Of a DNA stretch of 64,000 bases, positions 1 to 64,000 are shown piece after piece. A program made the translations under genes and the position numbers. How positions within the stretch are numbered: position 1 is the stretch's first letter; each line of letters starts with the position of its first letter. The notes under the pieces are model-generated. The model saw nothing but the letters and a program-made list of their open reading frames with translations, had not been told where the DNA came from and made no database searches. Source of the stretch: Zanthoxylum bungeanum (lineage: Eukaryota; Streptophyta; Magnoliopsida; Sapindales; Rutaceae). The stretch spans positions 186,001-250,000 of the forward strand of contig SKCR01036751.1 of assembly GCA_019454045.1 (NCBI GenBank), read 5' to 3'.

Positions 1-175
1 GAATACTCCAATGTAGCTATTTGTTACATTTCATTCTTGTTTCGGATGTGAATGATCGAGGGGATGATTATGCACTGTGATTCTGTTGATGGTTGATTGG
101 CTTGTGGATATCTCTCATTCAATTGGTGTCGTACTGGAACCTGTTTGAGGGACTGGAAGAATTTATACTGTACCC

Positions 176-2029
176 ATGTCACATAAATTTAGGAGCCCTG
201 TTCAAACTCGGATGGTTGTTGCAGTTTTTAATGGTCCACACAGTGGTGAGTACAATGGGAGTTTGGGTTCAAAATCTGCTGGGAGAAGGCGAGTGTTTGT
301 ACAGACTGAGACAGGCTGTGTCATGGGGATGGAGTTGGGTCGGAATGACAATGCCCACACTGTGGAAAGAAGGTTACAACTTGCTCTCAATGTCCCTACT
401 GATGAGAGCTCCTTGACATTCAGGGATCTTACAGTAAACAATGATCTTAGTGCTATTCGAAAGGATTCTGCTCTTCTTCTAACTAGGAATTCCATGCCTA
501 AGAGCTCATCAACTCCATGTCTTTCACCTAGGGAAAACCAGCAGAGGGATCAGAGTGGTCCAATTGAGATATTGGGGCACTTGAGTTCCTACTCTAGAAT
601 GAATGAAATTGTCAAGGAAATTGTGAAGGGCATCGAGAATGGTGTTGAACCCATCCCAATCCATGGTGGGCTTGGAGGTGCATACTACTTCAGAAACAAT
701 GAAGGTGAGAATGTTGCTATTGTGAAACCGGCTGATGAGGAACCTTTTGCACCAAACAATCCAAAAGGCTTTGTAGGGAAAGCTCTTGGGCAGCCAGGCC
801 TGAAACGTTCTGTGAGAGTTGGGGAAACAGGATTCCGGGAAGTAGCTGCCTACCTTCTAGACTATGATCACGTTGCTAATGTGCCCCCAACTGTTCTTGT
901 GAAGGTTAGGCATTCCATCTTTAATCTCAATGATGGTATGATTGGAAAAAAGATTCAGAATGGCCAGAAGGTTATCAAGATTGCATCTCTGCAGCAGTTC
1001 ATTCTCCATGACTTTGAAGCTAGTGACCATGGAACCTCAAGCTTTCCTGTTACGGCTATACATAGAATAGGGATATTGGATATTAGGATTTTCAACACCG
1101 ATAGGCATGCAGGAAACCTTTTGGTGAGGAAACTTGATGGGGTAGGGAGGTTTGGTCAGGTGGATCTTATCCCAATTGATCATGGTCTTTGCTTGCCAGA
1201 GAGCTTGGAAGACCCGTACTTTGAGTGGATCCATTGGCCTCAGGCTTCAATTCCCTTCTCCGAGGATGAGCTTGCATATATTAGAAATCTTGATCCAGCT
1301 CGTGATTCTGAGATGCTGCAGAAAGAGCTGCCCATGATTCGGGAGGCATGCCTACGAGTTTTGGTACTCTGCACAATATTCCTCCAGGATGCAGCTGCGT
1401 TTGGACTATGTCTTGCTGAAATTGGTGAGATGATGACAAGGGAATTTCGTAGTGTAGATGAGAAGCCAAGTGAGCTTGAGGTTGTATGCCTCGAGGCTAA
1501 GAGGAATGTAACAGAGAGGGAAATTACATGCTTTGATGCTGAGAGTGGAGAAGATGACATTCAGTTTGATATCGATTGTGAGGATGCAGAGTTTGACCTG
1601 GCATCAAAGATGTCTAGAGATTTCGTAAACCAAGGGTCACTTAATTATGGTCAAACCCTGACATCTAAACTAGAGAGTTTTGCGGAGGATGAAGCTGAGG
1701 GGAATATAGAGCCACATGGCGACTGCCTTCAAACTGCATCCGAGCTGTTCCAGTCTCTAAACAAAGCAAACTCCCATGAGAGAAGCCAAAATTACCAAAA
1801 TGGAAAACCAGAAGGCAAATATCAGATGGGTTCCATATCCGAGAGCACAAGAAGCGCACATGAGATGTTATCGACAACCACAAGCTTTGTGAAGCTCACT
1901 GATATGAGCGAAGAAGAATGGATACTGTTTCTTGAAAACTTTAAGGAGCTTCTTCACCCTGCCTTGGCCAAGCGGAGATGCACGACTATTGGACAGAGGC
2001 AGCGGCTGGGAACTTCATGCAAGTTTTGA
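176..2029 (+). CDS. Phosphatidylinositol 4-kinase gamma (type II PI4K family, plant PI4K-gamma 5/7-like)
   Basis: A single open frame of 617 codons with no intron in the coding part. The product would phosphorylate phosphatidylinositol at position 4, though some plant gamma members act mainly as protein kinases (family knowledge). Residues about 38-110 form a ubiquitin-like segment (RVFVQTETGCVMGMEL, then a heptad-rich helix). The kinase domain runs from about residue 160 to 440: glycine-rich loop GGLGGAYYF near 164, VAIVKPADEEP near 179-189 with the likely ATP-binding Lys, catalytic loop NTDRHAGN at 307-314, and metal-binding DHG at 335-337. The ELPMIREACLRVLVLCTIFL block and the acidic tail are typical of the plant gamma subgroup. 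The start at 176 gives the family N-terminus (SPVQT.M.VAVF). Key residues are present, so it is probably functional. The upstream 175 bases are likely 5' UTR or intron. Family assignment is very secure; the exact subgroup is inferred. Confidence 0.95.
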   Translation: MSHKFRSPVQTRMVVAVFNGPHSGEYNGSLGSKSAGRRRVFVQTETGCVMGMELGRNDNAHTVERRLQLALNVPTDESSLTFRDLTVNNDLSAIRKDSALLLTRNSMPKSSSTPCLSPRENQQRDQSGPIEILGHLSSYSRMNEIVKEIVKGIENGVEPIPIHGGLGGAYYFRNNEGENVAIVKPADEEPFAPNNPKGFVGKALGQPGLKRSVRVGETGFREVAAYLLDYDHVANVPPTVLVKVRHSIFNLNDGMIGKKIQNGQKVIKIASLQQFILHDFEASDHGTSSFPVTAIHRIGILDIRIFNTDRHAGNLLVRKLDGVGRFGQVDLIPIDHGLCLPESLEDPYFEWIHWPQASIPFSEDELAYIRNLDPARDSEMLQKELPMIREACLRVLVLCTIFLQDAAAFGLCLAEIGEMMTREFRSVDEKPSELEVVCLEAKRNVTEREITCFDAESGEDDIQFDIDCEDAEFDLASKMSRDFVNQGSLNYGQTLTSKLESFAEDEAEGNIEPHGDCLQTASELFQSLNKANSHERSQNYQNGKPEGKYQMGSISESTRSAHEMLSTTTSFVKLTDMSEEEWILFLENFKELLHPALAKRRCTTIGQRQRLGTSCKF

Positions 2030-2896
2030 GAAAGTTTTAACCACCTGTTGAAGTAAGAAACTAGTAGTGGAGGAGAAAAATAAAACATGCTAGAATTTTC
2101 AGCAAGTCTTGGTTTGTTTCGTATGATATTTGCTAGTGAAATATATCAGCACATATATAGTTGTTACTTGTTAAAGGTAAGACCAAGATGTAAATATTCT
2201 CTGGGTTCGGAGGTTAAAGTAACTCTCAGTAGTAAAAGAAATGCAAAGATTACTACATCAAGTTCTTTGTGCTAGTAGTAAGTGCAGGTTTGGCAATTGA
2301 TCATCATCTTCTTCATTGTCTTCTTCATCACCTTATAATTTTTATTAAATAATGAAAATTTCAGGGGAAAATGAAAAAGGTGTGTGAATGGATAGAGACT
2401 TACATGGGATGGGGTAAATAATAAAACTGACAAGGGATACATTGGAAGAGAAGTCTATGAACAAAATGTTTTGAAAAAAAAAATGAATTTCTCACTGGTA
2501 CAAGATTGAGTCACCAAGGGAAAATTGCTCCTCACTCTGTTTTGAAAATTGATTTGAAATATGTGGATGAAGAAAAATAATATTATGGTTGGAACCAATA
2601 TTATTGGAAGAAATAATAGGATTGTGGCTTATTCTACCCGAACCATGGATTTGGAAGTTCAAATTAGTGGTGAAGTCATAATTTTTTTTTTGGTTGGGCT
2701 AAATTAATTTTATTTTAAGTATAAAATTTATACTAATGAAAATTGTTTTGAAACAAATCTTAAAGAAAGTTTCATTACTACATATATTAAGTTAAAAGGA
2801 GCAATTCAATAGAATTAAACAATATTAAAGTTGTGTCTTAGGATACTTCATATAGTTAAACTCATTCTCCATCTTATTTTGTAGCGACGTGTTGAT
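2030..2896 (+). other. 3' UTR of the PI4K-gamma gene, then AT-rich intergenic DNA
   Basis: An AATAAA signal lies near 2078, about 50 bases after the stop codon, and could serve polyadenylation. Beyond about 2300 the sequence becomes AT-rich with no convincing open frame or repeat structure. Confidence 0.5.
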
Positions 2897-2904
2897 AAGT
2901 TTCA

Positions 2905-3093
2905 TTGTCCCCGAGGGGTGTGGCTTGGTGGTGTAGGATCTAGGATCTCATCTTGAGGTTCTGGGTTCGAATCCAGAGGGTGCACTTCTTGTAAGAGTCT
3001 GGGACAGCCGGTGGTTTTACCTGCGCCGCGGCCCAGAATGGGTGGTTTGGTGGAGGGGTTTCCATCGTTTTCAAAAAAAAAAAAAAAAAAAAA
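2905..3093 (+). mobile_element. tRNA-derived SINE with poly(A) tail and target-site duplication
   Basis: A pol III-type A box (TGGCTTGGTGG, 2921-2931) and B box (GGTTCGAATCC, 2964-2974) sit about 33 bases apart, as in a tRNA. A tRNA-unrelated GC-rich body of about 100 bases follows and ends in a run of about 22 A. The insert is flanked by AAGTTTCA at 2897-2904 and 3094-3101. These three features together define a SINE inserted on the + strand. The long, clean A tail suggests a fairly recent insertion. Confidence 0.8.
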
Positions 3094-3101
3094 AAGTTTC
3101 A

Positions 3102-3818
3102 CAAAAATAATGAAATATAGTTTGAATGTCGAAGCATTTCCTAAGACAACCTTATTGAATTTATATATCAGTTGATATAACTTCAGATCACGTTTCAATG
3201 AAATAAGATTTTGTTATTTTAAGGTTAAATTTTTCCAAACTTAGACGCATGTAGCTCATGTAATTTAGGATCATCAATATTACATAGAATCTCATTTGAT
3301 ATTGTCTATCGTCTTTTTTCTTAAAAAATATAAATATATATATTTTAAATTTTTCACATTTTATAAATATAAAAACATTTAAAGTATTATATGAAGAAAC
3401 CCATACTACTTCTAAACTCTTGATTCTATTACCCTCTACAAGTCATTGAATTTAGTATCAACAAGCTTGCTTTCATATTAATCAACATCTATCTCATGAT
3501 TCTTGTTCTTTATTGAGAGGCAAAATGTAAAATAGCTTTTTTTATTATTTGAATTTTGATTAATTAATATGTATATAAAATTATGCAAATCTTTAATTAG
3601 TTTAAGAAAATTGGAGGAAAATTAATATTTTAATGAGGATAATTCTGGAATTTAATTAAATTAATTGATTAGTGGGGATGGTGAGATAAATTGAGTGGGT
3701 GAAATATCATTTCTCTAAATAAATTTTAAAAAATTAAAATTTTTCTTTGGCCTATAAAATAAAATTGTAATTACAATTATTTAGTTTTTTTTTTCAAAAA
3801 AATTATAATTATTTTTAA
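3102..3818. other. AT-rich intergenic spacer
   Basis: Low-complexity A/T-rich DNA. No open frame, tRNA-like box or repeat is recognised. Confidence 0.4.
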
Positions 3819-5294
3819 TTGTCGGTTCGGTGTAATTCGATTTTTTCAGTTTTTTTAACAATAATAATAAAAAAAAAATTAAAAAATTAGTAACATTAAT
3901 AGATCTAACATTTATTAAAAAAAAAATACATTATAACTCTTTTAATCATCACCAACTATACAATTAAACGTTTTTCATCATGAGATACAAATCATCATTA
4001 AAAGTTGAAGGTGATTTTATGCGACCCCTCTTCCCACGAGGCTATTTGTCCGCTTTAGGTTTCGGTGAAGGTACCTCGGGGCTACTCTCTGGAATGGTCC
4101 CATACGATTTTGTCCTCGTAAGGAGCCTCACCTACATGAGTGGTTGTTGGACATGCACGACTAAATTCTGGATGCTTGTGAGGCCGTATCGATTTTTCTA
4201 TAAATTGTGCATGTCTTTATGTTTATGGTGACTTGAACCAAGGATTCTAAGCCACCATGTGGGTCTCAGTGAAGGTACCTCGGGGCTACTATATAGAATG
4301 GTCCCACACGATTTTGTTCTCGTAAGGAGCCTCACCTACATGAGTGGTTGTTGGACATGCAAGTCTAAAATCTGGATGCTTGTAGGGCCGTATCGATTTT
4401 TCTATAAATCGTGCATGTCTTTGTGTTTATGGTGACTTGAACCTATGATTCTAAGCCACCATGTGGGTCTCAGTGAAGGTACCTCGGGCATACTATATAG
4501 AATGGTCTCACACGATTTTGTCCTCGTAAGGAGCCTCACTTATCTGAGTGGTTGTTGGACACACATGACTAAAATCTGGATGCTTGTGGGACCGTATCGA
4601 TTTTTCTATAAATCGTGCATGTCTTTGTGTTTATGGTGACTTGAACTTAGGAACTCATCATTATATCGATTCTAAGTCACCATGTGGTACCACCAAGCAA
4701 ACTTAGCTTGGTTCAAGTCATCATAAACACAAAGGCATGCACGATTTATAGAAAAATCGATACGGCCCTAAAAGCGTCCAAATTTTAGTCGTGCATGTCC
4801 AACAACTGCTCGCGTATGTGGGACTCCTTACAGGAGACAAAATCATGGGGGATTGTTCCGGAGAGTAGCCCTGAGGCACCTTCGCCTATACCAAAAGCGC
4901 ACAAATGACATCATGGGAATGGGGTCGCATAAAATCACCTCCAAAAATATTTAAAGAATGAGAACAAAAATCATAATCAAAACAAATAATTACAAATATT
5001 TCCTGAAATTAATCATAATTAAAGGCCAATAAATTAAATAATATAACAAATATACTATATAACATAACAACAAAACATGCTTAGACTTAAAGATTTTAAT
5101 AAATTATATTATTCAATTAATTCAATTCGATTCATTTTGTTAGTTAAAAAATATTCTAATTCGTTTTGTTTCAATTTTTAGTTAAAAATTTGATCAGTCA
5201 TTTTATAAAAAAAAAATATATATATATTATTATTTTGGTTCGATTTTTTTGATTATGTTCAATTTTTCAATTTCAATTTTTTTGTCCACTCCTA
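3819..5294 (-). mobile_element. hAT-like MITE (reverse orientation) interrupted by a SINE-like array
   Basis: The right end reads TTTGTCCACTCCTA, the reverse complement of a TAGGAGTGGACAAA terminus. Its interior, read on the minus strand, matches the MITEs at 9094-9601 and 61263-61870: runs such as ATCGAACC, an ATTAATTTTATGAAATA-type core and a GTGATGATTA motif. The array at 4009-4945 lies inside it and splits it into 3819-4008 and 4946-5294. The left boundary is approximate. Confidence 0.55.
4009..4945. repeat. Inverted and tandem array of a SINE-like repeat (large imperfect hairpin)
   Basis: Three direct copies of a unit of about 190 bases (about 4060-4245, 4247-4440, 4447-4640) are followed by an inverted copy (about 4680-4945). 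The ends mirror each other: GGTGATTTTATGCGACCCC near 4009 and its complement ending near 4942. On the minus strand a TGCTTGGTGG A-box-like motif (about 4685-4695) and AGTTCAAGTCA B-box-like motif (4637-4647) are spaced as in a tRNA promoter. Related units occur at 25690-26460, 26457-27010 and 27440-27850. A transcript across it would fold into a long hairpin. Confidence 0.65.
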
Positions 5295-5634
5295 TTAAAG
5301 ATTTCAACACGAAGACTTCTCAAGAGGTACTTATCTTTAATGACTTAAAATTAATATAAACTTATAAAGTCATGATCTAATAAGGGATTCTCAACTTATT
5401 AATTTCCTAACCTAACATATTTAATAAATCACGGGATCCTCGCTTTAAGACTGATAGCGTATTTTTATAATAAAATAACATTGTTTTATACATTAACTCA
5501 TAAGATAATATTATTTTATCATAGAAATGCACCACCGCACGACGTGAAGGAGAATATATATATCTTTATAATAAAGGAGAATGATGTTGGAGGAAAGAGA
5601 GTGTATCCAACGGCTCTCTTTAATAAAATCATTT
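5295..5634. other. AT-rich spacer
   Basis: No gene or clear repeat is seen between the MITE end and the 42-base repeats upstream of the RING/PHD gene. Confidence 0.4.
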
Positions 5635-5762
5635 AATTCTGTAACACCGGTAAATACTGTAACATCGTGCCGTAGGCACTGATCAAATATTGTAACACCG
5701 TGTCGTAGGCACATGCAAATACTGTAACACCGTGTCGTAGGCACGGGCCAAATACTGTAACT
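5635..5762. repeat. Tandem repeat of about 42 bases, three copies
   Basis: The unit contains ACTGTAACACCGTG and CGTAGGCAC and is repeated about every 42 bases, then ends at a (TA)n run near 5765-5780. It lies 250-380 bases upstream of the RING/PHD start codon, within the likely promoter region. Confidence 0.7.
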
Positions 5763-6015
5763 AGTATATATATATATATATTAAAAATGATTTTACTTTA
5801 ATAAAAAAATTAATAATTAAGAAGCCTAGAGCCAAAAGGGGGAATAATCCCTTATTTGTTTTGTTCGTCAGCGAACGACGGAAGTCGGTGGAAGAGAAAC
5901 CGGTGGGAAGCTGGTGCAGGCACACTAGCAACGGCGTGTGACTCAGACTTCCCCTCGCCCAACTCATCCTTTAATCGAATCAAACTTATCAAAACCCTAA
6001 AAGTACGACCAACCG

Positions 6016-8433
6016 ATGGAGGAATCACAATCTCGATGCTGCGGAATATGCTTAATCGACGAAGGAAAATCAATAAGAGGCCAAATCGATTGCTGCGATC
6101 ATTACTTTTGCTTCGTGTGCATCATGGAGTGGGCCAAGATCGAGTCCAAATGCCCCATGTGCAACCGCCGTTTCTCCTCCATTCGTAGGCCGCCAAAAGA
6201 AGGTGTCTTTCTACGTGAGAGATACGTTTTTGTCCCGAAACGCGATCAGGTTTAAGTTTCTTCTTATTTTATTTAACTGATTTAATTATTTTTTTTATTT
6301 GTTATTATCATAGAAGCAGAGAAGTTTCTGTAGGTTTTCATTTTGCCTCCTTATTTAGTTTTTAGGTGTTAATTTTGTGAATTGTGTGTGACTTTTATAT
6401 TTTAATTGCAAACTTGAGCTTGAAACTGGTAAAATCTTACTGTTATGGGTTGGTAATGCAGATTTATTGTAGTTTTGGAAATGCAACAAGTCGGCCTTCT
6501 GATCCTTATGTAAATGTTAGATGTAGCGTGTGTCAAGGCACCGCTGATGAAAGTCTTTTACTGCTTTGTGATCTCTGTGATACGGCTTCTCATACTTACT
6601 GTGTTGGCATGGGTAATACTGTACCTGAAGGTGATTGGTTCTGCCATGATTGTACTGTTTTGAGGGATGAACACAACAATGCTGAAATTGATATTGATAC
6701 CGAAACTGTTGGTTATGGTGATGGTGATGGTGATGGTAGTCAAGGTGTTGTTGAAAGTTCAGGATCTGAACACAAGAAGGCTGAAACTGTTACTAAAATC
6801 TTTAATGGTGGTGGCTGTCAAAATATTATTGAAAACTCCAGGTCCGATTGCAGTAATGCTGATTTCTTTAGAAACGTGGAAGAGATGCCACAAGGTGATA
6901 GAGATTTTGCTCTCTTTGAAGTTGGAAGCTCAATTCCTCATCCAAGAGAATCTTTATGTAGATTTTGGTCTTCGCATCCTGTTTCCCGTAAAAGGGGAAT
7001 TGTTGTTTTGGATAATGCAACTTCTTTGAATCAAAAAACAGATCGGAATACTGCAGGTAATTCAGCTGAATTAGGTGCGAGAACATTGCAGCGTTGTCGA
7101 GATGTGCAAGGCCGTGTACAAGCAATCCGTGAAAATTGGAGTGCATTGCAGAAAAGTTCGTTAAGGTTCAGTTCTATTTCAGTCGAATTAGGTGCCAAAC
7201 GTCATAAAAGGAATAATGTTGATGAAGTGTCGCAGGACAAATATCGTCAATCGTGCCCCTCCACTTCTGGAAGTGATCAGCATCTGAGATCTCAGTATGG
7301 CTCATCTTGTGACTCACCTGATGTTGAGAAAGCATGGAAAATGATGAAAACTGCGAAGTCAATGCTCAAGAAAAGTGAAAGGGCCAGCCGTGTATGCCAG
7401 TCCTCCAAAAATCCTAGTATAAAAGTAAATGCTTCCAAACAAACAACTAATACAAGTTCAACTCTTCATAATGCGGGAATCCAACAGCATAGATCCGTCA
7501 TGTCAGATTGCCAAAATCAGATTAGGGCGGTTGAATCTTGTGAGAGGCTTCAAAGTACTTATTCAACAAGATTGACAAAATCACCAGCATATGGGAAGAC
7601 CCAGACTCAGAGTGATGTTTATAATGACAGTGGGCCAATACTATCAGCAAAAAATATATGTGGTGCTTCATTAAGTGTTGCTAATAGGAAAGGTGGTTCT
7701 TGTTCAGTAAATTTGACTAGGTTGGTGCCCAGAACTTCTTATTCTCATGATGGTGAACCAGATGTCTGCATGTCTTCCAGTAAGATAGATACCCATGAAA
7801 GAAAGGGTCATGCCGAAAGCGAGGCAAGAAAATATGATCATGCAAAGAGTGAGATCCAGTCTCTAGTTAAGCTCAACTTAAAGCTTTTAAGCAGAGACAA
7901 AAGACTAGGTATGTTTATAATTAAATAATCTTTATAGACGATATCTAGCATTGACAATTAACATTTCAGTCAGCACATTGATCATTTGACTTGAAACACT
8001 TTTGAAACTTTGTCCAGAAACTCTTATTTTTTCCTTTCAATTGCAGGTTTCGCTTGCTTAGAAAATCTCCATAATGGTCATTTTGCTGTTATTCCATGTT
8101 TAATTGGTATCTGAAGTATTCTTAGGTGCTTAAAAAAAATACAATTTGATGTCTTGAATATTCTTTGCTTGTGTAGAATATGATGCATTCAAGAAAGTTG
8201 CAAGGTTTGCGACACACACCATCTTGGCTGCATGTGGTTTAGAGCAACCAAAATCCGGTATTCACTTTCATCCAAGCTCAAAAGTCTGCAGCCATAGTGA
8301 ACGTATTGAACAGCTTTGTAAGTCCACTCTGATGCCAGATTCTTGTCAAGAATGCTTTTATGTCTTTGTAAAGGATGTTGTCCGCTCCATTATGTCTGAA
8401 AAAGTAGATCACGGTACTGGTAGAATGTGTTAA
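6016..8433 (+). CDS. RING and PHD finger protein (PHRF1-like), three exons
   Basis: Proposed exons are 6016-6249, 6462-7908 and 8177-8433, giving about 645 residues. Introns begin GT (6250, 7909) and end AG (6461, 8176); the first is phase 0 and the second phase 1, and the frame stays open across both. Residues 9-49 form a C3HC4 RING (C9, C12, C27, H29, C32, C35, C46, C49), suggesting E3 ubiquitin ligase activity. Residues 99-142 form a C4HC3 PHD finger (C99, C102, C114, C117, H122, C125, C139, C142), which usually binds histone H3 tails. The middle is low-complexity, Ser-rich and charged, with a short GDGDGDG run. Exon 3 encodes a conserved-looking helical end (FKKVARFATHTILAACGLE). RING followed by PHD is the order seen in PHRF1-type nuclear proteins. 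An alternative acceptor at 8046 would give a short, different C-terminus. Exon joins are inferred, not shown by cDNA. Confidence 0.85.
6250..6461 (+). other. Intron 1 of the RING/PHD gene
   Basis: 212 bases, starting GTTTAAG and ending GGTAATGCAG, T-rich before the acceptor. It separates the RING-coding exon from the PHD-coding exon at a codon boundary. Confidence 0.8.
7909..8176 (+). other. Intron 2 of the RING/PHD gene
   Basis: 268 bases, starting GTATGT and ending CTTGTGTAG. It interrupts a Glu codon after its first base. A second possible acceptor (TTGCAG) lies at 8041-8046. Confidence 0.7.
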
Positions 8434-9093
8434 TTTCTCTTATTTAGGGGTCGGTGGCTCAGTATTGCTGCCCAAGGGGCTTGATTAAGTGGTTTTCAAG
8501 CATTTTTGTTTTTTAGCAAATTAATAAGTAGGTATCTTTGCCTTTTGATTTTTCGTACAGCCAATGTAGATTTAATATTATTTATTTTTTTAAGTGGTCC
8601 TGTGAAGGCATGTATATAGAAATAAGTGGTCATTAATATTTGATTACATACAAGTAAATAAATCCTCTCTTCTTTCTCTGTTTTAGAGTGTATGGAAAGA
8701 AGCTACCAATAGAATTATCACCATCAGGATACAAAATCTTGATATTATTGTTCAGGTTCAGGGATACAGACATAAAAAATTTGTAACATTATGCATTAAA
8801 TTTGTAATACATCATGAAATGTTAGGATTACAACTTAGATACTAATAGGAGTGGGTGCCCAAAATCTTGAGTTATTATGATGATTACTTGTATAGCTTAG
8901 TTCCAATTTCTACTGTTCAAACTAAGAGGAGTGGGTAACAACCTGCCCTATCCGTTCAAGTTGGCCTAGATTTTGAAGTCTATATTTAAGTCAATATTTT
9001 AAGTTAAATATCCCACTCCCACCAGTAAGTAAAACCTTGGACATTAGACTATTATTATAACTTTCTGAACCCTAAGCATTTTCTTGCCTCATG
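8434..9093. other. Downstream flank of the RING/PHD gene
   Basis: 3' UTR followed by AT-rich spacer. No further open frame continues the gene and no repeat is recognised. Confidence 0.4.
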
Positions 9094-9601
9094 TAGGGGT
9101 GGGAAAAAAAATTGAATCTGAAAAAAAATAAAATCCAATTGAAAAAATCGAACCGAATTAATAATTTTTTTAATTTTAAAAATATATGTTCAATATTTTA
9201 CTAAAAGACCGATCCAAATTAAATTAGAATAATTTTTTAACTAAAAAAATTAGATCAAACCGAATTAATTGAATAATTTAATTTATTGAAATTTTTAAAA
9301 TCTAATTTTATTTTGTTGTTATTTTATATATTATATTTGTTATATTATTTAATTTATTTGGTATTTAATGATGATTAATTTTATGAAATATTTGTAATGT
9401 TTTGTTTTGGTTATAATTCTTTTTATTTGTGTACTTTTAAATAATTTAAATGATGATTGTGTCTCATGAAAAAAATTTATAAGTGTAGTTGTGATGATTA
9501 TAAGAGCTCCAGTGTAAAAAAATAAAATAAATATTAGATTTAATGAATATTACTATTTTTTATTGTTATTATTAAAAAAATTGAAAAACCCAAATTATTC
9601 T
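9094..9601 (+). mobile_element. hAT-like MITE, 3' end lost at the G1 insertion
   Basis: Begins TAGGGGTGGG. It contains AAATCGAACCGAATTAAT-type stretches and a core shared with 61263-61870. It stops abruptly where the 5' LTR of G1 begins (9602). No matching continuation is seen right of G1, so the far side was probably deleted. Confidence 0.6.
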
Positions 9602-10585
9602 TGTTGCTTGTGGTTTTTCACCCACAATAAGTCAGAATCTCTCGGAATGGTAGAATGAGGATTGTAGTTAACAGATAAAAATCCAAGGACATTGTGAAGA
9701 TAAAAGGTCGGTAGAGGATCCCGAGCCCGAGGTATATGTTAGGACACCGAGGTGGTCATGTCCGAGGTGTTTATGTCCGACAACACTGGAACGTTTGCAA
9801 AGAGTTACCTGATGTGGTCGGGTCGGTCGAGACAGCCTTAGCGTCAGACTCTCGGGGCAGTCTCGGCATCGGACTCGGCATTCAGAGCCTCGTGTCAGCC
9901 TCTGAAGTCAAGATCGACTCAGCAGATCGGACCCGCTCTAGAAAATCAGACCAAACACCTAGAGTCTCGGCACACCGACCCAGTTACCTAGGTCGGGGAT
10001 GTTGAACCTTATGTATATGTATGAATGACGTAAGCCCTACATGAAATCCAAAGCCGCTAGACGGTTGGATGGGTGTAACGTACGAGTAATGAGCAGTAAC
10101 GTCCGAGTAATAGGTAATAACGACAAGGAAATGTGGCCAACGTCATGAATGGCTGTAACGTGCGAGTAATGGGCAGTTCACGTGGCTGACGTCATAAGTA
10201 GTTATAACAGTAGAATTTATCATAATATAAAAAAGAATTGAGAACTCATTGTAAGAAGTTGGTTAATTTGTTTCTTCACTTGTAATAAAATGGGAAAAAG
10301 CTTAAGTGTAAGCGAGAGCTAGTAAGAGGACGGTCAGCTGAGCTAGAATAAGAGAAAGATTGGTCCGACCCGAGGTGGAAATAAAGTCTTTCTTCTTTTT
10401 GTGCCCGGGGACGTAGGTTGAGACCATCCCGCCGAACCACGTTAAACCCTTTGTTTTGTTTGTGTGTTTTCCATTTTTACTAAGTTTGCATTTGGTCCCC
10501 AAACCAACCAAAATCATAGTTGAGGGAGGTTTGTTCGAGAAGTGATTTTCTCGAATTATCCCTGGAATGAAAATCAGCCGTCAAT
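9602..10585 (+). repeat. 5' LTR of Gypsy element G1
   Basis: Matches 24408-25299 over its length; for example the block from TTTTTCACCC and the TAACGTACGAGTAAT repeats occur in both. It starts TG and ends CCGTCAATA, an altered form of the CCGTCAACA end of G2-G4. A TATA-like TATAAAAA lies at about 10226. A primer-binding site beginning TTGGTGCC follows at about 10587, altered from the TTGGCGCC of G2-G4. Confidence 0.85.
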
Positions 10586-10679
10586 AGTTGGTGCCATCTA
10601 TGAAGAAAATACGAAAAGCAACAAGCACGTTAAGACGATAACAAGAGACAAAAACCATAGAATTGTAGAGGCTTCAACG

Positions 10680-12050
10680 ATGGAACGAATGGAGAGGATG
10701 GAGGAAACCCTGTGAAATGAAAGGGAGGACGCACGAAAGGAGATGGAAACAACTCAGACCTTTATGAAGACAATGATGGAAAAGATTGAAAAACTAGAGG
10801 AGAAGACCAAAGAACCTGGTGGAGTAGGACCTAACAGAAAAATGGAAGAAATAGTAAGGGGAAAAAGGATTGTCAGAGCAGACGGGGACCGTGGAAAAAA
10901 AAAAGAACCACCTAAAAAAAGAGACTCGAATGGGAAGACATGCGGACCCCGGAACGATTTCCAGAGAGGAGGCGTGAGGTTCCCGGTTACAGAGAATATC
11001 ATACTTGAAGTGGAAGACATGAAGAGGGCCATAAGCAAAAGCATGATAGCTCTGAAATCCATATGAAGAGTTGGTTCCATAGAGAGATGACGAAATTGGA
11101 GGACAGAACGAGGGGAAGAGATTGGGATGATTAGGACATGGGGACAGCGCCTCACTCTCGAATGAAATATTGGCAATGAAGTTCCCGAGAAAGTTCACTA
11201 TGTCCACAATAGACGTCTACAATGGCAGCACGGACCCCAAGTCTCATGTTGAAAGGTTCGTTTTATTGATGTAAATTCAGGGGATGGTCGGAGAGGCCGT
11301 CTACAAGGTGTTCCCTTTAACCTTGGGCGGGTCAGTCGGCCCGTGGTTCAATAACTTGACCCTATGGAGTATTAGCAGCTTTGGGCAGTTGATGAGATCA
11401 TTTGTGCGGTACTTCAAGGGGGCATGTGTGGCAAGGAAGAGTGGGGTCGTTGAGGTTGATGAAGTAAAGAGACGACGAGTCTTTGAAGATCTTTGTCGAC
11501 ATGTATCATAGCCTGGTTTTAGAGATTGGGGCATATGAGTCCTCAGAGGCCTTGGAAAGCTTCAAAGGGGCTCTGAAGGTCGGGAAATTGTGGTCTCACC
11601 TGAGGATCCGGGAGATATCGGACTATGTCTCGGCCTTAGAACATGCGAGGAAGTTTGTGCTAATGGAGGAAGATGAGAAGATTGCCCGATGAGGGGGTAC
11701 CCATAGGACCAAGATGCCCAGGCCAGAAAATTGGCGGGATTTGGGCAGAGATGTGAGGAGAGCAGTGCAGAGGCAAAAAGAGTTCAGGCCGATGCCTCAG
11801 AATAATCATGTCGCCGGGGGGACAGTGTACACCCCCCTGAACAGACTCCTGGCCTAGATAGTTCGGGAAATCCAGGATAAAAGTCTGTTGATTGAACCCA
11901 GTCCTAGTAGGTTTCCCATTGATAAGAGAGACAACAAGGCTTATTGTGTTCACCATAATCTGCGGGGACACACCACGAAAAGATGTAGAGATCTGTAGGA
12001 ATATGTGGATGACGTGGTGAAAAATGGGTACCTGGATGAATGTATAGACC
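10680..12050 (+). pseudogene. G1 gag (capsid/nucleocapsid polyprotein), broken
   Basis: Starts MERMERMEE, with an early TGA within about 12 codons. A charged coiled-coil-like N-terminus leads into the retrotransposon gag core (YNGSTDPKSHVE near 11219; GEAVYKVFPLTLGG near 11290), then a frameshift before 11483 (SLVLEIGAYESSEAL). A nucleocapsid-like end reads YCVHHNLRGHTTKRC. At least two further in-frame stops lie after 11690. It would have packaged element RNA. Confidence 0.8.
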
Positions 12051-12199
12051 AAAGAGTCGTGATGGCCAGACAGAACAAGGAGCAAAGGCTGATGTTCATA
12101 ATAGCTGGGGAAGAACATTGGCTGGAGATTCAAACCGAGTCAGGAAGAACTACTGTCGGACAATAGGCTCGAAGGTGTTGACAACAGAAAGGGGGCTGG

Positions 12200-12770
12200 G
12201 GATTCAGAAGGTCCGACTTGTTCCTTTCATGTTTACGGATGAGGATGCTCGGGGTATGAGCTACCCTCATGATGATGCATTAATAATCAATGTCGTTATA
12301 GGTGGGGCCGAGGTTGACAGGATATTGGTGGATCTTGAGAGCGCAGTAGATTTCATCTCCAAGTAAGCTCTGGATGGCCTTGGTGTAGAGTGCACTGCTT
12401 TAACCCAGGATGTTACGTCGTTGTATGGGTTTGAGGGAGCTATTGTCGTTCTGTTAGGTCGAGTGCAGCTGACAACGACTATCGGGACATCTCCCCACAC
12501 CCGGGTCATTATGATAGATTTCACAGCGGTGGATTGCTTGAGTAGCTACCAGGTGATCGTGGGAAGGCCTTTTATGATGAAAACGAAGGCATCCATGTCA
12601 GGTTTTTATCTGAAGTTGAAGTTCCCAACTCGGGAGGGGGTCGAGGTATTTTGTGGAAGCCAGAAGGTGGCTAGGAGTTGTTTCGAAGGAAACACTTTGT
12701 ATTTAGAAAGTATGAGCGAAGATGAAAGAGAGAGAAGGAGCAGCGGAAATGGAGTAATGAGCAGCAGAAA
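12200..12770 (+). pseudogene. G1 aspartic protease, active site altered
   Basis: Aligns by eye with the G2 protease. The catalytic motif reads ILVDLESAVDFIS, where G2 has ILVDPGSAVDII; the Gly-Ser after the catalytic Asp is lost and a TAA follows at once. Later blocks (VDCLSSYQVIVGRPF; FCGSQKVARSCF) are preserved. Inactive. Confidence 0.75.
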
Positions 12771-13024
12771 TGGAGTTGGCCGATCCCCGGCCCGAGGATC
12801 ATGTTGAGATGGGGTCCGGGGAAGAGCTGGCTCTGGTGGAGCTCTTCGGCCATGGGAAAGCGATAAAGGTCGGGGTGGGATTAGAGCCTAATCTGAGGAG
12901 GCGGTTGTTGGCCTTTCTGAACGAATATGTGATGTCTTTGCATGGGGACACGGAGATGTGCTCGGAATCGACCCCAAGTTTGCCAGTCATCGTTTGGCGG
13001 TGGATTGAGCTCACAAGCCAGTAA

Positions 13025-13431
13025 AACATAAGAGGAGAATTTTCAATCAGAAGTGGTACGGGACAATCCGGGCAGAGGTAGAAAAGTTACTGAATGTCGG
13101 ATTTATCAGGGAGGTTAAATACCCAGAGTTGGTGTCCAACGTGATTTTGGTAAAAAAAATGCCAACGGAAAATGGTGGATGTGCGTGGATTTTTCTGATA
13201 TGAACAAAGCTTGCCCGAATGACAATTTCCTACTCCCCAAGATATATCTGCTTGTGGATTCTTCGGCCTGTCATGCACTGCTTAGTTTCATGGATGTTTT
13301 CTCGGGGTACAACCAGGTCATGATGCATCCCAAGGACGAAGAGAAAGCATCGTTCATTACTGACCAAGGGCTATACTGTTACAAGGTGATGCCTTTCGGA
13401 TTGAAGAATGTCGGGGCCACGTATCAGAGGC
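13025..13431 (+). pseudogene. G1 reverse transcriptase, first part
   Basis: Contains the palm motifs DVFSGYNQV and MPFGLKNVGATYQR. A frameshift lies near 13165 between the VKK block and MCVDFSDMNKACP. The frame stops at the MITE and resumes after 14135 (YQRLVNKVF). Confidence 0.85.
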
Positions 13432-14127
13432 TAGACCCGGCCGGCGGTTCATTTTCGGTTCGGAACCGAACCGAATCGGCCGGTTCCCGGTTCCACAAGT
13501 GTGGAACCGGAACCGTAAACCGGAACCGAACCGGTCGGTTCCGGTTCGGTTACGGTCCCCTTTTGGTTTTTTTTTTCTTAATAATAAATTTTAAAAAATA
13601 AAATAAAAATTTCTATAATCGTAATATTTTTTCAAACTATCACATCATTTTTATATAATTATTTTTTATAAAATTCTTTTAACATATAATCCTTTTTATA
13701 GCCAACTCTTGGCTAGTGTTTCTTCATATAAGCGATGTGGGATATTTGTTACTTGGCTATTGTGTCCCACATCGCTTATATAAAGAAGTCAATAACCAAG
13801 AGTTGGTTATAAAAAGAAGATTTTTAAACCTCCTTAAAAATTGACTATTGTGCTCAAGGTTGCAATTTTAAACCTCATTATTATTAATAATAAAAATTGA
13901 GATTTACTTGTGGAACCTTACGGTTCCAAGTAAATAAATTTTTTTTTTTTACTTTCGGTTCCAACCGGAACCGTACGGTTCCGGTTGGAACCGCTGGAAC
14001 CGTTCGGTTCCAACCGGTTCGGTCAGGGTGAGAACCCTAACCGAACCGGTTAGGTTCCGGTTCGGTTCCGGAACCGGAACCAGAACCGTTCGGTTCCGGT
14101 TCTGAACCGGAACCAGAACCGGGTCTA
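13432..14127. mobile_element. hAT-type MITE inserted in G1 reverse transcriptase
   Basis: Terminal inverted repeats TAGACCCGG and CCGGGTCTA are flanked by an exact 8-base duplication, TCAGAGGC (13424-13431 and 14128-14135), the size made by hAT transposases. The ends are rich in GGTTCCGGTTCGG-type palindromes. No transposase. A second copy sits at 26488-26883. Confidence 0.92.
13698..13812. repeat. Hairpin-forming inverted repeat inside the MITE
   Basis: Arms of about 50 bases (13698-13747 and 13763-13812) are nearly complementary, for example ATAAGCGATGTGGGA with TCCCACATCGCTTAT, around a loop of about 15 bases. Not seen in the other MITE copy. Confidence 0.75.
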
Positions 14128-14870
14128 TCAGAGGCTGGTGAACAAGGTTTTCAAGCCACTCAGGGGCAAGACAATGCATGTCTATGTCGATGACATGATT
14201 ACGATGACAAAGAAGCCCGAGGATCATTTGGGCGACCTTAGGGGGACGTTTGAGTTATTGAGGAAGCACAATATGAGACTGGATCCGGACAATTGTGCTT
14301 TCGGTGTATCTTCTGGGAAGTTTCAAGGGTATATGGTCAGCTCCCAGGGGATCGAGGCAAACCTGCAGAAGATCAAGGTTGTGATGGACTTAAAGTCCCC
14401 CGAGGACAATCAAATAAGTACATAGCTTAACGGGTCTGGTGGCAGCACTAAACCGGTTCATATCTAAGGCCACTGACAAGTGCCATGTCTTCTTTCAGCT
14501 GATCAAGAAGGCTAAAAAAAAGGTTAGCTGGACAACTGAGTGTGAGGATGCATTCCAGCAACTTAATGAGTATCTAGTCCAACCCCCACTATTGGCAAAA
14601 CCGATACCAAGTGAGACATTTTTCCTGTACTTTGGATGTTTCTGAGTATGCTGTGAGTTCAGTGTTAGTGCAGAAAGTAGACAAAATCCAAAGTTCAGTG
14701 TACTATATTAGTAAGGCCTTATTAGACGCCGAAACTCGGTACCCAGCTCATGAGCTGGCGGCATTTTCCTTGGTCACTGAGGTGAGGAAGCAATGCCCCT
14801 ATTTTCAAGCTCACCCCATTGAGATTTACATCGACCAACCGTTGAGACAGATATTGCACAAACTATAGGT
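14128..14870 (+). pseudogene. G1 reverse transcriptase, second part, and RNase H
   Basis: Continues with the catalytic YVDDM motif (near 14183), the connection region, then the RT-linked RNase H (SEYAVSSVLVQ, YYISKALLDAETRYPAHE). Frameshifts near 14420 and 14640 break it. Confidence 0.85.
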
Positions 14871-14989
14871 CTTGGGTCGTCTGGTAAAGTGGTCGATCGA
14901 ACTTAGTGAGTATGATATATCTTATATGCCCAGGGTATCGATGAAGGGGCAAGCATTGGCAGATTTTGTTGTGGAGTTCACAGGACCTC

Positions 14990-15400
14990 AGATCATGGCA
15001 GTAGGAGAAGCTAAGTGGGAGTTGTTCGTTGACGGGTCAGTCAACACACAATGATGTGGGGCCGGGATGATCCTTTGAAGTACCTAAGGTGAATGATTGA
15101 GTTATGTCATGAGATTCGCCTTCGAAGCTACGAACAATGAAGCAGAGTATAAGGCCATTCTGGCAGGATTGAGACTCTGCATGGCAGTCGGGGTAAGGGA
15201 TGTGGTGGTTAAAAGTGATTCTCAGTTGGCCATTCAACAATTAAAATGTGAATTTCAGGCGAGATAGCCGAACATGATCGCCTAACAGGCCGAGGTGAAA
15301 AAGCTACCTGAATAGATGAGGGTCGTAGCGTTCGAGCAGGTCAGACAGGATAACAACCAGCAGGAAGATTCGCTGGCTTGGCTTGCATCATCCACCAAGT
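14990..15400 (+). pseudogene. G1 second RNase H (Tat-lineage type)
   Basis: Reads WELFVDGSVN, then FAFEATNNEAEYKAILAGL and VVVKSDSQLAIQQL: the Asp, Glu and Asp of an RNase H active site in order. Several stops (after VNTQ, and in the tail). This extra domain marks the Tat lineage. Confidence 0.8.
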
Positions 15401-15479
15401 CAAAAATTCCCCAATGAAGAAGTGTTGGGATGCCAAATGTGATAGAGGTGGATATCGAGAGGGGAGCATCCTGGATGGA

Positions 15480-16305
15480 TCCAATCAAGAAGTACTTGGA
15501 AACGAGGGATGTGCCCGAAGAAAAAATAGAGGCCAGAAAGCTGAAATATTGAAGCGTCAGGTTTTGTTTGATAGATTGGGTGTTGTATCGAAGAGGGTAC
15601 ACGACGCCATACTTGAGATGTTTGGGGCCAGAGGAAGCAGATTATGTGCTCAGAGAAATTCATGAGGGAATATGTGGAAGTCATAGTGGAGGTCAATCGA
15701 TCGCTCACAATGCGTTAAGGCATGGTTTTTTCTGTCCAACAATGCACCAAGACGGGGCGAGGGTTGCCTAGACATGTGATGGATGCCAGAAGAACGCCAA
15801 CATACCTCACCAGCCCCCCGAGCAACTAACCATATTGTCAAGTCCTTTGCCATTTGCCCAATGGGAGTAGATATCATTGGGTCGATGCCCACTGGATGTA
15901 GACAAGCCAAGTTCGTCGTCATTGCGATCGATTACTTCACCAAGTGGGTAGAAGCTGAGTCGTTGTCCGCGATAACGGAGAAGAAGGTAACAGATTTTGT
16001 CATGAAGAACATTATTTGTCAGTTCGGGATTCCTCAGGCTATCCTCATGGACAATGGGAAGCAGTTCGATAGTAAGGGCTTCATGAAGTTTTGTGAGGAC
16101 CTCCAGATCGCATTAAGGTTCGCCTCGCCTTCTCATCCAATGTCAAATGGGCAAGTAGAAGCGACGAATAAGACCATCAAGAGCAACGTGAAGGCGAAGC
16201 TCGGGTCATGCAAGGGTTTGTGGGTAGAGGAGCTACCAGAGGTTTTATGGGCACATCGGACGACCTACAAGGACTCCATGGGCGAAATATCATTCTCATT
16301 GGCTT
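15480..16305 (+). pseudogene. G1 integrase, N-terminal and catalytic part
   Basis: An HHCC-type zinc region (REIHEGICGSHSGGQSIAH followed by TCDGCQ) precedes the core with DYFTKWVEAE, MDNGKQFDS and GQVEATNKTIK, giving the D-D-E triad. Frameshifts and a stop lie near 15770-15840. The frame ends at SFSLA where the Copia element inserted. Confidence 0.85.
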
Positions 16306-18217
16306 TGTAAGTGTTCCTAGAACATGCCAAGATCGTCTAAGAGTGATTCGTGTGTGAAAATTACCAAAGAAGTTACGGAAATTACTTACTTTGGTTGGAT
16401 GAATTTGAAGACTTTTCTTTGAATTTGTTGAAGCTCTAAGCTTTTGTATGAGTTTCCCTATCACCTTGATTCACTCTTTTATGTGTTAGCAAGAACAAAA
16501 ATGAAAGAAAAAATTACCCTCCAAGAGATGCAAGTTTCGGCCATTGAGAGAGAGAGGAAGAGGAATAGTGTTTTCATGTTCTAAACTTATGACACAAAAT
16601 GTTGACTTCCTTTTCAAATACCAAAAAGTGTGTGTTGGAATTTGTTGGAGTGTAGAAAAAGCAATCACAAACTTTCACTCAACCAATTACCAAATTATAT
16701 CAAGTGTCAAACACATTGATGTAAGTTGGTGGGCCCACTTTGAATTCCAAATTTAAGTCGGACAATCCAACACGCAACTTCGCTTGGGCCCGGGTTCGTT
16801 TAATTCCGAATTAAACGAATTTGTCGTTGCGACTTAATTAAATCCAATTTAATTAAATAATAATGTTTCGCAATATTATTACGCAAGTCGCTTACGAATT
16901 AATTCCAAATTAATTCGTTTGCTTGAATTAAAATCTAATTTTAATTCTTCTTTGAAATCTAATTTCAATTAATATATCTAATATATTATTTTAGCCCAAT
17001 TAAATAAATTAAACAGTAAAATCCAATTTTACTATTAAATTCATTTTGCCGATTAATTCCAAATTAACCTCGTTCTCTCTTCTCGATGAATTTAATCCCA
17101 GATAAATTCTCGACGCAATTAATCACAGATTAATCTTTTCTCTGTTAATTGATCCCAGATTAATTCTTGTCGTAATTAATATCAGATTAATTTTCTCTCT
17201 CATAATTAATCTCATATTAATTTTCTGTTCGAGTCAAATCTCATCGGTGAATCTTTGGGAAGCGACCCAAGAGATCCCTGGATATGTTGGTAGTAAATAC
17301 GGTCATCGGACTATCCAAATACGTGCGTACCCGGTACCACGTTCCTACTGATTTACAAGACATGGTTTGCTTCTAGCAAAGCATCGTGCCTACCCAATTC
17401 TCCATAAATATTCTTTAAAGGAATATATAATCTTTGTCAGGCGTAGTATACGTAGTATTGCGTATTACGATCCAGTATCGGATGTCACATGCTAGGCCTG
17501 AGACTGGAATTGTGTGTGCCCCATACGAAACATATATCAGATCACTGGCAACTAGTCTCTATAATCGGATAATCATGACCTAGTCATATTATCCTGATGA
17601 CTGCCATACTTAAGAGTATCAGTTCTGTATCCATGCGTGATCATCATCTCCATATGACTGAAGTGATACTTCCATCTTGACATCACACCCAATACACTAC
17701 GATTCTCAGTATACCCAGAAGAGGCATACACAGAACCTGTTAAAGCCCCGGACGACCAAAACCAAAGTATACTGATTGTCGCAAGTATTAGCGATGCAAG
17801 TCTCAGGTTAAGACCAAATACACATACCCTGATTCGGATTCCCATAGACACATAGTCATACTACCAATGAGATTCCGATGGGTCTATCCAGAGCGAAGAT
17901 ATTCCCGTACCATCGGTAAATAGAACCTCATATTACACTTGCATGAGTATCCAATACCCAAATATATGAGAACTATGATGTTACGCTTCCATAACACGCA
18001 CAATTGTAATAATAGCCTATTCCGGATTATCGATGTCCAGTCTCAATAATACTACGACTAAGGATATTTAATGATTAAACCTTACGTGGATTAATACTGT
18101 CTCAATATCATCTTTATAAACAAAACATTTAGTGTTTTAGAATATAAATGAATACCTGTAACGGGTTAAACTAGATAAAGAGATAATGTTCCTAGTCAAA
18201 CTAGATACATTATAACA
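16306..18217 (-). repeat. 3' LTR of Copia element C1
   Basis: Matches the other LTR from 16306 to about 18107, then diverges. The last 110 bases (the U3 start in element orientation) have a different sequence but still begin TGTTATAATG after a purine-rich AATTAGGAGAC. The exact right end is inferred. Confidence 0.7.
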
Positions 18218-18464
18218 GTCTCCTAATTTAAGTACATGCCCAAATGACAGTTCCAAAACTTAGGTTTCTACGGCCAAAACAACGACTCATGTCTTATTTC
18301 CGACTCATAGGTCGATCTCATCTGAAGCCAGTATCCTGCTCATCAGCAGATCCCGCACATCAGTACATATGTATGAACCACATCCAATATTAAAAATCCA
18401 ATTTTAAAAAACCAATAGTGGACATGTTTATAACAAACATATCTGAAGTCGGAGCTTTGCCCGC

Positions 18465-19300
18465 CTTCACTTCCTTCATGTCTGCCTTGTCCATACGGCA
18501 GTCACGCTTCCAGTGACCCCGTTTGCTACAGTTTTCGGTAGACATCTTGAGATATGTCATTTGTCTTCCTAGAAGACAGTGACGATTTTTCCTTTGTCCT
18601 TTTATTCACACCCCCAGAAACCTTCGGCCAAGCCTTGGCCTTATGGGATGTCAAAGTAAGACGCGTCTTGCGCTTCTTGCGCTTCTTGCCCTTTTCGAAG
18701 CTCTGGCTCTGCCTTCTTGAGCATAGCCATTAACTCTCCAAGAGTTTTCTCTTGGTTCATTATGAACCCGCCCTAGCATTCGGGCAGAGACTGTAAGATC
18801 AAATCTATGGAAGTCTCGGCCTCGTAGGTAATGCCCAGTTAACCTAACTGTTCGATGTCAGCAATCATCTGCGACACCTAGTGCTCGACAGATGTACCCT
18901 CTGACATACGCGAGCGAAAGAGCTTCTATTAAGATCTAAGGTTAGATCTATGAAGATCCTTTAATTTCATCATCATAGTATAAAGATATAATCCTTAGTT
19001 CTGACGAAGAAATTAAGGAGTCTTTGCGGCAAGCATATCGGATTGAGCACTAAAGTTATCATCACGATGAGTCTTCCTAAGCTCATGCTCTACTATTTGC
19101 TTAACTTCGGGCTTAGGCCCAAAAGGTTTCTCTATTACATAGAGTAACTTCTCAGCTCCCAGGACTATCCTGAGATTCATTTCCCAATCTGGAAAATTAT
19201 GTCGTTAAAGATATTTTCACCTAGGATTATGTTCATTAAGGCTAATCTTTCAGTCATCTTCATTGCTATAGTCTAACTATCCAGTCAACGATTTTGGGTA
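18465..19300 (-). pseudogene. C1 gag (UBN2-type), broken
   Basis: Read on the minus strand, it gives degraded Copia gag: KMTERLALMN, EVKQIVEHELRKTH, EGTSVEHQV-like and NQEKTLGELMAMLKKAE, ending in a zinc knuckle (NCSKRGHWKRDC, first Cys not clear). Many stops and frameshifts. After the knuckle the frame passes MFVINMSTI and ends; no pol follows. Confidence 0.7.
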
Positions 19301-21492
19301 CACTCAAAATGTAATGGTTACTATAGTCCAACTATATAACCAACTGCAAGTTGAGTAATGTGTTATACAGTCTAACTGTTCAAAGAAAGCAATATTTAAT
19401 ATTAGTCCAACTAATATATTTATAACAACGATAAATAAAATAAGCGTGTATTGGCAAGTATCTAAACTAAATTACAAATTTAATACTTGCCTCCCACTAT
19501 TTTTCGGCGAGCCTCTAACCCTCTGTGGAGTACTCGGGAAACCTAGTTTCCTAGTGGGCTAGAATCCCGTTAAATAACATACAACCTTGACTTTGGCCAA
19601 CAAGTTATATGAAACTTAACATGGTAGATCTCTAAGATCAATTGGATCTCATCCAATTCCTAGATCCAGTAGGTGGACCTCCAAGTCCGAAACATATATC
19701 CAATATATGTAAATATATCCAATATATCCAATATATTTCCTAACCTTTTTTCCTCTAAATCAACTAAGTCTTGGCTTTGGCTCAACAAACTTAATGATTC
19801 TAGTTAAGCGCGACCCATTGACAGTGAGAAAGCTTCGTAATCGAGGTCGATGAACAAGAAGTGACCTTGACTTTGGCCAATAAATCACAACTTGCCTAAG
19901 ACGTACGATATGGAACAAAGCTTTCGTGATTCAAACACATCCGCGATGGGCAAAGGTCTTGACTTTGGCCAACAAACCAATGCCAATCTTGGATCTTGAG
20001 AGAATCACTCAATGGAAGGAAAAACGCTTAATATAAAATGAGGGTTTTTGTCGCGATTTGGCAACCAATTTATTATCTTTAATTAGGTCTCATCATACAC
20101 CCTTAAGCATGCATTCTAAAAGCATAATAAGGCGCGAATAACATAATAATGATATTCGGATGGATATATAACAAAGTTTGTTCCTAGAACAAATCTCTCC
20201 ATTTCCTCTCTCCCGCTAGCATTATTCATACTTCTACCCAAATACATAATACTTCTAAAGAAACTTCATTTACATTTAGGGGAATTGGTGAGAAGAGAAA
20301 TACAAAGAGAATATAGATAATAGGCTGGACACGCAGGTCAAATTTAATAAATTCTAAATTTATTACAACAACTTCCAAAATTGCCTTCACCCTTCTAATA
20401 TTCATCTGATATACATTATTCATTCATACATCCAAATATTCACACAAAGCATGTTATTCAATCAATCTAATCCAATTAATTAATCTTTGAATTAATGACC
20501 ATCCAATGTTCAAACAACGATTTGATTTGCGCGAGTCCAACTCGTTTAAGAATAAGTACTCAAAGTACGTATTCTTGAATTATATCGAACTACAATTTTA
20601 AATCCAATTTAAATTATATTCAATATTAATTCATATTTAATTCCAAATTAAATAATTACACTTTTAAAAGTGTCTTTTAGACTTGGATTCCAAATCCAAT
20701 CTTAATGGGTCTCAAAGGCCCAATTAGTATTCAATACTTTTCAATTAAAGTCCAATGGGCTTTCAATTAATTCTTTAGGCGTGGGCTTTGGCCATTATGG
20801 ATCAAACCCAAGATGCCAAGGCCCATTTAGGAATCACCATAATGCCATAAAAGCAATTTTGGCCCATTAGGCCCAATTAAATTATTAAAGGCCCAATTGT
20901 CATATTTTGGACTTTATGGAAATGGTTTAGGCCCAAATATAATCCAGACTAAAATTTGGCACAACCAAGCCCATTAGGCCAATTACAACAAATTAAATTA
21001 ATATATCATTTCAAATTACACATTAATTCAATTGAAGTGTAATTAACACAATTAATTAATTAATCTAGTATTTCCAAAACACTAATTAATCTAATTAATT
21101 ATGCTTAACATTTTAATTTATGTCCAACACAAATTAAAGCAAAATCAATCTTCCAACAACATGCATATACTCACAGCAATAGCAACAAAAATCATTCAAT
21201 TTGATTTCAATCCAATTAAATCAACAATCAATATTTCTATCATGCTATTTAACACATCCAATTGTCAAATTTCCAAAATTCCACCATTAGTGCATTTAGG
21301 GTCATATTCGGCCAAGCCATAGATTTTAGGGAAAATTAATCTAATCAATTTTTCACAAAATCAATGATGCACAAATCCAATTAAACATCATATAAACTCA
21401 ACCAAACAATCAATTTAGGAAAAATCAAGCTCTAAGCATAGAATCCCCAAATTAAAGTCTTGAACCCTAGATTTTCAAATCAAACTTGGGAG
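19300..21492 (-). other. Leader region of C1, non-coding
   Basis: About 2.2 kb between the primer-binding site and gag. It repeats a CTTGACTTTGGCCAA motif several times (near 19579, 19862, 19951) and is AT-rich elsewhere. No open frame of note. Confidence 0.5.
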
Positions 21493-21505
21493 GCTCTGAT
21501 ACCAT

Positions 21506-23485
21506 TGTAAGTGTTCTTAGAACATGCCAAGATCGTCTAAGAGTGATTCGTGTGTGAAAATTACCAAAGAAGTTGCGGAAATTACCTACTTTGGTTGGAT
21601 GAATTTGAAGACTTTTCTTTGAATTTGTTGAAGCTCTAAGCTTTTGTAGAGTGTTTCCAACACTTGGGTGAGTTTCCCTATCACCTTGATTCACTCCTTT
21701 ATGTGCTAGCAAGAACAAAAATGAAAGAAAAAATTACCCTCCAAGAGATGCAAGTTTCGGCCATTGAGAGAGAGGAAGAGGAATAGTGTTTTCATGTTCT
21801 AAACTTATGACACAAAATGTTGACTTCCTTTTTAAATACCAAAAAGTGTGTTGGAATTGGTTGGAGTGTAGAAAAAGCAATCTCAAGTTTTCACTCAACC
21901 AATTACCAAATTCCATCAAGTGTCAAACACATTGATGTAAGTTGGTGGGCCCCACTTTGAATTCCAAATTTAAGTCGGACAATCCAACACGCAACTTCGC
22001 TTGGGCCCGGGTTCGTTTAATTCCAAATTAAACGAATTTATCGTACGACTTAATTAAATCTAATTTAATTAAATAATAATGTCTCGCAATATTATTACGC
22101 AAATCGCTTACGAATTAATTGCAAATTAATTCGTTTGCTTGAATTAAAATCCAATTTTAATTCCGCTTTGAATTCTAATTTCAATTAATATATCTAATAT
22201 ATTATTTTAGCCCAATTAAATAAATTAAATAGTAAAATCCAATTTTACTATTAAATTTATTTTTCCGATTAATTCCAAATTAATCGTGTTCTCTTTTCTC
22301 GACGAATTTAATCACAGATAAATTCTCGACGCAATTAATCCAAGATTAATCTTTTCTCTGTTAATTAATCCCAAATTAATTCTTGTCGTAATTAATCACA
22401 GATTAATTTTCTCTCTCATAATTAATCCCATATTAATTTTCTGTTCGAGTCAAATCTCATCGGTGAATCTTTAAGAAGTGACCCAAGAGACCCTGGATAT
22501 GTTGGCAGTAAATACGGTCATCGGACTATCCGAATACGTGCGTACCTGGTACCACATTTCTACCAATTTACAAGACATGGTTGGCTTCTAGCAAAGCACC
22601 GTGCCTACCAATTCTCCATAAATATTCTTTAAAGGAATATATAATCTTTGTCAGGCGTAGTATACGTAGTATTGTGTATTACGATCCAGTATCAGATGTC
22701 ACATGCTAGGCCTGGGACTGGAATTGTGTCTGCCCCATATGAAGCATATATCGGATCACTGGCAACTAGTCTCTATAATCGGATAATCATGACCTAGTCA
22801 TATTATCCTGATGACTGCAGTACTTAAGAATACCAGTTTCGTATCCATGTGTGATCATCATCTCCATATGACTAAAGTGATACTTCCATCTTGACATCAC
22901 ACCCAATACACTACGATTCTCAGTATACCCAGAAGAGGCGTACACAGAACCTGTTAAAGCCTCGGACGACCAAAACCAAAGTATACTGATTGTCACAAGT
23001 ATTAGCGATGCAAGTCTCAGGTTAAGACCAAATACACCTACCCTGATTCGGATTCCCATAGACACATAGTCATACTACCAATGGGATTCTGAGGGGTATA
23101 TCCAGAGCGAAGCTATTCCCGTATCATCGGTAAATAGAACCTCGTATTACACTTGCATGAGTGTCCAATACCCAAATATATGAGAACTATGTCGTTACAC
23201 TTCCATAACACGCACAAGTGTAATACTAGCCTATTCCGCATTATCGATGTCCAGTCTCGATAATACTACGACTATGGATATTTAATGATTAAACCTTACG
23301 TGGATTAATATTGTCTCATATCTTATTAATCTGATACTAATCATATGGACTTTTATCATTTATATATCCCGATAATCCAATTACTAATGATAAAAGAGCA
23401 ATTTCATTTGTCACATAGTTAATTTTGTACAAGAACACCATGTCCTTTACAAAATAGTGATGATATGGGTCATAATTGTCCAACA
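21506..23485 (-). repeat. 5' LTR of Copia element C1
   Basis: 1980 bases, TG to CA. In element orientation it starts TGTTGGACAATTATG and ends at the primer-binding site. Abuts the GGCTT duplication. Confidence 0.88.
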
Positions 23486-23612
23486 GGCTTATGGGTGTGA
23501 AGCAGTTATCCCAGCAGAGATCAGGGTGTTGACTCACCGGGTTCAACATTTTGAGGAATGGCAGAACGAAGAGCTCGTGAAACACCATCTTGACTTGATA
23601 GAAGAGAAAAGA
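23486..23612 (+). pseudogene. G1 integrase, continuation after C1
   Basis: The frame resumes exactly at the duplicated GGCTT and reads YGCEAVIPAEI, then an EEWQNEELVKHHLDLIEEKR stretch ending in a stop. The rest of the integrase C-terminus has been deleted. Confidence 0.85.
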
Positions 23613-23629
23613 TAGAGGTCGAAAATCAC

Positions 23630-23910
23630 CTTAGTATGTTTGCCGCCTCGGGGTAACCATAGTACATTTGGTGCCCCTAAGTAACCATAGCACGTGTGGA
23701 TTGAGGTCATAAAAGACTGATGTGGCATTTGGCGCCTCGGGGTAACCATAGTACATTTGGCGCCCTCAGGTAACCATAGCACGCATGGATAAAGGTTTTT
23801 GAAAACCCACGCGATGTTTGGCACCTCGGGGTGACCATAGACGTGGGGCGAGAGGGCTGATGTGGCGTTTGGCGCCCCCAGGTAACAATAGCACGTATGG
23901 ATCGGGGTCG
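23630..23910 (+). repeat. GC-rich tandem repeats in the G1 3' region
   Basis: Repeated CCTCGGGGTAACCATAG and related units, alternating with GTAACCATAGCACG, between integrase and the 3' LTR. Its position matches that of the repeat blocks in G2, G3 and G4. Confidence 0.7.
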
Positions 23911-24407
23911 AGTTACGTCCCACCTAGGCTCTTTTTGCTGTGTGATAGCCCGAGATGATCTTTCTCGCGTGCCCAATGTTTTATTTTACAGGTCTTTACA
24001 GATTATTTCCTACCGATATTGCAGCATGTCAAGAGCATACACCAACCCGAAGTGGCACTAGAGGAGCTTCATCAAGAAGATAAGCCAATGTGTGAGCTGA
24101 CTCGAGTTAGCTCGGATCAACCTTTTCGATCAGAGAGGGCCTAATGGAATGGATGAACAAGTTATTAATTATAAACTGAAATGATGGATCAGAATTTTGA
24201 CCCAATGTGGATTTTCACAAGAAGAATTGAAGTTTGCAGTTGTGTTACATGCTGAGAGGTGGGACGGACTTGAGATTTTAGACCGGATCAGAACGAAGTA
24301 TCAACACGAGGTTACCAAATCGGTTTCCGGCTTCATGCACCACCATCTTTTTTATAGTTCCCGGCACCAACTCGCTAACTCGTTGATACCGAGAACTATG
24401 GGACAGA

Positions 24408-25299
24408 TGTTGATGGTGGTTTTTCACCCCCAATAAGTCAGAATCCCTCAGAATGGTAGAATGAATATTGCAGTTAACAGATAAAAGTCCAAAGATATTG
24501 TGAAGATAAGAGGTCGGCAGAGGGTCCCGAGCTCGAGGTACACGTTGGGACACCGATGTGGTCATGTCCGAGGTGTTTAGGTCTGACAGTAATAGAACAT
24601 TTGCAAAGATTTACCCGATGTGGTCAGGTCGGTCGAGACAGCCTCAACGTCAGACTCTCAAGGCAGTCTCGGCATCAAACTCGGCATACAGAGCCTCGTG
24701 TCAGCCTCTGAAGTCAGGATCGACTCAGCATATCGGACTCGGTCGAGGAAATCAGACCAAGCACCTAAAGTCTCGATACACTGACCCAGTTACCTAGGTC
24801 GGGGTTGTTGAACCTTATGTACATGTATGGATGACATAAGCTCTACATGAAACCCAGAGCCGCTAGATGGTTGGATGGGCGTAACGTACGAGTAATTAGC
24901 AGTAACGTCCGAGTAATAGGTAATAACGACAAGGAAATGTGGCCAACGTCATAAAGGGCCGTAACGTGCGAGTAACGGGCAGTTCACGTGGCTGACGTCA
25001 TAAGTAGTTATAACAATAGAATTTATCCTAGTATAAAAAGGAATTGAGAACTCATTGTAAGAGGTTGGTTAATTTGTTTCTTCACTTGTAATAAAGTGGG
25101 AAAAAGCTTAAGTGTAAGCGAGAGCTAGTAAGAGGACGGTCAGCTGAGCTAGAATAAGAGAAAGATTGGTCTGACCCGAGGTGGAAATAAAGTCTTTCTT
25201 CTTTTTTTGCCCGTGGACGTAGGTTGGGACCATCCCGCCGAACCATGTTAAACCCTATATTTTGTTTGTGTATCCCACTTTTGCTAAGTTCGCATTTGG
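24408..25299 (+). repeat. 3' LTR of G1, truncated
   Basis: Starts TGTTGATGGTGG after a purine-rich TATGGGACAGA. TATAAAAAG at 25032. It follows the 5' LTR closely as far as GCATTTGG, then a MITE-like sequence begins and the final part is missing. Confidence 0.85.
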
Positions 25300-25690
25300 T
25301 AGGGGTGTTCATGAGTCGGGTCGAGTCGGGTTTTTTTAAATTTTGTGAGACTCGATCGGGTCAGGTCACGTGGAAGTCGAGTCGCGGGTCGGGTCACGCG
25401 AAGGTGAAACCCGATCGGGTTCGGGTCAGGTCGGGTCGTCAGGTCTATCAAAAAAAATAATTTTTTTAATGATTTAATTATTTTGAAATATAAATATTAG
25501 TTATTTTATGTTCCGAAAATTATCATATATATAAAGTTTTAATACAATAAAAGTAATAAATATCTGAAATAATAGTAAAAACTTTAAAAAAATAATAAAA
25601 TTTTTAGAAAAATAATACAAATTTTAGAAAAATAATAAAAAATTTAGAAAAATAATACAAATATTATAGGGTCGGGTCGGGTCGTTGGTT
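25300..25690 (+). mobile_element. hAT-like MITE, ends incomplete
   Basis: Starts TAGGGGTGTTCATGAGTCGG, rich in GGGTCGGGTCG repeats at both ends and AT-rich inside. The preceding 8 bases (GCATTTGG) are not repeated on the right, so the right end is lost or rearranged. Confidence 0.5.
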
Positions 25691-26456
25691 TGACCTCACC
25701 AATATGGTGGGCAAATGGGTCAGGCTTTGAAGAGCTCTCCTCAAAGTCCACAAAATCCTTATAAGGACTTTGAGGTCTTTGGTTCGAGTCTCACCAATAG
25801 GGTGGGCAAATCCAGGTTTTGAAAAGCCCTCATCCAATTCAAGTATTGTTTATTAATGTTTTCAAAATTTTAGAAAAATCCAGTTTTTTAAACTTTTAAT
25901 TGATGTTCTTATTGTGTTTTACAAAGTCCGAACTTAAAAAAACAAGCTTAAAATTATAGAGGGTTTCAAAGCCTGACCCATTTGGCCACCATACTCACCA
26001 AGGGCCTATATACCACTCAATATTCCTAAAGCTCCGATGAGCCACGGTGAGAGTTGACACATGCCCAATAACTCCCACTTACGTAGGTGAGGCTCCACCG
26101 AGATCCCAAAGCGGATAAATTGTCTCGTTGGAATGAGAGTCGTAAAAAATCACCTCTATAAAAGGTCGATCTTTGTGAAAGTGCGCTTATGTGACCCCCT
26201 TCCTACGAGGCCATGTGTCTGTTTTGGGATCCTGACAGAGGCACTCATGGCTACTCTCTGAATGGTCTCACTTGGTTTTGTCTCTGTAAAAAGCTCCATC
26301 CTGTGAGTGTGGGTTAATGGCCATGTGCCTACTCTCACCATGGCTCCTTAGAGTTTTAGGGATATTGAGTGGCATATGGGTCATTAGTGAGACTCGAACC
26401 AAGGACCTTAAAGTTCTTATAAGGTTCTTACCCTAACCTATGGTACTATCAAGCCA
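25690..26456. repeat. Inverted SINE-like array
   Basis: GGGTCAGGCTTTGAA near 25717 is mirrored at about 25965-25985, and the 25997-26150 segment is mirrored by 26155-26360. On the minus strand, 26456 to about 26160 reads as a SINE: A box TGGCTTGATAG (26446-26456), B box GGTTCGAGTCT (26390-26400) and a body ending in GGGGGTCACATAAG. A + strand B box lies at 25781-25791. Confidence 0.6.
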
Positions 26457-27010
26457 ATTGACATGTCCAATAACCCCCACGTGAGTGTAGACCCGGCCAA
26501 GATTCTGGTTCGGAACCGGAACCAAACCGGAACCGAACGGTTCCGGTTCTGAAACCGAACGAAATCTAATCGGTTCGGTTAGGGTTCCTACCATAACCGA
26601 ACCGGTTTGAATTTATATAATATTTTTTTAGATAAGAATTTTATTTGTAATTTAATGTAATTATATAATGTAAATGTATTATATAAATTCAAATTCATAA
26701 TTTTAAATTATATTGATTTATCAATATCAATTTTTTATTTTCAATAAAGAAAAAAAAAAAAAAAAAAAAAAAAAAAACCGTATGGAACCAGAACTGGAAT
26801 CGAACGGTTAGGTTCCACTTTAGTGTGAAACCGGAACCGGACGGTTCAGTTCCGGTTCCGAACCGAACCGCCGGCCGAGTCTACGTGAGTGGATGAGCCT
26901 CCCTATGATGACAAAATGATGTGCAACCGTCCGATGAGCAATTCCGAGCTCCTCCATTGAGATTTCAAAACGAACAAATGACCTCGTAGGAATGGGGTCG
27001 CATAAACGCA
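26457..27010 (+). repeat. SINE-like body split by a MITE
   Basis: The segments 26457-26487 and 26884-27010 join to give the same body as in the 4009-4945 array (CCAATAACCCCCACGTGAGTG, then GATGAGCCTCC and GGAATGGGGTCGCATAAA). Confidence 0.55.
26488..26883. mobile_element. hAT-type MITE, second copy
   Basis: Starts TAGACCCGGCC and ends GGCCGAGTCTA. Exact 8-base duplication CGTGAGTG (26480-26487 and 26884-26891). Palindromic GGTTCCGGTTC-rich ends, AT-rich centre and a poly(A) run at about 26750-26777. No coding capacity. Confidence 0.9.
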
Positions 27011-27439
27011 TCTTCAAAAGTCCACAAGAAATTTTATAAATGTATATATACACGTACATATATACTTGGCTTCTAACAATATAGATGTTGTCTAGAAGAG
27101 TGAGCTAGAAGCTTATCCAGGGGTTTTACATTTTTTGATCATAGAATTGAGTATAAAAAATACATTATACTTTTGACATAATTTAACCAAATGAGCTTAT
27201 CAATTTTATTTTATTTTGAAAATTTGATTCATTCATTAATTCATCATTTTCACTTCGACATTGACTTCCAAATTCACTTTCCATTGATTTTAACTTGTTA
27301 AAACTGATACAATACAAGGCTAAACTACTATTTGAATTACTACTTAGAAAAATTAAACTAATGCCCTGTTTTTTTTTAAAAAAAAAATTGAACAAACTAA
27401 CAAAAAAATTCTAATGGGCTAGACCGGGCTATAAGTATG

Positions 27440-27850
27440 AGAGTGTTGGAGTTGGACAATAATGAAACGGGGGGAAAATTATTATTTGAGTTTAGAAAGT
27501 GTTTTTTGGCGACTCCTATTTCTATGAGGATATTTATCCACTTTCAAGAGGTGTGTGAACTACTAACCCATAATTTTGACCTCCTAATAATCCTCACGTG
27601 GGAATGGTTGTTGGACAAATATATCTAAATTGGACAAATATATCTAGGTCGGTGCTCGAATCATATATTGGTTTTGATTGTAACTTTGGTATCATCAAGC
27701 CAACTTGGGCATATTTTCCAATAGTATATAATTGCCCAACAATCATTTTCATTTGGGTGAGGTTTCCTACGATAACAAAAATTGTGCAGGGTTGAGTAAT
27801 TCACACATCTCTCCAAAATTGACAAATGATCTCGTAAAAAAAAGATAGCA
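27440..27850. repeat. Diverged SINE-like inverted copy
   Basis: Inverted halves carry TGGTTGTTGGACAAATAT (near 27605) and GCCCAACAATCATTTTC (near 27734). A TGGCTTGATGAT A-box-like motif is on the minus strand near 27691-27702. An older copy of the family at 4009-4945. Confidence 0.4.
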
Positions 27851-29552
27851 AAAAATGAACATTCCTCTTTAATAATTATTTAATCTATTTTAAAATTATT
27901 TTAATTTTATAATATTATTTAAAAAATTATGAAATTAATATTTTTAGATGATCAACCTGACCCCACAGGTTGAGTTGGATTGTGATTTTCCCAGCCTGTA
28001 CTATTAATCAATTGTTTCTTTGTCATTTGCTTAACTAAAAACCAAGTTTGCATTTTGTTGTGCCAGCAATCTGCAGAGCCTAGACTCCCACCAATAGCAG
28101 TTGTTGCACCTAGGAATGATAATTTGAGTTAAGTTATTTGATTTGATTCACATTAAAATGAATATGAATTTCAAAAATTTAAGGTGGGTAGAATTTTTTT
28201 TGGAAGATGAAATTCATTCATGCTTAAGAACATAATAAGAATGTAATTATAAGATCATATCAGCTCAAATATAAACTTGAAATACCCAATACTCAAGTTA
28301 GTTATGATAAACCTAACAACATAAAATCATCTATGCATTATGTACTTCTAAGGATACATCATATCTAAAACTACTTAGATATGGGACCAACCTGGTCTCA
28401 CTATCTTATCATCAGTACTATGTCGATGACTATGTAGATGTCTGTTTTTAGCCATGCACCTTACGCCACATGTCGCCATGCGATTAAATCTTTCTCTACA
28501 CACCTCCTCAATGGATCTGCTGCAAGCTGACAAAGGTCAAATATGAGGATGACATTTGGCATGGTATTGTTGAACAGTACTAGTAGACATGAGGGGCTAA
28601 TATATGACCTCTGAAATCCAATGACTTCCAAGAAAACAATCTGAGCTAGTTGATCGGAGAGGTCTGACCTTCACTTCAGAGTGACGTCACTTCGTAGTGT
28701 CACGCTGGAGTGGAGAAACTCTGGAGTCAGTCCTATTCAGTCTATTCGATCTGAGCCTATTCCGGAGATAGCTCACTCTGGAATCTATTACACTATATCG
28801 GAAGCATTCTGATCTTGATATCAGTACTCTGGAATACGTGATGTCACGTATCACTATCCGAGATTAGTGGACTTTAATGGCAATCCAATTAGTTTTGCAT
28901 GCAATCATGGTTTAACACGCATAATAACAAGTGTAATCACGCCTAATATTGTATTTGAGCATGTCTTATGTCACATGTACATCATGCACTCATGGAGTAG
29001 TCCACATGTGGACACATGCCAACTGAAGGTTGACACTTCAACATGCATCACTTTATATAATCAAATGAGCTTTCAGAAAGTGGGGTGGTTTATGAATTCA
29101 CTAATTTCATGTAGAATATAAGAAAATACATGCACACTTCAACAATTAATTTTGCAAATAAAGAGAAAATGAAGATTTTAACCCTAAAACAAACATTGTG
29201 CAGGCCAGATTACGTTGTACCACATAACAAAAGCTCAAATTTAACTGGACTATGAACTCAAGCCCAACATTTTGAAGGTATGGATTCTCTCCATTTTCCC
29301 GCCTTCAACTCCATATTTCTAACTAGAAGTGAGACGATATAAAACACACATTGAATATAATACTTTTACATCAACCTACAATCAATATAATACAAGTAAA
29401 ATTGATAAAACTACAGGACTGTAAAGACTTCTCGGAAAGCACCTAGAGTTTCCCAGACATAGCATTCACAACTCATTTCGGATCCAACCATATACATGCA
29501 TCGAATCTTTCAAGAATAAGGGGAAAGAGGGAGGAGAGAAGAAGGGGATAAG
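27851..29552. other. Unclassified intergenic DNA
   Basis: No domain-bearing open frame. 28250-28900 has more balanced composition and could be an old LTR or transposon remnant, but no termini, primer site or coding motif are seen. Confidence 0.35.
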
Positions 29553-30021
29553 TAGGGGTGAGCAAAATCGGTTTCGATTTTGGTTAATGTTCCAAACCTG
29601 TAGCAATAATATATTTACTATAATATTGGCATTTGTCTAATGCTTGAATGGTCAATAAATAAAGTAAATAATTTAGAAACATATTGATTTTGTAGTGATC
29701 CCCGGAGGAAACAATAGGTCACAGGTTCGAATCCTAGAGATTACGTTTAATTTGGGATTTGGGTAGGGTGAAGGTGCATTATTTAATTAAGAGACTTGAA
29801 CTTTCTTTAAATTTTTAACAACAAAAATTAATTTTGTAATACGCAAATCGGTTTCAAAATTCGATTCCGATTCCCACCACACTAGAATCGAAACCGGGCA
29901 AAAAAAAACGATTCCTTAATTTTGGAACCTAAATCGACCCTAAAGAAATCGATTTTGAAACCAAAAATTCGGTCTGATTTCTTATAATTCTGGATAGAAT
30001 CGGAACCGCTGGACAGCCCTA
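29553..30021. mobile_element. hAT-like MITE
   Basis: Starts TAGGGGTGAGC and ends CAGCCCTA, flanked by GGGATAAG (29545-29552) and GGGATGAG (30022-30029), an 8-base duplication with one change. The centre includes a tRNA-like B box (GGTTCGAATCC near 29727) that may be a nested SINE remnant. Confidence 0.75.
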
Positions 30022-30029
30022 GGGATGAG

Positions 30030-31169
30030 TATTGAGAGGAGACCGGGGTATATGTGGGTATATAAAATTGTTAATAATGAACCAGGCCTAAAAAATTCTC
30101 AAAAATTCCTCTTATATAGATTATTGGCTCAATGATGAAATCATATTAGTCGAATCCATTAGGAGGAGTTTATATAATTTTGTGGCGATTCAGGCTACTT
30201 CTTTGGCTCTTTCACTTTAAACTTTGGCACTAAAAGAAAATAGGTGACTAACAAAAACATTTTAGGATCTATTCAATTTCAATACGCACGCTGTATAGAA
30301 ATTTAAAAAAAAAAAAATTAAAAAGAAGAAGAAGAAGAAGAAGAAGAAGAAGAAGAAGATTGGTCACTATAACTGGGCTCTTAAGAGGCAAAGAAAGGCC
30401 CAATAATACCCGAACCCACAGAAGCTAAACGTATTAAGTACAAAATTCAGAGAGTCAAAAGTGCATCAGAATGAACCAATCTTGTTCGTTACATTATGTG
30501 ACATGTCATCAAAAATTTGGACCACCAGGTGTTCCTTCAGGATAAGTGACCTCAATGTGCCTCATTCGTGTTCACAGAGTCAAAAGTGCTCCTCCGAATA
30601 TCAAAAATCAAACACTTAGCGAATCTAATTGCTGCCACAGTAGCATGGGACACTTGTCCCGCTAAACATGGGGCCACGTTCATCAGTTGAGACCATACAA
30701 AATGAGGTAACGGTCAGCACGCGAGCTCGGCACGTGATACTGATACGTCAGCATTGCCAGCCCTACCCGCAACGCCAACGGCCCCAACCCTCTTTCGCTT
30801 TCCAAAATAAAATTGACCCACAAAACGACAGGTCACTTGGAAAGAAGAATGCCCCCACTCTCTGGATTTTTTCTTTTTTTATCTAAAATTTAATTTCGTG
30901 GGGGGTCTGTTGTCTGTTCTCCCAAATCCCACGTGACGCCCGAGAAAGCGATAGACGCCACCACTAGTCTACCAACACGTGCTCTCACGTGTTATTATTA
31001 GTGAGGGAAAAAAATTTCACGTGAGTGGGTCCGTCGTTATACCATGATTGGGTACATATATATTTTTATATTCATTTATTAAATATATCAAGTATAGATA
31101 TTGATATTTTTATACTAATTTAAGTAAAAAATTTCATGTAATAGGCGTCACCAAACTTTTCATGTAATC
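30030..31169. other. Intergenic DNA with a GC-rich, G-box-containing stretch
   Basis: A (GAA)n microsatellite lies at 30325-30359. 30640-31030 is GC-rich and has several ACGT-core motifs (GCACGTGAT, CCACGTGACG, ACACGTGCT, TCACGTGTT). It resembles a promoter, but no gene follows; G2 begins just downstream. Confidence 0.4.
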
Positions 31170-31174
31170 GGATA

Positions 31175-32147
31175 TATTGACGGATGATTTTTGTCTCAGG
31201 AGCAGTATCGGGATAGTGCTCCCGGGACAACATTTCATCAACCTTGAATTTGTTTGGTTATGGGGGGACCAAACACGAAAAATTTAACGGAAAATAAGAA
31301 AACACACCAGAAACTGAAATGAAAGGATTTAACATGGTTCGATGGAGCTTGTCCAACCTACGTCCACGGTCGCAAAGCGGGGTGGTGGGTTCTTTTATTA
31401 CTGAACCGAGCTCAGCCGACCTGTTTTAAAGAAGGTCTAACAAAAAACCGAGCAGGTTGCTTTCCTTTCTCTGTTTCTTACAAGTTGCGTTTAAGTGAAA
31501 ATTTTGGTAACCCTTACAAATGTGATTGAACTTCCTTTATATACTACTCAATATGTGGCATTGTTCTCGCCTCTTCATGACGTCCGCCTCAAAGATTTGT
31601 ATATATGCATATTTCCGGCGATTTGACAAGTTCTCTTCTCCATTCTGACATCGCCGAAAGTAACACCTTCCCTACGAATTCATGTCACATCACGTAGTCA
31701 AAGCACATTGTCATCCTCTTTTCATTTAATGATGACAGCCTTTTTGAATTTCGGACGCGAGTAGTTTTGGGAGGGAAAAATCCAGTTGCCCTAAACCCAC
31801 TCTGATCTCCTGAAGGTCGATCAGATGATGAACCGAACTTTTCCCATAACTTCCGACCTGACCCAAAATACCCGAGCTAACCATCATGGTTCAGGGAGAT
31901 GGTGAACATGAAACGAGCTATATGACCGTTGTGGTCGGTCTCGGCTCTGATGTGGTCGATCTCTACTCTGCTATAGTTAGTCTGAGTTGTCTTGAACTGT
32001 ATCACCTGTCTTCTGTGGCCGGTCTCTACTCTGGCACGGTCGGCCTCTAAGAGTTGATCAACGCTGTGTTTTCTGGATGATGGGATCTTCCCTATTTGCT
32101 CTTACTGAACTGTACAAAAGACTTAGCCGCAGAAATCCCCATCAACA
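31175..32147 (-). repeat. 3' LTR of G2
   Basis: 973 bases, matching 39340-40328. Left terminus reads TATTGACGG instead of TGTTGACGG. TATA-like TATATAAAGG on the minus strand near 31534-31543. The purine-rich tract AACTAGAGGACAGA (minus strand) abuts its right edge. Confidence 0.9.
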
Positions 32148-32283
32148 TCTGTCCTCTAGTTCTCGGTTCCAACGAGCGTATGAGTTGGTGTTGGGAACTA
32201 TGAGAAAATTGAAATGAGCTAATCAACTAACTGGTGGCCCGTCATCGGGGTTGTACAAAAGGCTGCTCAAACGTCATCTTCAG

Positions 32284-32530
32284 GTCATCCACAGTGTCTC
32301 CAAACTGAAGAAATAAAGCAGAATCGGCGGAATGAATCCGGCCCCGATCTGATGAAATAAAGCAGATTCGGCGGAACGAATTCGGCCCCGATCTGAAGAA
32401 ATAAAACAGATTCGGTGGAACGACCCCGAGCTAGTGGAACATTTGCATCGGCGGAACGAATCCAGCCCCGAGCGGGTGGAACATAACAGTCTCGGCGGAA
32501 CGAATCCAGCCACGAGCTAGTGGAACATTT
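32284..32530 (-). repeat. Tandem repeat of about 45 bases in the G2 3' region
   Basis: Unit includes CGGCGGAACGAATCC and CCCCGAGC. The same unit recurs in G4 near 59170 and, in opposite orientation, in G3 at 43386-43605. Confidence 0.75.
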
Positions 32531-32865
32531 GAGACTTACTCGAGGGAAGATTTTCAACCTCTGAGGCTCTGCGAGTCCTGGCGCGGGCGTCCCTTTGCCA
32601 GACCAACGAAAAAAAAAAAAGAAACAAAGTAAAGTTAATAATAACAATAATAATAAAAATGGAGGTGACTTTAGCACATACCCCATACAAAATCATAAGC
32701 AAAAAATAGCAACTCGGATGCTCTGAGGCAGCGTCCTGTCGAGGATCCAAAACACAATTCTGAACCAATTCAGTGTTCTGGTTAACCAGGCTACGGATAC
32801 GTCGATCCGGGCGGTCAGGAAAATCCCCACGGGGGGCATGGACACCCCGTGTGTGCCCTCCATAG

Positions 32866-33415
32866 GTGGTTCTCAACGGGACTCACCCGCCGACTCGTAG
32901 GGGTAAAAACCTCCCTAGGTCCGGTTTACCCGAGACTCCTATAATCAAGGGCCCCATTCGGCCAAACCCAAGTCAGGTGATCTGATGGTACTCAACGGGA
33001 CTCACCAGCCGACTCGAATGGGCAAAAACCTCCTTAGGTCCGGTTTACCCGAGGCTCCATGTAATCAAGGGCGTCATTCGACAAAACTCAGTCCAGGTGG
33101 TCTGATGGTACTCAGCGGGACTCACTTCGACTCGTATGGGCAAAAACCTCCCTAGGTCCGGTTTACCCGAGACTCCTGTAATCAAGGACACCATTCGGAA
33201 AAACTCAAACCAGGTGGTCTGATGGTACTCAGCGGGACTCACCAGCCGACTCGTAGGGGCAAAAACCTCCCTAGGTTTGGTTTACCCGAGACTCATGTAA
33301 TCAAGGGCGCCATTCGGCAAAACCCAAGCCAGGTGGTCTGATGGTACTCAACAGGACTCACCATCCGACTCGTAGGGGGAGAAACGTCCCTAGGTCTGGT
33401 TTACCCGAGCTATTC
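32866..33415 (-). repeat. Tandem repeat of about 118 bases, five copies
   Basis: Copies begin near 32868, 32985, 33104, 33222 and 33341, each with ACTCAACGGGACTCACC and CCGGTTTACCCGAG. Two further repeats of another kind (GGGTTTGATAATGACAC) lie at about 33457 and 33588. Confidence 0.85.
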
Positions 33416-33869
33416 CTCAAAAATAAGAGCCATGGGGTAGTAACGCTCCGGCCTCATGGGTTTGATAATGACACTCGGGAGTGGTGTGCCACAAGGGGTT
33501 CGCGCGTTTCCCACATGCGCCCTATCATTTGATGCGTTCTGAATCCTCAAAAGCGAACGGGACCAGGTCGGGACACTTCCACCCGAGGGTTTGATAATGA
33601 CACCCGGGATTGGTGTGCCACGGGCTTGGTGCCCTCCCCAGTTACCGATCACCCCTTCGCATCGAGCACGTCACAAGAATATTGAACATGATTTTCGCAT
33701 TTAATTAAACAACTAGTAGAATGGACATGTTTCTTAATTCTAAAGAGAAAAACATGTTCATATTCATGAGACCTCTTGCCCTTTTACTACTCTTGGTGGG
33801 TCATTCAAGAGAGTTTTTTATAATGACTTTCTGGTTCTGCCCGGCTTATCTAATTACTTGCGGCATAAG

Positions 33870-35090
33870 AGAAAAGATTACTGGAAGTACCTTCTCAGCA
33901 TCTCGCGTTCCATGGCTTCCTGAGCCGGATACCGTCCAGTTGCTCCAAGAGATAAGTATCCGGTCTCACAATCTCTGATACTCTATATGGTCCTTCCCAC
34001 TTGGCGCCTAATGAACATTCCTAAGGCCGGCGGGTATTCAATGTGACCCTCTTCAAAACCAAGTCTCTGGGGAGGAAAGATCGAATCTAGACTCTCTTAT
34101 TGTAAAAACGGGCCATTCTCTGTTGCCATACAGCTGCTTTCATAGCCGACTTCTCTCATTTTTCTTCATCCACGATCGAGATGATTCCTGATAAGTTCTT
34201 ATTTTGTTCGGCCTCAAATTGCGGTTGGTGGGTGATCATCCATATTTCTGCCGGGATAACAGCTTCACACCCATAAGCCAAAAAAAAACGGGGTCTCTCC
34301 CGTGGAATCCTTGTAGGTCGTCCGGTGCGCCCACAGTACTTCTGGTAATTCTTCGACCCATATGCCTTTACAAGATCCGAGCCGGGCCTTCAAGTTTACT
34401 TTGATCGTTTTGTTGGCGGCTTCGACCTGCCCGTTGGACTTGGGATGAGCCGGTGAAGCGAACCTCAAAGCAATTTGAAGATCTTCACAAAGTTTTTGGA
34501 AACCCTTGCTGTCAAACTGTTTCCCATTGTCGGTAATGATGGCCCGGGGAATCCCGAACCAGCAAATGATATTCTTCTTTATAAAAATTATGGCCTTTTT
34601 TTTCGGTGATTGTAGTCAGGGGTTCAGCCTCTACCCACTTGGTAAAATAATCGACTGCAACAATAGCGTACCTTGATTGTCCTCTCCCTGCTAGCATCGG
34701 CCCAATGATATCCAGTCATCACTGAGCGAACGGCCAGGGGCTCACCAGTGAAGTCAACTGTTCTGTCGACTGATGATGAAGATTGGCATTTTTCTGACAT
34801 CCCTCACACTTTCTGGCCACATTCATTCCTTCCTGATGCAAGGTCGGCCAATAGAATCCTTGTCTCAATGCCTTATGTGCGATAGACTGCCCTCCGACAT
34901 GACTTCCACATATACCCCCATGGATCTCCCTGAGCACATAGTCGGCTTCTTCTGTCGTGAGGCACCTCAAAAGTGGTACCGTATACCCCATTCGGTATAA
35001 CACTCCTTCTATCAGACAAAACTTTGAACTCCAGTATCTCAGCTTTCTTGCTTCTTTCTTATCTATGGGCGTCTCTCCGGTTTCCAAATA
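33870..35090 (-). pseudogene. G2 integrase
   Basis: Reads minus strand. Zinc region REIHGGICGSHVGGQSIAH with CEGCQ; core with VDYFTKWVEAE, a DNG-type second Asp (complement near 34530) and GQVEAANKTIK; then YGCEAVIPAEI after a poly-T frameshift near 34280; C-terminal WEGPYRVSE block near 33985. Confidence 0.88.
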
Positions 35091-35149
35091 CTTTTGATCG
35101 GGTCCATCCAGGAGGCCTCTTCTCCTACTTCAACTTCCATTACATCTGA

Positions 35150-35640
35150 TTTCCTAACACTCATCTCCTGTAGACAAATCAGCGGGATGGTTTTTGGCTT
35201 CTCTGATTTAATGGAATATGCCAGCCGAGCTAACGAATCTGCTTGATGGTTGTTTTCTCGACTGATCTGCTCGAACTGCACGTTACCCATTTCTCCGGCC
35301 AACTTCTTCACCTGAGCCATATATGTCATCATATTAGGCTCTCTAGCCTGAAACTCGCCTCTCAGCTGCTGAATGGCCAACTGGGAGTCGCTCTTTATGA
35401 TCACATCTCGAACACCCACTGCTGTGCACAACCTCAATCCGGCTAAAATGGCCTCGTACTCTGCTTCTATTGGTAGCCTCGAAAGCGAATCTCAAGGCGT
35501 AGATCACCTCCTCGCCGTCACTACTCTGTAACAAGACCTCGGCCCCACATCCTTGCGAACTAACAGATCCATCCACGGACAACTCCCACTTGGTCTCCGA
35601 AACTTCTAAAACCTGGGGCCCGGCGAACTCAGCTACAAAA
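35150..35640 (-). pseudogene. G2 second RNase H
   Basis: WELSVDGSVSSQGCGAEV, then RDVIIKSDSQLAIQQL and ISRENNHQADSLARLA: the Tat-type extra RNase H with its acidic residues and final His/Asp block. A frameshift lies near 35450. Confidence 0.82.
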
Positions 35641-35699
35641 TCCGCCAGAGCCTGTCCTTTTACTACCTCTCTTGGAAAATATGATATATCATATTCACT

Positions 35700-36990
35700 C
35701 AACTCCACCGACCATTTTACCAACCGGCCTGAAACCTCTGGTTTTATGCAGGATCTGCCTCAAATGGTGGTCGGTGTAGACTCTGATATGATGAGCCTGA
35801 AAGTATGGTCTCAGCTTCCTAGTAGCCGTAACCAATGATAATGACACCAGTTCATGAGCCGGATATCTCGTCTCCGCATCCAACAGGGCTTTGCTGATGT
35901 AGTACACCGGCCTTTGGATTTTATCGGCCTCCTGCATCAGCACTGAGCTCACAACATATTTAGAAACAGCTAAATACAAGAATAAAGTCTCACCATGGAT
36001 GGTTTAGCCAAAAGCAGGGGTTAGGCCAAATATTGCTTGAGCTGTGTAAAGGCTTCCTCGCATTCATCCGTCCATGTGACATCTTTCTTAATCTTCTTAA
36101 TCAACTTAAAAAATGGATGGCATTTGTCGGTGGCACGGGATATGAACCGGTTTAAGGCGGACACTCGACCTATCAAGCTTTACACTTCTTTAACTGTCCT
36201 GAGAGATTTCAAATCCAGAAGTGCTTGGATTTTCTGCGAGTTAGCCTCAATTCCTCGTGTGCTGACCATATATCCCAGAAACTTCCATGATGCCACTCCA
36301 AATGCACACTTCTCTGGATTCAACCTCATATTGTGCTTCCTTATTAGCTCAAAGGTTTATGTGAGGTAGGCCAGATGACCCTCCAGCTTCATAGTCATTG
36401 TTATCATGTCATCCACATACACTTGCATGGTTTTTCCGATGAGGGGCTTAAAGATCTTGTTTACCAACCTCTGAAATGTTGCCTCTGCATTCTTCAAACC
36501 GAAAGACATCACTCTATAACACTACAACCCCCGATTCGTAATGAATGCAGTCTTCTCCTCGTCTCCGGGGTGCATTTTTACCTGGTTGTAACCTGAGAAT
36601 ACGTCCATGAAATTGAGCAACCTGTGACAGGCAGTTGAATCCACCAATTGATCAACTTTGGGGAGTGAGAAACTGTCTTTCGGGCAGGCTTTATTAAGGT
36701 CGGTGAAGTCCACACACATCCTCCATTTCCCGCTAGGCTTTTTTTACCAAAACCACATTCGAAACCCACTCCGGGTACTTTACATCTCGAATGAAACATG
36801 CATTCAGCAATCCCTCTACCTCGACCTCTATTGCCTCACAGCTTTCTTGGTTGAATATCATTCTCTTCTATTTTACCGGCTTCTGACTCGGATCTACTGC
36901 CAAGTGATGGCTGATAAACTTAGGGTCTATCCCGGGTATGTCACTGTGCCCCCAAGCGAAGATATATGCATACTGCTTCAAGAGCTTTAG
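35700..36990 (-). pseudogene. G2 reverse transcriptase and RNase H
   Basis: MCVDFTDLNKACPKDSF and MDVFSGYNQVKMHPGDEEK near 36560-36719; catalytic YVDDM on the complement near 36408-36422; RNase H YYISKALLDAETRYPAHE near 35900. Frameshifts lie near 36520 and 36720. Confidence 0.88.
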
Positions 36991-37129
36991 GAGATCCTTC
37001 TTTAGGTTTTCCTCCAAACATGCCCATATCTTGATGATTTTTTCCTGGGCCGAAGAGTTCCACCGACTCCAACTCTTCGGATGCTCCCAAACGGGCAAAC
37101 TTCTTGACTCGCACATCTGGACATTCTTC

Positions 37130-37700
37130 TGATTCCTCATCCTCCTCCTCCTCCTCCATTCTTCTTTTCTTTCGCCGACCCTGCTCGACACAAATGGTTT
37201 CTTTCGAAATGGTGGCAAAGCAACTCCGGGCCACCTTCTGGCTTCCACACACAATCCTGATCCCGGCCCACAATGACTTGATAACTGCTTATGCAATCTA
37301 CTACCGTGAAGTCTATCATGATCGTCCGGGTGCATGGAGAAGTTCCAACCATCATGGCCAACTGTATTCTTCCCAATGGGATGACTGTTGCCCCTCCAAA
37401 CCCATACAGGGGCGTCCCGTCCTGGGTTACTGTCGCATATTATATCCCCAATCCATCCAAGGTTTCATTGGAGATTATATCGACTGCACTCCCCGGATCT
37501 ACCAGAATCATATCTACCTATGTTCCCTCTACCACTGCTTTAATTATCAATGTGTCATCATGCGGAAAACTTACCCCATGTGCATCCTCGTCGGTGAACA
37601 TTATAGGGATCGACCGGTCACTTTGCACGCATTGGGCCTGCCCCACCGACATTATTTCCACTCCTCGGGCCTTGCAGTAACTTTTCCTTGACCGGTTCGA
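37130..37700 (-). pseudogene. G2 aspartic protease
   Basis: The active site LVDPGSAVDII lies on the complement of about 37475-37507, intact unlike in G1. After VDCISSYQVIVGR about 27 residues present in G1 are missing before VCGSQKVARSCF, a small in-frame-sized deletion. Confidence 0.82.
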
Positions 37701-37739
37701 GTCTCTGGCCAACATCATTCCTCCGGCAATGGTATATGT

Positions 37740-39288
37740 TTGTCTATGGTCTTGCCGCTGTCATGGCCCCTTGGCCAATGTACTCATTTAGATAACCGTT
37801 CTAGGCAAGATTCTTCATATGCTCTCGCAGATCCTTACAACCCTCGGCTGAGTGTCACCTCATATAGTGGTGCACACAATAATGTTTTTCGTTCTTCTTT
37901 TCTACCGGATACTTTCTTAGATCGGGTTCCATTAAGAGGCCCCTACTTTGAATTTCTTTCGCAATCTGAGCCAATGGCTTGTTCAGAGGCGTGTACCATA
38001 CTCCTCCGGCAACATCGTTTACTTGCACCTGAGCTCTTCTCTCTTGTGGGACATTGATGGGAGGCATCAGACGGAACTCCCTCTGCCTGGGAGGAGGATC
38101 CCTCAATTTCCTATCCGGCCTTCTCGGCATCTCCAGCTTCTGCACTCTTTCCTTTTGAACCCCTCACTTCTGAACGGCCTTCTCATCTTCCTCTATCAAG
38201 ACGAACTTCCTTGCCAGCTCCAGAGTTGTGGCGTAGTCTGGCATGTCCTGGACCATTAAGTGAGTCCACAATCTTCCAACCTTTAGAGCCCCTTTAAGAC
38301 TTTACAGGGCCTCCGTTGACTCATAGGCTCCGACTTCGAGCACCAAATTGAGGTACATTTCAATAAAATTCTTCAGGGGCTCATCGTCCCTCTGCTTTAT
38401 CAACCTCAACTCTCTCATTGTCTTTTTTGGAACACACACTCCTTTAAAATGTCGAATAAACAATTTCCTGAGCTGTGGGAAACTATTGATGCTTCATGTA
38501 GTCAAATTTTTGAACCACGGAATCGCGGGTCCACCCAGAGTCAGAGGGAACACCTTGCAGATGGCTTCTCCCACCATTCCTTGTACTTCCATCAGCAAGA
38601 CAAAACTTTCGATGTGAGACTTAGGATCGGTATGACCTCTGTAGACATTTATAGACGGCATCGTGAACCGCTTAGGGAACATAGTCAACAAGATTTTTTC
38701 AGTAAAAGGAGATGTCATTTCTCCGTCCTGGCCATCTCTTTTATCGGCCTTCAGATTTTCCTCTCACTTACTCATTTCTTTTCTAAACCAGGCTTTCATT
38801 TGGTTATCGTTATCATCATGCTGCCTCCCCCGAACATCCTCACGTCTGTTGCCCCGATCACGACGCGCACCGTGGCTAGACACCTCTCGCTCCCCTCTCT
38901 CATATCTCATACATTCTCTCTTCTTAGAGCGTGGACTATTACTTGATGACTCCAGCGTTTTTCTTTCTCCTTCTCCCCCCAGCATTATTTCTGTTGGCGG
39001 GGCTCTCGCTATCACCACTGACCTCACCCTTTGTGGCTCACTCCTCCCGGATTCATTGTCACCGCTTAGATCTACCACCATTTTCCCTTCCGATATCCCA
39101 TTTCTCCTCCGACTTGGACCAGCCTCTAATCTTTCATCATTCGCTTTTTCCAGTCTCTCCAATTTATCCATCATGGCCTTCAGGAGCGTCTGGTTCTCCT
39201 CTCTATCCTTTCGCATACTTTCCTTCATCCTTCTCATCCATGCTGTTGTTGAACTCTCTGATGACCTGTGGTTCCCATACTCCGCCAT
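37740..39288 (-). pseudogene. G2 gag
   Basis: Begins MAEYGNHRSSESSTTAW, a charged N-terminus; capsid core MPSINVYRGHTDPKSHIES and GEAICKVFPLTLGG; nucleocapsid-like CVHHYMR near 37860. Same domain order as G1 gag, with several frameshifts. Confidence 0.85.
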
Positions 39289-39319
39289 CGTCTCACTACG
39301 TAATCTGCTTTTTGCTTGT

Positions 39320-39338
39320 TCCCCACAGACGGCGCCAA
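39320..39338 (-). other. Primer-binding site of G2
   Basis: On the minus strand TTGGCGCCGTCTGTGGGG follows the 5' LTR. The exact string is repeated in G3 and G4. A tRNA 3' end would pair here to start reverse transcription. Confidence 0.8.
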
Positions 39339-39339
39339 C

Positions 39340-40328
39340 TGTTGACGGACGATTTTCATCTCAGAGGCAGTATCGGGATAGTGCTCCCGGGACAACTTTC
39401 CATCAACCTTGAATTTATTTTGTTATGGGGGACCAAAGGCAAATTTAGTGGAAAATAAGAAAACACACCAGAAATCGAAATGAAAGGATTTAACGTGGTT
39501 CGGTGGAGCTTGTCCAACCTACGTCCACGGTCACAAAGCGGGGTGGGGGTTTTTTATTACTGAACCGAGCTCGGCCGACCTATTTTAAAGAATGTCTAAC
39601 AAAAAACCGAGCAGGTTGATTTCCTTTCTCTATTTCTTACAAGTTGCGTTTAAGTGAAAAATTTTGGTAACCCTTACAAATGTGATTGAACTTCCTTTAT
39701 ATACTATTCAATATGTGACACTGTTCTCGCCTCTTCATGACGTCCGCCTCGAAGATTTGTAGATATGCAGATTTCCGGCGATTTGACAGGTTCTCTTCTT
39801 CCTTCTGACATCGCCGAAAGTAACACATTCCCTATGAATTCTTGTCACATCACGCAGTCAAAGAACACTGTCATCCCTTTTTCATTTAATGATGACATCC
39901 TTTTTGAATTTCGGACATGAGTAGTTTTGGGAGGGAAAAATACAGTTGCCCTAAACCCACTCAGGTCTCCTGAAGGTCGGTCAGATGATGAACCGAACTT
40001 TTCCCATAACTTCCGACCTAACCCAAAATACCCGAGCTAACCATCATGGTTGAGGGATAGGGTGAACATGAAACGAGCTATATGACCGTTGTGGTCGGTC
40101 TCGGCTCTGATGTGGTCGGTCTCAGCTCTGATGTGGTCGGTCTCTACTCTGCTGTAGTTAGTCTGAGTTGTCCTGAACTGTAGGAACTGTCTTCTGTGGC
40201 TGGTCTCTACTCTGACACGGTCGGCCTCTGAGAGTTGATCCACGCTGTGTTTTCTGGATGAGAGGATCTTCCCTATTTGCCCTTACTGAACTGTACAAAA
40301 GACTTAGCCGCAGAAATCCCCATCAACA
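39340..40328 (-). repeat. 5' LTR of G2
   Basis: 989 bases, TGTTGACGG at the left, CCATCAACA at the right, closely similar to the 3' LTR with scattered substitutions and small indels. Confidence 0.92.
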
Positions 40329-40637
40329 GGATATGAATATAATTTTTCATCACCATTAATTGAATGAGTCAAATATAAATATTTACATCTCATATTATAC
40401 TCGATCCATTATTATCTCTGATTGTTATTTTGGTTGCTCCTATAAATCCCAAAGCAAGCTTATAACATTTTCAATTTTTTTTCTTCTTTTTTGAGTTTCC
40501 CTGAATTTATGTCACTGTAAATTACCCTTATTGTTTGTAATGTTAATGCATCAATTAGGAGCTGGCTACATCATACTTATTAAACTTGAATTAATCACTC
40601 GGTGACCTAAACTTATAGATCAATTTTAAATATATAT

Positions 40638-41408
40638 TGTTGATGGTGTTTTCGGGCACTATGTTATTTAAACAACACGACAGGGGTAAAAAGGGTAACT
40701 CCATTGATCGAGACCGTTAAAGCCGACCCAACTTGACGGTAAGAGGCCGAGCACTTTATACTAAATGGCCGAGCACTTGAGATCGGATGACCGAGCATAT
40801 CAGATCGACAGCAGCATTCTCAGTTCAAATGGCTATCATGACCGACCTCATGAAGACCGAGCACATGACGAGGCGTGCTCAGGAGGAAGATAAGCATCCT
40901 ATTCTTGCGGAAAAGGGATAAGTTGTCCTACTTTAATGGGGTAAAGTAATAACTTAATATCCTAATAGGATAAAGGAAGTAAATGTAGTTTTGATTAGGA
41001 ATCCTTATGGGAAAGGGAATAGTTTCAACTAGGAAATTCTTATAGGAGAATGAATATGATTTCTACACTATTATAAATAGAAGGGTAGAGCATGTGTAAA
41101 AGACATCTGAAAATCATTACAAAAAGTGAGAGATTAGAACCATCAAGCTCTGATTTGTAAAAGCAAAGAGGAGACCTGAGGAGTATATTTGAGTAATAAA
41201 AAGCACCATCCTGTTCTTGCCCGTGGACGTAGGTCGGATCCCAAAATCCACCGAACCACGTTAAAACACCTTGTCTGATTGGCGTATTTTCTTGTTTTCC
41301 GCTAAATTTGCCTTGGTCCCCCATAACCAAACAAATTCACTATTGAAGGAGGATTACCTCGGGAGTGATATTCCAATATTACCCTGAGACCAAAATCTGC
41401 CGTCAACA
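40638..41408 (+). repeat. 5' LTR of G3
   Basis: 771 bases, TGTTGATGG to CCGTCAACA. A TATA box TATAAATAG lies near 41072, which would start transcription through the captured fragments in their sense direction. Confidence 0.92.
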
Positions 41409-41409
41409 G

Positions 41410-41428
41410 TTGGCGCCGTCTGTGGGGA
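41410..41428 (+). other. Primer-binding site of G3
   Basis: TTGGCGCCGTCTGTGGGG directly after the 5' LTR, identical to that of G2. Confidence 0.8.
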
Positions 41429-41461
41429 ACTCTACGAAAAGCAACTCGCGTAATAAGACAA

Positions 41462-41530
41462 ATGGCGGAAGGCGGAAACCACCAATCGTCAGGGAACTCG
41501 GCTGCGGATTGGATGGAGAAGATAAAATAA
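41462..41530 (+). pseudogene. G3 gag N-terminal remnant
   Basis: MAEGGNHQSSGNSAADWMEK, then a stop. The same start appears in G4 and (as MAEYGNHRSSES) in G2, showing descent from a G2-like gag. It may be kept because packaging signals overlap it. Confidence 0.8.
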
Positions 41531-41715
41531 ATGGAACCAGACGATCTGCCGTTTTTAAAGATCTCAGGCGAAGATGATTCGCTATTGCCGCTGCAGCATA
41601 TCACGAACGACGAAGTTTCGAGCCTCAACAAGGCTTATTTCGCTTACTCGCCCCTTCAAAATCCCCAGATCTGCATGCTCCGTCAATCATCCTCTTGTCT
41701 CTCCAATCGTGGATC

Positions 41716-42035
41716 TTACAGCATGATGTGGAAGAGATTGATCTTGGAAAAGTGGAGGAGTAAGCATCCCAGTTGAAGACGGACTTGATTCTGAAAGAAA
41801 GAGAAACACTGGAAGTCTTAAAAGAGCTGGAAGCAACTAAAATGGTCGTCGAAGAATTAAAGTCGAAGCTACAAAAAAGAAGTATCAGAGTAAATGTGAC
41901 ACTTGAGTCAGAATCGGACAATGAGAATGTCGCACCTGATTTGAATTCAGATAATGGGAATATGACACCTGCGGTGGAGGAAACACAAACGAAGAGCCAT
42001 AAAGGTCTTGAGGGTGCCAAATCAAAACTTGATGA
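41716..42035 (+). pseudogene. Captured host fragment: WEB family (DUF827) coiled-coil protein
   Basis: From 41722 the frame reads HDVEEIDLGKVEE, a TAA stop where a Gln codon would fit, then ASQLKTDLILKERETLEVL and a KELEATKMVVEELKSKL stretch, a heptad coiled coil characteristic of plant WEB/DUF827 proteins (chloroplast-movement WEB1/PMI2 relatives). No intron is seen. The limits are approximate; the downstream acidic stretch (ESESDNENVAPDLNSDN) may belong to it. The origin of 41531-41715 is not recognised. Identification is from memory of the family pattern. Confidence 0.65.
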
Positions 42036-42760
42036 GAGGACAAAAACCCGTGCAACGCCTTGATAATGGTCAACAGATGGACGTTCTATCCCAGATTCTT
42101 TTCAACAGGGCTATGGCACAGCTTGGACTTTGTGCATTTCGTGCTGGACTGGTTGCCAAAGGACACAGCTGTCTGTCTGAACTGCATTCAGGTGGAAAGG
42201 TGAAGGAATTGCTTGCCCGAGGTACTTCTCAAAGCAGATATCATGAGAAGACTCCAGAATAGGAAAGGCTGGAAAGAAGACGTCATGTGCCACACCGTAT
42301 ACACATAAAACTGGAGCTCCTGGAGACTGTCCATCTCATTTGCGCCATGCCGCTTGAGGACCCTAACATGGCAGCAAAACCCATGGTGCTAAGAGCGAGG
42401 TGATAAGCAAGACTTTCCGCCGGTTGATTGAGGTAAGTGAAAAGCGAACTTTCACGGGTCCTTCTGAAAACATAAGGGACCATGTAATAGCGGCAACCAG
42501 GGCTCTCACAAGGAAAACTTCTAGAAGGCTTTTGATGTGATAAACTTTCTCGATGTATGGAGGCTACTTAAGAACCGGGAGAGTGTCATTGAGATGGTCG
42601 GGGCCAAAATTAAGGAAGAAGTTCCGAGGACATACCTTCTTAACTTCACCTCGTCTTATGATTCACTAAGCTTGGACCAACTCACCAAGGTGTTTGACCT
42701 TTCAGAAACCCAAACTCACATAAGTTGATGACCAATGAGGAGCTTCATGCAAATTGGGAT
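42036..42760 (+). pseudogene. Captured host fragment: translation initiation factor eIF3 subunit C
   Basis: Recognisable blocks of plant eIF3c in order: [45 protein letters not shown], a TAG in place of Gln (42260), [24 protein letters not shown], a frameshift, KTFRRLIEVSE and TFTGP, another frameshift near 42500, then [32 protein letters not shown] and NEELHANWD. eIF3c is a core scaffold of the initiation complex. About 230 codons are present with no intron, so the source was probably spliced mRNA. It cannot encode a working product. Confidence 0.88.
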
Positions 42761-43276
42761 CTACTGCAGATTCTGTTATTTTTACCATAAGAGCCGAGAG
42801 GGGCATTCGCAAACCAACTTCAACTTGATGAGAAAAGGAGAATACAAATGGCTCTTGATGTGGCAAAGGGAATGAATTACTTGCACTCAAGCCATCCGAC
42901 CATTGTGCATCAAGATCTAAAATCTCCAAATCTTCTTGTTGATAAGAATTGGGTTGTAAAGGTCTGTGATTTTGGGTTGTCTCGCATGAAACACCATACT
43001 TTTCTGTCTTCGAAATCTACTGCAGGCACGCCTGAGCGGATGGCGCCAGAAGTTCTCAGGAATGAACCAGCTAATGAGAAATGTGATGTATATAGTTTTG
43101 GTGTGATATTATGGGAGTTGGCTTCGTTGAGTATTCCTTGGAAAGGTTTGAACCCAATGCAGGTTGTTGGAGCTGTTGGGTTCCAGAATAGACGTCTCGA
43201 AATTCCAGAGGACGTTCATCCGGCAGTGGCACAGATAAGCCAGAGCAGCTACAAGTTTTTCGTTTTTCTGATTTGA
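42761..43276 (+). pseudogene. Captured host fragment: Raf-like MAPKKK kinase domain (EDR1 type)
   Basis: Directly follows the eIF3c piece in the same frame. After one stop (about 42789) it reads [20 protein letters not shown], then an open frame 42848-43276 with catalytic loop VHQDLKSPN (Arg of HRD replaced by Gln), [21 protein letters not shown] (usual Trp replaced by Arg) and [13 protein letters not shown], then [20 protein letters not shown]. The block order and wording fit plant EDR1-like Raf kinases. The N-lobe is absent and the C-lobe is cut off after VAQI. No introns interrupt it although kinase domains of this family are usually split. Not a functional kinase. Confidence 0.88.
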
Positions 43277-43385
43277 AATGAGGAAAGGCAACGGATCCCA
43301 AAAAGGTGAGTAAACCACTTCTGACTTAGGTTGACATTCGATTATGCTTGTTTGTTATGGCTCACACAATGATTTTGATATTTGT

Positions 43386-43605
43386 TTTCCGGCTCGGGTC
43401 TGCTCTTGTACCGCCGAGACCGATATCTCTTTCCGGCTCGGGTCTGCTCTTGTACCGCTGAGACCGATGTCTCTTTCCGGATCGGGTCTGCCCTTGTACC
43501 GCTGAGACCGATGTCTCTTTCCGGATCGGGTCTGCTCTTGTACCGCCGAGACCGATGTGGTCTTTCCGGCTCGGGTCTGCTCTTGTACCGCCGAGACCGA
43601 TGTTT
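43386..43605 (+). repeat. Tandem repeat of about 45 bases, five copies
   Basis: Unit includes TTCCGGCTCGGGTCTGC and TGTACCGCCGAGACCGAT, starting near 43387, 43432, 43477, 43522 and 43564. Related units occur in G2 and G4. Confidence 0.85.
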
Positions 43606-45340
43606 GTTACAGCTCGGGGTCGGGTTACGTCCCACCGAGTCTGCCTTTGGACTGGGGACGTAACATTCCCCCAGGACCAAGTGATTTTTACAGCTCGGGG
43701 TCGGGCGCGATGTCCACCGAGTCTGTCTTTAGACTGGGGACGTAACATTCCCCCAGGACCAAGTGATTTTTACAGCTCGGGGTCGGGTGATGTCCCACCG
43801 AGTCTGTCTTTGGACTGGGGACGTAACATTCCCCCGGGGCCAAGTGATTCTTACAGATCGGGGTCGGGCGATGTCCCACCGAGTCTGCCCTTTGGACTGG
43901 GGACGTAACATTCCCCCAGGACCAAGTGATTTTTACAGCTCGGGGTCGGGTGATGTCCCACCGAGTCTGTCTTTGGACTGGGGACGTAACATTCCCCCAG
44001 GGCCAAGTGATTCTTACAGATCGGGGTCGGGCGATGTCCCACCGAGTCTGCCCTTTGGACTGGGGACGTAACATTCCCCCAGGGCCAAGTGATTCTTACA
44101 GATCGGGGTCGGGCGATTGTCCCACCGAGTCTGCCCTTTGGACTGGGGACGTAACATTCCCCCAGGCCAAGTGATTCTTACAGCTCGGGGTCGGGCGATG
44201 TCCCACCGAGTCTGCCCTTTGGACTGGGGACGTAACATTCCCCCAGGACCAAATGATTCTTACAGCTCGGGGTCGGGCGATTGTCCCACCGAGTCTGCCC
44301 TTTGGGCTGGGGACGTAACATTCCCCCAGGGCCAAATGATTCTTACAGCTCGGGGTCGGGCGATGTCCCACCGAGTCTGCCCTTTGGACTGGGGACGTAA
44401 CATTCCCCCAGGACCAAATGATTCTTACAGCTCGGGGTCGGGCGATGTCCCACCGAGTCTGCCCTTTGGGCTGGGGATGTAACATTCCCCCAGGGCCAAG
44501 TGATTCTTACAGATCGGGGTCGGGCGATGTCCCACCGAGTCTGCCCTTTGGACTGGGGACGTAACATTCCCCCAGGGCCAAGTGATTCTTACAGCTCGGG
44601 GTCGGGCGATGTCCCACCGAGTCTGCCCTTTGGACTGGGGACGTAACATTCCCCCAGGACCAAGTGATCTTTACAGCTCGGGGTCCGGCGATGTCCCACC
44701 GAGTCTGCCCTTTGGACTGGGGACGTAACATTCCCCTAGGGCCAAGTGATTCTTACAGCTCGGGGTCGGGCGATGTCCCACCGAGTCTGCCCTTTGGACT
44801 GGGGACGTAACATTCCCTCAGGACCAAATGATTCTTACAGATCGAGGTCGGGCAATGCCCCACCGAGTCTGCCCTTTGGACTGGGGACGTAACATTCCCC
44901 CAGGACCAAGTGATTCTTTCAGCTCGGGGTCGGGTTACGTCCCACCGAGTCAGCCCTTCGGACTGGGGACGTAACATTCCCCCAGGTCCAAGTGCCTTTC
45001 TCAGCTCGGGGTCGGGGTACGTCCCACCGAGTCAGCCCTTCGGACTGGGGACGTAACATTCCCCCAGGACCAAGTGCCTTTCACAGCTCGGGGTCGGGGT
45101 ACGTCCCACCGAGTCAGCCCTTCGGACTGGGGACGTAACATTCCCTCAGGTCCAAATGCCTTTCACAGCTCGGGGTCGGGGTACGTCCCACCGAGTCAGC
45201 CCTTCGGACTGGGGACGTAACATTCCCTCAGGTCCAAGTGTCGTTCTCAGCTCGGGGTCGGGTTGCGTCCCACCGAGTCAGTCCTTCGGACTGGGGACGT
45301 AACGTTCCCCCAGGCCCGAGCATCTCTCACAACTCGAGAT
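43606..45340 (+). repeat. 82-base tandem repeat, about 21 copies
   Basis: Unit contains CAGCTCGGGGTCGGG, TCCCACCGAGTCTGCCC, and GGACTGGGGACGTAACATTC. Copies from 43615 to about 44930 are very similar; those from about 44930 onward form a second subtype (GAGTCAGCCCTTCGG). The same unit, inverted in the window, is in G4 near 58690-59125. Confidence 0.93.
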
Positions 45341-45740
45341 AGGATCACATGCCACCGAGCACATCATCGTTAGCTCAGAGGCAAAAATTTTCTCCTCACA
45401 ATCGAGATTGGATCAGTCAGGGATCAGGACCCCCAAATCTCTGGTACAGATATTACAGAGGAGGAGTCATTTTTAGTTTGGACAACAAGAGGAACTTCAT
45501 CTCTTGATGGAACGACCCAAGTAAGCAATTTGCTTTGAGGTGGAGAATCATTCTGAATAGAGCCAGCATCTCCAATAAACCGAGGATATGAAGATAGAAA
45601 CAGAAGACTTAGTTGATGGCAAAGACAATTTCTCGGTGATTTCTGGAACGACCACCAGCTAGGCGATCAGCACACCATCTTTTTTTATAGTTCCCGGCAT
45701 CAACTCACAAACTCGTTGTTACCGAGAACTAGGGGACAGA
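45341..45740 (+). other. G3 tail and polypurine tract
   Basis: Non-coding. Contains GTTCCCGGCATCAACTC and CGTTGTTACCGAGAAC, shared with G1, G2 and G4 just before the 3' LTR, and ends in the purine-rich AGGGGACAGA. Confidence 0.65.
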
Positions 45741-46508
45741 TGTTGATGGTGTTTTTCGGGCACTATGTTATTTAAACAACACGACAGGGGTAAAAAGGGT
45801 AACTCCATTGATCGAGACCGTTAAAGCCGACCCGACAACTTGACGGTAAGAGGCCGAGCACTTTATACTAAATGGCCGAGCACTTGAGATCGGATGACCG
45901 AGCATTATCAGATCGACAGCAGCATTCTCAGTTCAAATGGCTATCATGACCGAAGACCGAGCACATGACGAGGCGTGCTCAGGAAGATAAAGCATCCTAT
46001 TCTTGCGGAAAAGGGATAAGTTGTCCTACTTTAATGGGGTAAAATAATAACTTAATATCCTAATAGGATAAAGGAAGTAAATGTAGTTTTGATTAGGAAT
46101 CCTTATGGGAAAAGGGAATAGTTTCAACTAGGAAATTCTTATAGGAGAATGAATATGATTTCTACACTATTATAAATAGAAGGGTAGAGCATGTGTAAAA
46201 GACATCTGAAAATCATTACAAAAAGTGAGAGATTAGAACCATCAAGCTCTGATTTGTAAAAGCAAAGAGGAGACCTGAGGAGTATATTTGAGTAATAAAA
46301 AGCATCATCCTGTTCTTGCCCGTGGACGTAGGTCGGATCCCAAAATCCACCGAACCACGTTAAAACACCTTGTCTGATTGGCGTATTTTCTTGTTTTCCG
46401 CTAAATTTGCCTTTGGTCCCCCATAACCAAACAAATTCACTATTGAAGGAGGATTACCTCGGGAGTGATATTCCAATATTACCCTGAGACCAAAATCCGC
46501 CGTCAACA
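45741..46508 (+). repeat. 3' LTR of G3
   Basis: 768 bases, nearly identical to the 5' LTR. TATAAATAG near 46171. Confidence 0.92.
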
Positions 46509-46513
46509 TATAT

Positions 46514-48303
46514 ATATATATAATATTTGATTACGACCTCAATGAAAACACATCTATACGATTTAAAGATTTGAATGGGGTTGTAACATACCATACATGA
46601 TAAATGACTTGATTATATTATTAGTTTAGTGTAGATTTTACAACAAAAATCATTAGGATTAGTCTAATCTATTGATTATTTTTTGAAAAATCATTAAATA
46701 TAAGGTAAGATTAACTTCTTTATTATGTTATCGGTGTGGTATTTGACATATGTGAAATTAAATATTTACTGATGCGTAAATATATTTTTGATCTCTTATT
46801 TCTCTTCTAAGACTTAAATATTGATGATAAAATTTGAGAGAGTACAAATCAATATTTACTTTAATATAAATCGAATAATATAAACGAATCTGGACCATAT
46901 TGTCATTCCCGGACTAAAGAAGCAAGCCAAGGTGAGTTTCGACATTTCAGTAAATTTTCGTATAACGGACTACAAAAGTCTCCCAACCGCAAAACCGTCA
47001 ACTCAACAGACGGCAGGGTAACAGCGTTACGTTTGGAACGGAGAACGGAAAGCAAAGAAAACGGCGAGCGAGCTAGTGCTCGAGTGAGGACCCCACCGCA
47101 CGCCGGCACGCGAGGTAGGGTGGCAGATGACAACAGTGGATGGGCGCACGTGAGCTGCTGCCCCTAACTCACGTGCGTACGCCCACGAAATTTTCGTAAC
47201 AAATGGAACTACTCCTACAGCCAGAGGGTCCCGTCACGTCATCAAGGCACGTACGTATGCAACTTGCATCTCAATTCTCACATGGCTTATGGCTAACTAA
47301 GCTATAACCCACACTAGTACATGCACCATTTTTTTTTACTAATATAAATCATTTTATTTTATATAAATTAATCATGAATTATGAGTTTTAAATTTTAAAT
47401 AAAAACTTTACATATAATTATTTTATTCTGGTAGCCTATTACCCCTTCCTATTAGCAAATTATATGAAATCTGTAACAATTTTGATAAAAGATTGAGAAC
47501 AAAATTATATAAATTATGAATAAATATTATCAAATTCAACTAAACATATTAGCCTTCTCAATCCAGATTGATCAATATTTCTTATTTCTTATTTTTTGAT
47601 AATCGGGGGTGTGCGGTTCAGTTTACGCACACCTCGATAATCCCCGAGATTTGTATTCCATACTCTTGGAAGTTTCCCAGCACAGATCAAGGTAAGTCTT
47701 TGGCTTATTACATTAGGGGACATGACCCCAAAGAAATACATATGGTGAGATTCGAACCTTAAATCTGAGAGGGAATAAACCACTAAAGTCCAAAATTTTT
47801 ATTACTGAAACAACCCATTGGGGTTAATATTTCTTAAATTTTTTAAAGGCAAAATACAAAGTCTTTCCACCGAAATTAAAACATCTTGAAAAAAAAACAA
47901 AACAAAACAAAACAAACAAACAAACTTAAGGCTATTGTTTGAAGAAACGTCAGTTTACAATGAAGTGATAAGTAATTATGGCGGAAATCATCAAACACGT
48001 CATAATTGTTCATAATAGTTTATTATTACACAATTAGCAAAGTCAGGGTATTAACATTAATGAACAACAAACACAAAGATATTTATTATATTTTACAATT
48101 AATCAGTAATTCAAAATTAATTTGGAAGTCAACCTCTTGAAGAAACAACGTCCAAGCGTCTACAGATCTGTTGGTGTAAGGTAATTAAATAATTTAGAGT
48201 TAATTAAAAATTCATATTTATTTAATCTAATGGTTGTCAAATTAACTTTACATGTGAACATAATTCTTCAAATATGAGTTTGATCATTCTAATCTTTCAA
48301 ATG
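46514..48303. other. Intergenic DNA with a GC-rich stretch
   Basis: 46890-47270 is GC-rich and holds a perfect inverted repeat of CGCACGTGAG (47145-47154 and 47168-47177). A minus-strand open frame at 46903-47133 has no recognised domain. A tRNA-like B box (GGTTCGAATCT, minus strand, near 47748-47758) may mark an old SINE. The rest is AT-rich. Confidence 0.4.
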
Positions 48304-48308
48304 ATAAT

Positions 48309-49418
48309 TGAGAATTCGATTTTAAACAAGGTTCTGATCCTATGCGGAATTATAAACAATAAGCAGGACAAGTCATGTTACTGTTACTATGGATAAATTA
48401 ACAGGCAACCACAATAACAATTAAATAAAATTATGCTGCAAAATATTAAAACAATAGCATGAATTAAAGCAGCAAAATAAATCAAACCATACAAAATTCA
48501 ACACAATGATTTTGGTGACGAAGTGGAAAACTCTTCCGAGTAAAAAACCACTCCGGGTATAGGCTACCACCCGAATCCACTATATAGAGAAAAACTTACA
48601 GCGATGGTCAAGACCTATGCTGGCAACTCCACCGACTCAAGTACCTCAATACTGCAAGAACTAAAGGAACTTCTCAAGCCCGCGACCCACGGCTTTCTTC
48701 AGAACCTCTGAAGTCTCTGAATAGATTATATCACCAATGACGTCGGAACTCCGACTACCAAACTTCCTCCTAAAGAATTCTAAAGGCTTAGGGAATTTGG
48801 GTTAAGTTGTGTTAAAGGTTTATCAAAAAAACATTCACACCATCAATGAAGAAGACAATGAGATAAGAAGTCTTCAATGGTGGAATCAAAGAGAGTTGAA
48901 AGCTTTGAGAGGTTTTGGCTCAAGGGAAATATGCTTCAACTCTTTTCAACTAATGGGGAATGGCGGCTAAGAGTTATATTTATAGGTAGGGTGAAAACCT
49001 AGGGTTTTGCAGGCCAAAATCGCGTTCAAATCGCAGTCGCGTTCGAACGCTTACTTGAACGCTACTCGAACGCGCCTTTATGTGAATACTCGTTCGAACG
49101 CCAATCAAACACACAACGAACGGATGCTCTCTGGAATGATCCCGTTCGAACCCAACAAGAACGAGACTCGACATTTGCTCTCTGGAATTCCCGTTCGAAC
49201 CCGAAGACGAACGCGTCACTAACGCCACATGATCGAACCCATTCACGAACTCAGCATTAACGCCAATCGTTCGAATACTGCAACGAACGCACCATGAACG
49301 CATGTCTGATGCACAGCAGCCAAAAACCAGTCCAATTGTACAAAGATCTTCATGTAGGATTACAACTCAATTGAACTTGTTTTGTCACGGACACATGCCA
49401 ATAAAAATGGAGCTCACA
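48309..49418 (-). repeat. 3' LTR of C2
   Basis: 1110 bases. 49010-49290 is crowded with GTTCGAAC and CGAACGC motifs. TATA-like TATAAATATA on the minus strand near 48975-48984. The purine tract AAAGAGGGAGAT (minus strand) adjoins its right edge. Confidence 0.92.
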
Positions 49419-49430
49419 ATCTCCCTCTTT

Positions 49431-51040
49431 GGCATTCCGTGACAAAACACTACCAATTACAAAGACTACGGTAATATACCCAAAGATAAAGCAGTCAACT
49501 GTCAACCATCAAAACAGTGACTAATTACAATAGGACTCGATCTAATACCTAAACAAGTAATCTTGAAATAATGCCACTGCAGCAACATACCTGCTACCTG
49601 AAACATCCACAAACAACAATATATCGTGAAAAGCATTGGGATAATCAAGTAAAACATAAAGTAGGTAAAAATCTCATGCATGTACAAGTAGAAATCCCTC
49701 TCCCCTTAATCTTAACTCCCCTTAAAATGGAGATATCTAAAGGATATTATACGGCTCCCGCCTATATATTAGGCTCCCCCTTAATATCTTACTCTCCCCA
49801 TTTTTTGTCACGAAATGACAAAGGGTAAAAGAAACAGGAAAAATAACAGGAGAACATGAGACAACATATGCAAGAGCAAAAACAAACAGAATTACTCCCC
49901 CTCACTAACAGGCACATAGAGTTAGCAAAATAACACACGGGAAGTAATCCAAAAACTCAGAAAAGTGCAAAGGAAAGAACAAATTGGTATGCAATAACAT
50001 GAAGCACACACAAGCACATACTGAGATAAAAAAAACTGTTAAAGAACTGACTGAAACAACATATAAAGCTGACACAATGATACCAAGTCAGTATTCAGCT
50101 GTTTATGACATAAACAATATGCATCAATACAACACTTATGCATATGACATAAACACCAAATCATATAAAGCACTTGCGTGGAAAAATAAAGTGCATAACG
50201 AATCAAGGCTTAAGACCTTATTTTATGAGCTGGACACAGCCAAAGAAATCCATTTCTAAACAAACCAAGTCCACAAAATAGATGTTCAAACCCAGCACCA
50301 CTAGGACCTGAAATTTAGCAACATTGGTTGCATGCTATATTATTTACCCCACAAATATCATGAGCTCTATGTAATAACTCTTTCGAGTGAAGGGCTTTTG
50401 CCCTTATCTTTTGAATTTGGCCATTTTGGCTCTTTTGTACTTGAGTCTAATTTTTTTTTTTTCAAAAGGGGATAGCAAGGTCAATTAGTCAAATGTCACA
50501 CTGTTGAGCAAACAAGATATGATAGAAATTAGATTGCTATTCCAAAAACTCATACATGCGACTAAGCCTTGACAAACTAAAAACGTGTATGTGAAGGTAC
50601 AAGCACAGGATATACCAAAGGTTTTTATCACATGCACTCATGTATATAGAGCATCAAGAAAAATAAAGCATATCATACATGCATAATCATATATCCTACA
50701 TTCCAGGATCACATGCATAAGCTTTTCATGCTCTAACAAGCCGGAAAAAAAATTGTCTTTTTCATTTTCTATTTTTTTTTGGATTTTAACAAATAAAAAT
50801 AAAGACACAAACAGGCTTGTAAAACATCCAATGGTACGTGGAGTTGTATCCCGAGTACAGATCATACTACCGTCCATTCGGAATCGGCTATGAAATTTAT
50901 GTCCGGGTTTCCATCCTATATACCAAGGGACATATAACAAAAACAAGACACACACACACCCATATGCTGTGAAAACAAAATAAACGTGCAAAAACATAAA
51001 ACACACGCACACACACATGCAATGGGAAAATAAAAGTGCA
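49431..51040 (-). other. C2 non-coding region downstream of gag
   Basis: About 1.6 kb where pol would normally lie. AT-rich, several short open frames, (CA)n-rich patches near 50950-51020. No pol motif on either strand. Confidence 0.6.
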
Positions 51041-51044
51041 TCAT

Positions 51045-51869
51045 TTAAGCAGAGTTACACCGAAGTGCACTCTCATCATATCCATCAGGACACGCAGAAG
51101 AAGATGGGAATTCATCTTGCTTCCTCATCCAAACCTTTCTAGGAACCTCTTCCACATGAGAGTTCCCAGACAACAAAGCAAGTTTCTCACTCAAGAATTG
51201 AGCTTGTTTGGTTAGTACAGAAACTTGAGACATTAGATTTGACGAATCAAATCTATGAGACACACTCTTAGGCCTTCTCTTATATTTGTGCAACATGTAG
51301 CACTTAGGCCTAATATGTCCAGCCTTGCCACAGTGGTGGCACACAGGCACAAACCTCGGATGAGAGCGAGGTTTACCCACAACACCTCTAGATTGAGGTT
51401 GGGAAACAGTACGAGGAATAACAGGAGGAGAAACATGACTACACATAACAGGTTTCTTACCTAAGTCACATTTAGCTGCTATAAGCACAGCTTTGGAAGA
51501 AGAAGCCTTATTACAGTTAGGCTCAGAACTAATACCTAACATACGGTCCACCTTTATATTTCCACTAGAAAATACGGACAATTGGATTCTAGCATCTTCT
51601 AATATTTGGACTCTATTAGCTAGGCCTCTGTTCCTCTACTCTAGGTCATCAATCATCAAAAGACTTTGCTCAAATTTAGCTTGAGCTTCATTCTTTTCTA
51701 GCTCTACAGCTTTCAGCCTTTTATTGACCTCTATATTAGTCTTCTTAATAGCTAAACTCTCTTTAAAAAGTTTAGCATAAGCTACCTGAAGACTATCCTC
51801 ATCAACTGACTCACTGTGAGAGGATTCTGAACCAGAATCTCTAACATACTCGTTCCTCTCACCGGTCAC
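51045..51869 (-). pseudogene. C2 gag, C-terminal part with second zinc knuckle
   Basis: Two overlapping pieces. 51636-51869 gives a Ser/Glu-rich segment and a coiled coil (LFKESLAIKKTNIEVNKRL). 51045-51581 carries CHHCGKAGHIRPKC, a CCHC zinc knuckle, then a basic linker. A stop near 51640 separates them. In Copia gag-pol such a knuckle sits just before protease, which is absent. Confidence 0.75.
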
Positions 51870-52261
51870 ACTAGCAGGAAGGCTATATAATTGTCTTTTG
51901 GAGAATCATTACCTTCAGAATCACTAAGGGGTGCTGCCATAGCTTTCTTGCATTTAGCCCTGAGATATGTAGGACACTCGGATCTAACGTGCCCATATCC
52001 TTCACATTCATGGCACTGGACACCACGGGGTCTACTACCCATGTCCTCTCTAGACTCACTCATGCTATGCCTACTCTCTCTAGGCATATCCTTCTTATTC
52101 CTATTACTGTTATGACCACTCTTCTTAAGTTTAAGGAATTTCCTAAACTTATTTTCAAACAAGGCCAAATCACTATTCGTGATGGTATCATCGTCAAGGA
52201 ATGGGGGAAAATTTAAAGGTTGGCTTCTTTCCATAGTTAATTGGTCAATGATCGAGTTCAT
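51866..52261 (-). CDS. C2 gag, N-terminal part, UBN2 domain deleted
   Basis: 131 residues beginning MNSIIDQLTMERSQPLNF, close behind the primer-binding site. The usual N-terminal gag start (MERSQPLNFPPFLD) is joined directly to DDTITNSDLALFENKFRKFL, which in full-length Copia gag lies after the capsid-like UBN2 domain, so about 180 residues appear to be missing without breaking the frame. A CCHC zinc knuckle CHECEGYGHVRSEC follows. The product could bind RNA but lacks the capsid core. Confidence 0.75.
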   Translation of the reverse strand: MNSIIDQLTMERSQPLNFPPFLDDDTITNSDLALFENKFRKFLKLKKSGHNSNRNKKDMPRESRHSMSESREDMGSRPRGVQCHECEGYGHVRSECPTYLRAKCKKAMAAPLSDSEGNDSPKDNYIAFLLV

Positions 52262-52275
52262 GCTCTGATACCAAT

Positions 52276-53386
52276 TGAGAATTCGATTTTAAACAAGGTT
52301 CTGACCCTATGCGGAATTATAAACAATAAGCAGGACAAGTCCTGTTACTGTTACTATGGATAAATTAACAGGCAACCACAATAACAATTAAATAAAATTA
52401 TGCTGCAAAATATTAAAACAATAGCAGGAATTAAAGCAGCAAAATAAATCAAATCATACAAAATTCAACACAATGATTTTGGTGACGAAATGGAAAACTC
52501 TTCCGAGTAAAAAACCACTCCGGGTATAGGCTACCACCCGAATCCACTATATAGAGAAAAACTTACAGCGATGGTCAAGACCTATGGTGGCAACTCCACC
52601 GACTCAAGTACCTCAATACTGCAAGAACTCAAGGAACTCCTCAAGCCCGCGACCCACGGCTTTCTTCAGAACCTCTGAAGTCTCTGAGTAGATTATATCA
52701 CCAATGACGCCGGAACTCCGACTACCAAACTTCCTCCTAAAGAACTCTAAAGGCTTAGGGAATTTGGGTTAAGTTGTGTTGAAGGTTTATCAAAAAAATA
52801 TTCACACCATCAATGAAGAAGACAATGAGATAAGAAGTCTTCAATGGTGGAATCAAAGAGAGTTGAAAGCTTTGAGAGGTTTTGGCTCAAGGGAAATATG
52901 CTTCAACTCTTTTCAACTAATGGGGAATGGCGGCTAAGAGTTATATTTATAGGTAGGGTGAAAACCTAGGGTTTTGCAGGCCAAAATCGCGTTCAGATCG
53001 CAGTCGCGTTCGAACGCTTACTTGAATGCTACTCGAACGCGCCCTTTCTGTGAAGACTCGTTCGAACGCCAATCGAACGCACAACGAACGGATGCTCTCT
53101 GGAATGATCCCGTTCGAACCCAACAAGAACGAGACTCGAACATTTGCTCTCTGGAATTCCCGTTCGAATCCGAAGACGAACGCGTCACTAAGCCACATGA
53201 TCGAACCCATTCACGAACTCAGCATTAACGCCAATCGTTCGAACACTGCAACGAACGCACCATGAACGCATGTCTGATGCACAGCAGCCAAAAACCAGTC
53301 CAATTGTACAAATATCTTCATGTATGATTACAACTCAATTGAACTTGTTTTGTCACGGACACATGCCAATAAAAATGGAGCTCACA
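52276..53386 (-). repeat. 5' LTR of C2
   Basis: 1111 bases, TG to CA, nearly identical to 48309-49418, including the GTTCGAAC-rich part at 52985-53260. Confidence 0.92.
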
Positions 53387-53391
53387 ATAAT

Positions 53392-54449
53392 ATATTAGGG
53401 ATAATCTGAGGGTGAATAAGGAGAGAATGATTCTGATTATTCACTACTAAAAAATACAAACCAAAAAAGAGAATAACTATTCCATTGCTAATTTGTTTTT
53501 TATCTTTTGTGAAAATTACAAATCAAATACACCCTAAATATATTTTTAAGGGACCAGTGATTTATCCATATATTTATAATAGCCTTTTTTTCCTAAAACT
53601 CTCTGTTTGCGCGATTTTTATGCGTGAATAAAGAAGAGCGTGTAAGGTTCAAACCTCCTGAGATAAAGTCTCAGCAATGGGTGATTGATTTAGTGAATAA
53701 GCCTCCAATGGGCACAAGCACACAATTTACAGTCCTAAAGGTTACAATATACGAAATGAAAAATAAAGATATACTCATTTGAGTCTTCATTTTTTTTGTT
53801 TCCTCTTTCTCTTTGTGTAGGTGAGCTTTTATAGTGAAGCCTGTCAACCGCTTGGGAGGTCCCAGTATCTCCCTGCAGTTGTTGAATCGTGCCTTCCACC
53901 GTGCATGTCTCAACTGCTCGATCGTGGAGGGAAAACCGTACAACTGTCGCGATCGTGGGGTCAACTGCATCACGTATTTTTGTTCTAACCGTCAGTTCGG
54001 TCGTCCCGAGCTCTTCGTCGCTCTTTTCTCCATCGCCCTTCCCGCCTTCGTTCTTTCCTTCGTCCTATTGCGATTTCGTTACAGGGTGACATCTTTTCTT
54101 CTGTCAACACTCTCTCTTTTGTTAAATATTAATTTCTATGTTTCATAAGTCATCTCAATGATGTAACCAAAACATTGATTTAGTATAAGTAATTTTATTT
54201 TTACTTTTTAAAAAAAATTGCATACACTCTTCATTTTAAATGGGTAAAATAAAATATCTCATTAATAAATAAGATTTTTTTTTTATTAATTTATAAGATA
54301 AATTTAACAAATTTTTGAAATAAATGAGACGGGGACAATTGGCTTCGCCACTGATATTAGGACTCGAAGTATAGTCTAATTCATTTCATTTCAACGTGGG
54401 AAATTATCAAAAAAAATTACCTGAAGTTTGGTAAAAGTTTACAAATATA
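53392..54449. other. Intergenic DNA
   Basis: 53820-54090 is GC-rich with an open frame on the + strand (53834-54148) whose product has Cys-rich and hydrophobic stretches but no family recognised. A B-box-like GGTTCAAACCT lies near 53647. Nothing else is supported. Confidence 0.35.
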
Positions 54450-54760
54450 TAGGGATGATAATTTTTATGTCTCATTTATGATGGGATTTGAGACATATAT
54501 TTATGTCATGTTTTAGAAACGGGACAGGGTGGGATAAAAAAAATTGTCCCCGAAAATTCAAGCAGGACGAAATAAGATACCAAGATGAGACGAGATTTAA
54601 CGGGATCGTGGGGATGGGATGCGAGACATGACCATAATGATTTTTTATCCCGAAAAAATATAACGGGATGGGACCAGGATGAATTTTCATCCTAATTTTG
54701 TAAACGAACTAGGATCGAAATTGAAAAATCTCGTCCCATCCCGATTTATTGTCAACCCTA
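54450..54760. mobile_element. Small hAT-like MITE
   Basis: Starts TAGGGATGATAA and ends TTGTCAACCCTA; flanks CAAATATA and TAAATATC agree at six of eight bases. The interior has GGGATGGGATG and ACGGGATGGGAC repeats typical of this MITE type. Confidence 0.55.
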
Positions 54761-54768
54761 TAAATATC

Positions 54769-57721
54769 TTAAGATCTTTAAAATGTATCAATTTCTATCT
54801 GACGTTTTTAAAGTGTACTAATTTTCACAGATCTAAGGGGTGGAAGTCTAAAATTTATGGTGAAAACTAATATGATAAAATTTTATACACTTTAACAAAT
54901 TTTGAATTTAACTCAATTTTCACCAAATTTTTTGTGAAATATTCCAAAATTTCAATTTTGCAATGCCTTAAATGTTAGCTGAATAAATAATATTAAAACC
55001 AATATTTTGGTTATTTTTAATTTTGATCAAATCATTTGAATTATGTTTCATAAAAATATTAAAAGATATAAAATTAAAATGTATTGGAGAGTGATCACTC
55101 AAGGTTGATGTGACATGAAAATTTTTGAAAATCGAACAAACTACTTTCCACTCTATAATAAAACCGCCTTTATTCTTGCAAATATAAATCGAGGGGGAAA
55201 AGGAAAAAAAAAAAAAACGGGATCGCGTAATATTGGTTTGGGTGTGGGACCCACAACAATCGGAGCCATGAGTTGGCCACGTGTTTTAGGAGGCGTGTCG
55301 TTATGGTTTGGTGGACACCTTTTAATCACGTGATGGAGAGCGGATTCCGCGGATAAACGGACAACTGGTCTTACACAAAAGTTAAAACAAAACTATTTTT
55401 TTTTTTAATAAAAAGCTAAAAAAATTATTAAAAGTTTGCCTCTCACTTTTTTTGGATATAAATTAATGTTGATATATATTAATAAATTAATTTATATTTT
55501 TTAATATAATATTTATAAATTAATTCATATTCTTAATCAATATAAAAAATTGTTTAATTATTTGTTGCCCATACTCTTGAACGCTCAAAGAGGAGGGAGA
55601 ATATCATTTTTTTCCCTACTGAAATTAATATTTATTATTTATATTTATTGCATTTATCAATTGAGTTGCGAGCTTTTTAATTATCTTTAACACATATATT
55701 ATTTATAATGTGGACACTAACTAATTTAGTTAGTAAAATATCTTAAATGAAAACAAATAGTTTGAGATTCGAATCCTCTCATATTATATTAGACTATAAA
55801 CAAATATTTATTATTTTATATTTTATTTATCAATTTATTAGTTTTATTTTATATATTATATTATGCCATATAAAATAAAAATTTAATTATGTAATTGAAA
55901 ATAATTTCATTTAAGGAATAAAATATAAGTATTCAGTATGCATTTATTAAATTTTCCAATTTTATTAATATTTTTAAAAATAATATAAATATATTAATTA
56001 TCATGTTAATATATTGTATCTGAGAGTAAATTTATAAAAAGTTCTTAATTTTTTAAAATAAAAATAATAGAGTATTACATAAATACATAAAAATAATAAT
56101 AAGTGGTAGATAAATGAAAAAGCATTAGTTAACTGATCCCTAAACAGATTCCTTAAGAAGAGAATGTCCATGTTACAGGGAAACTCAAATTATTTCTAAA
56201 GACAAAACAACACACCCATTTTTAAATCTTGCTTAGGTCAGAGACAATACAACCTTGCATGTACTGTTACTTCCGCCATTTCCGCACTACCTTTCCTTTC
56301 TCATTTTTATTCCCATTATATATTTTATTCATAAATAAGTATTGTATTAGGGTAATTAAATACAAATTTATAGGAATAAGCCTTTATTAATTAACACCGT
56401 GAAAAGAGGAGGAAAATTCTACTCCACAATTCTGATACGGATCATCTATGTAATAATTTATGGTCCATTCGGTTTATGTACTTGTAATCGAAATGAAATG
56501 AAATTGGAATGTGCTGGAATGAGAATGATAAATCAAAATCAGAATAAATTATTTACTTAATTGTAGGAATCGTAATCGGAATGAAATAGTATTACCATTG
56601 ATGTCATTACTTTATCTAGTAATCGAAATAAATTGTTAATAAGTTACAAAAATACCCTTAGTTTTAATTACATATTATTTATTATTTATTAATGTATTAA
56701 ATTACTAAATATTAATCTATTCTTTTATTAAATGATTATTTTATTAAAATACTAAATATTGATTAATTTTATTTATTATTTATAAATTAATATAAATTAA
56801 TTATTAATTTATTTATTAATTACTTATGAGTAATTTTATTAATTCTTATCATTAATGAGAATTAGAATCTCATTCCCATTCTTCATTCCCTATTTTAAGT
56901 TAGACCCATATATTCATTCTCATTTTTATTTCAACTTTTAGTAAGTAAACATTTCTTTTATTCTCATTTCGCAATCCATCAAGTAACACGCCATTAATAA
57001 TATATTATCACACATGTAAAAATAATAAAAAACTTTCAAATAAATAGTAGTAATATTTAACTCATACTCAGTAGTGCAACCACAAATAATTTTAGGATGG
57101 CCATAAATAAATAAATAAATAATCCATATTTTATGTGAATTAAAAATTCATACTCTCATATAATTTTATTATATTCCACACAATTTTATGATTTTTTTCA
57201 TTATGCCCCCTTATTTTAACTTCTTTTAATTTTATAAATTTTTTATTCTAATCAAACCAATTTTATATATTCTCCATTTCATCCCTGTCGAACCAAAATA
57301 TTAATTCCGCCACTGCTCTTACATCTCCGTTATATTAAAAATCACTCAAAAATGAGAGCAATCCACCAATTCGGCTCTAATAATAATAATAATAATTCAA
57401 CGGATGACAGAGCACTCGAAACTTTTTTTAACTTTTTTAAAATAAAAAAAAAAAAAATTATAATCATAGGGCTTGAATAGTTGAATTTCTTAGGTAACAT
57501 CTTTTTAATTGTCAGTTTTGTTATCCCTGTGACTAATTTATTTTCGTTTAAGTGTGGCTTAAGCTGTGGACCACACCATAATCAAATGCCTAAAATTAAG
57601 TGGTTTAAAATATCACATGCATGATGCTATTTGTGCTCGCTAAAGAGAAATATCTATTTTTATTTCATGCAATAAAGATATCATTAATCGTGGCAATTTT
57701 CTATAATTTATGTTACTATAC
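54769..57721. other. AT-rich intergenic DNA
   Basis: No gene recognised. 56460-56990 reads like a MITE of another type (GGTCCATTCGGTTTATGTAC at the left, TCATTCCCATTCTTCATTCC inside and a TAAGTAAACATTTC right side), but termini and duplication are not certain. Confidence 0.35.
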
Positions 57722-58480
57722 TGTTGACGGCTGATTTTGGTCTCAGGGCAATATTTGAATATTGCTCCCCAGACAATTCTCCCTCAATAGTGAATTTGTT
57801 CGGTTATGGGGGAACCAAAAGCAAATTTGACGAAAGACAGATAAATACACCAATCAACAAGGAGATTTAACGTGGTTAGGCGGATCAGATCCCACCTACG
57901 TCCACGGGCACAGAACGGGTGATACTTTATTACTGAGATATGCTTCTCTGATATCTCTTGTGTTTACAAGTCCGATGGTAATGATCTTGATCTTGATCTT
58001 GATGCTTCATACAATTTACTTACATTTTCCCCTTCTATTTATAATAGTGAAGAAATCAGATTCTTTTTCCCATAAGGATTTCTAGTTGAAAACTACATTC
58101 ACTTCCTATATCCTATTAGGATACTGACTAATCAACATTTCCCTATGAAAGTAGGATAACTTATATTCTTATCCCATAAGAATAGGATAACTTATCTCTT
58201 TATCCCATAAGAATATGATAACTTATCTCTGGAGCGTATCTCGCTATCTGGTCGGTCTTTGTGAGATCGGTCATGATGGTCTTTTGAACTGAGAATGCTG
58301 TGTCGATCTGATAATGCCCGGTCATCCGATCTTATGTGGTCGGGTTACCGATCATAAGGTGCTCGGCCCCTAACTCATGTGGTCGGGTCGGTATTAATGA
58401 TATTGATCAACAATGGAGTTACCCTTTTTACCCATGTTGTACTGCTTAAATATCATAGTGCTTAAAAAACACCATCAACA
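57722..58480 (-). repeat. 3' LTR of G4
   Basis: 759 bases, TGTTGACGG to CCATCAACA. TATA-like TATAAATAG on the minus strand near 58035-58043. Purine tract AACTAGGGGATAGA (minus strand) adjoins it. Confidence 0.9.
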
Positions 58481-58684
58481 TCTATCCCCTAGTTCTCGGT
58501 AATAACGAGTTTGCGAGTTGATGCCGGGAACTATAAAAAAAGATGGTGTGCCGATGAATCCGTCGGTGGTCACTCCAGGAACCGCAGAGAAAAATGCATT
58601 GGCTGCAAATATGGTCCTTCCTGCCACCTTCATGTGCTCAGTCAACGAGGATCCCGATATCTACCCGTTGAGAAAATGCTTTGC

Positions 58685-59205
58685 CCTTATGCTGATGACG
58701 ATCGACTCGGTGGGACGTAACCCGACCCCGAGCTGAGAAGAACATTTGGCTCTGGGGGAATGTCACCTCCCCAGACCAATAGAGAGTCGACTATGGGGGA
58801 GATGCTCTGATCCCATGCCGATGATAAGTCTCTCGGTGGGATGTATCCCGACCCCGAGCAGAAGAAAGACTTGGCTCTGGGGGAATATTACATCCCCAGT
58901 CCAAAGAAGCCGACTCGGTGGGACGTAACCCGACCCCGAGCTAAAAGAAAGACTTGGCTCTGGGGGAATGTTACATCCCCAGTTCAAAGAAGCTGACTCG
59001 GTGGGACGTAACTCGACCCCGAGCTGAAAGAAAGACTTGGCTCTGGGGGAATGTTACATCCTCAGTCCAAAGAAGCTGACTCGGTGGGACGTAACCCGAC
59101 CCCGAGCTGAAACAAACATCGATCTCGGCGTTACAAGAGCAGACCCGAGCCGGAAAGAAACAAGTGGCATCGGCGGAACGAATCCAGCCCCGAGCCGATT
59201 AATAT
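58685..59205 (-). repeat. G4 tandem repeats shared with G3 and G2
   Basis: About five copies of a unit near 82 bases (ACTCGGTGGGACGTAACCCG, CTCTGGGGGAATG), then one copy of the 45-base unit (GGCGGAACGAATCCAGCCCC). On the minus strand these match the G3 repeats. Confidence 0.85.
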
Positions 59206-59499
59206 TTGGGACTTATTCAGAAGGGAACTGGATCCTCTTTTGAAGCCCTATCAGTTTTGGCATGGGCATCCCCTTGTCAAACCTGATGAAAACGAAAACA
59301 AAACCTTGGAAAATAAAATCAAAACACGGTGGTGATTTAACACTTATCCAAAAACAACAGTAATGATGCCTCAAAACAGCGTCCTGTTTGAGGTCTCCCA
59401 AACATAATTCTGAACCTTTCAATTCAGAGTCCCGGCGAACCAGGATTTGGATCAAAGAGCGTTTAAAATGGTAAGGGCACATCCTCTATACTTCAGGTC

Positions 59500-60150
59500 T
59501 CCATGGAGCTTGTGTACTGTTCGAGGGCTCCTCTTTACAACGCTGGAGCAAGCATACGTTACGAGGGCACAATCCCTTCTCGTGCTATACTTCTCTTGGA
59601 TCCAAATGATCAAAGAAATAGGGATCAAAGAGTGTCTGAGACATTAAGGGCATTTTCCTTCTTATGTTCGGTAACACTGGAGCAAGAAATCGCCACGGGG
59701 GTATCATCCCTCCCTGTGCTATGCTTCCCACGGATCTGAATGATCAAGGAAATATGGATCAAAGAGTGTCTGAGACATTAAAGGCATTTTCCTCCTTATG
59801 TTCGGTAACACTGGAGCAAGCAATCGCCACGGGGGTATCATCCCTCCCCGTGCTATGCTTCCCACTGATCCAAATGATCAAGGAAATATGGATCAAAGAG
59901 TGTCCGAGAAATTAAGGGCATTTTCCTCCTTATATTCGGTAACACTGGAGCAAGCAAACGCCACGAGGGTATCATCCATCCTCGTGCTATGCATCTCACG
60001 GATCCAAATGACCAAATAGGTAGGGATTAAATAGTGTCTGAAGCATTAAGGGAATGTTCCTCCTTATGCTCGGTAACACTGGAGCAAGCAAACGCCACGA
60101 GGGTATCATCACTCCTCGTGCTATGCATCTCACGGATCCATTGGTCAGAA
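59500..60150 (-). repeat. 134-base tandem repeat, about five copies
   Basis: GGTAACACTGGAGCAAGCAA recurs near 59670, 59804, 59938 and 60072, with a more diverged copy around 59535. It occupies the place where gag would continue. Confidence 0.85.
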
Positions 60151-60167
60151 AAATCGTACGGGAACAT

Positions 60168-60239
60168 ATTTTCCTCTATTTTCTCCATCCATTCTGCCGT
60201 TGAACTCTCTGACGACCGGTGATTTCCACCTTCTGCCAT
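60168..60239 (-). pseudogene. G4 gag N-terminal remnant
   Basis: MAEGGNHRSSESSTAEWMEK, then departure from gag. Nearly the same start as in G3. Confidence 0.75.
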
Positions 60240-60271
60240 TGTCTTACTACGCGAGCTGCTTTTTGTTGGAG

Positions 60272-60290
60272 TCCCCACAGACGGCGCCAA
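60272..60290 (-). other. Primer-binding site of G4
   Basis: TTGGCGCCGTCTGTGGGG on the minus strand, identical to G2 and G3. Confidence 0.8.
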
Positions 60291-60291
60291 C

Positions 60292-61079
60292 TGTTGACGG
60301 CTGATTTTGGTCTCAGGGCAATATTGGAATATTGCTCCCGAGACAATCCTCCTTCAATAGTGAATTTGTTCGGTTATGGGGGAACCAAAAGCAAATTTGG
60401 CGAAACACAGATAAATACACCAATCAATAAGGAGATTTAACGTGGTTCGGCGGATCAGATCCCACCTACGTCCACGGGCACAGAACGAGTGATACTTTAT
60501 TACTGAGATATGCTTCTCTGATATCTTTTGTGTTTACAAGTCTGATGGTAATGATCTTGATATTGATCTTGATGCTTCATACCACTTACTTACATTTTCC
60601 CCTTCTATTTATAATAGTGAAGAAATCAGATTCCTTTTCCCATAAGGATTCCTAGTTGAAAACTACATTCACTTCCCATATCCTATTAGGATACTGACTC
60701 ATCAACCTTTCCTATAAAAGTATGATAACTTATCTCCTTATCCAATAAGAATATGATAACTTATCTATTTACCACATAAGAATATGATAACTTATATCTT
60801 TATCCCATAAGAATATGATAACTTATCTCTGGAGCGTATCTCGCTATATGGTCGGTCTTTATGAGGTCGGTCATGATGGTCTTTTGAACTGAGAATGCTG
60901 TTGTCGATCTGATAATGCCCGGTCATCCGATCTTATGTGGTCGGGTTATCGATTATAAGGTGTTCGGCCCCTAACTCATGTGGTCGGGTCGGTATTAATG
61001 ATCTTGATCAACAATGGAGTTACCCTTTTTACCCCTGTCGTACTGCTTAAATATCATAGTGCTTAAAAAACACCATCAA
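60292..61079 (-). repeat. 5' LTR of G4
   Basis: 788 bases, TGTTGACGGCTG at the left. Carries several tandem copies of GAATATGATAACTTAT (60735-60830), more than the other LTR of this element. Confidence 0.88.
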
Positions 61080-61262
61080 ATAATAAAAAAACATCAAAAT
61101 AATTTTTATTTTTTTTAAAAAAAAGGATAAAGCAATGCTACATGTGTACATGAACCTATTGTGGTGTTTGTGTGTAGGAATCTTCACTTTTCTTTATTTC
61201 AAGTTATTTGTTTTTCAAATTCCTTACATCCTCCTAATCTAAGGTTATTTTTATATTTTAAG

Positions 61263-61870
61263 TAGGGGTAGAGAAAAAAGTAATTGAAACCATAAAAAAT
61301 TTGAACAAAAGTGATAATTTCTTATTTTCAAAAATAATTGTTTAATATTTTAAATAAAATACCAGATCGAACCGAATTATAATAATTTTTTAACTAAAAA
61401 ATCGAATCGAACCGAATTAATTGAATAATTAAATTAATTTAATTTTTTTAAATATAATCATATTAATTATGTATTTATTTTATAATTATATATGTTACAT
61501 TATTTAATTTATTTAGTATTTAGTGATGATTAATTTCATGAAATACTTATAATTTTTTTCTTTGTTAATTATAATTTTTATTTTCCTACATTTTAAATAA
61601 TTTAAATAATGATTATATCTTATGAAAAAAAAATTATTGGTGTAGTTGTAATGATTAGAAAAGTTACAATATAAGAAAATTTAAGTAAATATTAGATTCA
61701 GTGAATGTTATTAATTTTTTATTGTTATTATTAAAAAATTGAAAAAATCAGATTGTACGGAACTGAATCGACATTAAAAATTAATTATCATTTTTTAATT
61801 AAAAACTGTACAGTTACTTTAAAAAAACCGAATAATTATAAATAATTTTTTTTATAATCATACTGAACGG
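61263..61870 (+). mobile_element. hAT-like MITE
   Basis: Starts TAGGGGTAGAG and follows the same interior as 9094-9601 (GAACCGAATTAATTGAAT, GTGATGATTAATTTCATG). The right end near GGTGTCCACC is approximate and no duplication was identified. Confidence 0.55.
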
Positions 61871-61879
61871 TGTCCACCA

Positions 61880-63347
61880 TAATTTTGAGAGACTTCTCGT
61901 TATAATATAATGTTATAATAATAAAAAATTATTACCTTTAACCATTAAATTAATTAAGGGTTATAATAAAAAACTTGGGAACCATAGACGCTCGTTTCAC
62001 CCGCCTATGGCCAAAGTCGGCCATGGTCATCTTATTATAAATTTTTAAAAAATATTTAAATTAAATAAATAAATATCTCAAACTGTAAAAACCAATTAAA
62101 CACATACCCAATTTTTTGGTAATTAATTTTGTTTTTTTGGGCTGATTTATATGCAGGATTACGTGGAGATGATAATGAAAAAGGGTGAGAGTGATGCAGG
62201 GGTTAGGTGCTTCGGGCCCACCCAGATCGTGGGTGTCAATTTTAGATGTCCTTTAGTAATTCTGCACGTGAGTTGCGGGGTCAACTCACGTGGCCCACCC
62301 CTTACATCTTTTACGACAAACATGAAAACGACTCCACTTCACTTCTCACGTTACATTAGGGTTCATCTCCCACTCTCTGTAATTCCGCATTTCACCATCA
62401 CGGTAATTCGAAAACCACAGGCAATTCTATGGGATTATATGTAATTACAATAGAGTGTAGGGACTAATGTGTATTTTCGCCAAGCTTTAGGGCTACATGT
62501 GGTTCCCACTCTTAAGTAAATTGCTCTGTCCTTAATTATGACCTAAATTGTTGAAATTATTGAAGGCTCAATATATTAAATAAAACCGTGGACCACTTAA
62601 AAAGGGAGAGAAAGAAATGTCATAAAAGTGGAGAGAAGTGGAGTCAATAGATAATAGAGCCAATTATGGTGGCTAAACATGTAATTTTATTTAAGATAAG
62701 ACAGCAATTAGACGTACTAACGACTCTCAATAAGAGCATTACATGTGAGTTTTCATTTGTCCATTAAAATCCCATATCTTGTTCACGTGATGTCCCTCTC
62801 CCAGTTCTATCTAAAGCAGGAGCCGCTAGCCAATATATATAATAAAATAATAAAAATATAATAATTAAATACATATTAAATGGGGTCTTAATTCAACCTA
62901 GAGCTTTTCCAACAATCGTCTAATTTATTTGTCCATAGAACCAGCTATGTTCAAAAGACTTTGCTGGCTCGTTATTTTGTCACACTTTGACCATGGACGG
63001 TGGATATGTGTTCATTCTTTTTTAAAATTCCTAATCTATCCGTTTTAATTTTTAGGTTAAAAAAATAACCTAGTATAGCATCAGGACCCAAAGATCTTAT
63101 GTTCGAACCTTCATATTATTGTATTTATTTATTTTTGTAGAGAGAAACACTTCCACTTCTCTTATACGTTTTTTTTTTTTTTTTGGTTTTAGGTCTTTGA
63201 TAAATTTTTAATAACCAATTTATTTTTTTTGTGTTAAAATAATAACCAAAAAACACATTATTGAAAGATAAGTGTGATATTTTCACATTATTGAATCCTT
63301 TATAAACTAAAACTAGCTGATTTTATTTATTAAATTATGTAACATAT
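61880..63347. other. Intergenic DNA
   Basis: Mostly AT-rich. 62150-62440 is GC-rich, with an unrecognised open frame (62151-62444) and a perfect inverted repeat CACGTGAGTTG (62265-62275 and 62282-62292). GTTCGAACC near 63102 may be a degenerate SINE B box. Confidence 0.4.
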
Positions 63348-63962
63348 TGTACGGGCTAAATTTGGTCCAAGGTTAATTTCGACCTTTCGCCTCAGGCCCA
63401 CTGCTAAATGCACCCCTGAAACCCCTTAACCGAACCCAAAGACATTATGCAGGCCCAGGCTCGGAGAAACATCATACCCAAAGACCGATACCTGAACCCA
63501 TTTAAATACCAACCCATGAAACGTCCAGACCCATAACTACCCTTCATGACTGCCCATAACTGCCTCTTCACGACTCGACTGTTACAATCACCCAAAACGT
63601 ATAAACAATTAAGGCATTCATGAGTCCCACCTCGAATCGCCTATAAGAGGAACCAAAGTCCAGAAGAGAAGGGGCATGTAAGCTCTTCTACCCATAGCTC
63701 AAGCAATATTCTCTCTATAGACCTCCTACCTACAGCCCACACGGTAGCTCGCAGGAATCAAGGTAATCTCTAAGCTTGCTCCTCCTTCAACGGTATTAAT
63801 AGATCACTTTCATCACTGACTTGAGCGTCGGAGTGCCCCCGGCACCCACCACACCGGTGGGTAGTCTACTCCCGCTCACTCTACCTTTGTTTTGCAGGAT
63901 CGCTAGTGCCCTCAACCTATAAATTCTCGATTGTGGACCTCGGGCGAAAACCAGCATCCACA
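63348..63962 (+). repeat. 5' LTR of an element continuing past the window
   Basis: TGTACGGGC to GCATCCACA, about 615 bases, with TATAAGAG near 63642. TTGGCGCCCACCGTGGGG follows at about 63965-63983, a primer-binding site of a different family from G1-G4. Only one LTR is visible, so the start is inferred. Confidence 0.7.
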
Positions 63963-64000
63963 ATTTGGCGCCCACCGTGGGGCCTTAGCGATTCATAGCA

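Follow-up and report, generated by a model that had tools for sequence, protein, structure and literature searches.

A young LTR retrotransposon of Zanthoxylum bungeanum with a mosaic of spliced host-gene pieces

The stretch of DNA analysed here, called the window (64,000 nucleotides, G000:C33154:186001-250000, within a 3.96 Gb assembly of 51,709 contigs), contains a retrotransposon at 40638-46508 whose interior carries pieces of five host genes, designated A to E in their order along the element. The reading favoured here, at a probability of roughly 0.85, is that of a young non-autonomous LTR element in which reverse-transcribed pieces of spliced host mRNA took the place of the original interior as a mosaic, in a history of five steps. 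Elements with A, A-B-A, C-D-E, and A-B-C-D-E cargo are all present in one genome, and these relatives suggest that the string was built stepwise, which offers a rare view of gene shuffling by copying errors. As a rule, only the end products of exon shuffling by retroelements are available for inference. The presence of the product, its likely intermediates, and the intron-bearing donors in a single genome makes the order of capture testable base by base, and the roles of microhomology versus splicing and the recombination of co-packaged RNAs can be tested in the same way.

The window element and its five cargo pieces

The LTR retrotransposon is defined by paired direct LTRs with TG..CA ends, a short target-site duplication, and a pre-insertion empty site on the homologous contig C23210, where 530 of 572 columns are identical across the joined flanks. 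The element boundaries given in a preliminary description of this DNA are real on the evidence of these features. Type I in the following list denotes the A-B-C-D-E arrangement, and positions are those of the window.

40633..40637, unstranded: target-site duplication TATAT, left copy, within a low-complexity AT run
40638..41408, plus strand: 5' LTR (TGTTGA...TCAACA), 771 nt, aligned with the 3' LTR
41409..41430, plus strand: putative primer-binding-site region TTGGCGCCGTCTGTGGGGA, called from its position adjoining the LTR
41462..41530, plus strand: gag stub, 22 codons and then a stop, of equal length in 6 of 6 type I copies examined
41517..41721, plus strand: cargo A, unnamed host gene; donor G000:C21701 (L032), 95.3% identity
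41722..~42031, plus strand: cargo B, WEB/WEMBL gene, start of exon 2; donor G000:C30046 (L036), 84% with gaps
42031..42761, plus strand: cargo C, eIF3c, three exon pieces; donor G000:C48116 (L014)
42754..42826, plus strand: cargo D, LSD1-like flavin amine oxidase gene, 73 nt; donor G000:C36081 (L033), 95.9%
42820..43289, plus strand: cargo E, Raf/CTR1-type kinase, last exons and part of the 3'UTR; donor G000:C7815 (L031)
43283..45740, plus strand: element tail with tandem repeats of 44 bp (43386-43603) and 82 bp (43607-45314)
45741..46508, plus strand: 3' LTR (TGTTGA...TCAACA), 768 nt, aligned with the 5' LTR
46509..46513, unstranded: target-site duplication TATAT, right copy

The element is young. 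Its LTRs differ by three transitions in 760 ungapped sites (K2P 0.004), and this corresponds to an insertion age of 0.15 My at the rate of 1.3e-8 quoted in PMC5664825 and PMC4290129. The LTR alignment contains 19 gap columns, many of them in homopolymers, and some of the indels between the LTRs as well as part of the broken frames may be assembly errors. The TTGGCGCCGTCTGTGGGGA region is also present in the compared relatives with small differences, and the tail is similar across the examined copies of types I to V, the five arrangements set out below. The LTRs and the absence of introns from the captured pieces set the element apart from Pack-MULEs and Helitrons, which are marked by terminal inverted repeats or by Helitron ends lacking a target-site duplication, and by capture of genomic sequence with its introns.

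The host cargo extends from 41517 to about 43289, and its five pieces are all in sense orientation. Block-by-block alignment of cargo to donors yields identities of 78-99%, far above chance, and the donors are intron-bearing genes of the same assembly. Piece A comprises the edge of the 5'UTR, the start codon, exon 1, and the first 12 nt of exon 2, with a 386-nt intron gone; a Pfam search with gene A returned no match. The donor exon of B matches the WEMBL family (Pfam PF05701, 2.7e-48). Piece C has lost introns of 74 and 691 nt and matches PF05470 (E 3e-25); its gene is found on three further contigs near-identical to C48116 (99.2-99.4%) and on a fifth, C26164, at 86-89%. What was once considered 31 nt of filler between B and C is eIF3c exon upstream of another removed intron. 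The family name of D rests on an upstream exon of C36081 that lies outside the 73-nt piece and gives PF01593 at 2.2e-17 together with LSD1 matches. Piece E has lost introns of 120, 118, 124, and 111 nt, runs beyond the kinase stop codon, and matches PF07714 (E 5.8e-33), with CTR1 as the best PDB match (E 5.8e-66). About 88 nt of E near 43238 are missing in the window copy and kept in sister copies.

The preliminary description had recognized a retrotransposon with pieces of WEB, eIF3c, and Raf-type kinase genes, in sense and in that order, and the Pfam and PDB matches and the donor alignments agree with it. Its count of three captured genes fell short of the five donors, as A (41517-41721) and D (42754-42826) had been missed, and its cargo limits of 41716-43276 are replaced by those given above.

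Downstream of the LSD1-like donor gene (L033, G000:C36081:7400-9000), the sequence resembles by eye the 134-bp tandem repeats of a small relative at 57720-61080 of the window. A member of the element family may adjoin or sit in this donor gene.

Intron loss and the joins between pieces

The donor introns that fall inside the window pieces (one in A, two in C, and four in E) are absent in 7 of 7 cases at exact GT..AG borders, and the source of the cargo is therefore spliced RNA. A spliced mRNA origin had been proposed for the cargo and is confirmed by this result, as well as by alignment to the species' own eIF3c, kinase, and WEB genes, in which the donors carry introns and the element displays exact exon joints. 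In type IV, gene A is represented by eight exon segments with seven introns absent. Six of these seven introns are GT..AG, and the seventh is an AT..AC intron starting with ATATCCTT, which we take from its consensus to be of the U12 type. In type V, five of eight junctions fit GT..AG, and the three that do not lie where the alignment is poor. Type III contains B without a further 83-nt GT..AG stretch. The row 'E i5' of the intron test refers to the sequence of L018, a type II element.

Microhomology is present at three joins and consists of 8 nt (TTGGGATC) between C and D, 7 nt (TCAACTT) between D and E, and 7 nt (AAGAAAG) between E and the tail, where type IV is taken as the original tail. 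For random joins of donor loci (n=400,000), a fraction of 0.00026 reaches at least 8 nt and 0.00076 at least 7 nt. The microhomology at these joins fits switching by reverse transcriptase. Template switching had been offered as the mechanism of capture, and it suits these three joins; at the join between A and B, which lies at splice sites, splicing is the likelier event.

At this join, A stops at TTACAG where gene A goes on with GTAATAAGG, a splice-donor-like site that agrees with 7 of 9 consensus positions, and B starts exactly at its own exon 2, behind TTGTTGTTAG. The two pieces overlap by 2 nt only. Among the 79 GT sites in the 1,542-nt copy of A, CAG/GTAATA is one of the five best, itself included, in counts that were made post hoc and not as a pre-planned test. 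This position at splice sites makes it likelier that a read-through or joined transcript was spliced than that a template switch took place, and the structure would be explained if an A-bearing transcript of the element had been spliced to exon 2 of the WEB gene. Given the 2-nt overlap, the coincidence with splice sites could also be due to chance. In the part of B's intron 1 that was examined, a plus-strand match of the window element was not found. The return from B to A in type III displays a short AAGAG-like overlap. The join between B and C lies on the same TTG/GT that type III removes as an intron, here joined to an AG in eIF3c; the donor-like site is weak (5 of 9 consensus positions), and the two pieces overlap by 1 nt.

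Relatives in the genome and the order of assembly

The family is divided into five types based on the cargo. Two of the contig searches scored 40 of 54 and 40 of 2,011 candidates, and counts from them are lower bounds; in the searches with the D region and the A/B region every candidate was scored. The genome search for further copies with the same cargo, which the preliminary description had called for, revealed type I on at least seven contigs (the window, C43066, C25858, C13735, C10994, C37968, and C42185), of which C37968 carries a deletion and C42185 has a match that begins inside C. Type II (gag-C-D-E) is present on C46269, C38302, and C33446, with C beginning 359 donor nt earlier than in type I (1508 vs 1867); C46269 and C38302 are 99.9% alike and are probably alleles. 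Type III was read at C24048 as gag-A-B-A-tail, with B reaching donor position 3008. The other three contigs, placed provisionally in type III (C32034, C20183, and C8818), give exactly the same figures when aligned to C24048 (91.8%, counted from the LTR) and probably represent one further insertion. L028 and similar sequences, considered as WEB donor genes, are type III elements. Type IV (gag-A-tail) was read at C46077 and assigned from match extents only at C46697, C41242, and C32704. Type V (C29220:132600-138584, L047 with L019) consists of gag, a 5' gene piece bearing a start codon, two stretches of the 26S proteasome subunit RPN9 (best PDB match E 4.5e-47), and a longer kinase piece.

At C46077:31500-36900 (L035 with L048), a large part of gene A's spliced mRNA follows the gag start in frame.

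Types IV, III, and II hold longer contiguous donor stretches than type I. As the exact regain of such stretches is unlikely, type I is, from the comparison of sequences, taken to be the derived form. One deletion at the end of E is common to type I (L002), type II (L012, L018), and type V, and is absent in both kinase gene copies examined (C7815, C51511); E was therefore probably captured once. A 9-nt stretch of D is deleted in the type II copies but not in type I, and hence the present type II elements are sisters of the parent, sharing a common ancestor with it, and not the parent itself. Types II to V are living relatives and not proven ancestors.

In the proposed history, the mRNA of gene A would first have been captured by an element, downstream of the gag start (type IV). 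Gene B would then have contributed a piece to the A cargo to give gag-A-B-A (type III), with the join of A to B made by splicing from the donor-like site in A to the real exon 2 of B and the join of B to A by a switch of reverse transcriptase. In a related line with kinase mRNA (E, longer in type V), switches guided by microhomology would have added D and C on the upstream side (type II). RNAs of type III-like and type II-like elements would subsequently have recombined into the A-B-C-D-E string of type I, as present in the window, and type I would have reached at least five separate genomic sites, represented by seven contigs, while swapping LTRs with family members. The mosaic itself, the loss of introns, the occurrence of the blocks apart from each other, the joins in common, and the mismatch of cargo and LTRs are observed; the order of events, the co-packaging, the splicing of A to B, and the mobilization in trans are inferred.

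An alternative history, which is very unlikely, ascribes all joins to template switching among co-packaged host mRNAs in one or a few reverse transcription events and regards the other types as deletion derivatives of a larger mosaic. The three joins with 7-8 nt of microhomology and the sense, spliced state of all cargo are in keeping with it. However, types II to IV hold longer, correctly spliced stretches (C from 1508 vs 1867, A in eight exon pieces, B to 3008), and they are not deletion products of the window type because these stretches are absent from it. These types largely refute the single-event history already, and the position of the A/B join on splice sites is a further point against it.

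A second alternative, which we consider very unlikely, is that the host first made A-B and C-D-E as chimeric transcripts or retrogenes, which elements then took up in finished form. The location of the A/B join at splice sites, as in a trans-spliced or read-through host transcript, speaks in its favour, whereas the distribution of the joins in the genome speaks against it. The D region matches 17 places, of which 10 contain the D/E join, all of them in elements, while D alone occurs in 5 and E alone in 2. The A/B region matches 19 places; the join is present in 10 (six type I and four type III contigs), each of which is an element copy, and one side only is present in 9. Furthermore, A flanks B on both sides in type III (C24048). 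Adjacency of the pieces in a locus outside any element had been named as a finding that would count against capture; each of the two joins lies in elements at all 10 of the places that contain it.

The assembly of the string from separate blocks in the favoured history is accompanied by a mismatch between cargo and LTRs. Pairwise comparison of six type I copies reveals 96.6-99.4% identity across gag start and cargo in the main aligned block, in contrast with LTRs that are 72.3-93.0% identical over the 15 pairs, in which the LTR of L005 is cut by the locus end and the L003 locus is rearranged. In bins of 150 columns, the LTRs of L002 and L007 contain patches of 98-99% beside patches of 78-84%. 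Because the copies share their cargo and differ in their LTRs, and do so in patches, the type I cargo appears to have recombined with several LTR backgrounds, and the LTR exchange between type I and other family members suggests co-packaging of different RNAs. The LTRs of type I are 70.0-87.8% identical to those of type II and 68.6-81.7% to those of type III, neither of which is close, and the gag start of the window element shares 88-89% identity with type II and 80.5% with type III. More partners than in a simple two-parent picture are needed, as these similarities fit neither parent closely.

The flanks of five type I copies (the window, C43066, C25858, C13735, and C37968) are similar in 0 of 10 pairs, and the five are therefore separate insertions. 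Among the other type I copies, the LTR pair of C10994 has a K2P of 0.005 over 1,011 sites, and that of C43066 is identical over 186 sites only. The LTRs of C25858 (L003) have a K2P of 0.234; the cargo of L003 is 99.4% like that of L002, tail-like sequence precedes its 5' LTR (L003 with L057), and the locus is rearranged or a two-element complex. An origin of the mosaic by DNA-level events (gene insertions, unequal crossing over, gene conversion) or by misassembly is highly improbable: the assembly is fragmented into 51,709 contigs, L003 looks rearranged, and gene conversion could explain the LTR exchange in part, but the introns are lost exactly at 7 of 7 window places, the structure recurs at unrelated flanks, and the near-identical LTRs, the target-site duplication, and the empty homologous site all oppose it.

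The window element probably did not gather its pieces one by one on its own; the A-B and C-D-E blocks occur separately in other elements and were seemingly joined later. It is somewhat more likely than not that the family acts as a serial exon assembler. Its members would capture spliced host mRNAs, in part by the two-step route of retroviral oncogenes, in which a read-through transcript is spliced and reverse transcriptase then switches template, and would afterwards recombine their cargo RNAs, so that five-gene strings are the outcome of sex-like exchange between elements, with no need for one lineage to capture gene after gene. By implication, plant LTR elements could acquire several genes without a succession of rare accidents within a single lineage, because blocks can combine between elements.

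Coding capacity, neighbouring elements, and known systems

The longest cargo frame in the window copy consists of 161 aa, is confined to the kinase, and has no start; it contains HQD vs HRD in the donor. In the frame list, no long chimeric reading frame of the window copy is visible by eye. A C-D-E fusion protein was rejected, since the C, D, and E frames do not continue into one another by eye. Type IV contains a 467-aa frame from gag into gene A, and type II a 92-aa gag-eIF3c frame. In a dN/dS comparison, piece E differs from C7815 by 12 synonymous and 7 non-synonymous substitutions, which mostly mirror the gene's own history and say nothing on the function of the cargo. The window cargo is most likely a passenger.

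No pol-like frame was noticed by eye between the LTRs among frames of at least 60 aa, Pfam having been run on five cargo and gag frames only, and the element is accordingly described as non-autonomous from its sequence. Its neighbour at 31177-40330 (minus strand) is a Ty3/gypsy element with RT and RNase H domains and with gag-like, second RNase-H-like, and integrase-like frames, the last recognized by eye. This neighbour (31.2-40.3 kb) is broken and older (LTR K2P 0.070). The primer-binding-site side and the gag start of the window element resemble it; as only the last part of the LTR matches, a shared origin rests on the ends, the primer-binding-site side, and the gag start. The window element may have been mobilized in trans by a Ty3/gypsy relative. 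A second RNase H is a mark of the Tat group, and the 82-bp tail repeats and the second RNase-H-like frame of the neighbour suggest Tat.

Further elements are present in the window. The small relative at 57720-61080 (minus strand) shares the gag start, is similar in its tail, and carries 134-bp tandem repeats (LTR K2P 0.046), and none of the five donor genes, the only genes compared, matched it. An LTR pair about 98% alike lies at 48306-53390 (minus strand). The gag-type frame there matches a zinc knuckle weakly (E 0.008), no pol was noticed by eye in the frame list, and this may be a gag-only (TR-GAG-like) element. At 16305-22910, two long direct repeats that are 94-98% alike and some 5.2 kb apart probably belong to an LTR element.

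Retroviral oncogene transduction proceeds by read-through and splicing, followed by non-homologous recombination. The present family resembles it in the fusion to the gag start (the 467-aa frame of type IV), the join at splice sites, and the joins with microhomology. It differs in that there is no virus and no selected oncogenic product, and in that blocks are combined between elements. A stage with an element lying in an intron of the captured gene was not seen.

Host-gene capture by LTR elements is described as widespread in plants (PMC5664825, PMC3726574, PMC7264820). Retroduplication in pepper, tomato, potato, and rice is traced to spliced mRNA of multi-exon parents (PMC5664825), and host genes copied into LTR elements are reported for rice and sorghum (PMC3726574). 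The window element is like these in carrying host genes copied into an LTR element from spliced mRNA. Two or three genes per LTR element are noted in the retroduplication account, where they are treated as an issue of picking retrogenes and not as mosaics (PMC5664825). Among the titles and opening parts of abstracts in the gene-capture literature, which include few subscription journals, a five-gene LTR mosaic with surviving intermediates was not recognized.

Tat/Retand Ty3/gypsy elements are described as carrying tandem arrays in the 3' internal region, and the reference list of the same article includes a title on an 82 bp family of Gypsy/TAT elements in Coffea (PMC11963269). The window element shares the tandem arrays before the 3' LTR and the 82-bp period, and differs from the elements so described in having 22 gag codons only, no recognizable pol, and host cargo instead. 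For plants, chimeric elements have been proposed to arise when reverse transcription switches templates between co-packaged RNAs, with abnormal switches put forward for BARE-2 and the long form of Veju (PMC1950507). In that account the switch joins element to element or to unknown DNA, whereas host mRNAs and cargo-bearing elements are joined here.

Multi-gene capture had been called much rarer for plant LTR elements than for Pack-MULEs and Helitrons, a statement that is incomplete given the precedent of maize Bs1 (PMC13317346). Bs1 is described there as an LTR element with pieces of proton ATPase, xylan endohydrolase, and beta-1,3-glucanase genes, none of them full-length, and its chimeric gene is transcribed and translated according to this review. 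The window element contains at least two unrelated host genes with their introns removed and hence belongs to the Bs1 class of multi-gene transducing LTR elements; its likeness to Bs1 as reviewed consists of several unrelated host genes inside one LTR element, with introns removed here at 7 of 7 places. The expressed chimeric ORF is a feature of Bs1, in contrast to the window copy, in which no long chimeric frame is apparent. Five donors, relatives with subsets and longer forms, and blocks recombined between elements further distinguish the present family from the published description. The mode of capture is Bs1-like, with likely intermediates preserved here.
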